DNA of 64,000 bases, from the NCBI RefSeq assembly GCF_041381155.1, contig NC_091134.1, positions 55,067,944-55,131,943 on the forward strand, read 5' to 3'. The stretch is from Argopecten irradians. Taxonomy: Eukaryota; Mollusca; Bivalvia; Pectinida; Pectinidae. This document shows positions 1 through 64,000 of this stretch, in pieces; the first letter of the stretch is position 1, and each line of letters opens with the position of its first letter. A program made the position numbers and the translations under genes. The notes beneath the pieces are model-generated. The model saw only the letters and a list, made by a program, of their open reading frames with translations, did not search any database and was not told the DNA's origin.

Positions 1-245
1 TGAATTATAAAAAAAATCTTTGAAGTTCTGGTGCCCTTACTCATCATTTTAAAACTTCTATTCTAAAATTAAAAATTGTAATACGACCTTACCATGATGA
101 TAACATTTTTCAAATTCCGTATTATTGACCCGGTTTCCGACTCTACAACTACGTTTAGCAATGACCTCGATCTGTGTATCGATTCCGTTTGATGCAAGCG
201 CCCAGATGATCTATTAACCCGCCATATTTCATTTGGTAAACAGAC
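1..245. other. 5' flank of CDIN1
   Basis: AT-rich sequence with no coding exon that I can support. The last part, from about 120 onward, is less AT-rich and probably holds the promoter and 5' UTR of the gene starting at 246. No convincing TATA box is visible. Confidence 0.4.
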
Positions 246-1094
246 ATGAAGCTGGCAATCTACAACGAAGTTGTTGATCTAATGCGGAAATACAAAACTA
301 GAGATGAAGCACTACGGCACATAAGTCCAAGGTATCCTGATATTTCAGTGGGTGCTCTCGGTAGTATTTATGCACAGGATTATCAAAAGAAAATGCGTAA
401 AACTCACCACCTCCACTACAGCCCGGATACCACAGAATATTATTATGATAAATATAGAGCAGGAGTGGACAGTGGTCAAAAACACGTGATAATGACAATG
501 GCAAGAAACATAGATTTATCGCCGGCCCTCTTAGCGAGAATGATACTAGAGAGACATTTGTCACGCACTAAGTTTGGTGGTGACAACCCTCCACGCAGTC
601 AAGTCACTCAGATGATGAAAGATACAACATTGATTGAAAACCCAGTCCTGGCCAACGAGATCCATGAGTGTATTTTATCTGACGATCAGTATGGACCGCT
701 AGTGGATAAGATAAAGCATTCAATTGGACATGAGTATGAATTTAAGCTGAATAGAACATTGGATTCCTTACAGCTGTCTTACATTGGAGAGGATCAGATG
801 AGGGCGAAAGGCTACGATAAAACACCTGATGTAAAGCTGGAGGTTCCAATAGCTGTGGACGGACACATGGTAAACTGGATAGAGAGCAAAGCTTCATTTG
901 GAGATGAATACAGTCACAGGTCATATCTGAAGGACCAGTTCTGGAGCTACTGGAATCGGTTTGGCCCAGGAATGGTCATCTATTGGTTCGGCTTCATTGA
1001 TGAACTTGATTCAAACACGGAGAAAGGAATTATTCTAAGAGACAGTTTTCCAGAAAATATTGTAAGACTGAACCCTGTTGTGAAATTAAAATGA
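246..1094 (+). CDS. CDIN1: CDAN1-interacting nuclease 1 (C15orf41-type)
   Basis: This is an intact 282-residue frame that aligns by memory from end to end with vertebrate CDIN1 (about 281 residues). The N-terminal half is helical and DNA-binding-like (for example SIYAQDYQKK near 40-49 and LARMILERHL near 96-105). The C-terminal half is a PD-(D/E)XK nuclease fold: RAKGYDKTPD ends at Asp195, the E-S-K triad is at 213-215 in WIESKASFGD, and the family-typical DQFWSYWNRFGPG is at 230-242. In vertebrates the protein binds codanin-1 and is linked to congenital dyserythropoietic anaemia type I; the role here is inferred from that. The ATG is chosen because the alignment starts there. The whole gene is one exon, although the vertebrate gene has many introns, and no frame damage is seen. 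Confidence 0.93.
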   Translation: MKLAIYNEVVDLMRKYKTRDEALRHISPRYPDISVGALGSIYAQDYQKKMRKTHHLHYSPDTTEYYYDKYRAGVDSGQKHVIMTMARNIDLSPALLARMILERHLSRTKFGGDNPPRSQVTQMMKDTTLIENPVLANEIHECILSDDQYGPLVDKIKHSIGHEYEFKLNRTLDSLQLSYIGEDQMRAKGYDKTPDVKLEVPIAVDGHMVNWIESKASFGDEYSHRSYLKDQFWSYWNRFGPGMVIYWFGFIDELDSNTEKGIILRDSFPENIVRLNPVVKLK

Positions 1095-1417
1095 ATCAAA
1101 TTGATATTTATATTGAGTCTTTGAAAATTTTTCATGTGATTTGCAAAGCTATTTTTTTTGTATCAAAAAGGTACATGCATTGGCTATGGGCCTGAGTTCC
1201 ATGCATAAGAGGATGCATCAAATCACAGAAACAGATGGAATTGTTCCTTTTATTGTTTCTTTATACATTGAAAAATGTAATCTGACCTTTTTAAATTTCA
1301 GGATCAGTTCTGTTTTGGTTCTGTTGTAATCCGCATTCCATAGTCAGTCTGTTTCAGTGATTTGTCAAACCATTTTATCACAGACTCCAGTTCAATGAAA
1401 GCGGATGTTATCATACA
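1095..1417. other. 3' flank of CDIN1
   Basis: AT-rich sequence after the CDIN1 stop, presumably 3' UTR and spacer. No clear AATAAA signal is visible before the repeat cluster starts at 1418. The short frames here look like chance. Confidence 0.4.
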
Positions 1418-2166
1418 TTTTAGCTCACCTGGCCCGAAGGGCTGGTGATCATGAGCTTATGTCATAGCGTGGCCTCCGATGTCCGTCAGTCAATATTTCC
1501 TTTGAATCGCTACTAGTCATAGAGTTCTGCATGGAATGTAACCAAATTTAGCCAGAAACATCCTTTGGGGAATGGTAACAGAATATGTATAAATTTTGGC
1601 TCTGACCCCGTCCGTCCTTTAACAATTCTTGTTATCGCTATTTCTCAGAAAGTGCTGAAGGGATCTGTCTCAAATTTCATGCATAAGTTCCCCTAAGGCC
1701 CTAGTTGTGCATATTACATTTTGGAACCAATCGGTCAACAAGATGGTCGCCAGGCAGCCATCTAGTTGTGCATATTGCGTTTTGGGACCAATCGTTCAAC
1801 AAGAAAGCCGCCAGGCAGCCATCTTGGATTTTAAATAAATTAAAGTTTGTTATCGCAATTTCTCAGAAAGTAGTGAAGGGATCTGTCTCAAATTTCACAT
1901 GTAGGTTTCCCTAGGGCCCTAGTTGTGATTAATGCGATTTGGGACCGATCGATCAACAAGATGGCCGCCATGGAGCCATCTTTGATTTTGATAATTGAAG
2001 TTTGTTACTGCTATTTCTCAGGAAGTACTGAAGAGATCTGTCTCAACTTTTATATGAACAAAGTATGTTTGAAAAAGTTTGAAAAGCAGAGAAAAGATCC
2101 CTCTTTCCATTGTCAGACATAGATCATTCGTTGGTGGGCGCCAAGATCCCTCTGGGATCTCTTGTT
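1418..2166 (+). mobile_element. hairpin-ended non-autonomous element with internal tandem units
   Basis: The left end is TTTTAGCTCACCTG followed by a GGCCC-gaa-GGGCT hairpin. The right end is GGGATCTCTTGTT, preceded by GGTGGGCGCCAAG. The interior holds at least three diverged units of about 130-150 bp with the phrases TTTCTCAGAAAGT, GGGCCCTAGTTGTGCAT and CAAGATGG(C/T)CGCC. The same head, units or tail recur at 16063, 25320, 40586 and 43948. Hairpin ends with central minisatellite units resemble Helentron-associated (HINE) or oyster 'pearl' elements. That class assignment is inference. No protein is encoded. Confidence 0.75.
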
Positions 2167-2628
2167 AGGTCATCTGACCAGAAAAGTTGTCAGGATAACC
2201 TATAATATATAGCCGTCATGTTTCATCTATGGTTATCCGGCTTCAGTAGAAACTTTTTACATTTTGAACTTCTTTCCAAGTTCTACTGGTGCGATTTGGC
2301 TGAAACTTGCTTGAAATGATCCCGACATAGCCCCAACAAAGTGTTGTTATTTTTTGGGTCAATCCGAAATCCAAGATGGTCGCTACAGCTGCCATCTTGA
2401 AAACATATTATAAACTTCTCAAGTTCTATCAGTGTGGTTTGGCTGAAATGTGCCTGAAATGACCATGACATCTCAAAGTATTGTTACATCTCTGGTTGAT
2501 CCCAAATTAAATCAAAGATTGCGACCATGACGCCATATCTAATAATTTCCTATACAACTACATGTACATGTATGTATTGCCAAGGTAGTCAGATGATCGT
2601 TAAGGCTCTTGGGCCTCTTGTTTATCAT
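2167..2628 (+). mobile_element. hairpin-ended element, same superfamily, plus orientation
   Basis: The head GGTCATCTGACC...AGGATAACCTAT matches, in degraded form, the head of the element at 2946-3928. The right end is GTTAAGGCTCTTGGGCCTCTTGTTT. It contains about two interior units (GCGATTTGGCTGAAACTTGC, CCAAGATGGTCGC) of the type found five times in the reverse-oriented neighbour. It abuts the preceding element directly. Confidence 0.7.
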
Positions 2629-2945
2629 TTTAAAGATGCTTGACCGCCGACGGAGCATAAACAATACCCATCATTTGAACAAAAACTGAATATAACATCA
2701 TGTATATATCTCGTGTCTAATTAACACAAAAATACATATAAAATGTTTTGTATTGCTTTTCGTACATGCACAATCAGTACTTCATTTGATAGGACATAGT
2801 GCCGTGGATTATTTTCGGGACACAATTTATTATTTTCACCTTGAAGTAAAATAAAAAGCTTGAACTTCCAAATTATGGTAATGGTGCAAAGTTACTTTTT
2901 TAAGTGAAGAAAAACACAAATTCATCCGCTTGTGTTTTTGTTAGA
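2629..2945. other. AT-rich spacer
   Basis: No exon, RNA or repeat that I recognise. This is spacer between two mobile elements. Confidence 0.4.
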
Positions 2946-3928
2946 AAACAAGAGGCCCAAAGGGCCTTAACGGTCATCTGACTACATTGACAATAGTAAA
3001 ATTAATTATATATGGTGTCACTTTGTCAGGATCATGTCAGGATCATTTTCAATTTCTTTCAAAATTTTTATTTCAAACAAGAGGACCAAGGGCTTTAACA
3101 TATAGGAAATTAATTAGATATAGTGTCATGGTAGTCATCTTCGATTTGGGATCAACCAGAGATGTAACAATTCTTTGTAGGGACCATGTCAGGATCATTT
3201 CATGCAAGTTTCAGCCAAATCCCACCGGTAGAACTTCAGAAGAAGTTAAAAATGTGTTTTCAAGATGGTGACTGTGGCGGCCATCTTGGATATCAGATCA
3301 ACCTGAAAAATAACAAAACTTTGTCAGGACCATGTCAGAATCATTTCATGCAAGTTTCAGCCAAATCGCAAAGGTAGAACTTGAGAAGAAGTTCAAAATG
3401 TGTTTTCAAGATGGCGGCCATCTTTGATTTCGGACTGACCCGAAAAATAACAACACTTTGTCGGGACCATGTCAGGATCATTTCATGCAATTTTCAGCCA
3501 AATTGCACCGATAGAACTTGAGAAGAAATTCGAAATGTGTTTACAAGATGGCGGCTGTGGGGGCCATCTTGGATTTCGGATTGACCCCAAAAATAACAAC
3601 ACGATGTCGGGACCATGTCAGGGTCATTTCATGCAAGTTTCAGCCAAATCGCACCGGAAGAGTTTGAGAAAAAGTTAAAAATGTGCTTTCAAAATGGCCG
3701 CTGTGGCGGCCATCTTGGATTTCGGATCGACCCGAAAAATTACAACACTTTGTCGGGACCATGTCAGGATCATTTCATGCAAGTTTCAGCCAAATCGCAG
3801 TGGTAGAACTTGAGAAGAAGTTCAAAATGTGAAAAGTTAACGCATGGTGGACGGCGCATGAGGGACGACGACGGACGAAACATGACGAGTATAGGTCATC
3901 CTGACCCTTCGGGTCAGATGAGCTAAAA
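2946..3928 (-). mobile_element. hairpin-ended element with five ~145-bp units, minus orientation
   Basis: Read on the minus strand, the head is TTTTTAGCTCATCTGACCC, then a gaa-loop hairpin, then a GTCGTCGTC-rich stretch. The tail is GGCCCTTTGGGCCTCTTGTT, itself a hairpin. Between about 3178 and 3830 lie five units of about 145 bp, each with CATGTCAGGATCATTTCATG, CAAGTTTCAGCCAAAT and an AAGATGGCGGC block. The short frames that start at each CATGTC(A/G)GGATCATTT phrase are products of this repetition and not genes. It has the best-preserved two ends in the window. Confidence 0.8.
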
Positions 3929-5157
3929 ATCATTTGTCAGCGGTGGAGCATCTTTAAAATAATAAACATTATTTCTTAATTAACATACATACACATTAAT
4001 CTTCAATTGTAATACATGTACCAGGGTATTTAAATATGAAATCATACACATTCATGAAAAAATAAATACATACATATTTTATTACAATTAGTTTTATCTT
4101 TCAATATTACATATAGGTACACAAATAACAAAAATAATATAAAAATGTTTAAAAAAAAGATTTCTTGTAAACAAAATAAAACATGTACATGTATTCACAA
4201 TATGTATTTAAGACTTATAAAATGTATAAAAATATATCAGGATACAAATATATACATACTACAGGTTGGTATTTCATACCAGTCAATATGATAGTCATAC
4301 TAATCAATATCAAAAGTTAATCCTATGTATTATGCATGCAAATTAAAAACTTGAATAGTGTAATAAATCACTGAAAAGTGTTAAGACATCACCAGATTAT
4401 TGAAAATATCAATTACCAAATGAAATGTTCAATATGATCTTTTCAAAATGAAAAATGGTTTTTACATTCTAAGCATGAATTTTTCTATGCATACCAATTT
4501 TAGCTGCAATATTGTAGCTCAATGAAAGACTTAAGCTTTTAGACAGATAATGGTGTCATCTTTAGAGCTACAATTGGTGCCTATTACTGCTAACGGAGCA
4601 AAGTAATGATCATGCAAATCATTATAAAAACGTTTGTATGCATTTTATCATACCAAGCAATGGTCTACAATTTGCTGTCACATTTTTACAGTGTTAATAA
4701 ATATAAAGTTTCTTGTAGATAGGTTTTCATTTAAACATACATAAAGTGCCATTAAAAGTGAGCTATTATTGTGCATAAATTTTGTGTTGTTGCAAATACT
4801 ATGCATACCAGTAATAAGTGTTGGGTTTTTTCCTGAATATTTTTCACAGCTTAATTCATCTTAAACTAGTAAATACCAATATGGTTTCTAAAAGATTATT
4901 GAAGAAAAAATAAGATGTCAGAATTTTCACCTACATAGTTATTTATGGCACATTGAACTCAGACTGTTACATAAAATAAAACAAACTCAGAAATGCATGT
5001 AAGTCAACACTAGTGCAACAAAACATAAGAGAAGTTATGAAGTAAGAATATTCCATAGATACATCAACTCATCTGTACTCTAATTAGAGATTCCTGAATT
5101 TCATGTCTAACACATTTGATTCTCACTCTAATCATGATACTATATGTCTAGTTAAAG
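3929..5157. other. AT-rich stretch downstream of the SIAE-1 array
   Basis: No coding exon or known repeat is visible. A minus-strand AATAAAA lies near 4077-4083. The 36-bp array next door contains no AATAAA on the minus strand, so the SIAE-1 transcript may end here after crossing the array. That is inference. Confidence 0.35.
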
Positions 5158-8100
5158 TATGAGTACTACACAGTAATGGGATGTGGTACAGTTCAACAGT
5201 ACTACACAGTAATGGGATGTGGTACAGTTCCAGAGTACTACACAGTAATGGGATGTGGTACAGTTCCAGAGTACTACACAGTAATGGGATGTGGTACAGT
5301 TCCAGAGTACTACACAGTAATGGGGTATGTTACAGTTCCAGAGTACTACACAGTAATGGGGTGTGTTACAGTTCCACAGTACTACACAGTAATGGGATGT
5401 GTTACAGTTCCAGAGTACTACACAGTAATGGGATGTGGTATAGTTCCAGAGTACTACACAGTAATGGGTGTGGTACAGTTCCAGAGTACTACACAGTAAT
5501 GGGATGTGGTACAGTTCCAAAGTACTACACAGTAATGGGGTGTGGTACAGTTCCAGAGTACTACACAGTAATGGGATGTGGTACAGTTCCAAAGTACTAC
5601 ACAGTAATGGGTTGTGGTACAGTTCCAAAGTACTACACAGTAATGGGGTGTGGTACAGTTCCAAAGTACTACACAGTAATGGGGTGTGGTACAGTTCCAG
5701 AGTACTACACAGTAATGGGATGTGGTACAGTTCCAGAGTACTACACAGTAATGGGGTGTGGTACAGTTCCAAGTACTACACAGTAATGGGTGTGTACAGT
5801 TACAGTTCCACAGTACTACACAGTAATGGGGTGTGGTACAGTTCCAACAGTACTACACAGTAATGGGATGTGGTACAGTTCCAAGTACTACACAGTAATG
5901 GGATGTGGTACAGTTCCAGAGTACTACACATAATGGGATGTGGTACAGTTCCACAGTACTACACAGTAATAGGATGTGGTACAGTTCCAAAGTACTATAC
6001 AGTAATGGGATGTGGTACAGTTCCAGAGTACTACACAGTAATGGGGTATGTTACAGTTCCAGAGTACTACACAGTAATGGGGTGTGGTACAGTTCCAAGT
6101 ACTACACAGTAATGGGATGTGGTACAGTTCCAAAGTACTACACAGTAATGGGATGTGGTACAGTTCCAAAGTACTACACAGTAATGGGATGTGGTACAGT
6201 TCCAAAGTACTACACAGTAATGGGATGTGGTACAGTTCCAAGTACTACACAGTAATGGGTGTGGTACAGTTCCAAGTACTACACAGTAATGGGGTGTGGT
6301 ACAGTTCCAAGTACTACACAGTAATGGGGTGTGGTACAGTTCCAGAGTACTACACAGTAATGGGATGTGGTCAGTTCCAAAGTACTACACAGTAATGGGG
6401 TGTGGTACAGTTCCAAAGTACTACACAGTAATGGGATGTGGTACAGTTCCAAAGTACTACACAGTAATGGGATGTGGTACAGTTCCAAAGTACTACACAG
6501 TAATGGGATGTGGTACAGTTCCAAAGTACTACACAGTAATGGGATGTGGTACAGTTCCACAGTACTACACAGTAATGGGATGTGGTACAGTTCCAGAGTA
6601 CTACACAGTAATGGGATGTGGTACAGTTCCAGAGTACTACACAGTAATGGGGTGTGGTACAGTTCCAGAGTACTACACAGTAATGGGGTGTGGTACAGTT
6701 CCAGAGTACTACACAGTAATGGGATGTGGTACAGTTCCAAAGTACTACACAGTAATGGGATGTGGTACAGTTCCAGAGTACTACACAGTAATGGGATGTG
6801 GTACAGTTCCAGAGTACTACACAGTAATGGGGTGTGGTACAGTTCCAGAGTACTACACAGTAATGGGGTGTGGTACAGTTCCAGAGTACTACACAGTAAT
6901 GGGGTGTGGTACAGTTCCAAAGTACTACACAGTAATGGGATGTGGTACAGTTCCACAGTACTACACAGTAATGGGATGTGGTACAGTTCCACAGTACTAC
7001 ACAGTAATGGGGTGTGGTACAGTTCCAAAGTACTACACAGTAATGGGATGTGGTACAGGTCCAGGGTACTACACAGTAATGGGATGTGGTACAGTTCCAC
7101 AGTACTACACAGTAATGGGATGTGGTACAGTTCCACAGTACTACACAGTAATGGGATGTGGTACAGTTCCAGAGTACTACACAGTAATGTGGTGGGTATA
7201 CACTAATGTGGTACAGTTCCAGAGTACTACACAGTAATGGGTGTGGTACAGTTCCAGAGTACTACACAGTAATGGGGTGTGGTACAGTTCAAATACTACA
7301 CAGTAATGGATGTGGTACAGTTCCAAGTACTACACAGTAATGGGATGTGGTACAGTTCCACAGTACTACACAGTAATGGGGTGTGGTACAGTTCCAAAGT
7401 ACTACACAGTAATGGGATGTGGTACAGTTCCAAAGTACTACACAGTAATGGGATGTGGTACAGTTCCACAGTACTACACAGTAATGGGATGTGGTACAGT
7501 TCCAAAGTACTACACAGTAATGGGATGTGGTACAGTTCCACAGTACTACACAGTAATGGGGTGTGGTACAGTTCTAGAGTACTACACAGTAATGGGATGT
7601 GGTACAGTTCCAGAGTACTACACAGTAATGGGGTGTGGTACAGTTCCAGAGTACTACACAGTAATGGGGTGTGGTACAGTTCCAGAGTACTACACAGTAA
7701 TGGGGTGTGGTACAGGTCCAGGGTACTACACAGTAATGGGGTGTGGTACAGGTCCAGGGTACTACACAGTAATGGGGTGTGGTACAGTTCCAGAGTACTA
7801 CACAGTAATGGGATGTGGTACAGTTCCAGAGTACTACACAGTAATGGGGTGTGGTACAGTTCCAGAGTACTACACAGTAATGGGATGTGGTACAGTTCCA
7901 GAGTACTACACAGTAATGGGGTGTGGTACAGTTCCAGAGTACTACACAGTAATGGGGTGTGTTACAGTTCCAGAGTACTACACAGTAATGGGGTGTGGTA
8001 CAGTTCCAGAGTACTACACAGTAATGGGGTGTGGTACAGTTCCAGAGTACTACACAGTAATGGGATGTGGTACAGTTCCAGAGTACTACACAGTAATGGG

Positions 8101-9640
8101 ATGTGGTACAGTTCCAGAGTACTACACAGTAATGGGGTGTGGTACAGTTCCAGAGTACTACACAGTAATGGGGTGTGGTACAGTTCCAAAGTACTACACA
8201 GTAATGGGATGTGGTACAGTTCCAGAGTACTACACAGTAATGGGATGTGGTACAGTTCCAGAGTACAACAGTACTACACAGTAATGGGGTGTGGTACAGT
8301 TCCAGAGTACTACACAGTAATGGGATGTGGTACAGTTCCAGAGTACTACACAGTAATGGGGTGTGGTACAGTTCCACAGTACTACACAGTAATGGGATGT
8401 GGTACAGTTCCAGAGTACTACACAGTTATGGGATGTGGTGCAGTCCAGGGTACTACACAGTAATGGGATGTGGTACAGTTCCACAGTACTACACAGTAAT
8501 GGGTTGTGGTACAGTTCCAGAGTACTACACAGTAATGGGGTGTGGTACAGTTCCAGAGTACTACACAGTTAATGGGGTGTGGTACAGTTCCAGAGTACTA
8601 CACAGTAATGGGGTGTGGTACAGTTCCAGAGTACTACACAGTAATGGGATGTGTGCAGGTCCAGGGTACTACACAGTAATGAGGTGTGGTACAGTTCCAA
8701 AGTACTACACAGTTATGGGATGTGGTGCAGGTCCAGGGTACTACACAGTAATGGGATGTGGTACAGTTCCAGAGCAATACACAGTAATGGGATGTGGTAC
8801 AGTTCCACAGTACTACACAGTTATGGGATGTGGTGCAGGTCCAGGGTACTACACAGTAATGGGATGTGGTACAGTTCCACAGTACTACACAGTAATGGGA
8901 TGTGGTACAGTTCCATAGTACTACACAGTAATGGGATGTGGTACAGTTCCACAGTACTACACAGTTATGGGATGTGGTGCAGGTCCAGGGTACTACACAG
9001 TAATGGGGTGTGGTACAGTTCCAAAGTACTACACAGTAATGGGATGTGGTGCAGGTCCAGGGTACTACACAGTAATGGGGTGTGGTACAGTTCCAGAGTA
9101 CTACACAGTAATGGGATGTGGTACAGTTCCAGTATACTACACAGTAATGGGGTGTGGTACAGTTCCAGTATACTACACAGTAATGGGGTGTGGTACAGTT
9201 CCAGTATACTACACAGTAATGGGATGTGGTACAGTTCCAGTATACTACACAGTAATGGGATGTGGTACAGTTCCACAGTACTACACAGTAATGGGATGTG
9301 GTGCAGGTCCAGGGTACTACACAGTAATGGGATGTGGTACAGTTCCAGTATACTATACAGTAATGGGGTGTGGTACAGTTCCAGTATACTACACAGTAAT
9401 GGGGTGTGGTACAGTTCCAGTATACTACACAGTAATGGGGTGTGGTACAGTTCCAGTATACTACACAGTAATGGGGTGTGGTACAGTTCCAGTATACTAC
9501 ACAGTAATGGGATGTGGTACAGTTCCAGTATACTACACAGTAATGGGATGTGGTACAGTTCCACAGTACTACACAGTAATGGGATGTGGTACAGTTCCAG
9601 AGTACTACACAGTAATGGGATGTGGTACAGTTCCATCAAT
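5158..9640 (-). repeat. 36-bp minisatellite, ~124 copies, derived from the SIAE-1 coding end
   Basis: The unit on the plus strand is GTACTACACAGTAATGGG followed by ATGTGGTACAGTTCCAGA, 36 bp in total, with a few shorter or longer copies. On the minus strand the unit reads GGA ACT GTA CCA CAT CCC ATT ACT GTG TAG TAC TCT. The first ten codons are the last residues and stop of SIAE-1 (GTVPHPITV-stop). The array therefore starts inside the last exon and continues for about 4.4 kb downstream. Because 36 is a multiple of three, two frames on each strand stay open over hundreds of codons and mimic long genes. Variants are clustered: GGTCCAGGG copies mainly at 7055-9315, and CCAGTATAC copies only at 9130-9540, next to the gene. 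Confidence 0.97.
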
Positions 9641-10847
9641 AGTATAAGTACCATCCTTGCTAAAGTTAGGGCTTGTATAGAGGAAAGGTGATGCTGGAAA
9701 AGAGCTGTGGACTGAGTACACGGCACAGGCTTTGAAAGAACATGGAGTCACCCTCCATGCATATCTGAGTCCTGTGACATTCCTGGCTGGGCAGGGAGCT
9801 GTACTGAGAATTGCAGTGCTGCGAGTGATCCGGTCTACGGAGGTCTGTACCCACCATGATTGTTTACCACATCCTGTCTGGTTACCATAGGAACAACAGA
9901 TCTGTAAGGGAAATCACAAGTGTTATTGTTGTTGATGTTAAAGACCCATAATCAGATAGGTTAATACAGGTAATTAAAACAGATTTTTCATCTGCATGCA
10001 ATTATTGGGGGTATAAGAATTAATGGAGGTTGATTCATTTCCAACAACATTCAATTTCTCTTAAGTATTGAGCTTTGTAAAGAGCCCTGATACACAATTT
10101 TAAAGGCACAATTCAGTCTAAGAGTACATTAAAATTTGCACATATTTCGGAAACAAACCAGTTCTAATGGAAATAAGATTAGTTGGTTTTACTGTGATAC
10201 GCCAGAAAAGCCCACTGTAGTGAAATGTATGTGAAGTGTTCAAACTCGCTCACTGTCCGCCATTACACATTGTGGTCGGATGTCTTGTATGCTGAACCCT
10301 AGCCCTTGCCAGTGTAGTGAGGAATGTTTTGTCTAGAACTACTCATATCGCTCTTTCAGTAGTGTATTTACCTTGTTAGATGTATGTTCTTGTCTAAAAA
10401 AATAATTTCATCAACTCATTAGTGGTTAGTTATTGCATTTGTTGAACGTGCATTACTTTGGCACAGATATGGGTACAGCGTACATGTTGTACATGCTTAA
10501 TCGTATTGATCAACGATTTAGAATTTCAATGGTATCAATCAAAATACTGAACGACGTCGTGAAATTTGTCAATATTTCTTGTTATATGTTTCATAAGGAA
10601 TGTATGTCATATTTTGTTTTGTGGTTATGTAACAGTATAAACCTCACTGCATTATCCCTTTAAGTTAATAATTGTTTTAGATTTCCAAAGAAAATACTAA
10701 AGTTTGTTTGACCTACTTTGTGGTTTACACACTATTAGGTTAAGGGAAAGTGTACCACAGCCCGTATTATGCAGTTACACTTTAGACCAACAAGAGTTCC
10801 AATCTCACAGTTACTTTTAATGTTGAGAGTGACCTCCCTTGAAATCA

Positions 10848-10899
<52 letters not shown>

Positions 10900-13800
10900 C
10901 GTAGCAGGTTTTAGTTGTAAACACTGATACGCAAGAAAAGCCCACTGATCGCCTTCTAACTTCGTTCTAGAGGAATTTCCCTTTAGCTTAATCGGTAAAG
11001 CGGCGTACGAGTAAGTCCGGGGTAACAGGTGTTTCGGCTGGTGGCACACTAATTATAATTTTGTCCTGTTACAATATATTTGAGTTATCCCCGGTTTTGT
11101 TTTGAAATAACCATTTGTTTTAAATCAATTTGCTGTTTTTTGCACAAAACTGTTTGCTAATGCATTGTAAAATGCTCTTTGGTAAACAATAATTATTAAC
11201 TTATGTAGATATTTCTCAAATCCTACCAATGTTCACAGATTTTTTTCCAAATTTCAGTTTTCCAATTTTTAAAACATATCATAACTTTCAAAATAGCATG
11301 GTGAGGTATGTTTTTTATTGCTTGTATGTTCAGAGGGTACCCTTAGACAAATATTTCTACCATTCATCTTTTTTATTTACATCTTTTTTTTAGTGGTACA
11401 CTTTATCTTAAGGTATTAATGTTTTGTGAATGTTCTAATTAATGTCTATACATCAATATCAGTTACTGTAGCTGACCCAAGGTCTTGATGCTACAATTCA
11501 GTTAGATTAGCACATAGTTTATAGCCTAGCTTCTTCATGTATTTGCAATTTCTTGAAAAATATGCACCTATTAACAGAAAGGTCAAAATTGTAAGTTATA
11601 TGAGTGACAATTACTATTAGCTACATAGCTAACTAATTTAATGTACCAATTAAATCCTCAGAACACTTTTTAAGATTAAATTGACCCTGTCTTAATATTA
11701 CAGATAAAAAGACATTTCTGATAAAACCTAAAGTTGTATGGACTAAAAAAGTGGCCTACATATACCTCAAAGCCAACACTGGTTTTTAATTGGAGGTCGT
11801 CCGAGCCATTGTTGTAGACCAGTTCTAGTGTATGGGCCTCTGTGTCCACCTTATAACCGGTAGGGAGTGGAGCTTGGTAAGGGATGTCCTTGTGGTGATA
11901 GGCCACCGCCAAACTGGCATTGACCAATCGTCTTGCTACATCCTGCTTATCACCTGGATGGATGCTGAAGCACAAAATGGTAAAATGTGTTTGTTGATGT
12001 TAATTAACACTAAGCCATAATGATCATCTGAACATCTGGATATGATACACTTACTACCTTATCATCCTGTTATATTTTCTTACCACATCGCTGACCAACT
12101 CAGCACCATAGAGTAAGTAATTCATTTGCTGGTATTTATAACAAAACTGATGACGAACAGGCCTGGGAACATCACGAACAATAACTATTGATTGTGTGAA
12201 TGACTGGTTATATAGACCGCTACCTGCCTACACTGCTGAGGAAACCAGGTAAATCCATAGCGTTGGCCATAAAGGTGTTGACCATTTTACTGTTTGGTAC
12301 GTAGCCATAGTCAGCCGTCTGGTGCCATCGTATCTCGGGAAAACCATCAAACCTGGTCATGTCAGGCTCATTGGCAGCAAGCTGTATAAAGTGACAAAAT
12401 TTATAATCAAAGAAAAGATAGTGATCATTATAATATATGTATTATTATATATAAATATTGTATTTCAATGAATTGTAAGTAAAGAGTGAACACAGTAAAT
12501 TAATTAGGAAATAAAATTATTTAAGTTTGTTAAACTTCTGGCAAAACATTTGTTTTTCTGTCCTGGAATGGATAATACCATAACAAATCCAAAAGGAAAG
12601 GTTGGATCGTTCTGGCCGTGAGAAGCATGGAACTTAGCTCTCCAGTCGCTGATCATAGACGGAAAGGTGCAGTTGTAGTTATGAGGACTTGGAGCATTGG
12701 ATTCACCTGTCATTAAAAAGGTATATTGTTTATCTGAGATATTTTAATAACAAAGTGAATGTGAATATTATATACATGTACAGTCAAACCTGCTTTAGCA
12801 ACCACCTCTGTATAAGGACCACCTGCTCTATAAGGCAACTTCCTTTGGCAACCAACGAGTCAATTTCAACAAAGTTTTTATCTTTGTATAAAGACCACTT
12901 GACTATAAAGACTACTTTTTCTTTGTCCCTTGAGTGGTCGTTATAGACAGGTTTGACTAACAGTTAAGTGAATATGAATTTGTAAAGAGATATTCAAATT
13001 CAATATACATGACATCCATATTTTATATACATACTACATGTTTAATCATGGAGTATATAAATAGCCTATATTACAAGCAATGAAGTATATGCTAATTAGG
13101 TATACTTACATAATTAATCCTTAAACCACATGTGCATGTTGTGAATAATCTACAGAGAAAGCATCAAAATAGGGTAGGTATCCTTTATGCATTTATAGTT
13201 TTCACAAATATCACATGTTACAGGTTGCCTTAGAGTCCACCAGATAGTCCATCTGTATTGAGTTTACATACCTTGGTACCAGATAGCTCCATATATGGTC
13301 ATATTAAGGAGAGGATGCACCATGGCATTCCACAGGCCGGAGTGGTCTGCTGACAAGGCCAAGGCCTCAGAGTATTTATAGTCTGGACTTCTATCTGGGT
13401 CTGTTAATCTAAAGAATTTGAGAAAAGAAACAATGTTTGTCTATGTTTATCCACAAATAGTCATACTCAGTTCAGATAAGCTGGGGGTGGTTAATTATCA
13501 TTTGAGTTGATATAAACTACAGCTAACTGTATGCTGGTTGAAACAGTAGCAGTCACTAAATCTCTTTTCAGCCTCCACAGATATATCTGAGTTAATCATA
13601 TATCAATGCCACATTAACAATGAGTTATCTTTTCTTTCATGATGATATGCGCATGGTCAAATGGGTGTACAAAACTGGATGTTACCTATTTGTTGTAGTG
13701 ATTTGGGCTGACCTTATTAGGCCACACTTCAACAGAGCATCAGGTGAGGACCAAGCCTCCACCGGTGTCCCTCCCCAGCATGTGTTAACGAGACCGATGG

Positions 13801-16509
13801 GGTAACCCAGCTTCTGGTACAGGTATTTACCGTAGAGCCAACACACAGCTGAGAAGTAGCCCCACTCAACATCAGTACCACCAATAGAATCTGTAATTCA
13901 GTGAGGATCAAAACAGATTAATCTTAAATGTTTACTTTTGCCTTGGGTTATTTGTGGTATTGTATATGGTATATGAAGAAATTTAAAGTAGTATACCGGT
14001 ATATAACATGATGTATAAATCAATATTTTCTCAATCAGAAATATTTTTACACTGAATGTCTATCAGCTCATGCATGCATTTAACTGGCAAAAAGATGAAT
14101 TGTTAATTAATGTTTCTTTTCTTAATTTGAAAATAAGATAATAAAAATCGCTACCACGTACCACTAGAGGCCACTGACCAGTATTGTTTAATGCTATTCT
14201 TAATGGTGAAGTCAGACAATGGTATATCTGACCCAGCCCTCTGGTTCACTGTGAACACTCGGATATGTGGATAGTTGTTTGCATCTTGTATCTCCTCTGT
14301 GGCATTGTCTCCCTGTGAAAAAGACTTTGAGGATTATTAACATGATAATTATTATAAATTAACAATTTATTCAAATATTTTGTGAAGCATTACTCAGCTT
14401 AACATTTAAACATATAACTGAACAGATATTTAATTAAGCTGTTTGTGAGGGTGTGTGTATGTGTGTGAACATTAATGTATCTGATCAAATTCAATAATCA
14501 AAGAAATAGATTTTTTTCCTACAGGTTAAATATTACTGTAATAATGATTCCATACCATTCTGACTGTAAATTCCATGTTTGATTGTCCTGAACAAATCCA
14601 TACATCTCCAAACAGGACATCAGTGAGAGTAATCTCCCCTGCCAAACCTCGCGCTGTGATATTGTATGGCCCAGGATCTTGGACAGGGTCAAGGGTCACA
14701 CTCCATATTCCTTGTATATTCACAAGACCATATTGAGTTTGATTTCCAACAGTTACCCCAACATACACATAGGTAAATGGATGGTAACCCCATACCACAG
14801 CCTGTTTAGGGGCTCGCTGTAGAACCATATGGTCACCATAGTAAGTCGCAAATTGGAAGTTTTGATTGGAATGTTTAATTTCAATAGGAACTACAAAATA
14901 AAAATAATAATAATAATGAAAAGATATATAAATACAAAAAGCTTTATGGTGATGAAATTGATATCAGCAAAGCTTAGAACAGAGTAAATATAAACCCTCT
15001 TTGCAAATACTTGCAGAATAACAGAATAAATATAAATTACTTTGATGCAATTACCAATAGCTAACAATTCTGAGCAATATAGTTTGCACTTATTTGATAA
15101 TAAAAATGATGTATTTTGAGTCAAATGGTTTTGGCTTCAACATCAGTTACTACATGTCTTTCTTGATATTCCAGTGCTTCCTTGATATTCCAGTGGTTAC
15201 TATCATTGTTGTGATATCCACCCCTGGATTATGTCATTGTGAAACTGAAGGCATTTACGGAGAAAAAATGACCAATCACTGGCCAACACAGACTTCATTT
15301 AAGGATTACAAAGAACGATTCTTTAGCTTCAATGTCATACTGTGTGTGTACATACTGTTATTTGATTATTTTTTTTGTGTTTTTTGATGCAACTCAAGTA
15401 ACAGCTGGTAACCAGTAACCGATGGAATATATAGGGTTTTGCATGTATAAGCAGTAGCACTAAGTAAACTACTAACAAGAAACAACCTAGGCAACAGTAA
15501 ACAAGAGGCCCATGGGCCTTAACGGTCATCTAACTATTGGCACAATACAACTCCTCAAAGAATAAAGAAAAAATTAAGACAATACAAAAAACTCTTTTAT
15601 TAGAAGAAGTCAAGCTTCTGATATATTTAATGAATTAGACCATAAATGAAGGTCCCTTGATCCTCACCATGCTACAAATCCAATATCCAGTCTCTAGGCC
15701 TCTTCATTATTTACAAGAAGATTGTTTGAGGTTTTTGCCTATTTGACTCCTGTGACCTTGAATGAAGGTCAAGGTCATTATTTTGAACAAACTTGGTAGC
15801 AGTTCGTCTAAGCATATCACAGGCCAAATATCAGGTGTCTAGGCCACTTAGTTATTCATAGGAAGTCGTTTAAAGATCATTAGCCTATATGACCCCTGTG
15901 ACCTTGAATGAAGATCAAGGTCATTCATTTGAACAATCTTGGCAGCCTGTCATGCCAGCATGCTGCAGGCCCAATATGAGTATCCTGGGCCTTTCGGTTA
16001 TTGAGAAGTCGTTTAAATGAAAAGTTTGTGCACGTCGCATGGCAAACGACGACGGAGGGTGCATGATGACATAAAAATCCAAGATGGCTGCCTGGAGGCC
16101 ATATCGTTTTTCCGATCAGTCTGCAAATCATCATGATACTCCTACGGGAACCTACATATGAAATTGTTAATACTGTTGTGTTAATACCGGAACCGGGTTC
16201 TACAACGTAACATATATAGATATATATAGAAATTTGAGACAGATCCCTTCTGTATTTTCCGAGAAATAGCTTTAACAAGCATTGTTTATCATACACAACC
16301 AGTGGTTGTTGGATATGGATATACACTGTATCAATATGGTATGTAAACGTAACGAGCTAGGTTGATATCGACGTATTACCTGGCACATTGTGATCACCAG
16401 TCATTTGTTCTGCGTATGTATGAGAATTCTGTCCCGATACTAAACAAAATGCGAGCGAAAATCCTAGAACATATCGATGCAATCGTAAGTTATGAGTAGA
16501 CATCGACAT
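9605..16509 (-). CDS. SIAE: sialate O-acetylesterase, paralogue 1 (nine exons)
   Basis: Exons on the minus strand are 16509-16380, 14890-14556, 14312-14162, 13890-13686, 13408-13272, 12706-12579, 12381-12224, 11964-11766 and 9901-9605. Their lengths sum to 1740 nt, or 579 residues, close to vertebrate SIAE. It should remove O-acetyl groups from sialic acids in lysosomes or the secretory route. A hydrophobic N-terminus (YVLGFSLAFCLVSG) suggests a signal peptide. The catalytic block GDVWICSGQSNM ends near residue 149, with the GQSN serine at 147, and the IHPGDKQ block has His417. The start is the first of two ATGs (16509 and 16503). The last nine residues and stop form one unit of the 36-bp array. 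It is divergent from paralogue 2, with all eight intron positions shared. Confidence 0.93.
10851..10896. repeat. (TA)n microsatellite
   Basis: An uninterrupted TA dinucleotide run of about 45 bp in the last intron of SIAE-1. Confidence 0.95.
10972..11060 (+). mobile_element. tRNA-like SINE fragment
   Basis: TTTAGCTTAATCGGTAAAGCG resembles the 5' arm and A box of a tRNA, and GTCCGGGGTAACAGGTG is a weak B-box region. It is degenerate and lies inside an intron, so it is not a functional tRNA gene. Confidence 0.45.
12781..12958. mobile_element. MITE with CAGTCAAACCTG inverted ends
   Basis: The ends are CAGTCAAACCTG and CAGGTTTGACT, flanked by TA on both sides, as expected for a Tc1/mariner-type insertion. 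The interior repeats phrases such as AAGGACCAC and AAAGACCACTTGACTATAAAGA. It lies in SIAE-1 intron 5 (between exons 5 and 6). No protein. Confidence 0.75.
15160..15335. mobile_element. fragment of the 'CCAGGGGTT' inverted-repeat MITE
   Basis: CTTGATATTCCAGTGGTTAC, CACCCCTGGATTATGTCA and GACCAATCACTGGCCA match the left two thirds of the copy at 17205-17530. Part of the end is duplicated (CTTGATATTCCAGTG occurs twice). It lies in the first intron of SIAE-1. Confidence 0.65.
15501..16062 (-). mobile_element. hairpin-ended element, GACCTTGAATGAAGGTCAAGG type
   Basis: On the plus strand it begins AACAAGAGGCCCATGGGCC, the tail hairpin of the superfamily. It contains two units with GACCTTGAATGAAG-TCAAGG and GGCCCAATAT, and ends at a GACGACGGAGGGTGCATGATG head remnant. 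It lies in SIAE-1 intron 1 and is related to the elements at 27695 and 50090. Confidence 0.7.
16063..16315 (-). mobile_element. fragment of the CAAGATGGCCGCC-type element
   Basis: AAGATGGCTGCCTGGAGGCC, GAAATTTGAGACAGATCCCTT and GAGAAATAGC on this strand are the reverse complement of the interior units at 1620-2060. It is truncated at both ends and abuts the preceding element in SIAE-1 intron 1. Confidence 0.6.
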
Positions 16510-16681
16510 CGTGTTTCTGTTGTTGTTGACAATCTGCGTCGAAATCGCGCTTTTACGGAATTTGATCCGCGTACTGTAAACGCTTGAATTGCAGGGAAGA
16601 TGTATTAAAACGAAAGTAGAAAGCTAGTACGTATATACCGATCCGTATCGATCACAGATCTCGTGACCAGAAGAAAACAAC
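16510..16681. promoter_or_regulatory. putative bidirectional promoter of the SIAE pair
   Basis: Only 172 bp separate the start codons of the two divergent SIAE genes, so both 5' UTRs and core promoters must overlap or lie within the genes. The segment has more CpG dinucleotides (near CGTCGAAATCGCGC and GATCCGCG) than the AT-rich surroundings and no strong TATA box. An upstream untranslated exon for either gene is possible but not seen. Confidence 0.6.
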
Positions 16682-19600
16682 ATGTCGCATTTAGTTTTTG
16701 CTGCACTAGCGCTTTGTGTTGTGAGTGCAAACAGTAAAAATGTCATAGAAATGAGCATGCTGGACAACACAAAAGGTAGGCGGATGACAATGAAACTATT
16801 TTATTTGATAAATAATAAGTTTTAAATATTACATGCAAATACATGCATAGCATGCTGGTGTCAATGGCAAGGATGTCTGAAGCTTGACGTTCTATCAACA
16901 ATATAAAGAAAAAATAAATATAAATACCCCCTTACATGTATATACTGTATGAAAATTAAAAATATGTTTTTATATACGGTAGTATCGAAAACCGATGACA
17001 CCGGGGTATATGCAAGTGGTATTTTTATATATTTTTTTCTATACATTATTGACAGAATATCAGGCTATCTCACTAATGATAAAAGTGCAAATGATTAACT
17101 ATCATCCAGAGTGTATACTTCTAATGCATAGCAAGCATATATAGGTAATTGGACTGAGTCGGACGACTCCATGACATCGGTGCGTGCATGGTCTCGGATG
17201 CATCCTCGATATTCCAGGGGTTCCAATCACTTACAATTGCTACACCCCTGGACTATCTCATAGTAGAATTGCAGGCAGCTCAGTGGAAAATATTTGACCA
17301 ATAACAGGCCAGCAAAGATTTCTTTTAAAGACTACGGAGAGAGCGACGCCCAACTTCAAACCCACACATGTACAGTCGACCATGCAGTGTGCCATTATAT
17401 GGCTCTTTTGATGTACATCAAAGGACTGAATTACCTGTTTTGTTCTGTTGCCCCCAATTTTAATATGAGATAGTCTAGGGGTGTAGAGATCGTAAGTGAT
17501 CGAAACCCCTGGAGTATCTAGGATGGATCTGATGTAATTAACTCGATCAATCTGCATGTATACTAGACTAATATATATTGGTATTATACTGCTAATCCCT
17601 ATCTTCCTCTTCCATTGGAGCGTCGGAGTTCTAAAGATAGAGTGCAATTGACACTGTGTTCAAGAGAGATTAAAATGTTTGTGGAGGTGGCAGTGTGTAT
17701 TTTATCCTGGATGAAAAATGATAAAAAAAACTACTGTAATTCACCGTAATTACCACCCGTCCCCCTATTTAAGTGCCCCTCCCTTTTTTTTGAAGAAATT
17801 TTGAAATTGTTTGAACGCCCCTATCTCATGGATTTAACAATTTTTTATAACATGCAATGTTTTTAACATCAGCATTGTTTCCCATATTGCATTAACTTGC
17901 GAGTCTTTTACATGTGAATCACAACATAATAATGTGTCTCACAGGATAAAAGGCAATGCATGTTTACTGTAAAAGATTTATGTACATCAAATACAGAAAG
18001 ATTTAAAATATGGCTGATCTTTTTCATCCACAACTTCTGTACATTAATAAGTGTCGCCCTTTGTTACTTATTTAAGCGTCCTTGGCACTAATTACGGGGA
18101 GTAAAGTATATGTACAATGAAAAGTGTGAGGTTCATTGGAGAGAGGAGTTGAAGCTCAATACAAGGCATTTAAATTGGAAGAGTAAGCAATTTGTTAGAA
18201 GGTAAAGAATTTATAGTTTAAGGAAATTAAGAAGCCAAAGGAGTATTTATATTAATAGTTGTGTCCTGAATACACTGATTTGTTGGAACCAAGTGAGCTA
18301 ACTTCCCTGGTTCTCCTGTCGTCCATTGTAAGTATTGCTAGCTGTTCATTTACAAATTTGTATATCATGGTGAGTCTGCCTTTGTGAAAGTGGCTCCCAG
18401 TTGATGAGATTGAACCAGATGTTACACAGCCAGGCTCTCTAGACCTGTAATTGTTATATGCATACCGAGTAGCCTTTTGTTGTACAGACTCTAGCAGTAT
18501 AATATTATCTGTAGAGTGTGGGTCCCAACATGAAGATCAGAGGTATAATCAATAATAGGTCTTTGTCTTGCAAAGCTTGGAAGTTGTCAAATTTGGATTG
18601 TAATGCCTTTTGATTTCTCAGTGATTTGATATTCTTATAGAGAAAGCAATCATCTGCAAAAACTTTAATGTCAAAGGACACAAATTTAATCAACAATGTA
18701 TATATATATATATATCATTGATATATACCAAAAAGAGTAAGGGACAAATGACTGCCCATGGGGGATACTCCTGATAGTACTGGGGCCTTGTCTGATTTGG
18801 TTTCATTTAATAAGACAAGGGCTCGGCACCATAAAACTATTCTCAGACAGATTTGTTATCAAGTATATGATTTTACATAGACTTGAGTAAAAAATCTGTC
18901 TGAGAAAGTGTTATGGTGCTGGGCCCAGGCTCCAGGATCATGAAACAATCTTAGAATTATTTTTGTAGACTAAGCAAATCAAATCTGACGTAACATTTTG
19001 TAATGCCAACTTTGATTGGCTAAGTCAAAACTTCAGATTGTTTTAGACTTGTTTCGTGATCTTGGGGCTGAATGGGTACGTGATTGCAGGAATGATCTTA
19101 TCCAGGAGAGTGCACAGTTTCTAATGCCATAGTTGTGAAGTTTTAACAAAAGCCTTTCATGAGGGACTGTGATAAAAGCTTTTGAGAAACTGTCTAAAAG
19201 TGCAATTTCTGTTTGGGTTTTAGTTTCTAGGTTACGGCAGACAAGTCAGGCTGAGTATGTTTATTCATTCTGGGTTCTAATGTAATCGTTAAAACAAAAA
19301 TATAATAAAAGGGATACTTCCTGAATTGAACCAATGACTTACGCTAATTTATATCTGCTCTAATAATTTACAGTATTTCGAATTTGTATTTGCGCTTAAA
19401 TTTGACTGTGCTATTTTATTTAAAGTAATTAAATGGTAGGTTTATAGTATTTCTTTCCATGATTCCCAAAATGATTAATTACTAGTAAATTATCTGTATG
19501 TTTTGCTTTGCTTGACAAATTTTTTAATGATATGTTTACTTTCTTTCATTTCCAGATGACCCAGCACTATTGAATATTCCCAAGCAGTTTTCCTTTGCTG

Positions 19601-22600
19601 CATATTATGGGGACCATATGGTCCTTCAGAAAGCCCCACAGCAGGCTGTCATTTGGGGCTACAACCCACTATCAAATGTGTTCATAGACGTATCTGTGGC
19701 CCAACAAAAGGTTCGTGCTTTGGTGGGCACAAATGGACAGTGGAGTGTGACCCTTGACCCAGTGAAAGGGCCGGGACCTTATAACGTCACAGCACGCGGC
19801 CCAGAAGGGGAGATAACTCTCACAGATGTACTGTTTGGAGATGTTTGGCTATGTTCTGGACAGTCAAATATGCAGTTTTCAGTCAGTCAGGTATTATCAG
19901 AGAATGATGTTTTCTTTTGAATATAAAGAGAAAGAGAAAACTAGAAAAAATCATTATGTTATATTTTGTAATTTTTTATTAATACTTTATCCAGAAATCT
20001 GTAGGAATTATGTAAAAAAAAAATTCCAACACTTTACCAATTATGTAAAAAAAAAATTCCAACACTTTACCAGCAAACTTAGTGCAAATGTCTACAGACA
20101 CCTGCAAGGTTCATTTCTCAAAATAAGAAGTTACATGATGTAGGTAATTTTGAGAAAGTGATACATAATTTTTCATCTTCAATATGTTCTGCCAATACAG
20201 GGTTTTAAACATCCCAAAAAGAACATTTTACCGTCGATTAGTCCCACCATCTTATGATTATTACGTCATCATTTGACGTGAGTTTTGAGACTTCATAATC
20301 ACTCAAAGGTTATACTAATCAATGGTAAATTATACTTTACTCAAGTCGTTTTGGGATCTTGAACTCCCATACTGCATATCTAATGGAAAATCTGACAATG
20401 AATTAACTTATGCCCATTAACATTACTACAAATGTTGATAAAATTAACAAAAAATTTCTACTGCTGCAGAATAACATTTGATTGTTCATTAAATTGAAGG
20501 TCTTTAATGCTTCTGAAGAGATAAAAGATGCTGACAACTACCCCAACATCCGATTGTTTACTGTCAACCAGGTGACATCCAAAGTACCTCTTACAGACCT
20601 TGATGCTCCTAAGAGCATCAAACAACCATGGTCTGTTGCATCTAGAAGTAAGTAGAAACTATAAACTTTAAGATAAACATGAAAACAGACTAATGTGACT
20701 GAAATAAATGTCTTCTTGAATCTATAACTTGAAGCGTTTTATTGTTCAAATACCAATTGTGTTACCAATTATGCAAGAATTGAAAAAAAATCTTATAGCT
20801 ATAAAAATACCGGTAGGTTTTTTTTTCAGCTAGCAAGTTCAAATTCTTTACAAGAGTAACAAAATTAAAGTACCTTGGAATCTTTTCAGGTATAACTGCA
20901 TGATCTCATATTTGTACATATTTGAAATTTTAACCAGGCATCTTTATTACGCCAACTGATCTGCAATGTTTACAAAATCCTTAAAAACTGGTATTTTTAT
21001 AAATCATTACAGAGGCGGTTGATGGAGGAGCCTGGGGCTACTTCTCAGCTGTGTGTTGGCTGTACGGTAAATACCTGTACCAGAAGCTGGGTTACCCCAT
21101 CGGTCTGGTTAACACATGCTGGGGAGGGACACCGGTGGAGGCCTGGTCCTCACCTGATGCTCTTGCAAAATGTGGACTAGATAGTGAAACCATTGCATCA
21201 GATCTGATGATGGAGCCGTTTTATGGCAGGTGGGTTAGATTGGTACTGCATAATTATCATATGGTAAAAGTTATGTTTGATCAGGCTTTGTTACGGTGCT
21301 ACTCTGTCTGGTCATAGTATGTAAGATAATCAAGCTTGTAACAAGCGTTAACAGAGGAATTTTGTAATCTAATTAACTCATTAACCTATTCCAGGCTTCA
21401 TGCACATTATAAAGTCTTTGAATTCTAATGCTGTAAATGTTCACATTTGAAAAAGCAAGAGTGAATGTGTTAGTTGTATCTTCTGTATTTGGTGAACGTT
21501 TTTTTTTTTATTCCTCATGCAATCTAATTTGATAGCATTAAATGTAAACTATTTTGTGTAAGTTGATAGTGTTGTATTTGATTGCATTTCTCTTCGATTG
21601 TGAAATGTTACAATAAAATCTAATGAGACTTGGTTCTGATTACCCCGGTAAGGATATCTCCTGATGGAAATTTTGGTGGACCGCAGAACTCAATGGTTTT
21701 ATGGAATGCAATGATCCATCCTCTTCTGGACATGACCATATATGGAGCTATTTGGTATCAGGGTATGTACTTTGTTTAGATCCGTTGTCATGATATCAAA
21801 CACCAGATTTCAGGAAGGAAGCAACATGCTACTACAGCGACAGTGACTTGCTGTGATGTCATTATGCAGCCAATGAAGTGATGCCAATTAACAGAACAAC
21901 ATTTTGCTTCTTTCATTAATTTGGATTTATTTTCATGATACAAGAACATTTGAATAAATATGTACTATTATGTTGAATTTTATGTCTGATTGCTCTTTCT
22001 TGACAATTAAATTAATGTATTTTTTTTTATGAAGGTGAAAATAATGCCCACCTGAATCGCCATCTCTACAACTGTACCTTTCCGTCGATGATCAGCGACT
22101 GGAGAGTTAAGTTTCATGCTTCACATGGACAGAATGATCCAACCTTTCCATTTGGTTTTGTTATGGTAAGTAAATATAAAAAAAATGAGATTATCTAAAC
22201 CTAATCAATTTATGTTTTGTAATTTGTGCAATATTACAAGTGTTAGCTTAAACAGAGGAGCTGTGACTGTTTTTGTTAGCACAAGATAGTTTATCCTTTT
22301 CTGTGATTCTACTCATTCCCATTTATCAATCAGTAGAAATTAATAATGGACGAGAATAGATTAAACTTTTTGTGTGTAAATTTTTAGTTTTTTTTTCAAA
22401 CAGATGTCATCATTTTAGACATATGGATAGAAATCTAAGCACTGTGATTAAAATCTCATAGGTATTGAAAATATTCAAGATATTACTGAAATGCTATTGT
22501 TTAGTAATACACATATATCTTGTATCAAAGTTGTTGCCCTTTTTAAATACTGTTTGATGGCTTTAGGTTTACCTATATATGAGCTCAGAGTTAATGATTT

Positions 22601-24300
22601 GAAGATTTGATTTTTAATATTTCTGATTTATAGCTTGGAGCCAATACTCCCAACATGAGTGATTTTGATGGTTTCCCTGAGATCCGCTGGCACCAAACGG
22701 CAGACTTTGGATTTGTCCCAAACAAGAAAATGGAGAATGTGTTTATGGCCAATGCGATGGACCTTCCAGACTTTTTGTCACCATTTGGACCGTAAGTTGG
22801 TTTACAAACAAAACATAATTATGATTTGCCTGTTGTTTGTTTACAATGTATCTTGGTCTAAGATTTTCGAACTGTTAACATTGACTTTGTTTAGAATTAT
22901 TTGTTTTTTGGTTTGAATCTTTAGAGTGTTATAATGTTAAATATATATCCCACCATAAATCAATATTGCTGTAATTAGTGCTTCTCTCCCTTTAAGTGTA
23001 GAAGGAGTTGAAATTTATAAATCCCTCCCCCCCTCCATTTTTACATCTGTCTTAAAGGAAAATAAGTGGGTGAGCAGGTGATATAGTGGTTAAGCTGCTT
23101 GTGTTTCACCTGTTCTATTCCAGGAACGTACATGAAAAAGTTACAGGTCACCTGCCGATCACCTGGGTTTTCTCCTGGCACTCCGGTTTCCTCCCACTCT
23201 TAGTCCTCTCACGCGCTTACATTCAAGCCATTGAAAGTGATTTGCATAAGTTTTATAACTTGTTTAGCAATCAATGTAAAATAAAGTTTAAAAGAAAATT
23301 AAAAAGTGCCGCTTTTGTTAAAAATTTTCAAGTCTCCTGGGCGCTAATTACAGTATTAATTTTTATAAAGGAATATTCATAAGTAATTTTTTTTTGATGT
23401 AATTGTAACTATTTTGTGCAGGATTCATCCACGAGACAAACAAGGCATTGCTAGGCGATTGGTGAATGCCAGTCTAGCTGTAGCCTACCATCACACAGAT
23501 ATACCGTACCAGGCCCCACTTCCTTCTGGTTTTAAAGTGAACACTGCAGCAAGTACACTGGAAATTATATTCAGTAATGGTACAGAAACACTAGAACTCA
23601 GAAACAACGTTGGCTTTGAAGTAAGTATTCAGGTTTCAATTTGGGTTTGACATGTTTCTACAATTCAAATTATCTCAGAATAAACACTTGATGATGTTGA
23701 GATTCAGGTGAATTCCATAGGTATTATACTCATGTGACAATATATGTCAATATATAATCTTGACATGTTGTCAGATGAGTTTAATACGTATGATTTTGGA
23801 TTGCTGTAATATATTGGTTGATGGTAAAGTAAAGGCAGCAATGCAATGTTTATAAATTGTACAATTTTTCCACAAATAAGTTATTCTTGAGATCAGAGCA
23901 GCATTAATCTCCACACATATGAATAATATCTGGTTATGGTGTATTCTTAATTTGAGTTTTTGAAAACAGTAATTGAATAGACTGATGATCTTTACTCATA
24001 CAGGTATGTTGTTCGTATGGTAGTGAAGGGGTGTGTGATTCCCGTGCATGGTGGCTACAGGCACCGATTGTCAGGAAAACGGAGAGTAGTGTAATAATCA
24101 CAACAGCATCCTGTGAGCCTCAGAATGTCGCTGGAACCCGCTATGCCTGGAGACTTTCGCCGTGTACATTTATGGACTGTAGTGTCTACTCATTACACAG
24201 CTCACTACCCGCCTCGCCTTTCCAGTTCACAGCTGCTGAATTTCACAAGGACGGGAGTTATTATGTCGACAAAGATATACCTTATCCTTTAGAGGGCTGA
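16682..24300 (+). CDS. SIAE: sialate O-acetylesterase, paralogue 2 (nine exons)
   Basis: Exons are 16682-16775, 19556-19890, 20500-20647, 21013-21229, 21653-21762, 22035-22165, 22634-22791, 23422-23620 and 24004-24300. They total 1689 nt, or 562 residues. The short first exon encodes a signal peptide (MSHLVFAALALCVVSANS). The catalytic block is GDVWLCSGQSNM with the GQSN serine at 135, and IHPRDKQ has His400. Family blocks WGYFSAVCWLYGKYLY, CWGGTPVEAWSS and EIRWHQTADFGF are intact. Exons 2, 7, 8 and 9 (335, 158, 199 and 297 nt) are the same lengths as in paralogue 1, and all intron phases match, so the pair arose by an inverted duplication of a complete gene. The 3' end of its coding region is repeated downstream. 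Confidence 0.95.
17205..17530. mobile_element. MITE with ~65-bp inverted ends ('CCAGGGGTT' family)
   Basis: The left arm CATCCTCGATATTCCAGGGG and the right arm CCCCTGGAGTATCTAGGATG are near-perfect inverted repeats that continue for about 65 bp (through CACCCCTGGACTATCTCATA). There is no coding capacity. Relatives occur at 15160, 32350 and 61738. It lies in intron 1 of SIAE-2. Confidence 0.85.
18290..19265 (-). mobile_element. degenerate non-LTR (LINE) reverse transcriptase fragment
   Basis: Minus-strand translation shows reverse-transcriptase blocks in the right order. LLDSFSKAF-TVPHERLLLKL (motif A region) lies at 19075-19220. A remnant of the SGVPQG block is near 18750-18790. KVFADDCFLYKNIKS (the catalytic ADD box) lies at about 18620-18665. 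A C-terminal LESVQQKATRYAYNNY region is at about 18420-18490. This is the layout of Jockey/CR1-like elements. The fragment is 5' truncated, broken by stops and frame changes, and split by fold-back elements at 18833-19075. It lies in intron 1 of SIAE-2. Confidence 0.8.
18833..19075. mobile_element. two adjacent palindromic (fold-back) elements
   Basis: The first (about 18833-18925) has arms GCACCATAAAACTATTCTCA and its inverse TGAGAAAGTGTTATGGTGC around a TTACTTGAGT-like centre. The second (about 18925-19072) has arms GATCATGAAACAATCTTAGA and TTTAGACTTGTTTCGTGATC. Both sit inside the LINE fragment, so they are younger than it. The first type recurs at 63604-63702. Confidence 0.75.
20008..20073. 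repeat. 33-bp direct duplication
   Basis: AATTATGTAAAAAAAAA followed by TTCCAACACTTTACC occurs twice, head to tail and identical, in SIAE-2 intron 2. Confidence 0.9.
23067..23290 (+). mobile_element. tRNA-derived SINE
   Basis: GGTGATATAGTGGTTAAGC is the A-box end of a tRNA head and TGTTCTATTCCAGG a decayed B box. The core CTGGGTTTTCTCCTGGCACT and CCGGTTTCCTCCCAC follow. The same core occurs at 42490 and resembles the conserved central domain of molluscan SINEs (MetaSINE-like; the name is from memory). It lies in SIAE-2 intron 7. Confidence 0.75.
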
Positions 24301-24483
24301 TCTAAGATTTTAAATTTCACAAGGACAGGATTATTATGTCGACAAAGATATATTTTATCCTTTAGAGGGCTGATCTACGATTTTTGATTTCACAAGGACA
24401 GGATTATTATGTCGACAAAGATATAACTTGTCCTTTAGAGGGCTGATCTACACTTCTGAATTTCACAAGGACAGGAGTTATTA
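24237..24483 (+). repeat. ~72-bp tandem copies of the SIAE-2 coding end
   Basis: The unit is AATTTCACAAGGACAGGA-TTATTATGTCGACAAAGATAT-TTATCCTTTAGAGGGCTGATC. Its first copy is the genuine end of exon 9 (FHKDGSYYVDKDIPYPLEG-stop). Two more full copies and the start of a fourth follow in the 3' UTR, with unit starts about 72-73 bp apart. The fourth is interrupted by a transposon and the series resumes at 25815. Copies differ by a few bases each. Confidence 0.93.
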
Positions 24484-25814
24484 CAGTAAAACCCCTTTAA
24501 CTTGAGCTGGGGGACCAGGTCAGTAGTTTGAGGACTACAGGGCATTTGAGTCCTTAAAGGTTGATCATTAATAGTAAGAAATAGGCATATGAACATATAT
24601 TTCCATTCTACTTTCAGTTTCCCGTTTGATCTATGTTAAACCAGATGGGCAATATCAGGCTTTGAACTCCAATCTGGTCAAGCGTATGAATACCTAACGT
24701 ATCCGCCGCATCACTACCAATGTATGCAATGTGTACTTTCGCTTATACATAACTGTCAAATATTTAAAAAAGTGGTTTTAAAGTTATACGGTCTTTGAAA
24801 TACAATAGTACTATTATGTTGACAAAATAGCTTCTATTGAAAAATATCATCGCATAGTTTTCATATGTTGGCTTGATTTAAACCGTTTTTGTTTTGAACT
24901 ATATTCAGATGCTGATGCTATGGCTGTTCCGTTTATTGAACTTGGCAACGTCAACACTAGTGCAAGCGGGAAATTCAAAAGATATACGTGTATAATTTTG
25001 AATTTGAATGATCGTAATGGAAATATAAGTAATAAACTGTTACCAGATTGGACATACAGTGGATATGAATCCCATCCATCAGAAACATAAATATTCATGG
25101 CGCCTGTAAATATTCACTTGAACTTGGGGGGACCAGTTCAATAGTTCAAGGAATACATGTATGTGTATTAGAGTCATCCGAGGTTAGCCATCGATAGTTA
25201 GATATAGGCATATGACATGTACTGATCACAATCTGTGACAAACCTTGCATGTCAATAACATTTAATTATTGTTTTCCAAAATTAAAATATTGATTAGGGT
25301 GATATTGAATCGTAATGTGTATTTTTAGCTCACCTGGTCCGTCGTCCGTCCGTCTGTCCATCAACATTTCCTTTAAATCGCTACTAGCCATAGAGTTCTG
25401 CATGGATTGTAACCAAATTTGGCCACAAACATCCATGGGGGAAGTGAAGAGAGTTTGTATAAATTTTGGCTATGATAAATCCTTTCAATCACTAGCTACT
25501 TGTCATAGAGTTCTGCATGGATTGTAACCAAATTTGGCCAGACACGTCCTCTGGGGAAGGGCAATAGAATTAATATGAATTTTTGCTCTGACTACCTGGA
25601 GCAGAATGAGTGCGGCACAATTTGGAAATTAGAGGTAAAATTTATTTCCTTCAGAAAAATACCAAAGAACCTGTATTCAGAACATTACTTGGCATTACAA
25701 ACCAGGTGAGCGATACAGGCCTTTTGGGCCTCTTGTATCGATTATATAGAGGCAAGGTTTTGACCAAATGAGGTTTTTCAAGGAATGTGAGTTTGGGTTA
25801 TAGGGGTTATACTG
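24484..25814. mobile_element. TA-flanked inverted-end transposon splitting the SIAE-2 tail array
   Basis: The left end is CAGTAAAACCCCTTTAA and the right end TTATAGGGGTTATACTG. Each is flanked by TA, the target duplication of Tc1/mariner-type elements. Removing it restores a normal repeat unit (GAGTTATTATGTTGAC). The interior contains a second copy of the GGGGGACCAG-TC block near 25120 and a nested hairpin-ended element at 25320-25737. No transposase is recognisable. Confidence 0.8.
25320..25737 (+). mobile_element. hairpin-ended element, CTAGTCATAGAGTTC type
   Basis: The head is TTTTTAGCTCACCTGG and the tail is CAGGTGAGCG...GGCCTTTTGGGCCTCTTGT, so AGCTCACCTG and CAGGTGAGCG are subterminal inverted repeats. 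The interior has two units with CATAGAGTTCTGCATGGATT and AACCAAATTTGGCCA. It is nested in the element at 24484-25814. Confidence 0.85.
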
Positions 25815-26172
25815 TATGTTGACAACGATATTCCACATCCTTTAGAAGGCTGATCGACGATACTGTACTTTACAAGACGGGAGTTAATATGTCGACAAAG
25901 ATATTCTTTATCCTTTAGCAGGCTTATAGGGGGAATTTGGAAACTTAACTGCTGAATTTCACAATGGTCGAAGTTATTATGTTGACAAAGATATTCTTCA
26001 TACTTTAGAGGGCTGATCAAAGCTTTTAAATTTATTAGAATGGAAGTTAATCTAGACTTATAAAAACTATACCTCATCCTTTGCAGGGCTTTTATGGGGA
26101 AATAGGAATCTCGGCTACTGAATTTCACAAGGAGGGAAGTTTGTATGTTGACAAAGATATTCCTCATCTTTA
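25815..26172 (+). repeat. degenerate continuation of the SIAE-2 tail array
   Basis: About five decayed units are seen. Each keeps part of ATTTCACAAGGACGGGAGTT, TATGTTGACAAAGATATTC and CATCCTTTAGAGGGCTGATC. They are more diverged than the copies beside the stop codon, as expected for older, distal units. Confidence 0.85.
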
Positions 26173-27694
26173 ATTATTTATCATATAGCTATAGATCTGC
26201 TCTTTTAATATCATGATAAGAATGCATTTTTAAATTTTGACAAAATTTTTATTTACTTTTTAGAAGAAAAGAAGATAAGATCTGCATATTGTCATACTTT
26301 GTTTTTGGTTCAAAACGAAATTCAAATGACCAAAGTCATAGCATATTGCATAACATTAAGTGTCCTCATACAGGAAGAGATTCATTCTACACCCAATCAT
26401 ATATACATATTATACTTTTTAATCTCTTTAATATTAGTTTTTTTTTTAAACAAGTGACATATAATTATATTTTCATACTAATCTTACTAATTTAAACATT
26501 AGTTTCCAATGGATGTTTTGTCATTTAGAATAATTTATAGTTTCCACCCCAATAAAGCATAGCATGGTTCATTCTCATCAGTTATTGTCTTGGTAACAGC
26601 ATGCTCAATCATTTCAAGGTATTCATACTTCTTTGTACTAATGCATTATTTAGGCGTTAGAAAAGTATAAATTCCTAGTTTGAAACAATATACAAAATTT
26701 GTTTCATCTCTTCTGTCTGTTTAATGCAGAATTTTACAAACTTAAATACCTCATCTGTGGAACACATTCTATTCTTCTGTAAAAACATTTTTCTGCTGGA
26801 CATAGCTTTAATAACTTGTATTGGAGATGTTGTTTTTAAGAGACATCATTATTATGGTAATTATCATATTTCTATTAGAAGCATATGGACTTACGCAATG
26901 CAATATTAATCACATTCCTATTAGAAATATATTGAATTTAAGGTTGATTGTAATATATTTATTATATATCTGGATGTAATGTTTTAGGTAATTAATTTCT
27001 ATTTGTATATATACTTAGTGTAGAGTTTTACTATGGTGGTGTTATTTGCATGTAAAACACTGTAAATATACTTACTTTAGTGGTATTTTAGAGCTGTTCA
27101 TACTGTTTTTTTAGAGATAATTAATGTACAGCACTAAAATTTATAAGGGTATTTCCGTTATTCAACCACATAATTGCGCTAATTTATATCCGCTTCAATA
27201 AATCGTAATTTACATTTTTCGTATTTGAATTAAAATTTGACACTCTTCAATAAGTATGTTTACAGTATGTAATTTACTATATTTTGATAAAATAAATGTG
27301 TTTAATTCATAAGACATGATATTGATATCTTCTTGACAATAGTTCTGGTCATTGGCATGGGAATACAGTGAAACGCTTTCAGAATCTGATGTTATCACAC
27401 ATGCAAAATGTGCCTTAAACTGGTTTGATATGTTCTGGTACTGTACTGTGCCTTAGTTTGCTTTATGTGCCTTGATTTACTCTGCTTTATTTATGTTCTG
27501 ATACTAGAATGGTGTTAAGTTGATAAGGTAAGATAATATTAGATCAATAGCATTGTTGTAAAATTCTAAACTGCTTTTGCTCAAATACCATATAATTACA
27601 GCCATTATGTAATGCAAGTAATTTTTGTGAAGTGCCATAAATGTATATGAAATGTTGCTTATAATTTTAGTTAGATATCACTAAGAGTTTTAAG
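26173..27694. other. AT-rich intergenic sequence
   Basis: No supported exon. An AATAAA at 26551-26556 could serve SIAE-2 transcripts, although that would require a 3' UTR of about 2.2 kb. Otherwise I see nothing here. Confidence 0.4.
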
Positions 27695-28755
27695 GTCTTA
27701 TGAGACAAAGTCTCAAGTGACCTATTCATAACACTTTCTGGCTGCCGTTGTCTGTCATCTGCCGTGTCTTGAAGCAAATTCAATGTAGTTTTTCACCCAA
27801 CTTTTTATGGCATAAGGCCTAATAAAATTGTGAATGGTATGGTCCCATCCCCCTGGGGTTTTTGGGTGGAACCAAAGGGGATGAAGTTTACTAATTCGTT
27901 TAAACTGAACTCACAGATGTGGTAGAAACAAATATGGGATCACCATAACAAAGGTCACAGGGGTCAAATATACTAAAATCTCGTTCTTGACAGTAACAAA
28001 TAGGTCTTGAAACCTGATATTGGGTCTGTTACATCTTCATTAAAGGGTCAAATAGGCCAAAAATGTTTAAACAAGTTCTTGGTGATAACGAAGAGGCCTA
28101 AAGACCTGATATTGAGAGTGTTGCGCTTCCAAGTTTGTTAAGATAAATTAGCTTGATACTTATTTAAGCTCAAAACGGTCAAATAGGCTAAAATAAATTT
28201 GTTAACAACATTTTCTAGTTAACCAAAAAGGCTCAGGGTTCTGATATTGGGCATGTAGCATTCTGACATGGAGCTAAAGCTACCAAGTTTATTCAAATTA
28301 ATGATTTTCATTGAAGGTCACATAGGTCAGATAGGCTATAATCTTCAAACGACTTCTTGTCAGTAACTAAGATACTTAGAGACCCAATAAACATGCTAGA
28401 AAGCTACCCTACCTTTAAGGTCTTAGAGATCAAATACTTAGTACAGTAGATGAAAATCTTCAAACAACTTCTCAGTAAGGAAAAGACCAAAAGTATGCAT
28501 AAATTGGGCCTTTAGCATGTTGGACGAAACACTTGAAATTTGATCATTAGAATGACCTTGACCTACTTGGTAAAATATTCCAGAAACGGACTATTTCATC
28601 TGAAAGGTTCTTTAGTATGCAATGTTTTAATTGTTCGTTACAAAATAGGTGGGCATTTCTATCCCATATGGTTTTTTTTTGTTTTTGTTTATCCACTTTT
28701 GTCTATTACTAGTTAGATGATTATCAAAGTCCATTCGGCCTCTTGTTTGTTTGAT
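27695..28755 (+). mobile_element. decayed hairpin-ended element with GGTCACAGGGGTCAAATA units
   Basis: It begins near TTATGAGACAAAGTCTCAAG and ends CGGCCTCTTGTTTG. The interior holds at least five ~110-150-bp units with phrases such as CCTGATATTGGG-CTGTTAC, GGTCAAATAGGC and AACAACTTCT. It is the same sub-family as 50090-51143 and 15501-16062, but older by divergence. Confidence 0.7.
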
Positions 28756-30429
28756 TCCCATAGGAAATGAATCACACTTGGTTAGAACTTTTAGCTCAAG
28801 ATACCATTTCAACATCGTATCCATATAGTTCCTGGCTAACCACAAGGGGCCTAAGGGGAAGGGCAAAACATGTTATAATAATTATGTGTAAAAATTCAAA
28901 AATCTTCTCCTCTACTTGTTGAATTTGTGGAATCAATTATTCTTCTTATATTAAAAACGTTAAGTTAAAAATTACGACTCTTATCAAAACGATATGCTGC
29001 CTGTGGTCTCAAATTTTTTCCTGGGGAGGGTCAGATTTACCATACAGTTTGTTTAAGGAAAATACATTTTTGATAGGAAATGCGTCTAACCAGATTGGAA
29101 TTATCAGTCTGAGATAGCATTTTAAAATCATATCTAAATTGGGCTTGAGACGTGGGGCGCAGAAGGGCCAAAATGACTAAAATTTCATAAATCTGAATTT
29201 ACTGATGTGATATGAAATGCTCTTCATAGCTTAAAAAGTCTATTATGGTTTCTTAAGAAAATTTCTAGTTTTCTTGTATTTTTACCATTGATTTAAATCT
29301 TTTGTCACATTGTGACTATTTTTGACACTACACAAACAAATTTGTTTGCTCACATTTCATTTATAGATTGAAGCCAATACCTGTTTATTTGTCTTTGTTG
29401 CATTCTGCATCAGATATTGGGTGACATTTAAGGCCCGTCAGCCTCTTTGTTTTCTTTGACATTTTTAATCTAAACAGGATATTAAAAATGGTACTAGCAA
29501 ATGTTATGGACATTTTTTCTTTAAATGTAGATGTCTTTACATTGTAGAATAATTATTATATAATTTTGAATTAGTTTGTAAAGTATGAGATTATGAGCTT
29601 GAACAACAAATTTGAAGGTTACCCATTTAGACAGAACTCTGGATTCATCGTTTATGGTTTGTTACGACCACTTGTCAAGAGTCTGTTGTACATACCACTT
29701 AATGATAGTAAAAACTGGGATATTTTGAACCGAATAACATTTTGTTTTCTTATCTTAAGTTGAAATAATCATCTATTTACTATGATCCAAATGAAAATAT
29801 AATAATAAATTTGTGGGTTTGTTTTGATGAATTTTTGGCATGGGTAAAATATAGTATGGTTGATATTTGAACACTGTTAAATTTATTTTCTTAATAAATG
29901 TCTTTGAAATATAGATTGTTTTTGTTTTTAATCAAGTAAAGATAACTTGTTTTACTTACACATTTGAAGAAAATCCTGCCAGGAATGAAGTAGTGAGAGC
30001 AATATTCTGCGTTTGGTTACCTTGTTTTTTCTTTTTAAATGTGTTCTTGTCAAATAAAGTATATGGTCCTTTTAGTTAAGATGAGCAGGTGAAGTTTAAA
30101 CTGCTTGTAAATTTTGCTAAATGTGCAAAAATGTAATTCTCAGGAAAAAAAACACGACTTCAGTATACTGCACAATTTGCATCAAATAGTCATGACATTA
30201 TAATTAACGGAATGGGGAGTTTTACCAAATAAAGCGGTAAGACGGTGACAGGTGAATCTACTCAAGATAAGAAATATGTTTGATGAAAAATAGCCAAGCC
30301 TCCGTATATAGAGCAGAACATGCATGCGATATTTTGGTACATTTTTGTTTGTTTGCGTGTAAGAAGTGCGGGTGTGTGTTGTGGGAGACCGCGGTATATT
30401 CGTGTTGTATCTTGTATAGTGGAACTACT
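28756..30429. other. AT-rich intergenic sequence
   Basis: No gene recognised. The first 700 bp look like old repeat (CAGCCTCTTTGTTTTC near 29435 resembles an element tail), and the rest is unassigned. Confidence 0.35.
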
Positions 30430-30740
30430 GTCCTTTGTATAATGGTATATCCCCGAAGGTACCCAGCAAAACACCCCACCCGGTCACATTATGCTGACAA
30501 CGGGCGAACCTGTCGTCCCACTCCCTTTATGCTGAGCTCTAAGCATGAGCAGAAACTACATGTACTACTTGACTATGGTATGTCTCGGCCAGGGGACAGA
30601 ACCCAGAGCCTTCCTTACAGGGGCGAGCACTCAATAGAAGGCCAAAGGTATGGTGTCATGCATGGGAGACGTTAGGAAGAAGAAAGTAAGGTAGGAAGAA
30701 AGAAAAGATAAGATCCTAAATTTAATCGCCTTTTACGATC
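30430..30740 (+). repeat. interspersed repeat, GGACAGAACCCAGAG family
   Basis: CCCAGCAAAACACCCCACCC, GACAACGGGCGAACC, GAGCAGAAACTACATG, GGGGACAGAACCCAGAG and GGGGCGAGCACTCAATAGAAG occur here. They occur in reverse complement, in the same order, at 33190-33470. Its class is unknown. The 131-residue frame at 30280-30675 is a by-product of the repeat. Confidence 0.75.
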
Positions 30741-30865
30741 TTCTTAACAAGACACTGCGTCGCTTACATGATATGTTATGCAAAGCTTATATTATATAAG
30801 TACATGTTCATGATATTTGTTAAGTATTTATTTTCTCAAGGATTTTAAAGTATTACTTCCAATTG

Positions 30866-31075
30866 GTCCCGTTCATACCCACTCCTAGTAATACAATGTC
30901 TATTTTCCTGTATACAAACTGTGTTCTTTTTCTCCTATGGATGTTTATGTCCAAATTTGGATACAATCCGTGAAACTCTATGACTAGCAGCGATTTAATA
31001 AAAATATTGACGGACCCCGCGCCATGGCATACGCTCAATGTCCTTTTAGGCCAAGTGAATCAATCTTCAACTATA
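30866..31075 (-). mobile_element. 5' part of a CTAGTCATAGAGTTC-type element
   Basis: The reverse complement carries GAATTGATTCACTTGGCC, GGCGCGGGGTCCGTC and CTGCTAGTCATAGAGTTTCA, then AAATTTGGACATAAACATCC. This matches the left half of the element at 25320-25737 with the same internal order. The right half is missing. Confidence 0.65.
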
Positions 31076-32349
31076 TTTTTTTATTTATTCTTTCCTTATT
31101 TTCTTGAAAATAATTCCATTGCCTTAGCAACATCTATTGTGATGAGTCCCTTTTAATTAAATAATCAATAGTGTATGTGGTTACAATAAGTTACTACTAC
31201 ATGGAAGTCCAGATTTATCTCTTGAAGATAACATAACAATATGTCAGAGCACTCAACAGTATATAACTGACTGTAATAGGTTATAACCCTCTCCCTCCTC
31301 CTTTACGTTTCCTATTTATAATATGAACTACATGTAATAAAAAATGTTTCTTAATATCCTTCCGATGCTGGCGAACGAAGAGAAATGTAATTAAGAAAGC
31401 AATAGATTGACAGGAGAAAGATACCAAGGCACGGGATGTGATGAACTTTAAGTAAAACAGCGAGACAAGAACAGCGATCAGTACAACTTCATTCGTCAGC
31501 ATCGGGAGTGATCACAAATACATACACTTCAATAAAATGAGTAATTATATACATTTATTAAAATAAACTCTCTCTCTCTCTCTCTCTCTAAAATCTTGTA
31601 AATATGTAAATATGTATATTTTGCCATTTTTGTATTCTTTGTTATATAATTAATTATAATTCTGTAGGGAGAGGACTTCATATAAGATGGAAAACTTGTG
31701 CCCAATCCCATTGTATATAAAATTGAACAATAAAATATGTTTAAATCAAAAGTTAATAAAAGTTACATTGTCAAAACTAAACTACAAATTAATGATTTAT
31801 AGGCCTGTAAGATATTATATTACATGCCAAATTGTATACTTATTGAATCTTGGTATGCTGTGCATGCATAAACTAGCAAGTATATAAATACAATGCCTAA
31901 CGTATTGTTATTTTAAAACAATTATACCGACTGACCTAATTGATGAGTGTACCTGATACGTTTACAAGGTATCATGGGAAATCGCAAAAAGATAATTTAC
32001 TTCCTAGATTGTTCGTGTAGGATAACCTTTGAGGAATACTCTAATAAGGCCCATTACACTTACGTTTATCCACAGAGAAAAGTAAGTACATGTACCTGCT
32101 ATATCCATTAATTTTCATCAAAGAACATTTACAAAATTCATATGAAGTATGATAACTCATACCTATCACCGTTTTAACATTTTACTATTTTACTTTCAGT
32201 TTAGGTAATCTATAATATGGCAAACTAACAGTAATGGATTTATAAAGATCATTTATTTTTTTTTATAAAATATCAGGAATTATCTTCTGATATATCTATA
32301 AAATACTCAATCCTCTATTTAGTTATTGAATTGTAGAACTTTTGTACAC
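31076..32349. other. AT-rich sequence with a (CT)n tract
   Basis: A CT/TC dinucleotide run lies at 31568-31589. The rest shows no supported exon or known repeat. Confidence 0.4.
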
Positions 32350-32660
32350 CTTGGAGGCAACTTCGATACTCAAGGGGTTACTATAACAGACGTTATCTTC
32401 ACCCCTGAACGATCTCATAGTAAATCTGGAGGCAGCTCAGAAGAAAAAAATCTGAACCAATCACAGGCAGGCAATGATTTTCTTTGAAGACTATAGCGAG
32501 AGCGACGTCCAATTTCAAAGCCACACAGTCAGCCACAGTGTACCGTTATACGGCTCTTTTGATGTACGTCAAACGACTAAATTACCTGTTCTGTTGTCTC
32601 CAGCTTTACTATGAGATAGTCCAGGGTACGTAATATCAGGATGCCTCGGAGGTTACGACC
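32350..32660. mobile_element. MITE, 'CCAGGGGTT' family
   Basis: TACTCAAGGGGTTACTATAA, CACCCCTGAACGATCTCATA and TACTATGAGATAGTCCAGGG match the copy at 17205-17530 throughout, including the core GGCTCTTTTGATGTACGTCA. The outermost right arm is partly lost. Confidence 0.8.
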
Positions 32661-33189
32661 ATCAATTCAAGCTGTCCTTTGATCAACATGTCCTGCAAAT
32701 CCAAATAACCATAAAGATCTGAATCAAAATTAGTCAATACAATTTAAAAATCCTTGTTGGGTATAAGCTTATATTACTTTTTATGTCCTATTAAATGCTA
32801 GAGTCATTTCAGAACGGTCCAGGGTAGAAAGCATTGTCTCCTTTATTTCTTAAAGCATTTTTTTTAAATATCTGCATCTTTGTGTATCTTGACCTTTTGT
32901 TGATACCTTCAACCGGAAAACATTACAGCTGTGCTAGAGTCGGAATATGTTACGCAGTCTACATTACCCAATTGGTAATTATCTTAGCTGTAAGGAACTA
33001 GCCGATAAATAACTTATCAATAGCGATGTGAAATATAAAATCAGAGAAATTTTTATGTAAAAACATTATACACATAACATAACAAGCAAACATGATTAAA
33101 TTAAACCAAAATCCTGCAGATTAGACGTTAGAATTGCTCTCCCTACTCTTTCTATTGCATAATCGTAAGATGTGACTGAATTTAGGATC
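32661..33189. other. AT-rich intergenic sequence
   Basis: Nothing recognised. Confidence 0.35.
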
Positions 33190-33470
33190 TTATCTGTTCA
33201 TTTCTTTCTATTCTTCCTAACATCTCTCTTGACACCACCTCACTTTTGGCCTTCTGTTGAGCGCTCGCCCCTGTGACGTAGTCTCTGGGTTCTGTCCCGA
33301 GGCAGAGACACATCAAGGTCTATAAAAGTTTCTGCTCCGGCATTGCGCTTTGCATATATGAAGTAGGACGACTGGTTTGTCGTTGTCAGTAAAATGTCAC
33401 CGGGTGAGGTGTGTTGCTTGGGATGGGGGGGTCGTCCTTACATTACCATAACTGTTAATAGGACGTTAAT
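33190..33470 (-). repeat. second copy of the GGACAGAACCCAGAG repeat
   Basis: On the plus strand it shows CTTCTGTTGAGCGCTCGCCC, CTCTGGGTTCTGTCCCGAGG, AAGTTTCTGCTCC and GTCACCGGGTGAGGTG. These are the reverse complement of the 30430-30740 repeat in matching order. Confidence 0.75.
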
Positions 33471-34235
33471 TAATCAAACAAGCAAACACACATTAAACCA
33501 ATAAAAATACATGCACACGTCATATTATTAACTAAATGCGTATAATCATAGTAGTTTAATATGATACCCTTTTCCAGACAACAAAGATATTTAGCGATCG
33601 TCAATATTAGCACAATTTAATATTAATACATGTATTTTCAAATTTTAACAGCGATATTTTTGTTAATCTAATTAATATTAATAAATTCATAGCCAAAACA
33701 TTTTTCCATAGATCCGAAATTATGTAGTAAGTATATGAGATGAATTAATAATAATTTACATTGTGATTTTTTTATCATTTATGTAGCATCGCCTGTAAAA
33801 TACTAGTATATGACTCATAGTAGAATCATTAGTGCATGGATAGTAGTTATCAAGATAAAAATAGGCGGTTATCTGTCCTTTTTATCAAAGCAAGTCGTAG
33901 AGATGGATGTGTTCAACTCTATTCAAATGTACTAGATGTCCAACTTCCTTTCAATACGAATAGTGTTTGGAGATAGGGAGGGGAATTGCTATTTTAAAAA
34001 TAGAGTTTGAGTTGTGTTGCTCATGTTGATCATAAAGTAGAAATATCCTTTTCTTACTACAAAAATAATAAATCACACAGTGATTTCAATTATTTATTTG
34101 AAACAATGTATCTACATTATCTTGCTAAAATGGGTATTTAAACGAGACGAGGGTTTTTTAATGTTAAGACTGTGTGAGTAAAATGTGTAGACCCGTGCAT
34201 ATTATAAAACAGATAAGAACAACGTACGTAACAGG
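33471..34235. other. upstream flank of the double-p20 caspase gene
   Basis: AT-rich, with no coding exon. The last 100 bp, ending at the TATA box at 34236, probably belong to the promoter. Confidence 0.4.
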
Positions 34236-34243
34236 TATAAATA
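34236..34243 (+). promoter_or_regulatory. TATA box of caspase gene 1
   Basis: TATAAATA, preceded by ACAGG. It lies about 25-30 bp before the likely first base of the untranslated exon that ends at a strong GTAAGT donor at 34351. The function is inferred from this spacing. Confidence 0.55.
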
Positions 34244-34264
34244 CCAGGTCAGTCAAGCGAAGCA

Positions 34265-34350
34265 TTTCCAAGAAGTAAACATCCTACCAGTGTCAAAGAG
34301 ACAGTATTTGAGCAGTTGCAAGCACGACGCATAGTTTTTATCTAATAGAA
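34265..34350 (+). other. putative 5' untranslated exon of caspase gene 1
   Basis: The segment ends TCTAATAGAA before GTAAGT, a consensus donor. It has no start codon in a useful frame. The next acceptor is the TTTTTTTATATAG just before the start codon at 35345. A similar arrangement (donor at 57523, acceptor at 58393) precedes the second caspase gene. The start coordinate is approximate. Confidence 0.5.
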
Positions 34351-34433
34351 GTAAGTGTTCTAATGACTTTTCAAATGAAATTTCAGCGAAATGTTATTTT
34401 CATATTTTATACTTTCAATTTGGGCACTTGAAA

Positions 34434-34506
34434 TATGTTATAAACACATACATGATGTATGTTATAAACACATACATGATGTATGTGTATGTACATGTAT
34501 GTGTGA
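34434..34506. repeat. short tandem duplication rich in ACATGTATGT
   Basis: ATGTTATAAACACATACATG occurs twice in a row, followed by TGTATGTACATGTATGTG. It lies in the first intron of caspase gene 1. Confidence 0.8.
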
Positions 34507-35344
34507 TTTACATGCGACAGTCGTGAATACATGTTTATTCTGTCTAAATGACAGGTTACTGGCTGAACAAATTACAACTTTCAGCACTCCGTCGTGATTC
34601 TGTTAGAATCATTTATGTAGCATTGCTACTGATATACAATTTGAGACAAACCATTATAATACATCAGTAAAACAAGTTGTTTAGACACATGTTCCATTGC
34701 AATTGGATGGGTGTCACTTTGGACCGATTATCTGGAAGACTAGTTTAATGTAAAGGTGCATTTTATATGGTTAATAAAAGTAAAATCATAAGGTAACATT
34801 CGTAAGTTACTACTCCTTTAAGGTATCCGAGAAATTCACCTGTGTCGCTGCAACCAAATAAATATACAAACTTTTTCCGTTTTTCCCCCAAATTGTTTGG
34901 TAAGATATATACAAGTATTTAGGGTTTCTTTGCTCATCAATAAACTGGCAGTCACTGTAAATGTGTGATATGGGTCTCATTGTCCATGGAATTATCATCA
35001 CCTTATAGTAAACTTTAATTTGTTTATGATTCACATCACTGTTTACGTTTGATTTAGAATGTGGTATCTGTAAACAACTCATTATAATTGTAATATATTT
35101 TCAAACTATCGTTCAACAGTGCAAAAATCTCTTCTTTTCAAAATTTGTTGCCTCTTGGTCATCCTCAGTTATATGGAAACAAAAAATCAGCTGTGTAAAA
35201 TCCAGTCTTGAACTTGGTTCTATGTTACATGTATTTATATGTGTTTTTGTTTACATCCACCTGAGGATGGCTAAGAAGCCGAAAATCCTGATACATTCGT
35301 ACTGTTTAAATAATTGTAATATGTTATTGGTTTTTTTATATAGG

Positions 35345-38300
35345 ATGGATGTTGAAAAAGCAAAAAGAATATCAAAGCTAAGAGGCATTGAACGTAAACT
35401 CTCCTCTTACGATATCCATGCATTGGAATTTCTCTTTCATGACGTCGTTTCGACTCGAAAAATGCATGAAGACACGAAAGGTTCAACAATACTATCAGAA
35501 ATAGCTACAGATGGATATGACGAACATGTAGTGGAAGGGTTGGCTCGGGTTGGTAGAAAAGATCTTGCCCAAAAATTGATTGATGGATGTTCAAATGAGG
35601 CTTCTCTTTCACAAATCATACAAAACCTTGGTGATCTCGAGCAGACTCGTTTAGATGAGTTTCGGTGAGTCACCTAATTGTTGTCATTTATCTCTTTCTA
35701 TGCAGTAAATTATGCGCATAGACATTTGTCTTAAACACTTATGAACATACTTTCTTTCGTGTGCGATTTACTTTGAAATTCGCGAATTCCGTAATCAAAA
35801 TAAATTCGCGAAAAGTTGATTTCTGCGCATTAATATCTACATCACTTATATTGATAGGAAAAATTCCGCGAATGTTTATCTTCGCAAACTTGTTTTGAAA
35901 TGAAAATCGCGAAATATAGTAAAGAACATTGTTTTACAGTAATTCTGCACAACTGAACAAATAAAATGCTATTTTAATATAAAGACTTAGAAAACCGGGT
36001 AACGCGTAAGAGTATAAAATCTTTTAATCTTTTTATGACTTCAGAGCCTTACTGGTGCATATAGCTGATGAACTCACTGACGAGGATGACCTTCCACACC
36101 TCAAAAATATTGCAACTAATATTTCCAAGAGAAGACTGTCAAAAGTATCCACGATACTTGACTTCTTTAATTTACTTATGGAGGGAGGGGATTTAAAACC
36201 TGATACACTGGAAGAGGCACTTTTGGAGCCAATGGAAACACTTGGTATAAAATCATGGAAAAAACACTCCAGGAAAATATCAGGTGCATGTTCGTGTCGT
36301 TGAATTATATATACTGATAGATAAACAGAATCTCTTTTCTCCCATACTTCACAGGGGTATCCCGTGGCTGCTAGGGAAAACATATCTCTATAGGGGTCTA
36401 AGACAGCTCACACGCGCTAGACAATAACGTGACGTCATCAATACATGCGGCGTAACTGCAGCGCGCATTGTAGACGCATAACGACGTTCCTGCGGTAATG
36501 GTGCGATGAAAACCTGGAATTCAAGTGGAATTTCATCTTTTTTTTACTAAGTATGGGAGAAAAAGAATCAAACATGGTTCTGTGAAGTGGACAGGGATAT
36601 CTCAACCCTCGTGAAAGGTTTTGGCCGTCAACACTCGGCAAGCCTCGGGTTGACCGGCAAAAATCTTTCACTCGGGTTGAGATATCCCTGTCCACTTCAC
36701 AGACTCATGTAAGATTCTATTAATCTCCTTTGGGATGAGACTGGAGAATCTTAACACTAGGGGTTAGATTCTTAAGTTGTGTAACACAAGGCACTACCGA
36801 GTTTTTGACAGCTAAAGAATCTTATCCGGAGGGTTGAAATCTCCGACTTTACCCGTAAGAGGTTGAATTATTTTTTTCCCTCTTACCTTGTGTCCACTTT
36901 GTATCTCACGTGCAAAGATCTCGTGTATCTTGTCTTTACCCTGGGGCGAGACAGAAAAATCTGACATTGTTAAAATTGCGGATATACCTGTCTGAGGTAA
37001 GAGAATAATATGTCTCTCCCTACGGAGGAGATTTACGACAGTCTAGCATTTGGCATGTCTTGGGTAAGACAGTTGTGAATTTCTTCTTCGGATAGATATT
37101 TTCCTGTCCTACCATCAAGGTAAGGAATGATCCCTTTTCTGCCCCTTTACCCCCCCCCCCCCCCAAAAAAAAAAAAGAAAGAAAAAAAAAGTTTAAAAAA
37201 GTACAACAGGAATCTTAATTGTTTTGAAATATTCGAAGTCAAAGCAATATGAACACCTGCGGTATCAAAACAATTTAAAAGGTATTTTATCGGATAAACA
37301 CCAACCAAATATGTGAAGCCATGTGGACTTCTGATTGCGGTGATCATTAGGTCAAAGTCGAATGCGAATGAAGCATGAGCACGGGGTCAAAGATTGTCCA
37401 ATTGGACTGCACAGGTTAATGTTTATTTGCATATATATTACGTTTTACAACTCCCGGTTGATCTCGCGAATATGTTCTACGCGTGCAGGCTGTCTTTTCC
37501 TGGGTAAGACAGAGATATCGTAGTTGATTGTTTCAAATATTTAAATGCATGTGTGTCGGAACCAATTACGGAATTATGGAATATGGGTACCTTTAATATA
37601 GCGGTATATTTTGGTGTCTGTTTACAGGCTTTAAAGAACGGCTCCATTTGCGTGAAGCTGAAAAGCTGAACGCATCCCTCATTACGACAGCTACAGGTAT
37701 ACTCTTTTACATCCCTATATACACGTTCATAGTCTATATGGCTTGTTACTTCCGATTGATTGTTGTTACCAAAGACAGAGTGTGAATACGTTGTACATGA
37801 ATAAAAATAAACAAAAAGTTTAAATTCACTTTTTTCCACATCGCATAAATACTGTCAATTTGTATTTGGTTGCTAGAAACAGTTTATTTTCATTTCTTTA
37901 CTTTATAATTGTTAAGACAAACATCATATTGAAATATGATAACATTGCTTTTTATTATTTACGATATGGTAATTTCTGAACATAATTTCTATATTTTTAT
38001 CGCTAACTTTAAATTTCATTATCCTATCACAGCAGGCAACATCACAAAACTGGTGGAAGTTCATTGTGAAATTAAATAGAACGAATAAGAAATGTATTTC
38101 CGCCTCAGTATACTACAAAAGAAGCATTGTACATACATTTTGTTAAAGCAATTTTGCCAAAAACAAACATACTTATTATTTTAAGCATTAAAATTATCAT
38201 TCTATTTTAATTTGATAATTATCTGCCAATTTTCATTAAATCTGGATCTGGTTAATTAATCTATTGTGTACTTTATCATAAGTGTAACGCGATATTTCAG

Positions 38301-41300
38301 GTACAATAACACTCAATACATACAGTCAGTTGTAATTCCAGAAGACAAAGGTGGCCAATATGCTTACTTGATGCATGCCCTATAGCATGCATGACTACCA
38401 AGTTTGTACAAAGGAATGACCTTCGCTGTCATTCGATTTTAAAATGACTATGAAGACACATTTTAAACCAAAACGCATTGTTATGTATTGTATCGATGAT
38501 TTAATAAAGATTTCGTTTATAGCAAGTTGAAAAGAGCATCAGTGACGTTAAGGTATTACAGAAGAAATCTGTCTCGGTTAGCTTGTAATAATATATTAGT
38601 AGTAATTTATTTTATCTCAAGTCGATTACACTTTAAAAAAAGACTCGTCTTCCTAGTGGTCGACATAAAAAAAGGATATATAAAGAAAGTGGATACAGAC
38701 TATGTATATTTAATTATGGCAAAAATTAAAATTGATAGATTATATGCTACATGTACATAACATTAATTAAAGTTGATTTAGTTTATTTTTTTTTAAATCA
38801 TAGTCGTAGAAAATAAAGAACAAAATGATGAATGGATTTAAAATGAATGCAAGATGCAAATCTATTTTTTTGCATTCATACTAGAATATTAAAAAATTGA
38901 GTTTTATGAAAATCTTCTGGTAAATTATTCAGTAATGATGGTCCACCATAACTCTTAAATGAGCATTTTAAGTATAATGTAATTTTTGCAGGGAAAACGA
39001 CGTATTTTTCACACAAACTGATAACGTCGCATTCGATATATAATTGAAAGGGCAAATAACTATGTTATATGTAACAGAGATTTTTCAATCGATTTAAAAA
39101 AAACGAAAATGTCAGAGCGCACACTTTTAAGCTAAATATTGCCTTACTTTACCTAGGACATGTTGCAGACGTTGAAGAAAAATTGAGGAAACATGAGGAT
39201 AATACGGAGAGCGTATTAAAGTATCTACATGGTAAGATTGCATAACTATCCATTGTAATGCTGCATGAGTTTATACGATATATTGTGACATTGCCAATTT
39301 GATCATTTGATTTAAAATAGGCATTTACAAGATTTTAAAAATATACCTACATATGTAAAATCCATCCACAATACAATGCCATATAGCGCTTTGACAAAAT
39401 AGAACAAAAATACTGATGTTTTAAAATTGAGAGACCGAACCGATGTACTTTAAATGGTAATGCTTTAGATGACACTCTATATTTTCTTTAAATGTACAAG
39501 TTTTACTAGACATGTAACTGTCCTTTATGTTTTACCGTAATAATTAATGTAATATAAGTCATTACTGAATAAAAGGTAACTACCCCCTCGAATGTCTTAA
39601 AACCAAAGTTATTTTTGTTAGAGACTGTACCGAAAGTGATCGAGACTGGACATTGCAGAGAAGAGACCAAAGGTAATTATTAATGCAAGTATACAATAGA
39701 ACATTCTAGAACCATTGATGATGCCAGAATCTAGACAGATAGTATTTGAAAACAAAATATAAAACTTAAAAGACCGTAAAGAATAGAATTGAAATACATA
39801 TAATATCATAGATCTGATTGTCGCGATAATGATAGTGAAAAATGTGTGAATTAAAAAGAATCGCTTTTCAGTATTGTTAACGTCAGGTAAACAAAACATT
39901 GTAAACTTTATGAAACGAATGCTTAATCAAGAATAAAAAAAATGTTTATCATATGTGTTTCTTGCAAATACTTTATTTATTATTAATATTTCTATTTTCT
40001 TTTTACATGTAAGGTTAATGTATTTCCAATATGTACTGAAATCTTTTATTCAATACTGGATGGATGCAATAAACAAACGTCATTCGTTGTATGACGAGAA
40101 CTCAGTGCTACTAGGATGGTAATTTTGATAATGTTATAATCATCGTGTCTTTGATAATATCAACGTCCTATATCGAAATGTCAATATTGTTGTCTTAACC
40201 ATTGAACCATTATTTTTATAGTTTGATGTGTATTAAGGTCATTATGAACATTCCTTTGTCATTTTGGTTAGAGAGTTTTTATTAACATATATTAAGTAAC
40301 ATATTATTTATCTTTTTCTATTTGTCTTTCAAATAGCAGAAGTTTTGCTTGAAAGCTAATATTCGGTATCATGCAATTTTCATATGAAATATATTTCAAA
40401 TTCTTACGCCAAAATTTACTACCATTCGAGAATTCCATATTTTGTCATTTGTTTCAGAAACCAAACCTCTAAACATTACTGTACTGCTGGATAGAGAAAA
40501 GAGTAGGGAACATCTTAAGTATATGGGTATTTTCAATATAAATTGTTTCGTTTATATGAACTCATATTTTAGCGGTATGTATATTTTAGCCCACTATCCT
40601 CAGATGGTGGGCTATTCAAATCGCTTGGTCCGTCGTCCGTCCTTCCGTTCGTTAACATTTCTTGTTATCGCTATTTCTCAGAAAGGGCTGAAGGGATCTT
40701 TCATATGTAGGTTTCCCTAGGGCCCTAGTTGTGCATAGTGCATTTTGGGACCAATCGATCAGCAGGATAGCCGCCAGGCAGCCTCTTGAATTTTGAAAGT
40801 TAAAGTTCGTTACCACTATTTCTCAGAAAGTACTGAAATGATCTGTCTCAAATTTCACGTGCATGTTTCCTTAGGGATTTAGTTGTACATAGTTGTATTG
40901 CATTTTGGGACCGATTGGTCAACAAAATGGCCGATAGGTCACCGTTATTGATTTTGATAGTTGAAGCTTCTTGCCGCTTTTTCTCAGAAAGTGCAGAAGC
41001 AATCTGTCTCAAATTTTATATGTGGGTTCCCCTAGAACCTTAGTTATGCATAGTACGTTTTGGGACTGATTGGTCAACAAGATGGCCGACAGGTCACCAT
41101 CTTGGGTTTTGATAATTGAAGTTTGTTACTGCTATCTTTCAGAATGTACTGAAGCGATCTCAAATTTTATATGTAGATTCCCCTAGGACCTAAGTTGTGC
41201 ATATTGCATTTTTGGACCGATCGGTTACCAAAATGGCCGACAGGTTGCCATTTTGGATTTTGATAATTGAAGTTTTTTATTGTTATATATCTCAGAGAGT

Positions 41301-44300
41301 ACTGAAAGGATCTTTCTTAAATTGCATATGTCGTAAAAGTTTGAAAAGCAGAGAAAACATCCCTCTTTCCATTGTCAGACGTAGATCATTCTTTGGTGGG
41401 CGCCAAGAACCCTCTGGGATCTCTTGTTGCTATACATGTAATATCACCACTACTTTATTGTCTGTATGTCGTTAACATAGCAATCACTACGGATGCGAAT
41501 AATCATCATTTTGATAACCTGTCCAAAATCATTTTGTTTTTTGATAATATGTACGTTTATGGTTCATATATAAAACCTAAAAACCCCAGCGGTTACTATC
41601 ACTCTCTCACTCTCTTTGTATCCTTTCCTGAGCTTTTCCTCAGCAAACCTGAAGCATTACCTTGCGTACAAGGTACGACAGGGTTTGATCCGCTGACGTT
41701 GCTCCAATATAATATACAAAGTATCATTAGGCCTTTGTCTTTTCTGTTATTTCTTCTTTCACAAATGTTGAATCTGACTATATAGCGTTTTTGTTGTTTA
41801 GGTTACTGATATCAACGAAATTTGGCCAGACACGTTTCTGTTGTAATGTTTTAAAGTTTTATATAAACGACGATTGACCGCTTTCACTCCTTTTAAAATC
41901 ACTATTATTCTTATCATCATGGAAAAGATTCTTAAAAATTCATACAGAATCGTAACTAAGCATTTGTGCCACTATTTTTTCGATTTCATCGGGGTATGAA
42001 TTAAATTAGTTTGTAAACTGTGTTAATCAAAATTTATTTCATATCCCTATGAAATTGAAAAAAAGATATTGACATCAATACTTATAATTAGTTTTTCAGA
42101 CTTCTTGATAAAATGATAAACTTCCATTGATTTTCCAATGGATTATATTTTCCAAATCAATACACAACATCGACGTCTCTATTGTTTTCGCACCATTCTC
42201 GACCTTTTCCTCCTTGAAAATGTAAATATAGAAGTATGAAGAAAACGAATCTGCCAATCAGAAAGTCGGCCTTAGTATAAAAAGAAATGAAAATAATTAT
42301 ATTGCTATAATTTTCTGCAAATCAATTTCTTTTCATAGTACGTAATGTTATTTTCTAGGAAAAGCCGTTATATTTAACACTGAGAAATTCGACCATTCCC
42401 GAAGCCACCTAACTGAACAGACGTCAAGGAACAGAACTGACTCTCCATATGTTGCAGGTATTATATATACCATGTTATAAATATTGGTTGATCGGGTGGT
42501 GTAGTGGTTAAGTCACTCGCTTTTCACCTAACCGGCCGGGGTTCACTCCCGGGCATGGACGTGAAAAGGTCAGGTGATCACGTGGGTTTTCTCCTGGCAT
42601 TCCGGTTTCCTCCCATTCTAAGATCCCTCGTTTTCATCCAGACTATCGAAAGTAACTTGTATAAGTTGTTTAACTTATTACGCAATCGAAATAAATTGAC
42701 ATAAGTTTGAATTTGCATCATGATTGAAAAACATGTAATGCTACGTAGTTTCTGACCTTTATATATATTTTGGTCCCTTATTGGTATTAAGATATAATAT
42801 ACATAAATCGTGTATTCGAAAATCTATGTAAAAATATAACCATGAAAAACTGTTCACTTAAGCAAAATTAAGAAATATTTTTGGATTCTAGCTTAAAGTA
42901 TAAATGGGTACTGATACTTACTATGAAATGATAATGTCTGTTTCGGTATTGTAACATAATTGTCATATAATAACACAATAATACCCGTTTGTTTAGTTTG
43001 ACCTTTTTCTACCTTCAGATGACATTGAAAATAAACTTCGTTTCCTGAATTTCAACGTGGAGCATATTACTGATTGCACATTTGAAAAGATAGATGAAAG
43101 ACTCATTCGCCTTGCGCTTGAAGTTGACCATGGGGATTTTGATTGCGTCCTGATAATCATTATTGCACATGGCAGGGATGGACAACTTAGAGATGCACAT
43201 GGAAACTTTTTTGATTTAGCTCCACTTAGAAAGCGTTTCAGAGCAAATTCTACATCTGCAAGGAAGCCAGAGCTGTTTTTTATCCAAGTTTGTCAGGAGT
43301 TTGACCAACAAAGGAGTATGATTCTACGGATTTGTATATAACTCTTACACATATATATCTGACAAATGATATTAACACAACCCGCATGCAGAAAGCGTTA
43401 AGATACCTATAACTAGATAGAAACAGATTTAAAACATAAATTTACATGTATTCCCTATTCGGTGTGCTCTACTTTGCCGCATAACCATGTCAACAAATAT
43501 GTGCTTAGAATACATGGAATTAAGTATTAAGGTATGCAACCTTTGAACTTTTGCTCGATGATCTTTTTTTTTTTTATCTATTTGCAGATTTCACTGAGAG
43601 ACGATTTTGTGAAGCAGATGAAACGAAAGCGTCCTTTATCAGTCAAATTGCGGGTATATTTTTATATAATAACATTATCAAATTATTGAATGTTTTTACA
43701 TTTTCTTTTAGCACGTTTGCTTTATTTGAAATATAATATGTTGTATGAAAGAAATAATTAGCAGCTCGGTGATGATAATGTCAACTTAAGTAATGTTTTA
43801 CTTTACTCAGGGTATATTCCGAATGTAGTACAAGTATGGGACACTGTAGACGAGGGCAATTTAGAAAGCACATATGGCGCACAAGGTAAATATTCAAATG
43901 CGGGATATAGAGATTACACAACGAGTGGTTGTTGGATCTGGATTTTGAGCTCATCTGACCCAAAGGGCCAAATAGAGATAATTCCTTTAATCGCTATTAT
44001 TTATAAAGTTATGCATATATGGCATCAAAATGTAGCCAGAAACATTCTTGGGGGAAGGGGAATAGAGTATGTATACATTTTGGCTCTGATCCCCTGGAAC
44101 AGAAAGAGTGGGGCCCAATAGGGAAATTAGAGGTAAATCTTTAAATTCGTTCAGAAAAGAAACAATTATATTATATTCAAAACATTATATAATTATTTGG
44201 CATTACAAACCAGTTTAGCGATACAGGCCCTCTGTGCCTTTTGCTTTTCATCCACAAGCAGGATAAACAACATTTGCCGATATATGAAAATAAAGTTTAG

Positions 44301-47300
44301 CGATATCTTCATAAGCAGAAATGGAAACTCATTGATATAAAATTAAATATATTATATCAATTTGATTATAAAGACTGATCTAGATAACTACTCGTTGTCG
44401 AACTATATGTAGGCATGCTTAAGTGTCATTTTCTTCCCTCATCAAACCATTGAAAATAAAGTATTGTGGGCCAAAGTTAAAAATCTCGACCAATCAAAAG
44501 ACCCCAGAAGGTTATAGATAGACATACAGTTACCTAAAAAGAGTTTACAAACTCGAAATTAAATGAAATATAAGCTTTGCAGGTTTATGTAATGTTCATT
44601 ATCAATAAATTATTAAACTATTGTGTGCAATATCTAAATGATATCACCTTACTTACCACTTTTTGAAGGCATTATTTAAACGTCTTTTTTTCATTTGTGA
44701 AGATGCACAAGCTTCACAGAAAGCTGAACATAACCCAATCACTGAGGACACACACATACCGCAAATAACCCAAGGTATATCAACAATGTTAATTGAGTTA
44801 ATTTATTTTGTGTTATGTCCTATTTATCAGTCAATATAAGGATGTGTAGAGTTGATGACGTGAATGAATGCCAAAGTACCGTATAGCTACCCCAACTTGG
44901 TTTCGAACTCACAACCAAGAGGTAGAGAGTCAATGGTAATGGGTCAGAACACCTAAAAACCTCGGCTATGGCGGCCCTTTATTATGTTAAGTCAAAAAGA
45001 TAAACATTTGATTTTAAATGCTGCCCACATTGTGTTTGGTAATCGTATATCTAAACTCGCATTGAATAAAAATGAAGTAAAAGAAAGAATGAGAAATATG
45101 ATTATTTTCAAGGTTTTGAAAATAAACTTCTAACATATATGCATCTTTGAGAAACCAGAGCTTTTCTTGTGTTTTATGTACTCATAATATGTCTTATTTA
45201 CAGGTTTGAATGAGAGGCTCCTTTCAAGTCAAGCAGAGGGAACAGTAGAGTCCTTGATCACGCAAATCGCAGGTATACGTGGCTATTTTATACTAGATAA
45301 AATAGTCAGTTGTTATAGGTTTTGTGATAGCGTTCTCAGTTTCTTTTCATGTTTTTTTTATAATAAAAAATAATAAGAATATAAAATGTTGGCACTGTGT
45401 GGCGAAAATGTTGTTTTTAACCTAAAATGCCTCTCTTTGTTCAGATAATGATTCAATCGTTGACACAATATGGCAGACAGACAATGACAACACAGCAAAC
45501 TCAGATAAAGCTAATGGTAAATATGTAAATACATTATATTGACTTAAGTATCTTCTTAAAGTGCTATTCTTATGGTCAAATCTGACATTTTAATGTTGCA
45601 TGATAGGCTACTAAAATTAGATTACATAACTCTATATGAAATAGTTTTCATTTTTTGTAATGTATACGCTATTAAGAGTATGTGTGTTAAAGTGATTTCG
45701 CGTTTTTATCTGTAATGAATAAACTTTAGATATACCCTCGAAAATTCCATTTGCACGTTTATACTTCTATTTATAATACACGTTAAAACTGAACAGATCT
45801 CTCTTTAGGGAACTTTATGTCGTTAAATTAAATCAAAACATCCTCATATTACATTTTTGAACTCAAAGTTATAAATCAAGGGACGGCTGTGCTGAAAGGC
45901 CGATTTTATTTTTGTATATAAATTAACTTATCATAAAAGCCTCATGTTAGAATGGTTAATTGTAAATCAAACGTTAAACGTGTCTCTTTTATATATTTCA
46001 TTACTTATGGTAAACATTTACAGACATGAAATGGTTAAACGATATTGTATTATACATGTATTCACGCTTAAAGAAAGCAAGGACACCCGTACTTGCGTGT
46101 AAGTATATTTTTTAAGGATTAATCGTTACGCTGAATTACAACGGTGGGTAGAATGACGCTGTTTCCAATGTAACATGCCATACCGTTATATTAAGACTGA
46201 CATTAACGTTAATCGTTTATTACTATGACATAGACACTGTTGCGAAAGTGGTCGAGATTGGACAGGACAGAGAAGAAACCCGAGGTAGGTTTGCCATATT
46301 TTCTAAATACAAAATAAATCTGTTGATCGCAAGAAGCAAGAGACAAACAGATGTGTCAATTTGTAGAAGTGTTTGTAATATGCACTCCATGAGAAATACT
46401 TAAAAAATCATCTTTTTCATGAAATCTTCGTGACTCAAATCATCATTTTATGGCATGTTCTTGATTCGTATTTTGTCTTCATTGCCTTACCTCTAAATGC
46501 GTTCGACAAAATAGAAAAAAGGGGGGAAAAGTAGGAACTTTTACAAAATATAATAGATTAAAGTAGTTGTTAAGTATGCGTCTAAAATATACCTGAACAA
46601 TACATATTCTTTACTTAAGTTATTATACGGTAATTCCGCGCAGCACATTAATTAATTGTCTTTGATGTCACAATAGGAAATAACATGATATTCTGTGATA
46701 ACATGTACAAACAATTATTTTTAGACTCCAGTACGATACCTAAATACCATAGAACAAAACAACAACCTGCGAAAAAGGTGGGGGATGAAGTCTACCGGAT
46801 GAGACAAGGTATTCTTACCGTGATTAACCAGTGCTTTGTATATCTCGTGATTCTATATGACAAAAATCTTGAAAGGGCTAATCTAAAAACCAACGAATTG
46901 CTTTCTATAGACCGTAGTGCCAGTATAAGAGTTCTAGTGCATATGGTCAATCTGTTCATTTCTATGGCATGAAATTAAGACGTAAAGCACAACTAGACAT
47001 ACCAAATTTACACCAACACTACCTGTGAATAAAGGATGCTGGAGCTTCATTACAACTGTATATATAATACTGGTCGATCTGTCCAAAAAGCATCCTACTC
47101 TCCATCTTCTATACACAGAAATGCGATTTTTTCGTTGGTTGTTTGTTCCTTATAATTTTTATTTCAATTTTGTAATATCATCTGCTAGTTATATCGATTT
47201 TAATGTAGAATCGAGGTTTTATTTTCATTAAAAATAATAATGAAAATATTAATGAATGCTTTTCCAGGCAAAGCCCTTATATTCAACATTGAAAAATTCA

Positions 47301-50300
47301 ACCGTTCCCGAAGTCATTCCGAAAACCTCACATTGGAAGACCGAAGAGGTTCTTCTGTTGATGCAGGTTTGATTTAATTTACTCTGCATTGATAGAGAGA
47401 ATCGTTCATGTCATTCTTTATCCAGCGAAAATGAGCGTATGTTAATCCTTAATATCTATTTGCATTATTGTCTTTGTCACAGGAAAACAGCATATATTAT
47501 GTGATTTTTGTTCCCATATTTGTGTTACTGTGATAAATCAAGTTGTTTGCAGTAAGATTTTGTACTTTCTATTCTTCACAGATCGAATTGAATATACCTT
47601 TCGAGGGCTGAATTTCGACGTTGAGCGTTTCAATGACAATGAATGTACAATCGAAGTGATAGAGGGTAGGCATCGGCGCCTCGCATCTGATATTGACCTT
47701 AGAAATTTCGATTGTATTGCGATATTCATTCTCACACATGGCAGAGATGGGAAACTGTTGGATGTAAATGGAAAACATTTTGATTTGGGACAACTTCGCA
47801 GTTATTTTATCGCTAGCGAATGTGTTTCACTTGCTGGGAAACCAAAGATGTTCTTCATCCAGGCGTGTCAAGGATCTGTACCACAAGGAAGTAAGACCCG
47901 TGCATTTATATTTCAATAATATTTATTGCAGCCCATGTGGTCTTCTGTAATGCAGGGGACTCGAACCACCTAGATCTGCAACATGATGCAGAATATCATT
48001 TTAGCTCATTATAAAATGGTAATAAAATAGTGAAAGATTGTTAAAAAAATTCTTTTTTACAAAAACAACATTTAATTCCCCAGACATGTTATACAACTGA
48101 AGACTGCCGAGATTGCGTCCTTGGGATCAGCCTTCAAAAATGTAAACAAATGACCTCACACAGGGGGAGGGAGGGACTGTCACTCACGGCATAATTAATC
48201 AAACGTGGTTTTCAAGACAACCGAAGAAAAAAATAGCCTGTCCAGTTGTATGACATTCTCACCCCCAAGTCGTGCCATGGCAATAAGATACAATATACTC
48301 CAATTGTCATCATAATCGAATTGTTGAACTTCAGCCAAGTAGAAGCTTATTTTTGTTTACCATGATAATGTAGATTTTGAAAGGTGCTACCATTGTAGTT
48401 GGCATCCTTAAAAACCGTATGACCAGTATTCACTGCAATCAGAAAAAAAATTAATACCAATTTCGACAAATCAAAAACCTCTATTTTGTTACCATGGCAA
48501 CGTAAGATTTCTGAAATGGCACCATTGCATCCTTCAAAACTAATAGTATGTCAATCTGCACTTAATCCCAGGACAAGACTAAATATGTAAGGTCGCATGG
48601 TGTACGATGATATAAGACATGTTAATGCTGCAGAAGTCCGACAAACTAGAGACAATTGAGAACATTTAATACATAATTTGGGTATAAATCACTAATCATA
48701 GTGAACAATTTACATTTACCAAGCGCTAACTTATTATCTCCACATAGTTAATCACAAACGTAGCAAGAGGCGTCAGAAACACTAGTATATACAATGTACA
48801 AATAAGTTATGTCAAATGTTTACCAGCTGTGTAACCAACAAATGATGTAAAGACTTATCTAATACAACATCGATTCTTAAATCTTTTGCAGTTAACATTT
48901 ATATTGCAGGCATATTTATGAATAAATGCTATTTAATTGCATTTATTAGTATATATATATTTGAGTGAAGATGTTGATACAACGTGATTGTATATATACA
49001 AACGTGAAAGTAAATATACAAACCAAAAACCAAAGCTGTCTTAAATTAATGCAATAGGTCTATTGTAAGCTTCTTTTTTTAATTAAACCCGATGAGATTA
49101 AAAGTAGTGACATCAATGCTTTTAATTAATTTTCCAGACTACTTGATAAAATAAAATACATTTACACATACGATTCCATGGTTTTTCCAAGGGATTGTTT
49201 TTCCGAATCAATATGCAACGTCAATGTTTCTATTGTGAAGTCACGATAACGTCAGGTTTTTGCATTCTCGTTTTTGTTTTTCAAAGTCGGATTTAGTATA
49301 ATGCATACATGAATAGTTATATTTTTGAGGAGGACGCGGTAAAGTCGTGGTATGCCATTTTTATACTGCTATCTCATTGAAACATGTCTCCAATGACACC
49401 AAACACTCCAACTCCCCGGCCATATGATACAAAAAAACGGGGAAATCAGTTGTCACACTCCGTTCATGTTAAAATGTTAAATGTCAAAAAAAGAAAAACA
49501 AAAGAAAAAAAAATAATGTACATAACGCGTTTAGAAGTGGGGCATATTGACGCATTTATAGCCAGGCATGTCTTAAGGCATAGCAAGCGTCTCGGATAAA
49601 GAGACTTCGACTCCCTTCAACAAAATCACAGCAATGCTGGAGATAGTTCCCGTCTCTTCAGTGATTTTAAAGTTGTTTCGTGTACCCAGTGCACTCCATT
49701 GTTGGGGAAAGTTCATGAATATTAAAGACAAAACAAGTGCGGAAAGTTCACTTTTCATTTATTTGTATTTGTCAAAAATATGCCAAATATCCGTCCTGTT
49801 TGAGGCAAGAAATGGCTGATGAATTTCCCTCCCTGAATAAAATATAATGAAATGCACTGGCCATTGTTTTGTAGCTGTTCCAGCAATGGAACATGCATAT
49901 GCGTAATTAATCTAAAATATGGCTGTGAAACACACACTACCTAGATCGGATAAATGCGGGTCGGGTGTTTGGTAGGCAATGACATGTACATGTAGTTGAC
50001 AAATGTCTTTTTCAATATAGAAGACAGTATTATACCTAGCACATCAGAATTGTGTAGTAAATAGTCTTAAATTTTGATAACTAAAATTAAAACTTTTCAT
50101 TCAAACGACATTTCCTAAAATAATCGAAAGGCTCAGGGTACTTATATTTAGTCGCAGAATGCTGGGATGAAGGGCTGCGAAGTTTATTCAAATGAATAAC
50201 CTTGACTGCCATTCCAGGTCACAGGGGTCAAATTGGTTAAAATACTTTTACAACTTCTTCTGAATAACTAAGAGATCTAGAGACCTGATATTGGGCCTGT

Positions 50301-52924
50301 GACATGCTCGGATGAATAACTACCAAGTTTATTCAAATAAATGACCTTGGCCTTGGTTCATGGTCGTAGGGGTCAAAAAGGCTAAAATCTTAAAACGACT
50401 TCTGAATAACTAAGAGGCCTAGCAACCTGATATTGGGTCTGTGACATCTGGGATGGAAGGCTACCACGCTTGTTCAAATGAATTACCTTGACCATCATTC
50501 AAGGTCACAGGTGTCGAATAGGCTAAAATCTTAAATGACTTCCTGTGGATAACCTGAGGCCTGGAGACCTGATATTGGGCCTGTGTAATGCTTGGATGAA
50601 GGGCCGCTAAAATCTTAAATGACTTCCTGTGGATAACCTGAGGCCTGGAGACCTGATATTGGGCCTGTGTAATGCTTGGATGAAGGGCCGCTAAATTTGT
50701 TCAAATGAATTACCTTGACCATCAGTCAAGGTCACTGGTATGGACTAAAATCTTTAAATGACTTCTTCTTAATAACTATATGTAAGATGCCTAGAGGCCT
50801 GGTATTGGGCCTGTGACATGTTTCGATGAAGGGATACCAAGTTTGTTCAAATGAATGACCTTGACTGTCATTCAATGTAACAGGGGTCAAAAAGGCTGAA
50901 ATATTTAACTGACCTCTTGTGAATAACTAAGAGCCTAGAGACCTGCTATTGGGCCTGTGACATGCTGGGATGAGGGGCTACCACGTTTGTTCAAACGAAT
51001 GACCTTGACTTTCATTCAAGGCCAAATTCATCAAATTAAAGAGTTCTCTGTATTGCCTTAATTGTTTCCCAATACTTTATTGTTTGAGATGTTGTATTGT
51101 GCGAATAGTCAGATGACAGTTAAAGCCCATGGGCCTCTTGTTTTTTTGTTTGTTTGTTTGTTTTTCTATTTTTTCTATTTTGCTGATTTACATCGCTTAC
51201 ATGTAATGAAACAAGTGTAAATAATGTATATCAATGATATGCTATTTGCAGTTAGGTTAGTTAAAATCTACATTTCCAATGAACTATTTTTTTGTGTTCT
51301 TACATCCTTATTTTCTAAAAAATCAAGGAACAAATATGTATGTGTCTCTGGTTCATTAGACATTAAACAAATATGTAAACTTCACAAGTTTTGTAAACGG
51401 AGAATGATTTGAACATTTTGATATTGGATTACCTCACAAGGCATGCCTGACTCTGAGTACTATCAGTATTTTATTTTTTCTGTCGATAAATTCAACTGGT
51501 TCCGCTGAGAAAATATATGATATTTAGATATGAGCTAGCATTGAAGTTTGATTTTTACCAAAGTTACCAGTATACGGCAAACCTAATCATTCTGTTCGTA
51601 TAAATGATCCTGAGTATGGAATGAATTGACAATCGTAGGAATTTGACTGAGTACTAGGTATGTTAGGTTTAACAAGAGAAAATAGTTAAGCCTTTCTCAA
51701 AAATGTGCTGTAACGCAAATTCCCGAATTTATTCTAAAATTACTCGAGCTTTCCTCAAGATGGTCAGTGGACTGTGAAAACCTTGTTAAATGTGACCAAA
51801 CTAAATATCTCCAAAATTTTTTATGTCTTTTATTTGAAAAAAAACATAAAAAAGAACAAAAAGTAATAACAGTATTAAATACAAGATATCACTTTATCAG
51901 AAGAACAAGGTATCAATAACGTCTCTTGCTAAAAGTGGCTTGTTGTCTGTTCTAAGGGCATATAGAAACAGACACCGTCGTGTTCAAACCGAGGTCACGA
52001 CCGACGCCATCATCACCATCGATTCCGGATCCTCCGGAAGCACCACCTGCAACACCGCCATGCAGTAGTACTGCTGACCAGTCGCCAGACGAAGCGGATT
52101 TCCTAATTTGCTACTCAACTCCTCCGGGATATGTTTCCTACAGAGACGTAGAGAAGGGGTCATGGTTTATCAGTACATTTATTACAACGCTCGAGGAAAA
52201 TTGTAACAGGTATACAAAAGTACAGTATCTCAAGACCAATAGTCCTTCATTCTAATAGTTGCGCCATGTTACCGCCTAAACTTTAGGGATATATAAATAC
52301 GTGTCTTCTTTGTCCATTCACTTAAAAATGCGGTACTACGTATGCCTAAGTATTTACTGGACTACTCTGAGGTCTTGGATACTTCTGCCTATAAAGGAAA
52401 AGTAATTTAGAACGCCATATAAGGGATGGCTCTTGTGATTCTGATAACGATGGAAACTTTTTCAAATATAACAACAAAATCAACTCCTCTGATCTTATCT
52501 TGGATTCAGTTACTGTGTACTTGATATAAACTTGATAATGCTATTAGTGCAATCAACATAAACGTGCCATCGAGACGCAGACACACAGTGTCAAAATGTG
52601 CTTATAAATCCTCTCTTCGTCACCTTTTATTAATCATGAAACAGAAAAAAAATCATCAGCATTTAATCACATTTTAAAAATTATTTAATTGTAGAGTTAT
52701 ATTATTCATCTGTATCATACACGTGTAGTACGGTTTTATCAACCTCATCAAACATTATATGATTGGGTCTTTTCAGCCTTGGTATCGTCGAGATCCTTCA
52801 TCAAACCAACCGTATGCTGGTAAAGAAAACTGGAAACATAAAAGATATACCATGTGTACAGTCTCTAGAAATTCACTCAAGTCTACGTGGGGATCTATTT
52901 CTCAGAATCATTCCAAAAACATGA
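35345..52924 (+). CDS. caspase-8-like protease with two DEDs and two p20 domains
   Basis: Twenty exons keep one frame (860 residues): 35345-35664, 36045-36283, 37628-37696, 39157-39231, 39622-39672, 40458-40526, 42359-42457, 43019-43315, 43588-43653, 43811-43885, 44703-44774, 45204-45272, 45445-45516, 46024-46098 (least certain), 46234-46284, 46725-46808, 47268-47366, 47582-47890, 51966-52209, 52777-52924. DED1 is about 5-85 (GRKDL motif) and DED2 about 105-185. The first p20, about 275-406, has AHGRDG (His358) and QVCQE (Cys399). A linker follows. The second p20, about 594-730, has THGRDG (His680) and canonical QACQG (Cys723). p10, from about 772, has DEADFL and VSYRDVEKGSWF (Arg790, S1 pocket). 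It resembles initiator caspase-8 or -10 in death-receptor signalling. One gene is the simplest reading; two fused or overlapping genes remain possible. Confidence 0.85.
36324..36566. mobile_element. inverted-end element (CTTTTCTCCCATACTT)
   Basis: CTTTTCTCCCATACTTCACA on the left faces AAGTATGGGAGAAAAAGAATC on the right, about 240 bp apart. It lies in the intron after the second DED exon of caspase gene 1. No coding capacity. Confidence 0.6.
36580..36702. repeat. 123-bp near-perfect palindrome
   Basis: CTGTGAAGTGGACAGGGATA on the left and TATCCCTGTCCACTTCACAG on the right are exact complements. The pairing continues to CTCAACCC-CGTGAAAG, with a GC-rich loop holding GGTTGACCGGC. The flanks beyond also pair weakly, so it may be the centre of a larger fold-back element nested beside the one at 36324. 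Confidence 0.85.
36703..37510. other. repeat-like intronic sequence with poly-C/poly-A
   Basis: Several short inverted motifs recur (AGATTCTTA, GTAAGAGG...CCTCTTAC, GGGTAAGACAG twice) around a C-run then A-run at 37149-37190. It looks like decayed mobile DNA that I cannot classify. Confidence 0.4.
40586..41430 (+). mobile_element. hairpin-ended element with CAAGATGGCCGACAGG units
   Basis: The head TTTTAGCCCACTATCCTCAG is followed by ATGGTGGGCTA, which form a hairpin. The tail GGTGGGCGCCAAGAACCC...GGGATCTCTTGTTG matches the end of the element at 1418-2166. Between them are five ~140-bp units with TTTCTCAGAAAGT, CCCTAGGGCC and a GATGGCCGACAGG-type block. It lies in caspase gene 1, in the intron before the first p20 exon. 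Confidence 0.85.
42065..42280 (+). repeat. intronic duplication, copy A
   Basis: TTGACATCAATACTTATAAT, CAGACTTCTTGATAAAAT, TTTTCCAATGGATT, TCAATACACAACATCGACG and AAAGTCGGCCTTAGTATAA occur here. They occur in the same order and at similar spacing at 49110-49305. This copy lies just upstream of the first p20 exon; the partner lies downstream of the second p20 exon. Confidence 0.8.
42490..42712 (+). mobile_element. tRNA-derived SINE
   Basis: GGGTGGTGTAGTGGTTAAG is a clear A-box head and GGGGTTCACTCCCGG a B box. Then come CACGTGGGTTTTCTCCTGGC and TTCCGGTTTCCTCCCA, the core shared with 23067. It ends in a short AT-rich tail in an intron of caspase gene 1. It is not a tRNA gene. Confidence 0.85.
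43948..44250 (+). mobile_element. hairpin-ended element, CTAGTCATAGAGTTC type (degraded head)
   Basis: The head GAGCTCATCTGACCCAAAGG leads into AATGTAGCCAGAAACATTC, then GATCCCCTGGAACAGA, and the tail CAGTTTAGCGATACAGGCCC...TTTTGC. The layout is that of 25320-25737. It lies in an intron of caspase gene 1. Confidence 0.75.
44862..44985 (-). mobile_element. tRNA-derived SINE fragment
   Basis: The reverse complement reads GCCATAGCCGAGG-TTTAGGTG (A-box side) and GGTTGTGAGTTCGAAACC (B box), like a tRNA-Ser/Leu type head. It is intronic and degenerate. Confidence 0.6.
47891..49109. other. long intron between second p20 and p10 exons (left part)
   Basis: No exon found. A diverged direct repeat, GTTTACCATGATAATGTAGA and GTTACCATGGCAACGTAAGA about 140 bp apart (48350 and 48490), suggests an unclassified mobile element at about 48040-48560. 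Confidence 0.4.
49110..49305 (+). repeat. intronic duplication, copy B
   Basis: GTGACATCAATGCTTTTAAT, CAGACTACTTGATAAAAT, TTTTCCAAGGGATT, TCAATATGCAACGTCAATG and AAAGTCGGATTTAGTATAA align with copy A at 42065-42280, by eye at roughly 75-80% identity. No p20 exon follows it here. Confidence 0.8.
50090..51143 (+). mobile_element. hairpin-tailed element with ~6 GACCTTGA/CCTGATATTGGGCC units
   Basis: Repeated units contain AATGACCTTGAC, TCAAGGTCACAGGGGTCAAA, CTAAAATCTTAAA, GACTTC-TGAATAACTAAGAG and CCTGATATTGGGCCTGTG. The tail is AGTCAGATGACAGTTAAAGC then CCATGGGCCTCTTGTTT. One ~85-bp segment (GCTAAAATCTTAAATGACTT onward) is duplicated exactly at about 50520 and 50607. The head is not obvious. 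It lies in the intron between the second p20 and the p10 exons. Confidence 0.8.
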
Positions 52925-55900
52925 TGCACGAGAAGTACACATACATGGAAAATGTTTATGTCCATTCGCATACCTTTTGTTACCTATCTATGAAAATGTA
53001 TAGATATTCGTTGAGTAAAGTCAAAATACAAATGTACGAGATAACTTTGATTGAATGGTTGTAAGTTTATTTTTTGTTTAGATTTTATGATAATAATAAT
53101 GTAGTATTTCCAATGCAATTTATCTAATTATTTGAACATAGGAAACAGGGAAAACATTAACTGAATCATATATAATTTATTTACTTAAATGCTCCACGCT
53201 GACGAATTGTATTTTTCACTTCAAAGACGGGAGCAGACAAATAAGCATTTTTCTTCAGTTACAAAAGTTACTTACCTTACACCAATGCACGTATGAGCTT
53301 CTTATTTTAATTCCAGATCAAAATATTAAAAATAATTAATTGCGTCCCGAAAAAACTCCATAGCACTATGACATATATGGAATGAAATACTAATTTCGGA
53401 TGTACAAAAAGCAAAAACAAATGATATAATCTATATGTATTTTGTGTTAATTAGACACATATATACACTTTAGATACAGTTATTGTTCAAATGATGGGAA
53501 TCGTGTATGCTTTGTCGGCGGTAGAACGTCTTGATTTATTTGTGTTTGTATAATTGATATACATAGCGAATACACGATAAGTTTAAGAAAATATTAGCTG
53601 TTTATTGGCGTGGGTTCAGGAAGAAATGGAGCCAAAACACCACTTATTGTTTTAGACGCAGACCATGTATACTTTTTATATTACAACATAATAAGATATT
53701 GAATTGAAGTCAAAAGATGAAAATAGTGTTTCAAATAAGTTTATCAAACTATACTGGGCCTCAGAAAATGATTAATCGAATCGGCAGACGTGCTGGAATT
53801 TTGAAATACAGATGTTTTCCGCTAGTACCGAATACACTAAAATGATATGTGGCGAGTGTATTCCAATAATACAAATGTTGGTTGCAAGATAGTTTAAGGG
53901 TGAAGTCTACGAAGCACATGTTGACATTGAAATAGAGCTGTATCCCTCTGTGCCAAATACAACACAAATATATGTTGTATGTGTATTCCGACAATGCCCA
54001 TGCTGGTTGCAGAATATGAAATATGCTTCGAGCAATGAATGTTCAAATGTGTGCGATGAATATTTGAAACCTATTCTATGTGTGGTTATTGCATATTTCA
54101 AATTTGTGTGAATTTGATTTTTTTCCAAGTTTCATTCTAATACTAGAGTATGTTATGTATTTATAAAGTATTCTTTCACAAAGTTTGTATTTCATTGGTG
54201 CAATATGTGGCAATAGCCGATTTAATTGGCTATTGGCTATTTAAACATTTTCTGTAATATTATTGTTACAATCAAAGCATAATGTGATTTAGTGTGATAC
54301 AATTTTATTTTCCGTTAGTGGATTTTTTTGTACTATACAGTTTTGTTCGAAACTTCCTTCCTCTTTTCTGCTTTTGTCATAATATTTGCACATCCTTGAT
54401 ATTTGAAACTATCCGTAAGTTTGTATATTGCGCATCAACCTTTTTAAGTCTTTTATACTGAAAGTAACCTATACTTATATATAGAATAGCCACTCAATTC
54501 ATTTGTACATATATGCATTTTGTAACCTTGGAGTGAAATTTTGCCTGTTTTTTAATCCTCTTTCAATCTATTTTTAAACAAAATTTTATTAAAATGATAT
54601 TATTTATAAAACTGTCTAATTCGAAAAAAAAGATAATGGCTTTCATTTTGACCCTTTTCGGAAGTTTCAGGTGTTATGTAATAACCTTTATTCAATAATA
54701 ATTAATATGGCCATGTTGGCATGTAACTACCTGTATGTTAATAAATGACATAATACCTTATCAATATTTTATTAAATACAAATGGGTTTCAATATTCTAT
54801 TCAACTACAACGGAGCTTGTTTTGCGTGAGTCAAAACGATATATAATGCCATTACATATATATTCTATATTCTATATTGTTTAGTCCCTTTGTGTTTTTG
54901 TATTAAGAGATTCTATTCACCACTATTTGATTATTTATGTATATAAATAGAAGACAGAAGTGAAAATTTCCCCTAAAAGATGTTTGAAATCGTAGATTTG
55001 TTTATTGTATCTGTTTGACTGACAGACCAAAATGTGTCAGTCGCCTTGATTATTTAATACAAGCTGAATACAGGATACTTCTGGTTTATGATGATAAGTA
55101 CTGTAGTATTGATTAGGGTCTAGTGTTACGTTACTTTAGATTAATAATATTTGATTTTATTTTCTGACATCTTTAGGTAAAAATGAGCTATTTCGCAAAA
55201 TGTCTCATAGTTACCAAAATAAATTAGGCAACATATAACATGAATGTGGGCAACAAAGTATTTTGCAAAGAATAAAAACTTGAAAAAGCGAGAGCCAAAA
55301 AAGATAAATAAGTCTGGTGACTGAATGATGTGAGTTCTAAGTGTCTTCAGTACATATCTATTTACAAAATTTGCATTTTTTTTTCTTTTTACCAAAGTTT
55401 GTAAATAAATCTTAAAACATATACATGTATTCGTGTTTTTCGTGCTTTGCCTTCGTGAGATGAATAATGAAATACTGATAATGCAAATGTTATAAATTGT
55501 ACAATACTCACACTGATGTACTTTGTATATGCGCTCAAGTTTAATGTACGATATATCTTGTAAATAAGTCAATAATACAAGTATTTTATCAATGGAATCA
55601 ACAAATAGCTCCAATCATACGAAATTTGACACATTTGTTAATTTTAAGTATGATAGAAATTATTGCTTTAACAGTCTTCAATTGTATTAGAATTTCTCTC
55701 AGTTTCACATGAAGATACATTCACTTAGTTCAGTCAATATAACATATTCCAATATTTAAATGATATAATGATGTCCCGATCAAAATCTAATAGCTCTAAT
55801 TCACAAATATTAAAAGAAACGCTCTTGAGAAAAAATATGTCACTTCTCGTGTGAGACGAGACTCTTCTCAATCGTATATGGATAGTATAAGTGTGGTGCA

Positions 55901-57380
55901 AACTCCTTAACAAGCCGTATCCGTGGAATGTATTGCCTTCGGTTAGTTTCGGTGAGTAAAAAATTAATCTCTTTACCATTACGGTAGTTTTCAATTACAA
56001 CTCTAACATTTTGTTAAGTCGATCACATCATAGCTAGCTTATTTCAAAACATTAAAGTAATTAAAGACATCTCAGATGTTTATAGTGTAATATACATGGC
56101 GTTATGATAAAACATAAGAGAAATACTAAAACGTGTTGAAAAGGGGAGAAGGTACTAGTACTACAGACGTACAGAAGGCATCTGAAGGAGTAGAAAAGCG
56201 CTGTGAAGAGGAGACCTCGGGAGATTTTAATAGGAAAGCCCTTACAATAGTGATGACATGTGACATGTAAAGACTCCTATACAGAAAATTGTGGCGAAAG
56301 GTATACTAGGCTGGGTACGTATATTCGTTCTAGTTGCGGACAAACTTTAACAATCAACAATCTTGTGTTGAGGTTCTGCAATAGATTCTTAACGATTTGC
56401 CGTAAGATACAAACTCGTTTTTATAAAGAGTAGCTAAAGCTGAAATGATAACATATTATATACGTCCATCTGCAGAATCGACTACGACGTAAAGCAATCA
56501 TCTGCTTAAAAAGGACAATAAGATAGACTGAGGTTTTCGTGAGCATCAGTTTATTCTTCTATGGTGAGTGAGGCACGGCGGTCTTAACCGTTAATTGTCC
56601 TGGGGTTAGAATTATTTACTGTGCAACAAGTGGAGTTAATTTACAAAATGAGGTCTAATGATAATGAGAAATAAAATTCAAACTCTGTAGTTACATTTCG
56701 TCCCCATTAAGCGAAATTTTCTTTTATAAATACATGTAAGCAATGTTCTATCAAATATTGGCTTGGGTGTTCACTTAAAAATGTTATAAAAGCTGTAATT
56801 CATTATTAAATATGTCCACTTTTTTGTGAATGGATAGGAGCGTCATTAAGTTACCGTATATTTCCAAACACCCGTCGTCGTATTGGTATTCGTGTTTTCA
56901 GAGCAACCTGAAAACTTAATATCGTCAACTAAACACATTGCGTTGTACAGTATCTTATTTCAAATAACAACAGAGTGGTCAACATATTAATGCAATGCAA
57001 TGTAATGCATTTTTTAATTAAAATGTACTATCAAAAAGGTACAGTCTAACCGTTTGTTTCTCTAGGTTAATATACCTGTTATCAAAATCAACTTCAATCA
57101 TTGTCTTTGAAAATAAAATCTACTTGAAAAAAGTGTGGCCTATTTACCATGTTAATATATAATCTGTATATTATCAACTACAATATTTATTTTTAGAATC
57201 AAACATCACGTTATAAATGTGTTCGCGGTATAAGTGTGCTACTTTCACTTTTCGTTCTTGGAACCTAATCTAAAATTACAACTTTTGACGAATTATTCAG
57301 AAAAAAAGCAAATCACAAACAAACTTACAAATGGATTGAAAAACAACAGAACAGTAAACCCAGATGAATTCATAACACTG
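52925..57380. other. intergenic sequence between the two caspase genes
   Basis: AT-rich, with no supported exon. An AATAAA at 54740-54745 is one possible polyadenylation signal for caspase gene 1, but the distance (1.8 kb) makes this weak. No mobile element with clear ends was seen. Confidence 0.4.
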
Positions 57381-57522
57381 CACAGGTTAATACAATGTTT
57401 GAATTCGTAATAATGTTTTCATGGTCAGTTTGAGATCACTTCCGGGGGAACTTTTCACACTAAAGGAAGCACTATAACAGTTCCTAACTCTGTGGATTTA
57501 TCCAGTTGTACCAACGAAAACA
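57381..57522 (+). other. putative 5' untranslated exon of caspase gene 2
   Basis: The segment ends ACCAACGAAAACA before GTAAGT at 57523. The coding exon is preceded by a good acceptor (TTTTGTTTTCAG) ending at 58392, so a spliced leader exon upstream is expected, as in gene 1. The left limit is approximate and no TATA box is evident. Confidence 0.4.
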
Positions 57523-58393
57523 GTAAGTACTCATATTTATCTTTTTAAAAGTTGTATTCATAAAATTATATTAATGATCACAATTAAAATATCATTATTC
57601 TACTTTCGTTTTGAGGTTGTTCAAAAGTATAATTTTATGTTACTATATATTAAATATCTGAGAAACAGCTATATAAGTCTTAATGAATAAACACTTTGAA
57701 TTAGTTAGGTGTTATTTAATTGCATAGAAATACATGCAAGATATCAAAAGTCCAAACTCTATAGTGGTTGGATTAAAGGTTCTCTCTGGGCATATGTGTT
57801 GTGTATGTGTGTTAATATAGGGTATACACGTTCGGATTGGGTATGTGTGTATTTGGCCGATTTTACTCTATCATGATACCAATTCGTGTTCGCAATCTAC
57901 GCTCAAGACATATACAAATACATATAATGTTAAGAAATGTTTTACAAAACAATATTGATTTTAAACACGAAACTTAACATAAAGCATACACATATATATG
58001 CACAAACTCTATTTTAGAATGCTTGACCTAATTTCTGCGAGATATGGCGAATAAAAATACGATTCGGTTCCTCTCCCATCCTTTTAATGGCTACATAAAG
58101 AAATAGATGGAAATCCTTAAGTTGTTATAACTTTTGTATCTGGAGATTTGAAAGATGCAGTTTCAAATGAATTATAATCCGGTAAAAGTATTACTAAAGA
58201 ACAATACATAGTTTTACCTGTATACACCCACAAATATCAAGCAATTTCAGAACATTTTGGCATCTGTTTGTTTAAGTAAATCTATGATAGGAACATATAT
58301 CTGTCTGGTTATTTTAGATACGGTGTTAAGGTAGTTGGTCAGTGTCTCACTTAGCTGGTGACAATGACATAAACAGTATATTTTGTTTTCAGA

Positions 58394-61300
58394 ATGGATA
58401 TCAATAAGGCAAAACGGAGATCAACTGCAAATGCCATTGGCTGTGAACTGAAACCATACAATATTGACACAATCATATTCCTCTACCATGGATGCGTTTC
58501 AGCCGAAAAACTGCAAAGAGACGGCTCAAAGTTGTTTCTTGAGTTGTCTTTAGACCAGAATTACGAACGAGTGATTGAGTGTTTAGCGAGGGCTGGTAGA
58601 AAAGATCTCGCTTCCAAATATAGCGAAGCCTGCTCAAATGACGGAGAAAATCTGTATTCAGGAGTAATGAAGGATATTGATGACCTTGGAAAGACGCGTC
58701 TTGATGAATTTAGGTAAATTGTACATTACAATAACAAGTCAATAGAGTTTAGATGATGGTTAGATTAATAAAATAGTCTTGTGATGTTAACTTATTGACA
58801 TTGTCAAACTATCCTCATCTTCAAACATCCGGTGTTTTTTACAGCTGAGAAAAAATAGCAATAAAATATTTTTTGTATTTATTGTTCTAAATTCTATATC
58901 CATGTTTTTAATGAAGATAACATAATTTACTTTTAGAAGCTGTCAACAAGTGTTTAGGTATGTTTGTCTGAAACATATATTGACTTCATACGAAAAAAAA
59001 TAATGGCTTGGATTATTTCTTCGAAGTTACACATATCGCTAAACTTCGATACTACATGTGTACTAAGAAACCTTCATGTAAACATGATTGCAGAGTCTTG
59101 TTAGTGTGTATAGCTAATGAACTGACAGACGAGGAGGACCTGATCATATTAAAGGACATAACACACGATGATGTTCCTAAGAGATCTCTAGAAAAAGCAA
59201 AGACGGTACTAGATTTCTTTAGTTTACTTATGGATGAGAAAATCCTACATCCTCATACACTAGACACAGCACTTTTGGATCCAATGGAACATCGTGGTAT
59301 AACGGCATGGAAAAAACACAATGGGAAAATATCAGGTAAGCATCTTATGCTTCGGATTCATACCACTGGGTACTTCGTTCAGTACGAGATTTTTTGAAAA
59401 TAAAATCCTATGATTTAATTATCTTGGAGGAAAATATGCGGCAGTTAAAATGTTGTATTTTTAAATCCTATACATGTCACACAACATAAACATTTATGTA
59501 AGTTATGATAACTGGTATAAAGGTATAATAGTGTTTTCTATACTATAGAGGATTCTGTGGTTAAAATAAGGGAAACAACAATGTTGGATTAAATGCGAAG
59601 TATGCGGTGTTATTGTTTTGTTTACCTTTGTAAAGGATTTAAAGAGAGGCTCGCCGTGAGTACAGCGGGAGAAAAGAAAGAGTCAAAAGTTAATGAAACT
59701 ACAGGTAACATCGTTTGGTTTATCATATATTCTTTGTTAAACAAATGATATATTGCAAAATTGCGGTAACGTCTTATCGATTTCAGCTTATTTAGAAGTT
59801 TCCTAATACGAGTTGTTGAATTATAAAACAATTTCACGGGATATTTGAATTCGTATTAGACCTCACGCATGAAATTTTCTGAAAATATGTACATGTATTA
59901 TGTGAAATCAAAGTGATGTTTAAGATGTCTACGTGAATGAGTGGGGTGTGTGCGTGAGTGGTTGGATGAGAGAAAGGGAGGAAAGAAAGGAAGGAGGGGA
60001 AGAGTGGAGAATAAATGAAAGAATGGGCAAATTAGGAAAAGGAATGTGAGCTAGGGTACTAGTGAGCGAATAATCGTGCAACCAATAAAGAATGCCATTT
60101 TGATAAGCCTAAGTATTTCTTAATGAATGATAATTCTTACCGTGTTGTTCGTAACTATTTGTTGCAGTTATTTCTGTTAATTCATGCCCTCGTTAACAGC
60201 CAAAGTGATGTAAGTATGCGCTGCGTAAACTGTTCCAGACGTTTTCAGAGAAATGACATCGACTGTGCTAAGTAACTAAAACAGTTAAACGTAGGCCCTC
60301 CAATTTCTATCTGAAGATAGGTGATCAGACACTATAGTTTGCAAATAGGGAAACCTGACATTACGTACATTATTCTCTACAGAAACTGGTCCTGAAGTAG
60401 CGGCAGAACAGACGAGCGTAAGCAACACAGACTCTTTAGGGGAAGTACAAGGTACATATAACCGAAAATAATTTAAATTACTTATTAGGAAGGATTAGTT
60501 AATTAATAATTATGATTTGTACTTGAGAAGAAATTACTTCTTTAATTAATCGATTTAAGTAATAACTTTGATATAAACTTGGTAGAACTTAACATGAGCA
60601 GTCACTTGAATTTACTTTAAGAACGTTTATTATTGTATAGAGTAGACACTATGGCTATGAGATGTTCACACAATAGATATTGGCCGAAATATTCTTCACT
60701 GATAGCAATCAATAACAATGATATCTTTTATAAAGTTAGCTACTAGTAATAACAATATGACTGACTAAATCGTTACCATCCCTAATTCCTTTTGTAATTG
60801 ATTTCCATGACCCTTATACTAATCTCAAAAACACCATTATAAAATATAACCAAATTTTTAAGCAAAATAGTTTGGTTTGCTTATTATGTTGATTTACCAA
60901 TTAAAAGTTTAATAGCCTAGTTTGAACTTATTGCATTGTAAGAAATGTAAAAATGGAATACGTTGGTCTTAAACATTTTGATAAAACTTACTTTTCAGAG
61001 ACCACACAGAAACTGCCCGAGGGAGATCAGTCTTCGGAGGAGGCTCAAGGTACGAACTACTTTATAAAATACTCTTCATGCCCCTCCACACATATCAAGA
61101 ACAACTCAACAAGTAAATAAAATTGAAATGGCCACCCTAAAAAGGGTGACATTTAAATTTATTGTTAATGATCCACCATGTGGATTAAAACAAGAAATAA
61201 CGGTTACCAATGCAAAATAAAAATCACTACAACTAAAGAATAAAATTTTATCAAAATTATGCTAGCCTAAGTGTGGTTGACCCAAAAACCGATATATAGC

Positions 61301-61879
61301 GAATATATACATTGTAGGTATATTTTTTCACTAAAATAAACATTTCTTATTTTCCTCACTTTTCAGAAACCCAAACGAAGGGAAAGGAAGTGGAACCAAA
61401 ACAGGCCAACGAACATCCGCAAAACCCAAACGAGGCACAAGGTTTGATTTTACCTTATTTTTGGCGTTTTTTTAGAGGAACTAATATCTCCTTTTCTGTT
61501 TACGGTATATATACATTTTATATCGAAGTGTGTGTGTCATTTATTCGAGATGGAGTGTCTTAACGTTAACGCGCTGTTTACTAAGAATCAGAGAGCTGGT
61601 AACACACATGCAGTTTTGTGTTTAATTGATTATTTAATTTTCTTTTAAGAAATTGTACCCAACTTGACGGGAAACGATCAGCCCCTGGAACAGGAAACTG
61701 AAGGTAATTTTTCGGATTTTTTAGTTACGTAGATTATGGCATCTCATCCTCGATGCACCAGGGATTACTATTACTGACGTTATATCTACCTCTGGATTAT
61801 CTTATAGTAAAATGGAAGCAGCAGGTAAGTTAATCATTTGATGTACATCAAAAGAATCGTATAACGGTACACTTTGGGC

Positions 61880-61954
<75 letters not shown>

Positions 61955-63560
61955 ATCTTCAAAGTAAATCTCTGCAGGCCGGTTATTGGCCAGTTTTTTT
62001 TTCTCCTGTCAGTAATAATAGTCCCTACAGTATCGAAGACGATGGCTTCCTGTCGTCAGCAGACGTTTTCAACTATGACTTTAGTTTCATCTTTTATACA
62101 TATTTTTTATCTATTCTACTAATTATAGCTGTTTTATTTTCCATATTTTGTTACCTTTTCGTCCACTTACTTATCTTTTATTTGTTGTAAAATAAGTTTT
62201 ATAATTATTAAAAGTAAGTTGCCTTTCCTTCCGTTGTATTTTTATGATATCGCTTGTTGTTGATATTGTATCAAAAATGGTAGTACATTTTTGCAGAACC
62301 AGCAGAACAATTAAATTTTAAATAGATGTTTCTGCTACAATATCTGAAATTCAGGTGCACAAGGTGGAGCAGAGGAAGACCCTTCGCAGACCAGTCGGAA
62401 GTGTGTGGAAAGACAGGATACCACACAAGGTGTATTGTTATAAGGATGTAGTTTTACTGGCATGTGAGGAAAAACGGCCTCATGTTGGCCGAGAAAAACA
62501 TCAATTGAAATAATACTCAAAGACGTACAACGCCAGCCTGCATGCTTATCATTGCTTAAAATATTTTGCTAAAGATTTCAATTTACTTTGGATTTTTTTT
62601 ATCATAGTTTGGTATATGGGAGGGTTGATGTTGCTGTTATTTTCGTCAAACTCATTTACAAATACAATGTATATTTCAAACGAAACATTATTTCATGTAA
62701 GCAAATTACATAACAAAGAAAATTATTATAACGGTTATTTTCGAAATCAGAAATATGTATTTATTTTGTAAACAAAAACAAATTCCACTATTTTCTGCTT
62801 ACATCGGTCGTCATATGACTTCATTGATATGACATTGATCTCACACTAAATAATCTTATCGTTCTCTTTTGGAATAGGAGCAGAGAATGAAGATTCCAAC
62901 AGTACTGGAGAGGACAAAGAGAGACAACAGCAAAAGCCAAGTAATTGATAACCGAAATATTATCAAGCAAATTTTATGCTTATAGCTGAACTTTTTTCTT
63001 AGATGTAGCTTTCACTAAGCATTTAATAATTGATCGATTAAGCTATAATTGTGAACTTTGTTTATCGTAGTTATTGTCTTATCAGAGACTAGACGGAATG
63101 CAACTGCCGCTGATCAGCCTCAAATTGACGAAGGAAGGAACCAAACCTCGATTCCAGATACAGGTTGTTATACAAGCACATTTTACCAAAATATGGGATC
63201 TTGTTATTTTATTGACACTTGTGTGCTTAGAACTAAAGCGAGTTTTCAAATCAAATTATATCTTTTTATACTAAGAGATAGTTTTCGTCTTCAGAATAAT
63301 TAATATTTTAGCAGTTACTACTTGATAATGATTGGAGCTATTTTAAAGATGACGCATAAGACAATTGAATTCCAACGAACTCCCTTTTGTCTCCTTCATA
63401 CATTTATTTTATATCAATGTTTATCATTATAGTTGTATATTTATAATACTGAATCGTTATTTTTCAGATTCAGGCGGTGCCAAACCTAAACGTCGCAGTA
63501 CACACAATCGAGTAGATAATGATGATTCAGGAGAATACAGAATGACCAGTATACCTAGGG
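58394..63560 (+). CDS. caspase-8-like gene 2, N-terminal part (window ends inside gene)
   Basis: Coding exons in one frame are 58394-58713, 59094-59335, 59636-59704, 60383-60451, 60999-61049, 61367-61441, 61650-61703, 62355-62429, 62878-62940, 63086-63163 and 63468-63560 (1189 nt, about 396 residues, continuing past the window). Exon 1 is 320 nt, exactly as in gene 1, and encodes DED1 with the same GRKDL motif. Exon 2 encodes DED2 (VCIANELTDEEDL). Exon 3 (GFKERLAVSTAGEKKE) matches linker exon 3 of gene 1. The next seven exons encode a hydrophilic linker rich in Glu and Gln. The last exon ends GEYRMTSIPRG, which in caspase-8 immediately precedes the p20 domain, so the protease should follow beyond 64000. 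It is a tandem paralogue of gene 1. The sense strand, phase and splice sites agree throughout. Confidence 0.85.
61738..62045. mobile_element. MITE, 'CCAGGGGTT' family, expanded by (TC)n
   Basis: CATCTCATCCTCGATGCACC, CTCTGGATTATCTTATAGTA, TTGATGTACATCAAAAG and the closing ACAGTATCGAAGAC match the family seen at 17205 and 32350. A long TC run sits in the middle. It lies in an intron of caspase gene 2. Confidence 0.75.
61881..61951. repeat. (TC)n microsatellite
   Basis: A pure TC dinucleotide tract of about 70 bp inside the MITE copy at 61738-62045. The Leu/Ser frame it opens is not a gene. Confidence 0.95.
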
Positions 63561-63603
63561 GTAGTATTCGTGTTGTTCTTGACTGGATGTTATTTTCCGG
63601 GAC

Positions 63604-63702
63604 GCGGCACCATAAAACTTTTTTCAGACAGATTGTTTTTACTCAAGTTTACACTTGAGTAAAAAATCTGCCTGAAAATAGTTTTATGTTGCCGGACCCG
63701 GG
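63604..63702. mobile_element. palindromic element, GGCACCATAAAAC family
   Basis: GGCACCATAAAACTTTTTTC on the left faces GAAAATAGTTTTATGTTGCC on the right. The centre TTTACTCAAGTTTACACTTG is itself palindromic. This is the same element as 18833-18925. It begins 43 bp after the last coding exon seen here. Confidence 0.85.
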
Positions 63703-64000
63703 AATCAGGATTGAAATAAAATCTGTTTGAAAAATGTGAGAAACGGCGTCACTGATTCACACTAAGAATGATGACGTCATATTTCACACCTTTTACGGTA
63801 TATTTAAAAATAATCATAACAAGAGGTGTATTCTACTTACAGACAACGGAAACATGACTACCGTTATACCAGTCATACATGCATGATTGAATAACGTTAT
63901 TGCCTTATTGTACATAAATGGTTCTTTTTACATAATTATATACTGCAACACAATAACAATATCACGTCAATCCTTACAACATTAATTCGTTTCTTATCAT
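63703..64000. other. intron of caspase gene 2 (to window end)
   Basis: No further exon is recognised before the window ends. The p20-encoding exons of gene 2 are expected downstream. Confidence 0.5.

Follow-up and report, generated by a model that had tools for sequence, protein, structure and literature searches.

A predicted DED-caspase gene of Argopecten irradians with an internally duplicated p20 domain

Within the window (i.e., the whole 64,000-nucleotide stretch of Argopecten irradians DNA analyzed here), gene A is predicted to encode a caspase-8-like DED-caspase in which part of the linker and an upstream p20 domain, p20(1), evidently arose by internal duplication without the p10. The window covers bases 55067944-55131943 of contig 1 in a genome of 846 Mb and 1508 contigs. 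A 204-residue muscle myosin fragment, joined from two translated stretches of contig 5 with trimmed edges, is identical at every residue to PDB chain 1dfk_A, from bay scallop (A. irradians), with lower scores for chains 2ec6 and 2os8, from sea scallop; this makes A. irradians or a near relative the very probable host. The gene model is well formed and illustrates internal duplication in a caspase well. Amino acid constraint on p20(1) is relaxed and indistinguishable from neutral. According to the account that we prefer, to which we give about an even chance, the internal p20 duplication resulted in a p20(1) that at least some transcripts would include as a translated half-caspase ahead of the protease and that would be, under its relaxed constraint, at most a weak negative element.

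Exon model of gene A

Gene A (positions 35345-52924, + strand) comprises 19 coding exons that join into one open reading frame of 2508 nt (835 amino acids plus the stop codon) without an internal stop, and all 18 introns start with GT and end with AG (Table 1). The ATG lies one base after a further AG. The domain order in the model is DED-DED-linker-p20(1)-linker-p20(2)-p10, with one exon for each DED, four for the first linker, two for p20(1), seven for the second linker, and two each for p20(2) and p10; the translation contains two Peptidase_C14 stretches according to Pfam. An earlier note on this DNA had described DED-DED-p20-linker-p20-p10 exons on one strand, in phase and free of internal stops. 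The 19-exon model bears this out, with the start at 35345 and the stop at 52924 exactly, but its coding length is 75 nt below the 2583 nt given there.

Every one of exons 3 to 17 is phase 1-1, so the frame survives whichever of them are included, and a coding length that is a multiple of three is weak evidence. In-frame joins account for 139 of the 171 donor-acceptor exon pairs, and open proteins also result from skipping p20(1), from skipping p20(2), or from joining p20(1) to p10. A single mRNA with all gene A exons is predicted from the genomic DNA and may be one product among these.

Table 1. Predicted coding features of gene A and its tandem neighbor (positions in the window)
Feature	Positions	Strand	Remarks
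Exon 1, ATG, DED1 (divergent)	35345..35664	+	Weak DED match, 22.6 bits
Exon 2, DED2	36045..36283	+	44.5 bits in whole protein, 32.3 alone; FADD DED match
Linker unit I, four phase 1-1 exons	37628-37696, 39157-39231, 39622-39672, 40458-40526	+	
p20(1) exon a	42359..42457	+	Exon model; DNA similarity to p20(2) exon a
p20(1) exon b	43019..43315	+	His of AHG and Cys of QVCQE kept
Linker unit II, three phase 1-1 exons	43588-43653, 43811-43885, 44703-44774	+	Without p20
Linker unit III, four phase 1-1 exons	45204-45272, 45445-45516, 46234-46284, 46725-46808	+	
p20(2) exon a, intact RRGSSVDA loop	47268..47366	+	
p20(2) exon b, THG and QACQG intact	47582..47890	+	
p10 exon a, VSYR inside	51966..52209	+	
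p10 exon b and stop codon	52777..52924	+	
Gene B, tandem caspase-8-like paralogue	58394..64000, on to ~68.0 kb (extended coordinates)	+	

DEDs, downstream protease, and gene B

Against the Pfam cut-off of 35.9 bits, DED1 falls short, and DED2 passes within the whole protein but not when scanned alone (scores in Table 1); DED2 matches the FADD DED with an E value of 2.5e-4. Exon 1, which carries DED1, is 45% identical to the first exon of gene B, and the DED-DED order and exon layout of gene A are as in gene B. The DED1 exon also gave a weak Pfam Dredd_N match (E = 0.023, below the cut-off). Three equal-score DED matches were seen on the small contigs 226 and 257, which are possibly duplicated or redundant pieces.

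The downstream protease, p20(2)-p10, is predicted to be intact: THG, QACQG, and VSYR are all present, and its best PDB match is caspase-8 (E = 1.8e-28), with caspase-3 near (1.3e-27). The full partner that the earlier note assigned to the second p20 is found in the two p10 exons.

Gene B starts 5.5 kb past the stop codon of gene A and includes DED-DED, nine short phase 1-1 linker exons, one p20, and a p10, the last p10 exon being seen in tblastn and in the sequence but not joined in the model. A polyproline stretch lies ahead of its p10. The p20 identities are 65% for p20(2) and gene B, 50% for p20(1) and p20(2), and 45% for p20(1) and gene B.

The upstream p20 and the region behind it

The resemblance of the putative p20(1) to caspase p20 domains is not a matter of chance. 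Alone, it scores 48 bits against Pfam Peptidase_C14 (E = 1.7e-12; cut-off, 21.4). In the PDB, 139 distinct sequences match it at E values of 0.01 or less, the best being an ancestral effector caspase (3.2e-13) and the best caspase-8 match reaching 6.4e-11. Its exon split point and phase are common to five p20s (i.e., p20(1), p20(2), that of gene B, and those of two paralogues on contig 16). Single-sequence structure prediction for the core exons of p20(1) and p20(2) returned mean pLDDT values of 58 and 47, respectively; because the value is low even for p20(2), the presumably folded control, the prediction says nothing about the folding of p20(1). An allele mix-up in the assembly was ruled out, as the DNA of p20(1) and p20(2) is only 64% identical.

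No credible p10 lies between the two p20s (43316-47581) in a p10 tblastn search to E = 10, in agreement with the claim that the first p20 has no p10 of its own; the sole match, at 47265 (E = 4.5), overlaps exon a of p20(2) in a different frame. Judged by position, there is no second p20-p20-p10 order among the genome-wide matches listed, which include at least 44 to Peptidase_C14. On the minus strand of contig 3, p20 matches at 30573751 and 30593132 are 19 kb apart, with no p10 among the matches listed.

Transcripts might instead end after p20(1), giving a DED-DED-linker-p20(1) product as a c-FLIP-like stand-alone protein. Read-through of the p20(1) donor would add eight residues before a stop ending at 43341, and polyadenylation-like motifs occur from 44289 onward. 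The p20(1) splice donor, however, matches that of p20(2), where read-through also soon stops, so that the stop behind p20(1) is no special feature, and the 15 AATAAA/ATTAAA motifs in 43316-47300 (about 9 expected from base composition) are near the AT-rich expectation and too common to decide the matter. We consider an early-terminating isoform very unlikely.

Origin of the duplication

Similarity between linker units I and III, each taken with the p20 that follows, is confined to the exons. Five of the six homologous exon pairs exceed shuffled controls (z = 4.2 to 19.1), the sixth (69/84 nt) showing no similarity (z = 0.5), whereas three of the four intron pairs are at background (z = -0.9, 0.1, and 0.4) and one gives a z of 2.4. 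This exon-by-exon pattern points to an ancient joint duplication of linker and p20. At exon a of p20(1) and p20(2), the segments 42351-42407 and 47260-47316 are 84% identical over 57 nt. The 51-nt linker exons (39622-39672 and 46234-46284) are 78% identical in DNA, which exceeds the identity of the p20 exons, and gene B has a 51-nt exon as well (60999-61049). The dN/dS values of the unit I/III linker pairs are 0.53/2.38 for the 69-nt pair and 0.25/0.26 for the 51-nt pair, in which dN is about equal to dS. The first two linker exons of unit II resemble linker exons of unit III, suggesting that unit II is a further linker copy, as far as these two exons show.

In a tree of just five p20s, all from the A. 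irradians genome, the branching of p20(1), p20(2), and gene B is weakly supported (ultrafast bootstrap, 41; log-likelihoods of the three orders, -2084.11, -2084.25, and -2084.83), and the duplication may thus precede or follow the split of genes A and B.

The same exon series bears on whether DED-DED-p20(1) is a gene in its own right, followed by a second gene for a short-prodomain caspase, p20(2)-p10. An in-frame ATG just ahead of p20(2), in exon 46725-46808, would suit such a division, but units II and III extend the same phase 1-1 series and partly resemble unit I, and gene B has the single-gene order DED-DED-linker-p20-p10. We regard two genes as highly improbable.

Eroded loops and relaxed constraint in p20(1)

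The frame and exon borders of p20(1) are intact, with no stop and no frameshift, and the catalytic His and Cys, the S1 Arg, and the Gln of the active-site motif are retained, the motif being QVCQE in p20(1) and QACQG in p20(2). We scored p20(1) at columns invariant in the four other p20s (38 columns, of which one is gapped in p20(1), leaving 37), with p20(2) as a stand-in for the ancestor. It keeps 28 of the 37, compared with 19.8 ± 3.0 expected under neutral drift with an open frame at a branch length of 0.95 (P = 0.0055), 23.2 at 0.7 (P = 0.07), and 26.3 at 0.5 (P = 0.33). Always-hydrophobic columns are still hydrophobic in 34 of 37 cases (P = 0.03, 0.11, and 0.30 at 0.95, 0.7, and 0.5, respectively). 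Among the nine changed columns, F40L and L84I (alignment columns) are conservative, and the other seven fall in two catalytic loops (G28D and D32V; L118S, G120R, K123E, A129V, and G132E), so that the nonconservative losses affect the S1 arginine loop and the segment leading to the active-site motif. G132E is not counted as proof of inactivity, since Dredd, a relative of caspase-8 in the fly, has the motif QACQE; a literature search for a published QACQE motif in Dredd did not find one.

The omega of p20(1) is 0.56, 0.81, and 0.59 in three five-sequence trees and 0.46 with three sequences, against a background of 0.14 to 0.19. The difference from the background is significant on five sequences (p = 0.003 to 0.005) but not on three (p = 0.066), and an omega of 1 on the p20(1) branch was never rejected (p = 0.27, 0.80, 0.32, and 0.11). 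The probability that p20(1) would carry no stop is 0.002 to 0.033 if the whole branch was unconstrained (indels were not simulated). These features suggest an open frame with eroding loops, as expected of an insert translated before a needed protease, and the pattern may fit an insert with or without a regulatory role.

Two further readings have to be weighed against this pattern. One is mutually exclusive use of the p20s, p20(1) or p20(2) being spliced to the shared p10 to give two initiator isoforms of different specificity. The p20(1) and p20(2) donors lie at matching places, both donors and the p10 acceptor are phase 1, the p20(1)-p10 join yields an open 536-amino-acid protein, and the retained His, Cys, S1 Arg, and Gln would be in keeping with an alternative catalytic p20. 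An active protease domain, however, should be constrained like p20(2) and that of gene B, and the omega of p20(1), which exceeds the background about 2.5- to 6-fold and is indistinguishable from 1, counts against such use, as do the losses in p20(1) of G and D, both invariant, from the S1 loop and of the G from QACxG; we rate it as unlikely. The other is that p20(1) is a relic, an exon pair recently abandoned and skipped. That an omega of 1 is not rejected and that the frame survives skipping of the pair would both be expected of a relic, and the probability of finding no stop reaches 0.12 to 0.32 with constraint absent from just a quarter of the branch. This probability falls to 0.02 to 0.14 with half of the branch unconstrained, and the lack of stops and frameshifts and the intact splice sites over a long branch also argue against a relic, which appears decidedly unlikely.

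Possible roles of p20(1) and the comparison with c-FLIP

In our preferred account, at least some transcripts would be translated with p20(1) as a half-caspase ahead of the protease, and its frame would be preserved because the downstream protease would be lost to any stop or frameshift in p20(1). The unrejected omega of 1, the nonsignificant column retention at the shorter branch lengths, the exon pair lacking similarity, and the 51-nt pair with dN near dS count against this account. The DEDs would drive assembly, and p20(2)/p10 would carry out proteolysis. As at most a weak negative element, p20(1) might occupy the single p10 in cis or space the protease from the DEDs; its inclusion could be tuned by exon skipping, given the shared 1-1 phase of every linker and p20 exon. 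Alternatively, p20(1) may be merely carried along, its frame protecting what follows.

In caspases, the beta6 strand and helix alpha5 belong to the small subunit (p10). c-FLIP(L) has DED-DED before a caspase-like domain and is encoded by a separate gene, with a p10-like part. Gene A likewise combines DED-DED with an extra caspase-like domain, but p20(1) is a p20 only, lies in cis, and keeps His and Cys; the caspase-like domain of c-FLIP is described as catalytically inactive in the available excerpts of PMC12198278 and PMC4715348. In the c-FLIP/procaspase-8 pair and in the model of coral caspase-X, domains meet via beta6 strands with helix alpha5 (PMC4715348, excerpt). Since p20(1) is without the p10 dimer interface, a c-FLIP-like partner is unlikely. 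According to a 2021 survey, bivalves had yielded no identified FLIP homologue (PMC7836458).

The earlier note had proposed a built-in caspase-like decoy or regulatory domain acting as a covalent pseudo-partner in the manner of c-FLIP. An extra p20 with eroded loops does precede a complete protease, but the missing small-subunit dimer interface and the retained His and Cys make the c-FLIP-like partnership doubtful. The anatomy of p20(1) may still permit one form of decoy, competition for the one p10. In the resting DED-caspase, p20(1) would sit in cis on p10, taking the position of p20(2), and hold the protease off; DED assembly or cleavage of the duplicated linker would free p10 for p20(2), and exon skipping would set the dose. 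We consider this unlikely; if true, it would amount to zymogen control by subunit competition rather than c-FLIP-like dimerization. Gene A, with an extra p20 in cis, and gene B, without one, form a natural pair for testing half-caspase regulation.

Comparison with known caspases

The double-caspase layout is already known from corals, mammals, and mussels, and gene A is a variant of it; the earlier note did not know the layout from standard caspase-8, but precedents exist in coral caspase-X, mammalian caspase-16, and two Mytilus coruscus CASc domains. A DED-caspase in which the p20 alone is duplicated and His and Cys are kept was not met in the excerpted literature consulted. Searches on bivalve DED caspases, molluscan caspase-8, Argopecten caspase-8, and proteins with two p20s or two CASc domains found no description of gene A in the portions of the papers available.

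Coral caspase-X, first recognized in cDNA, is a single protein with a degraded caspase domain followed by an active one, and its first domain lowers activity in HeLa cells (PMC4715348, excerpt). The gene A model would put a degraded caspase region, here a p20 only, before an intact one. Caspase-X is a precedent for a degraded caspase domain that acts as a negative regulator from an upstream position. The first domain of caspase-X lacks His and Cys and is modeled with its own beta6/alpha5 interface, and the available table rows give the protein two Peptidase_C14 domains and no DED (PMC4715348); p20(1), in contrast, keeps His and Cys and lacks the beta6/alpha5 part. The prodomain of mammalian caspase-16 derives from duplicated caspase exons for both the large and the small subunit, with loss of the catalytic dyad, and no DED is mentioned in the excerpt (PMC12198278). 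The extra region of gene A also derives from duplicated caspase exons, but of the p20 only, with His and Cys kept and DEDs predicted.

Bivalve caspase sets are large and irregular. Caspase-8/10-like initiators of bivalves include DEDs, a p20, and a p10 (PMC7836458; C. farreri, PMC8878197), as is predicted for gene A, which differs from these excerpted accounts in its second, upstream p20 and its exon-repeat linker; no double p20 was found in the available parts of either. In the oyster, each DED is on one exon and caspase-8-like genes lie near each other (PMC7836458, excerpt); the predicted DEDs of gene A also have one exon each, and gene B lies close by. Bivalve p20-only caspases are known (PMC7836458 and PMC10967218, excerpts). 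In M. coruscus, two CASc domains occur in 4 of the 47 caspases, and two p20s with one p10 make up 2 of the 51 CASc domains (PMC10967218, excerpt); gene A shares the subunit composition of those two domains, for which the excerpt gives neither host genes nor DEDs.

Other features of the window

The 4-kb intron between p20(2) and p10 contains tandem repeats of about 145 nt (50159-51021) and an exact 84-nt duplication (50522-50695). In the intron inside p20(1), positions 42490-42640 have a tRNA-derived (SINE-like) look by eye; ARAGORN reported 0 tRNAs in the window. Positions 6001-10000 have a G+C content of about 0.45 and a GC skew of >0.22, above the other 2-kb steps of the window.
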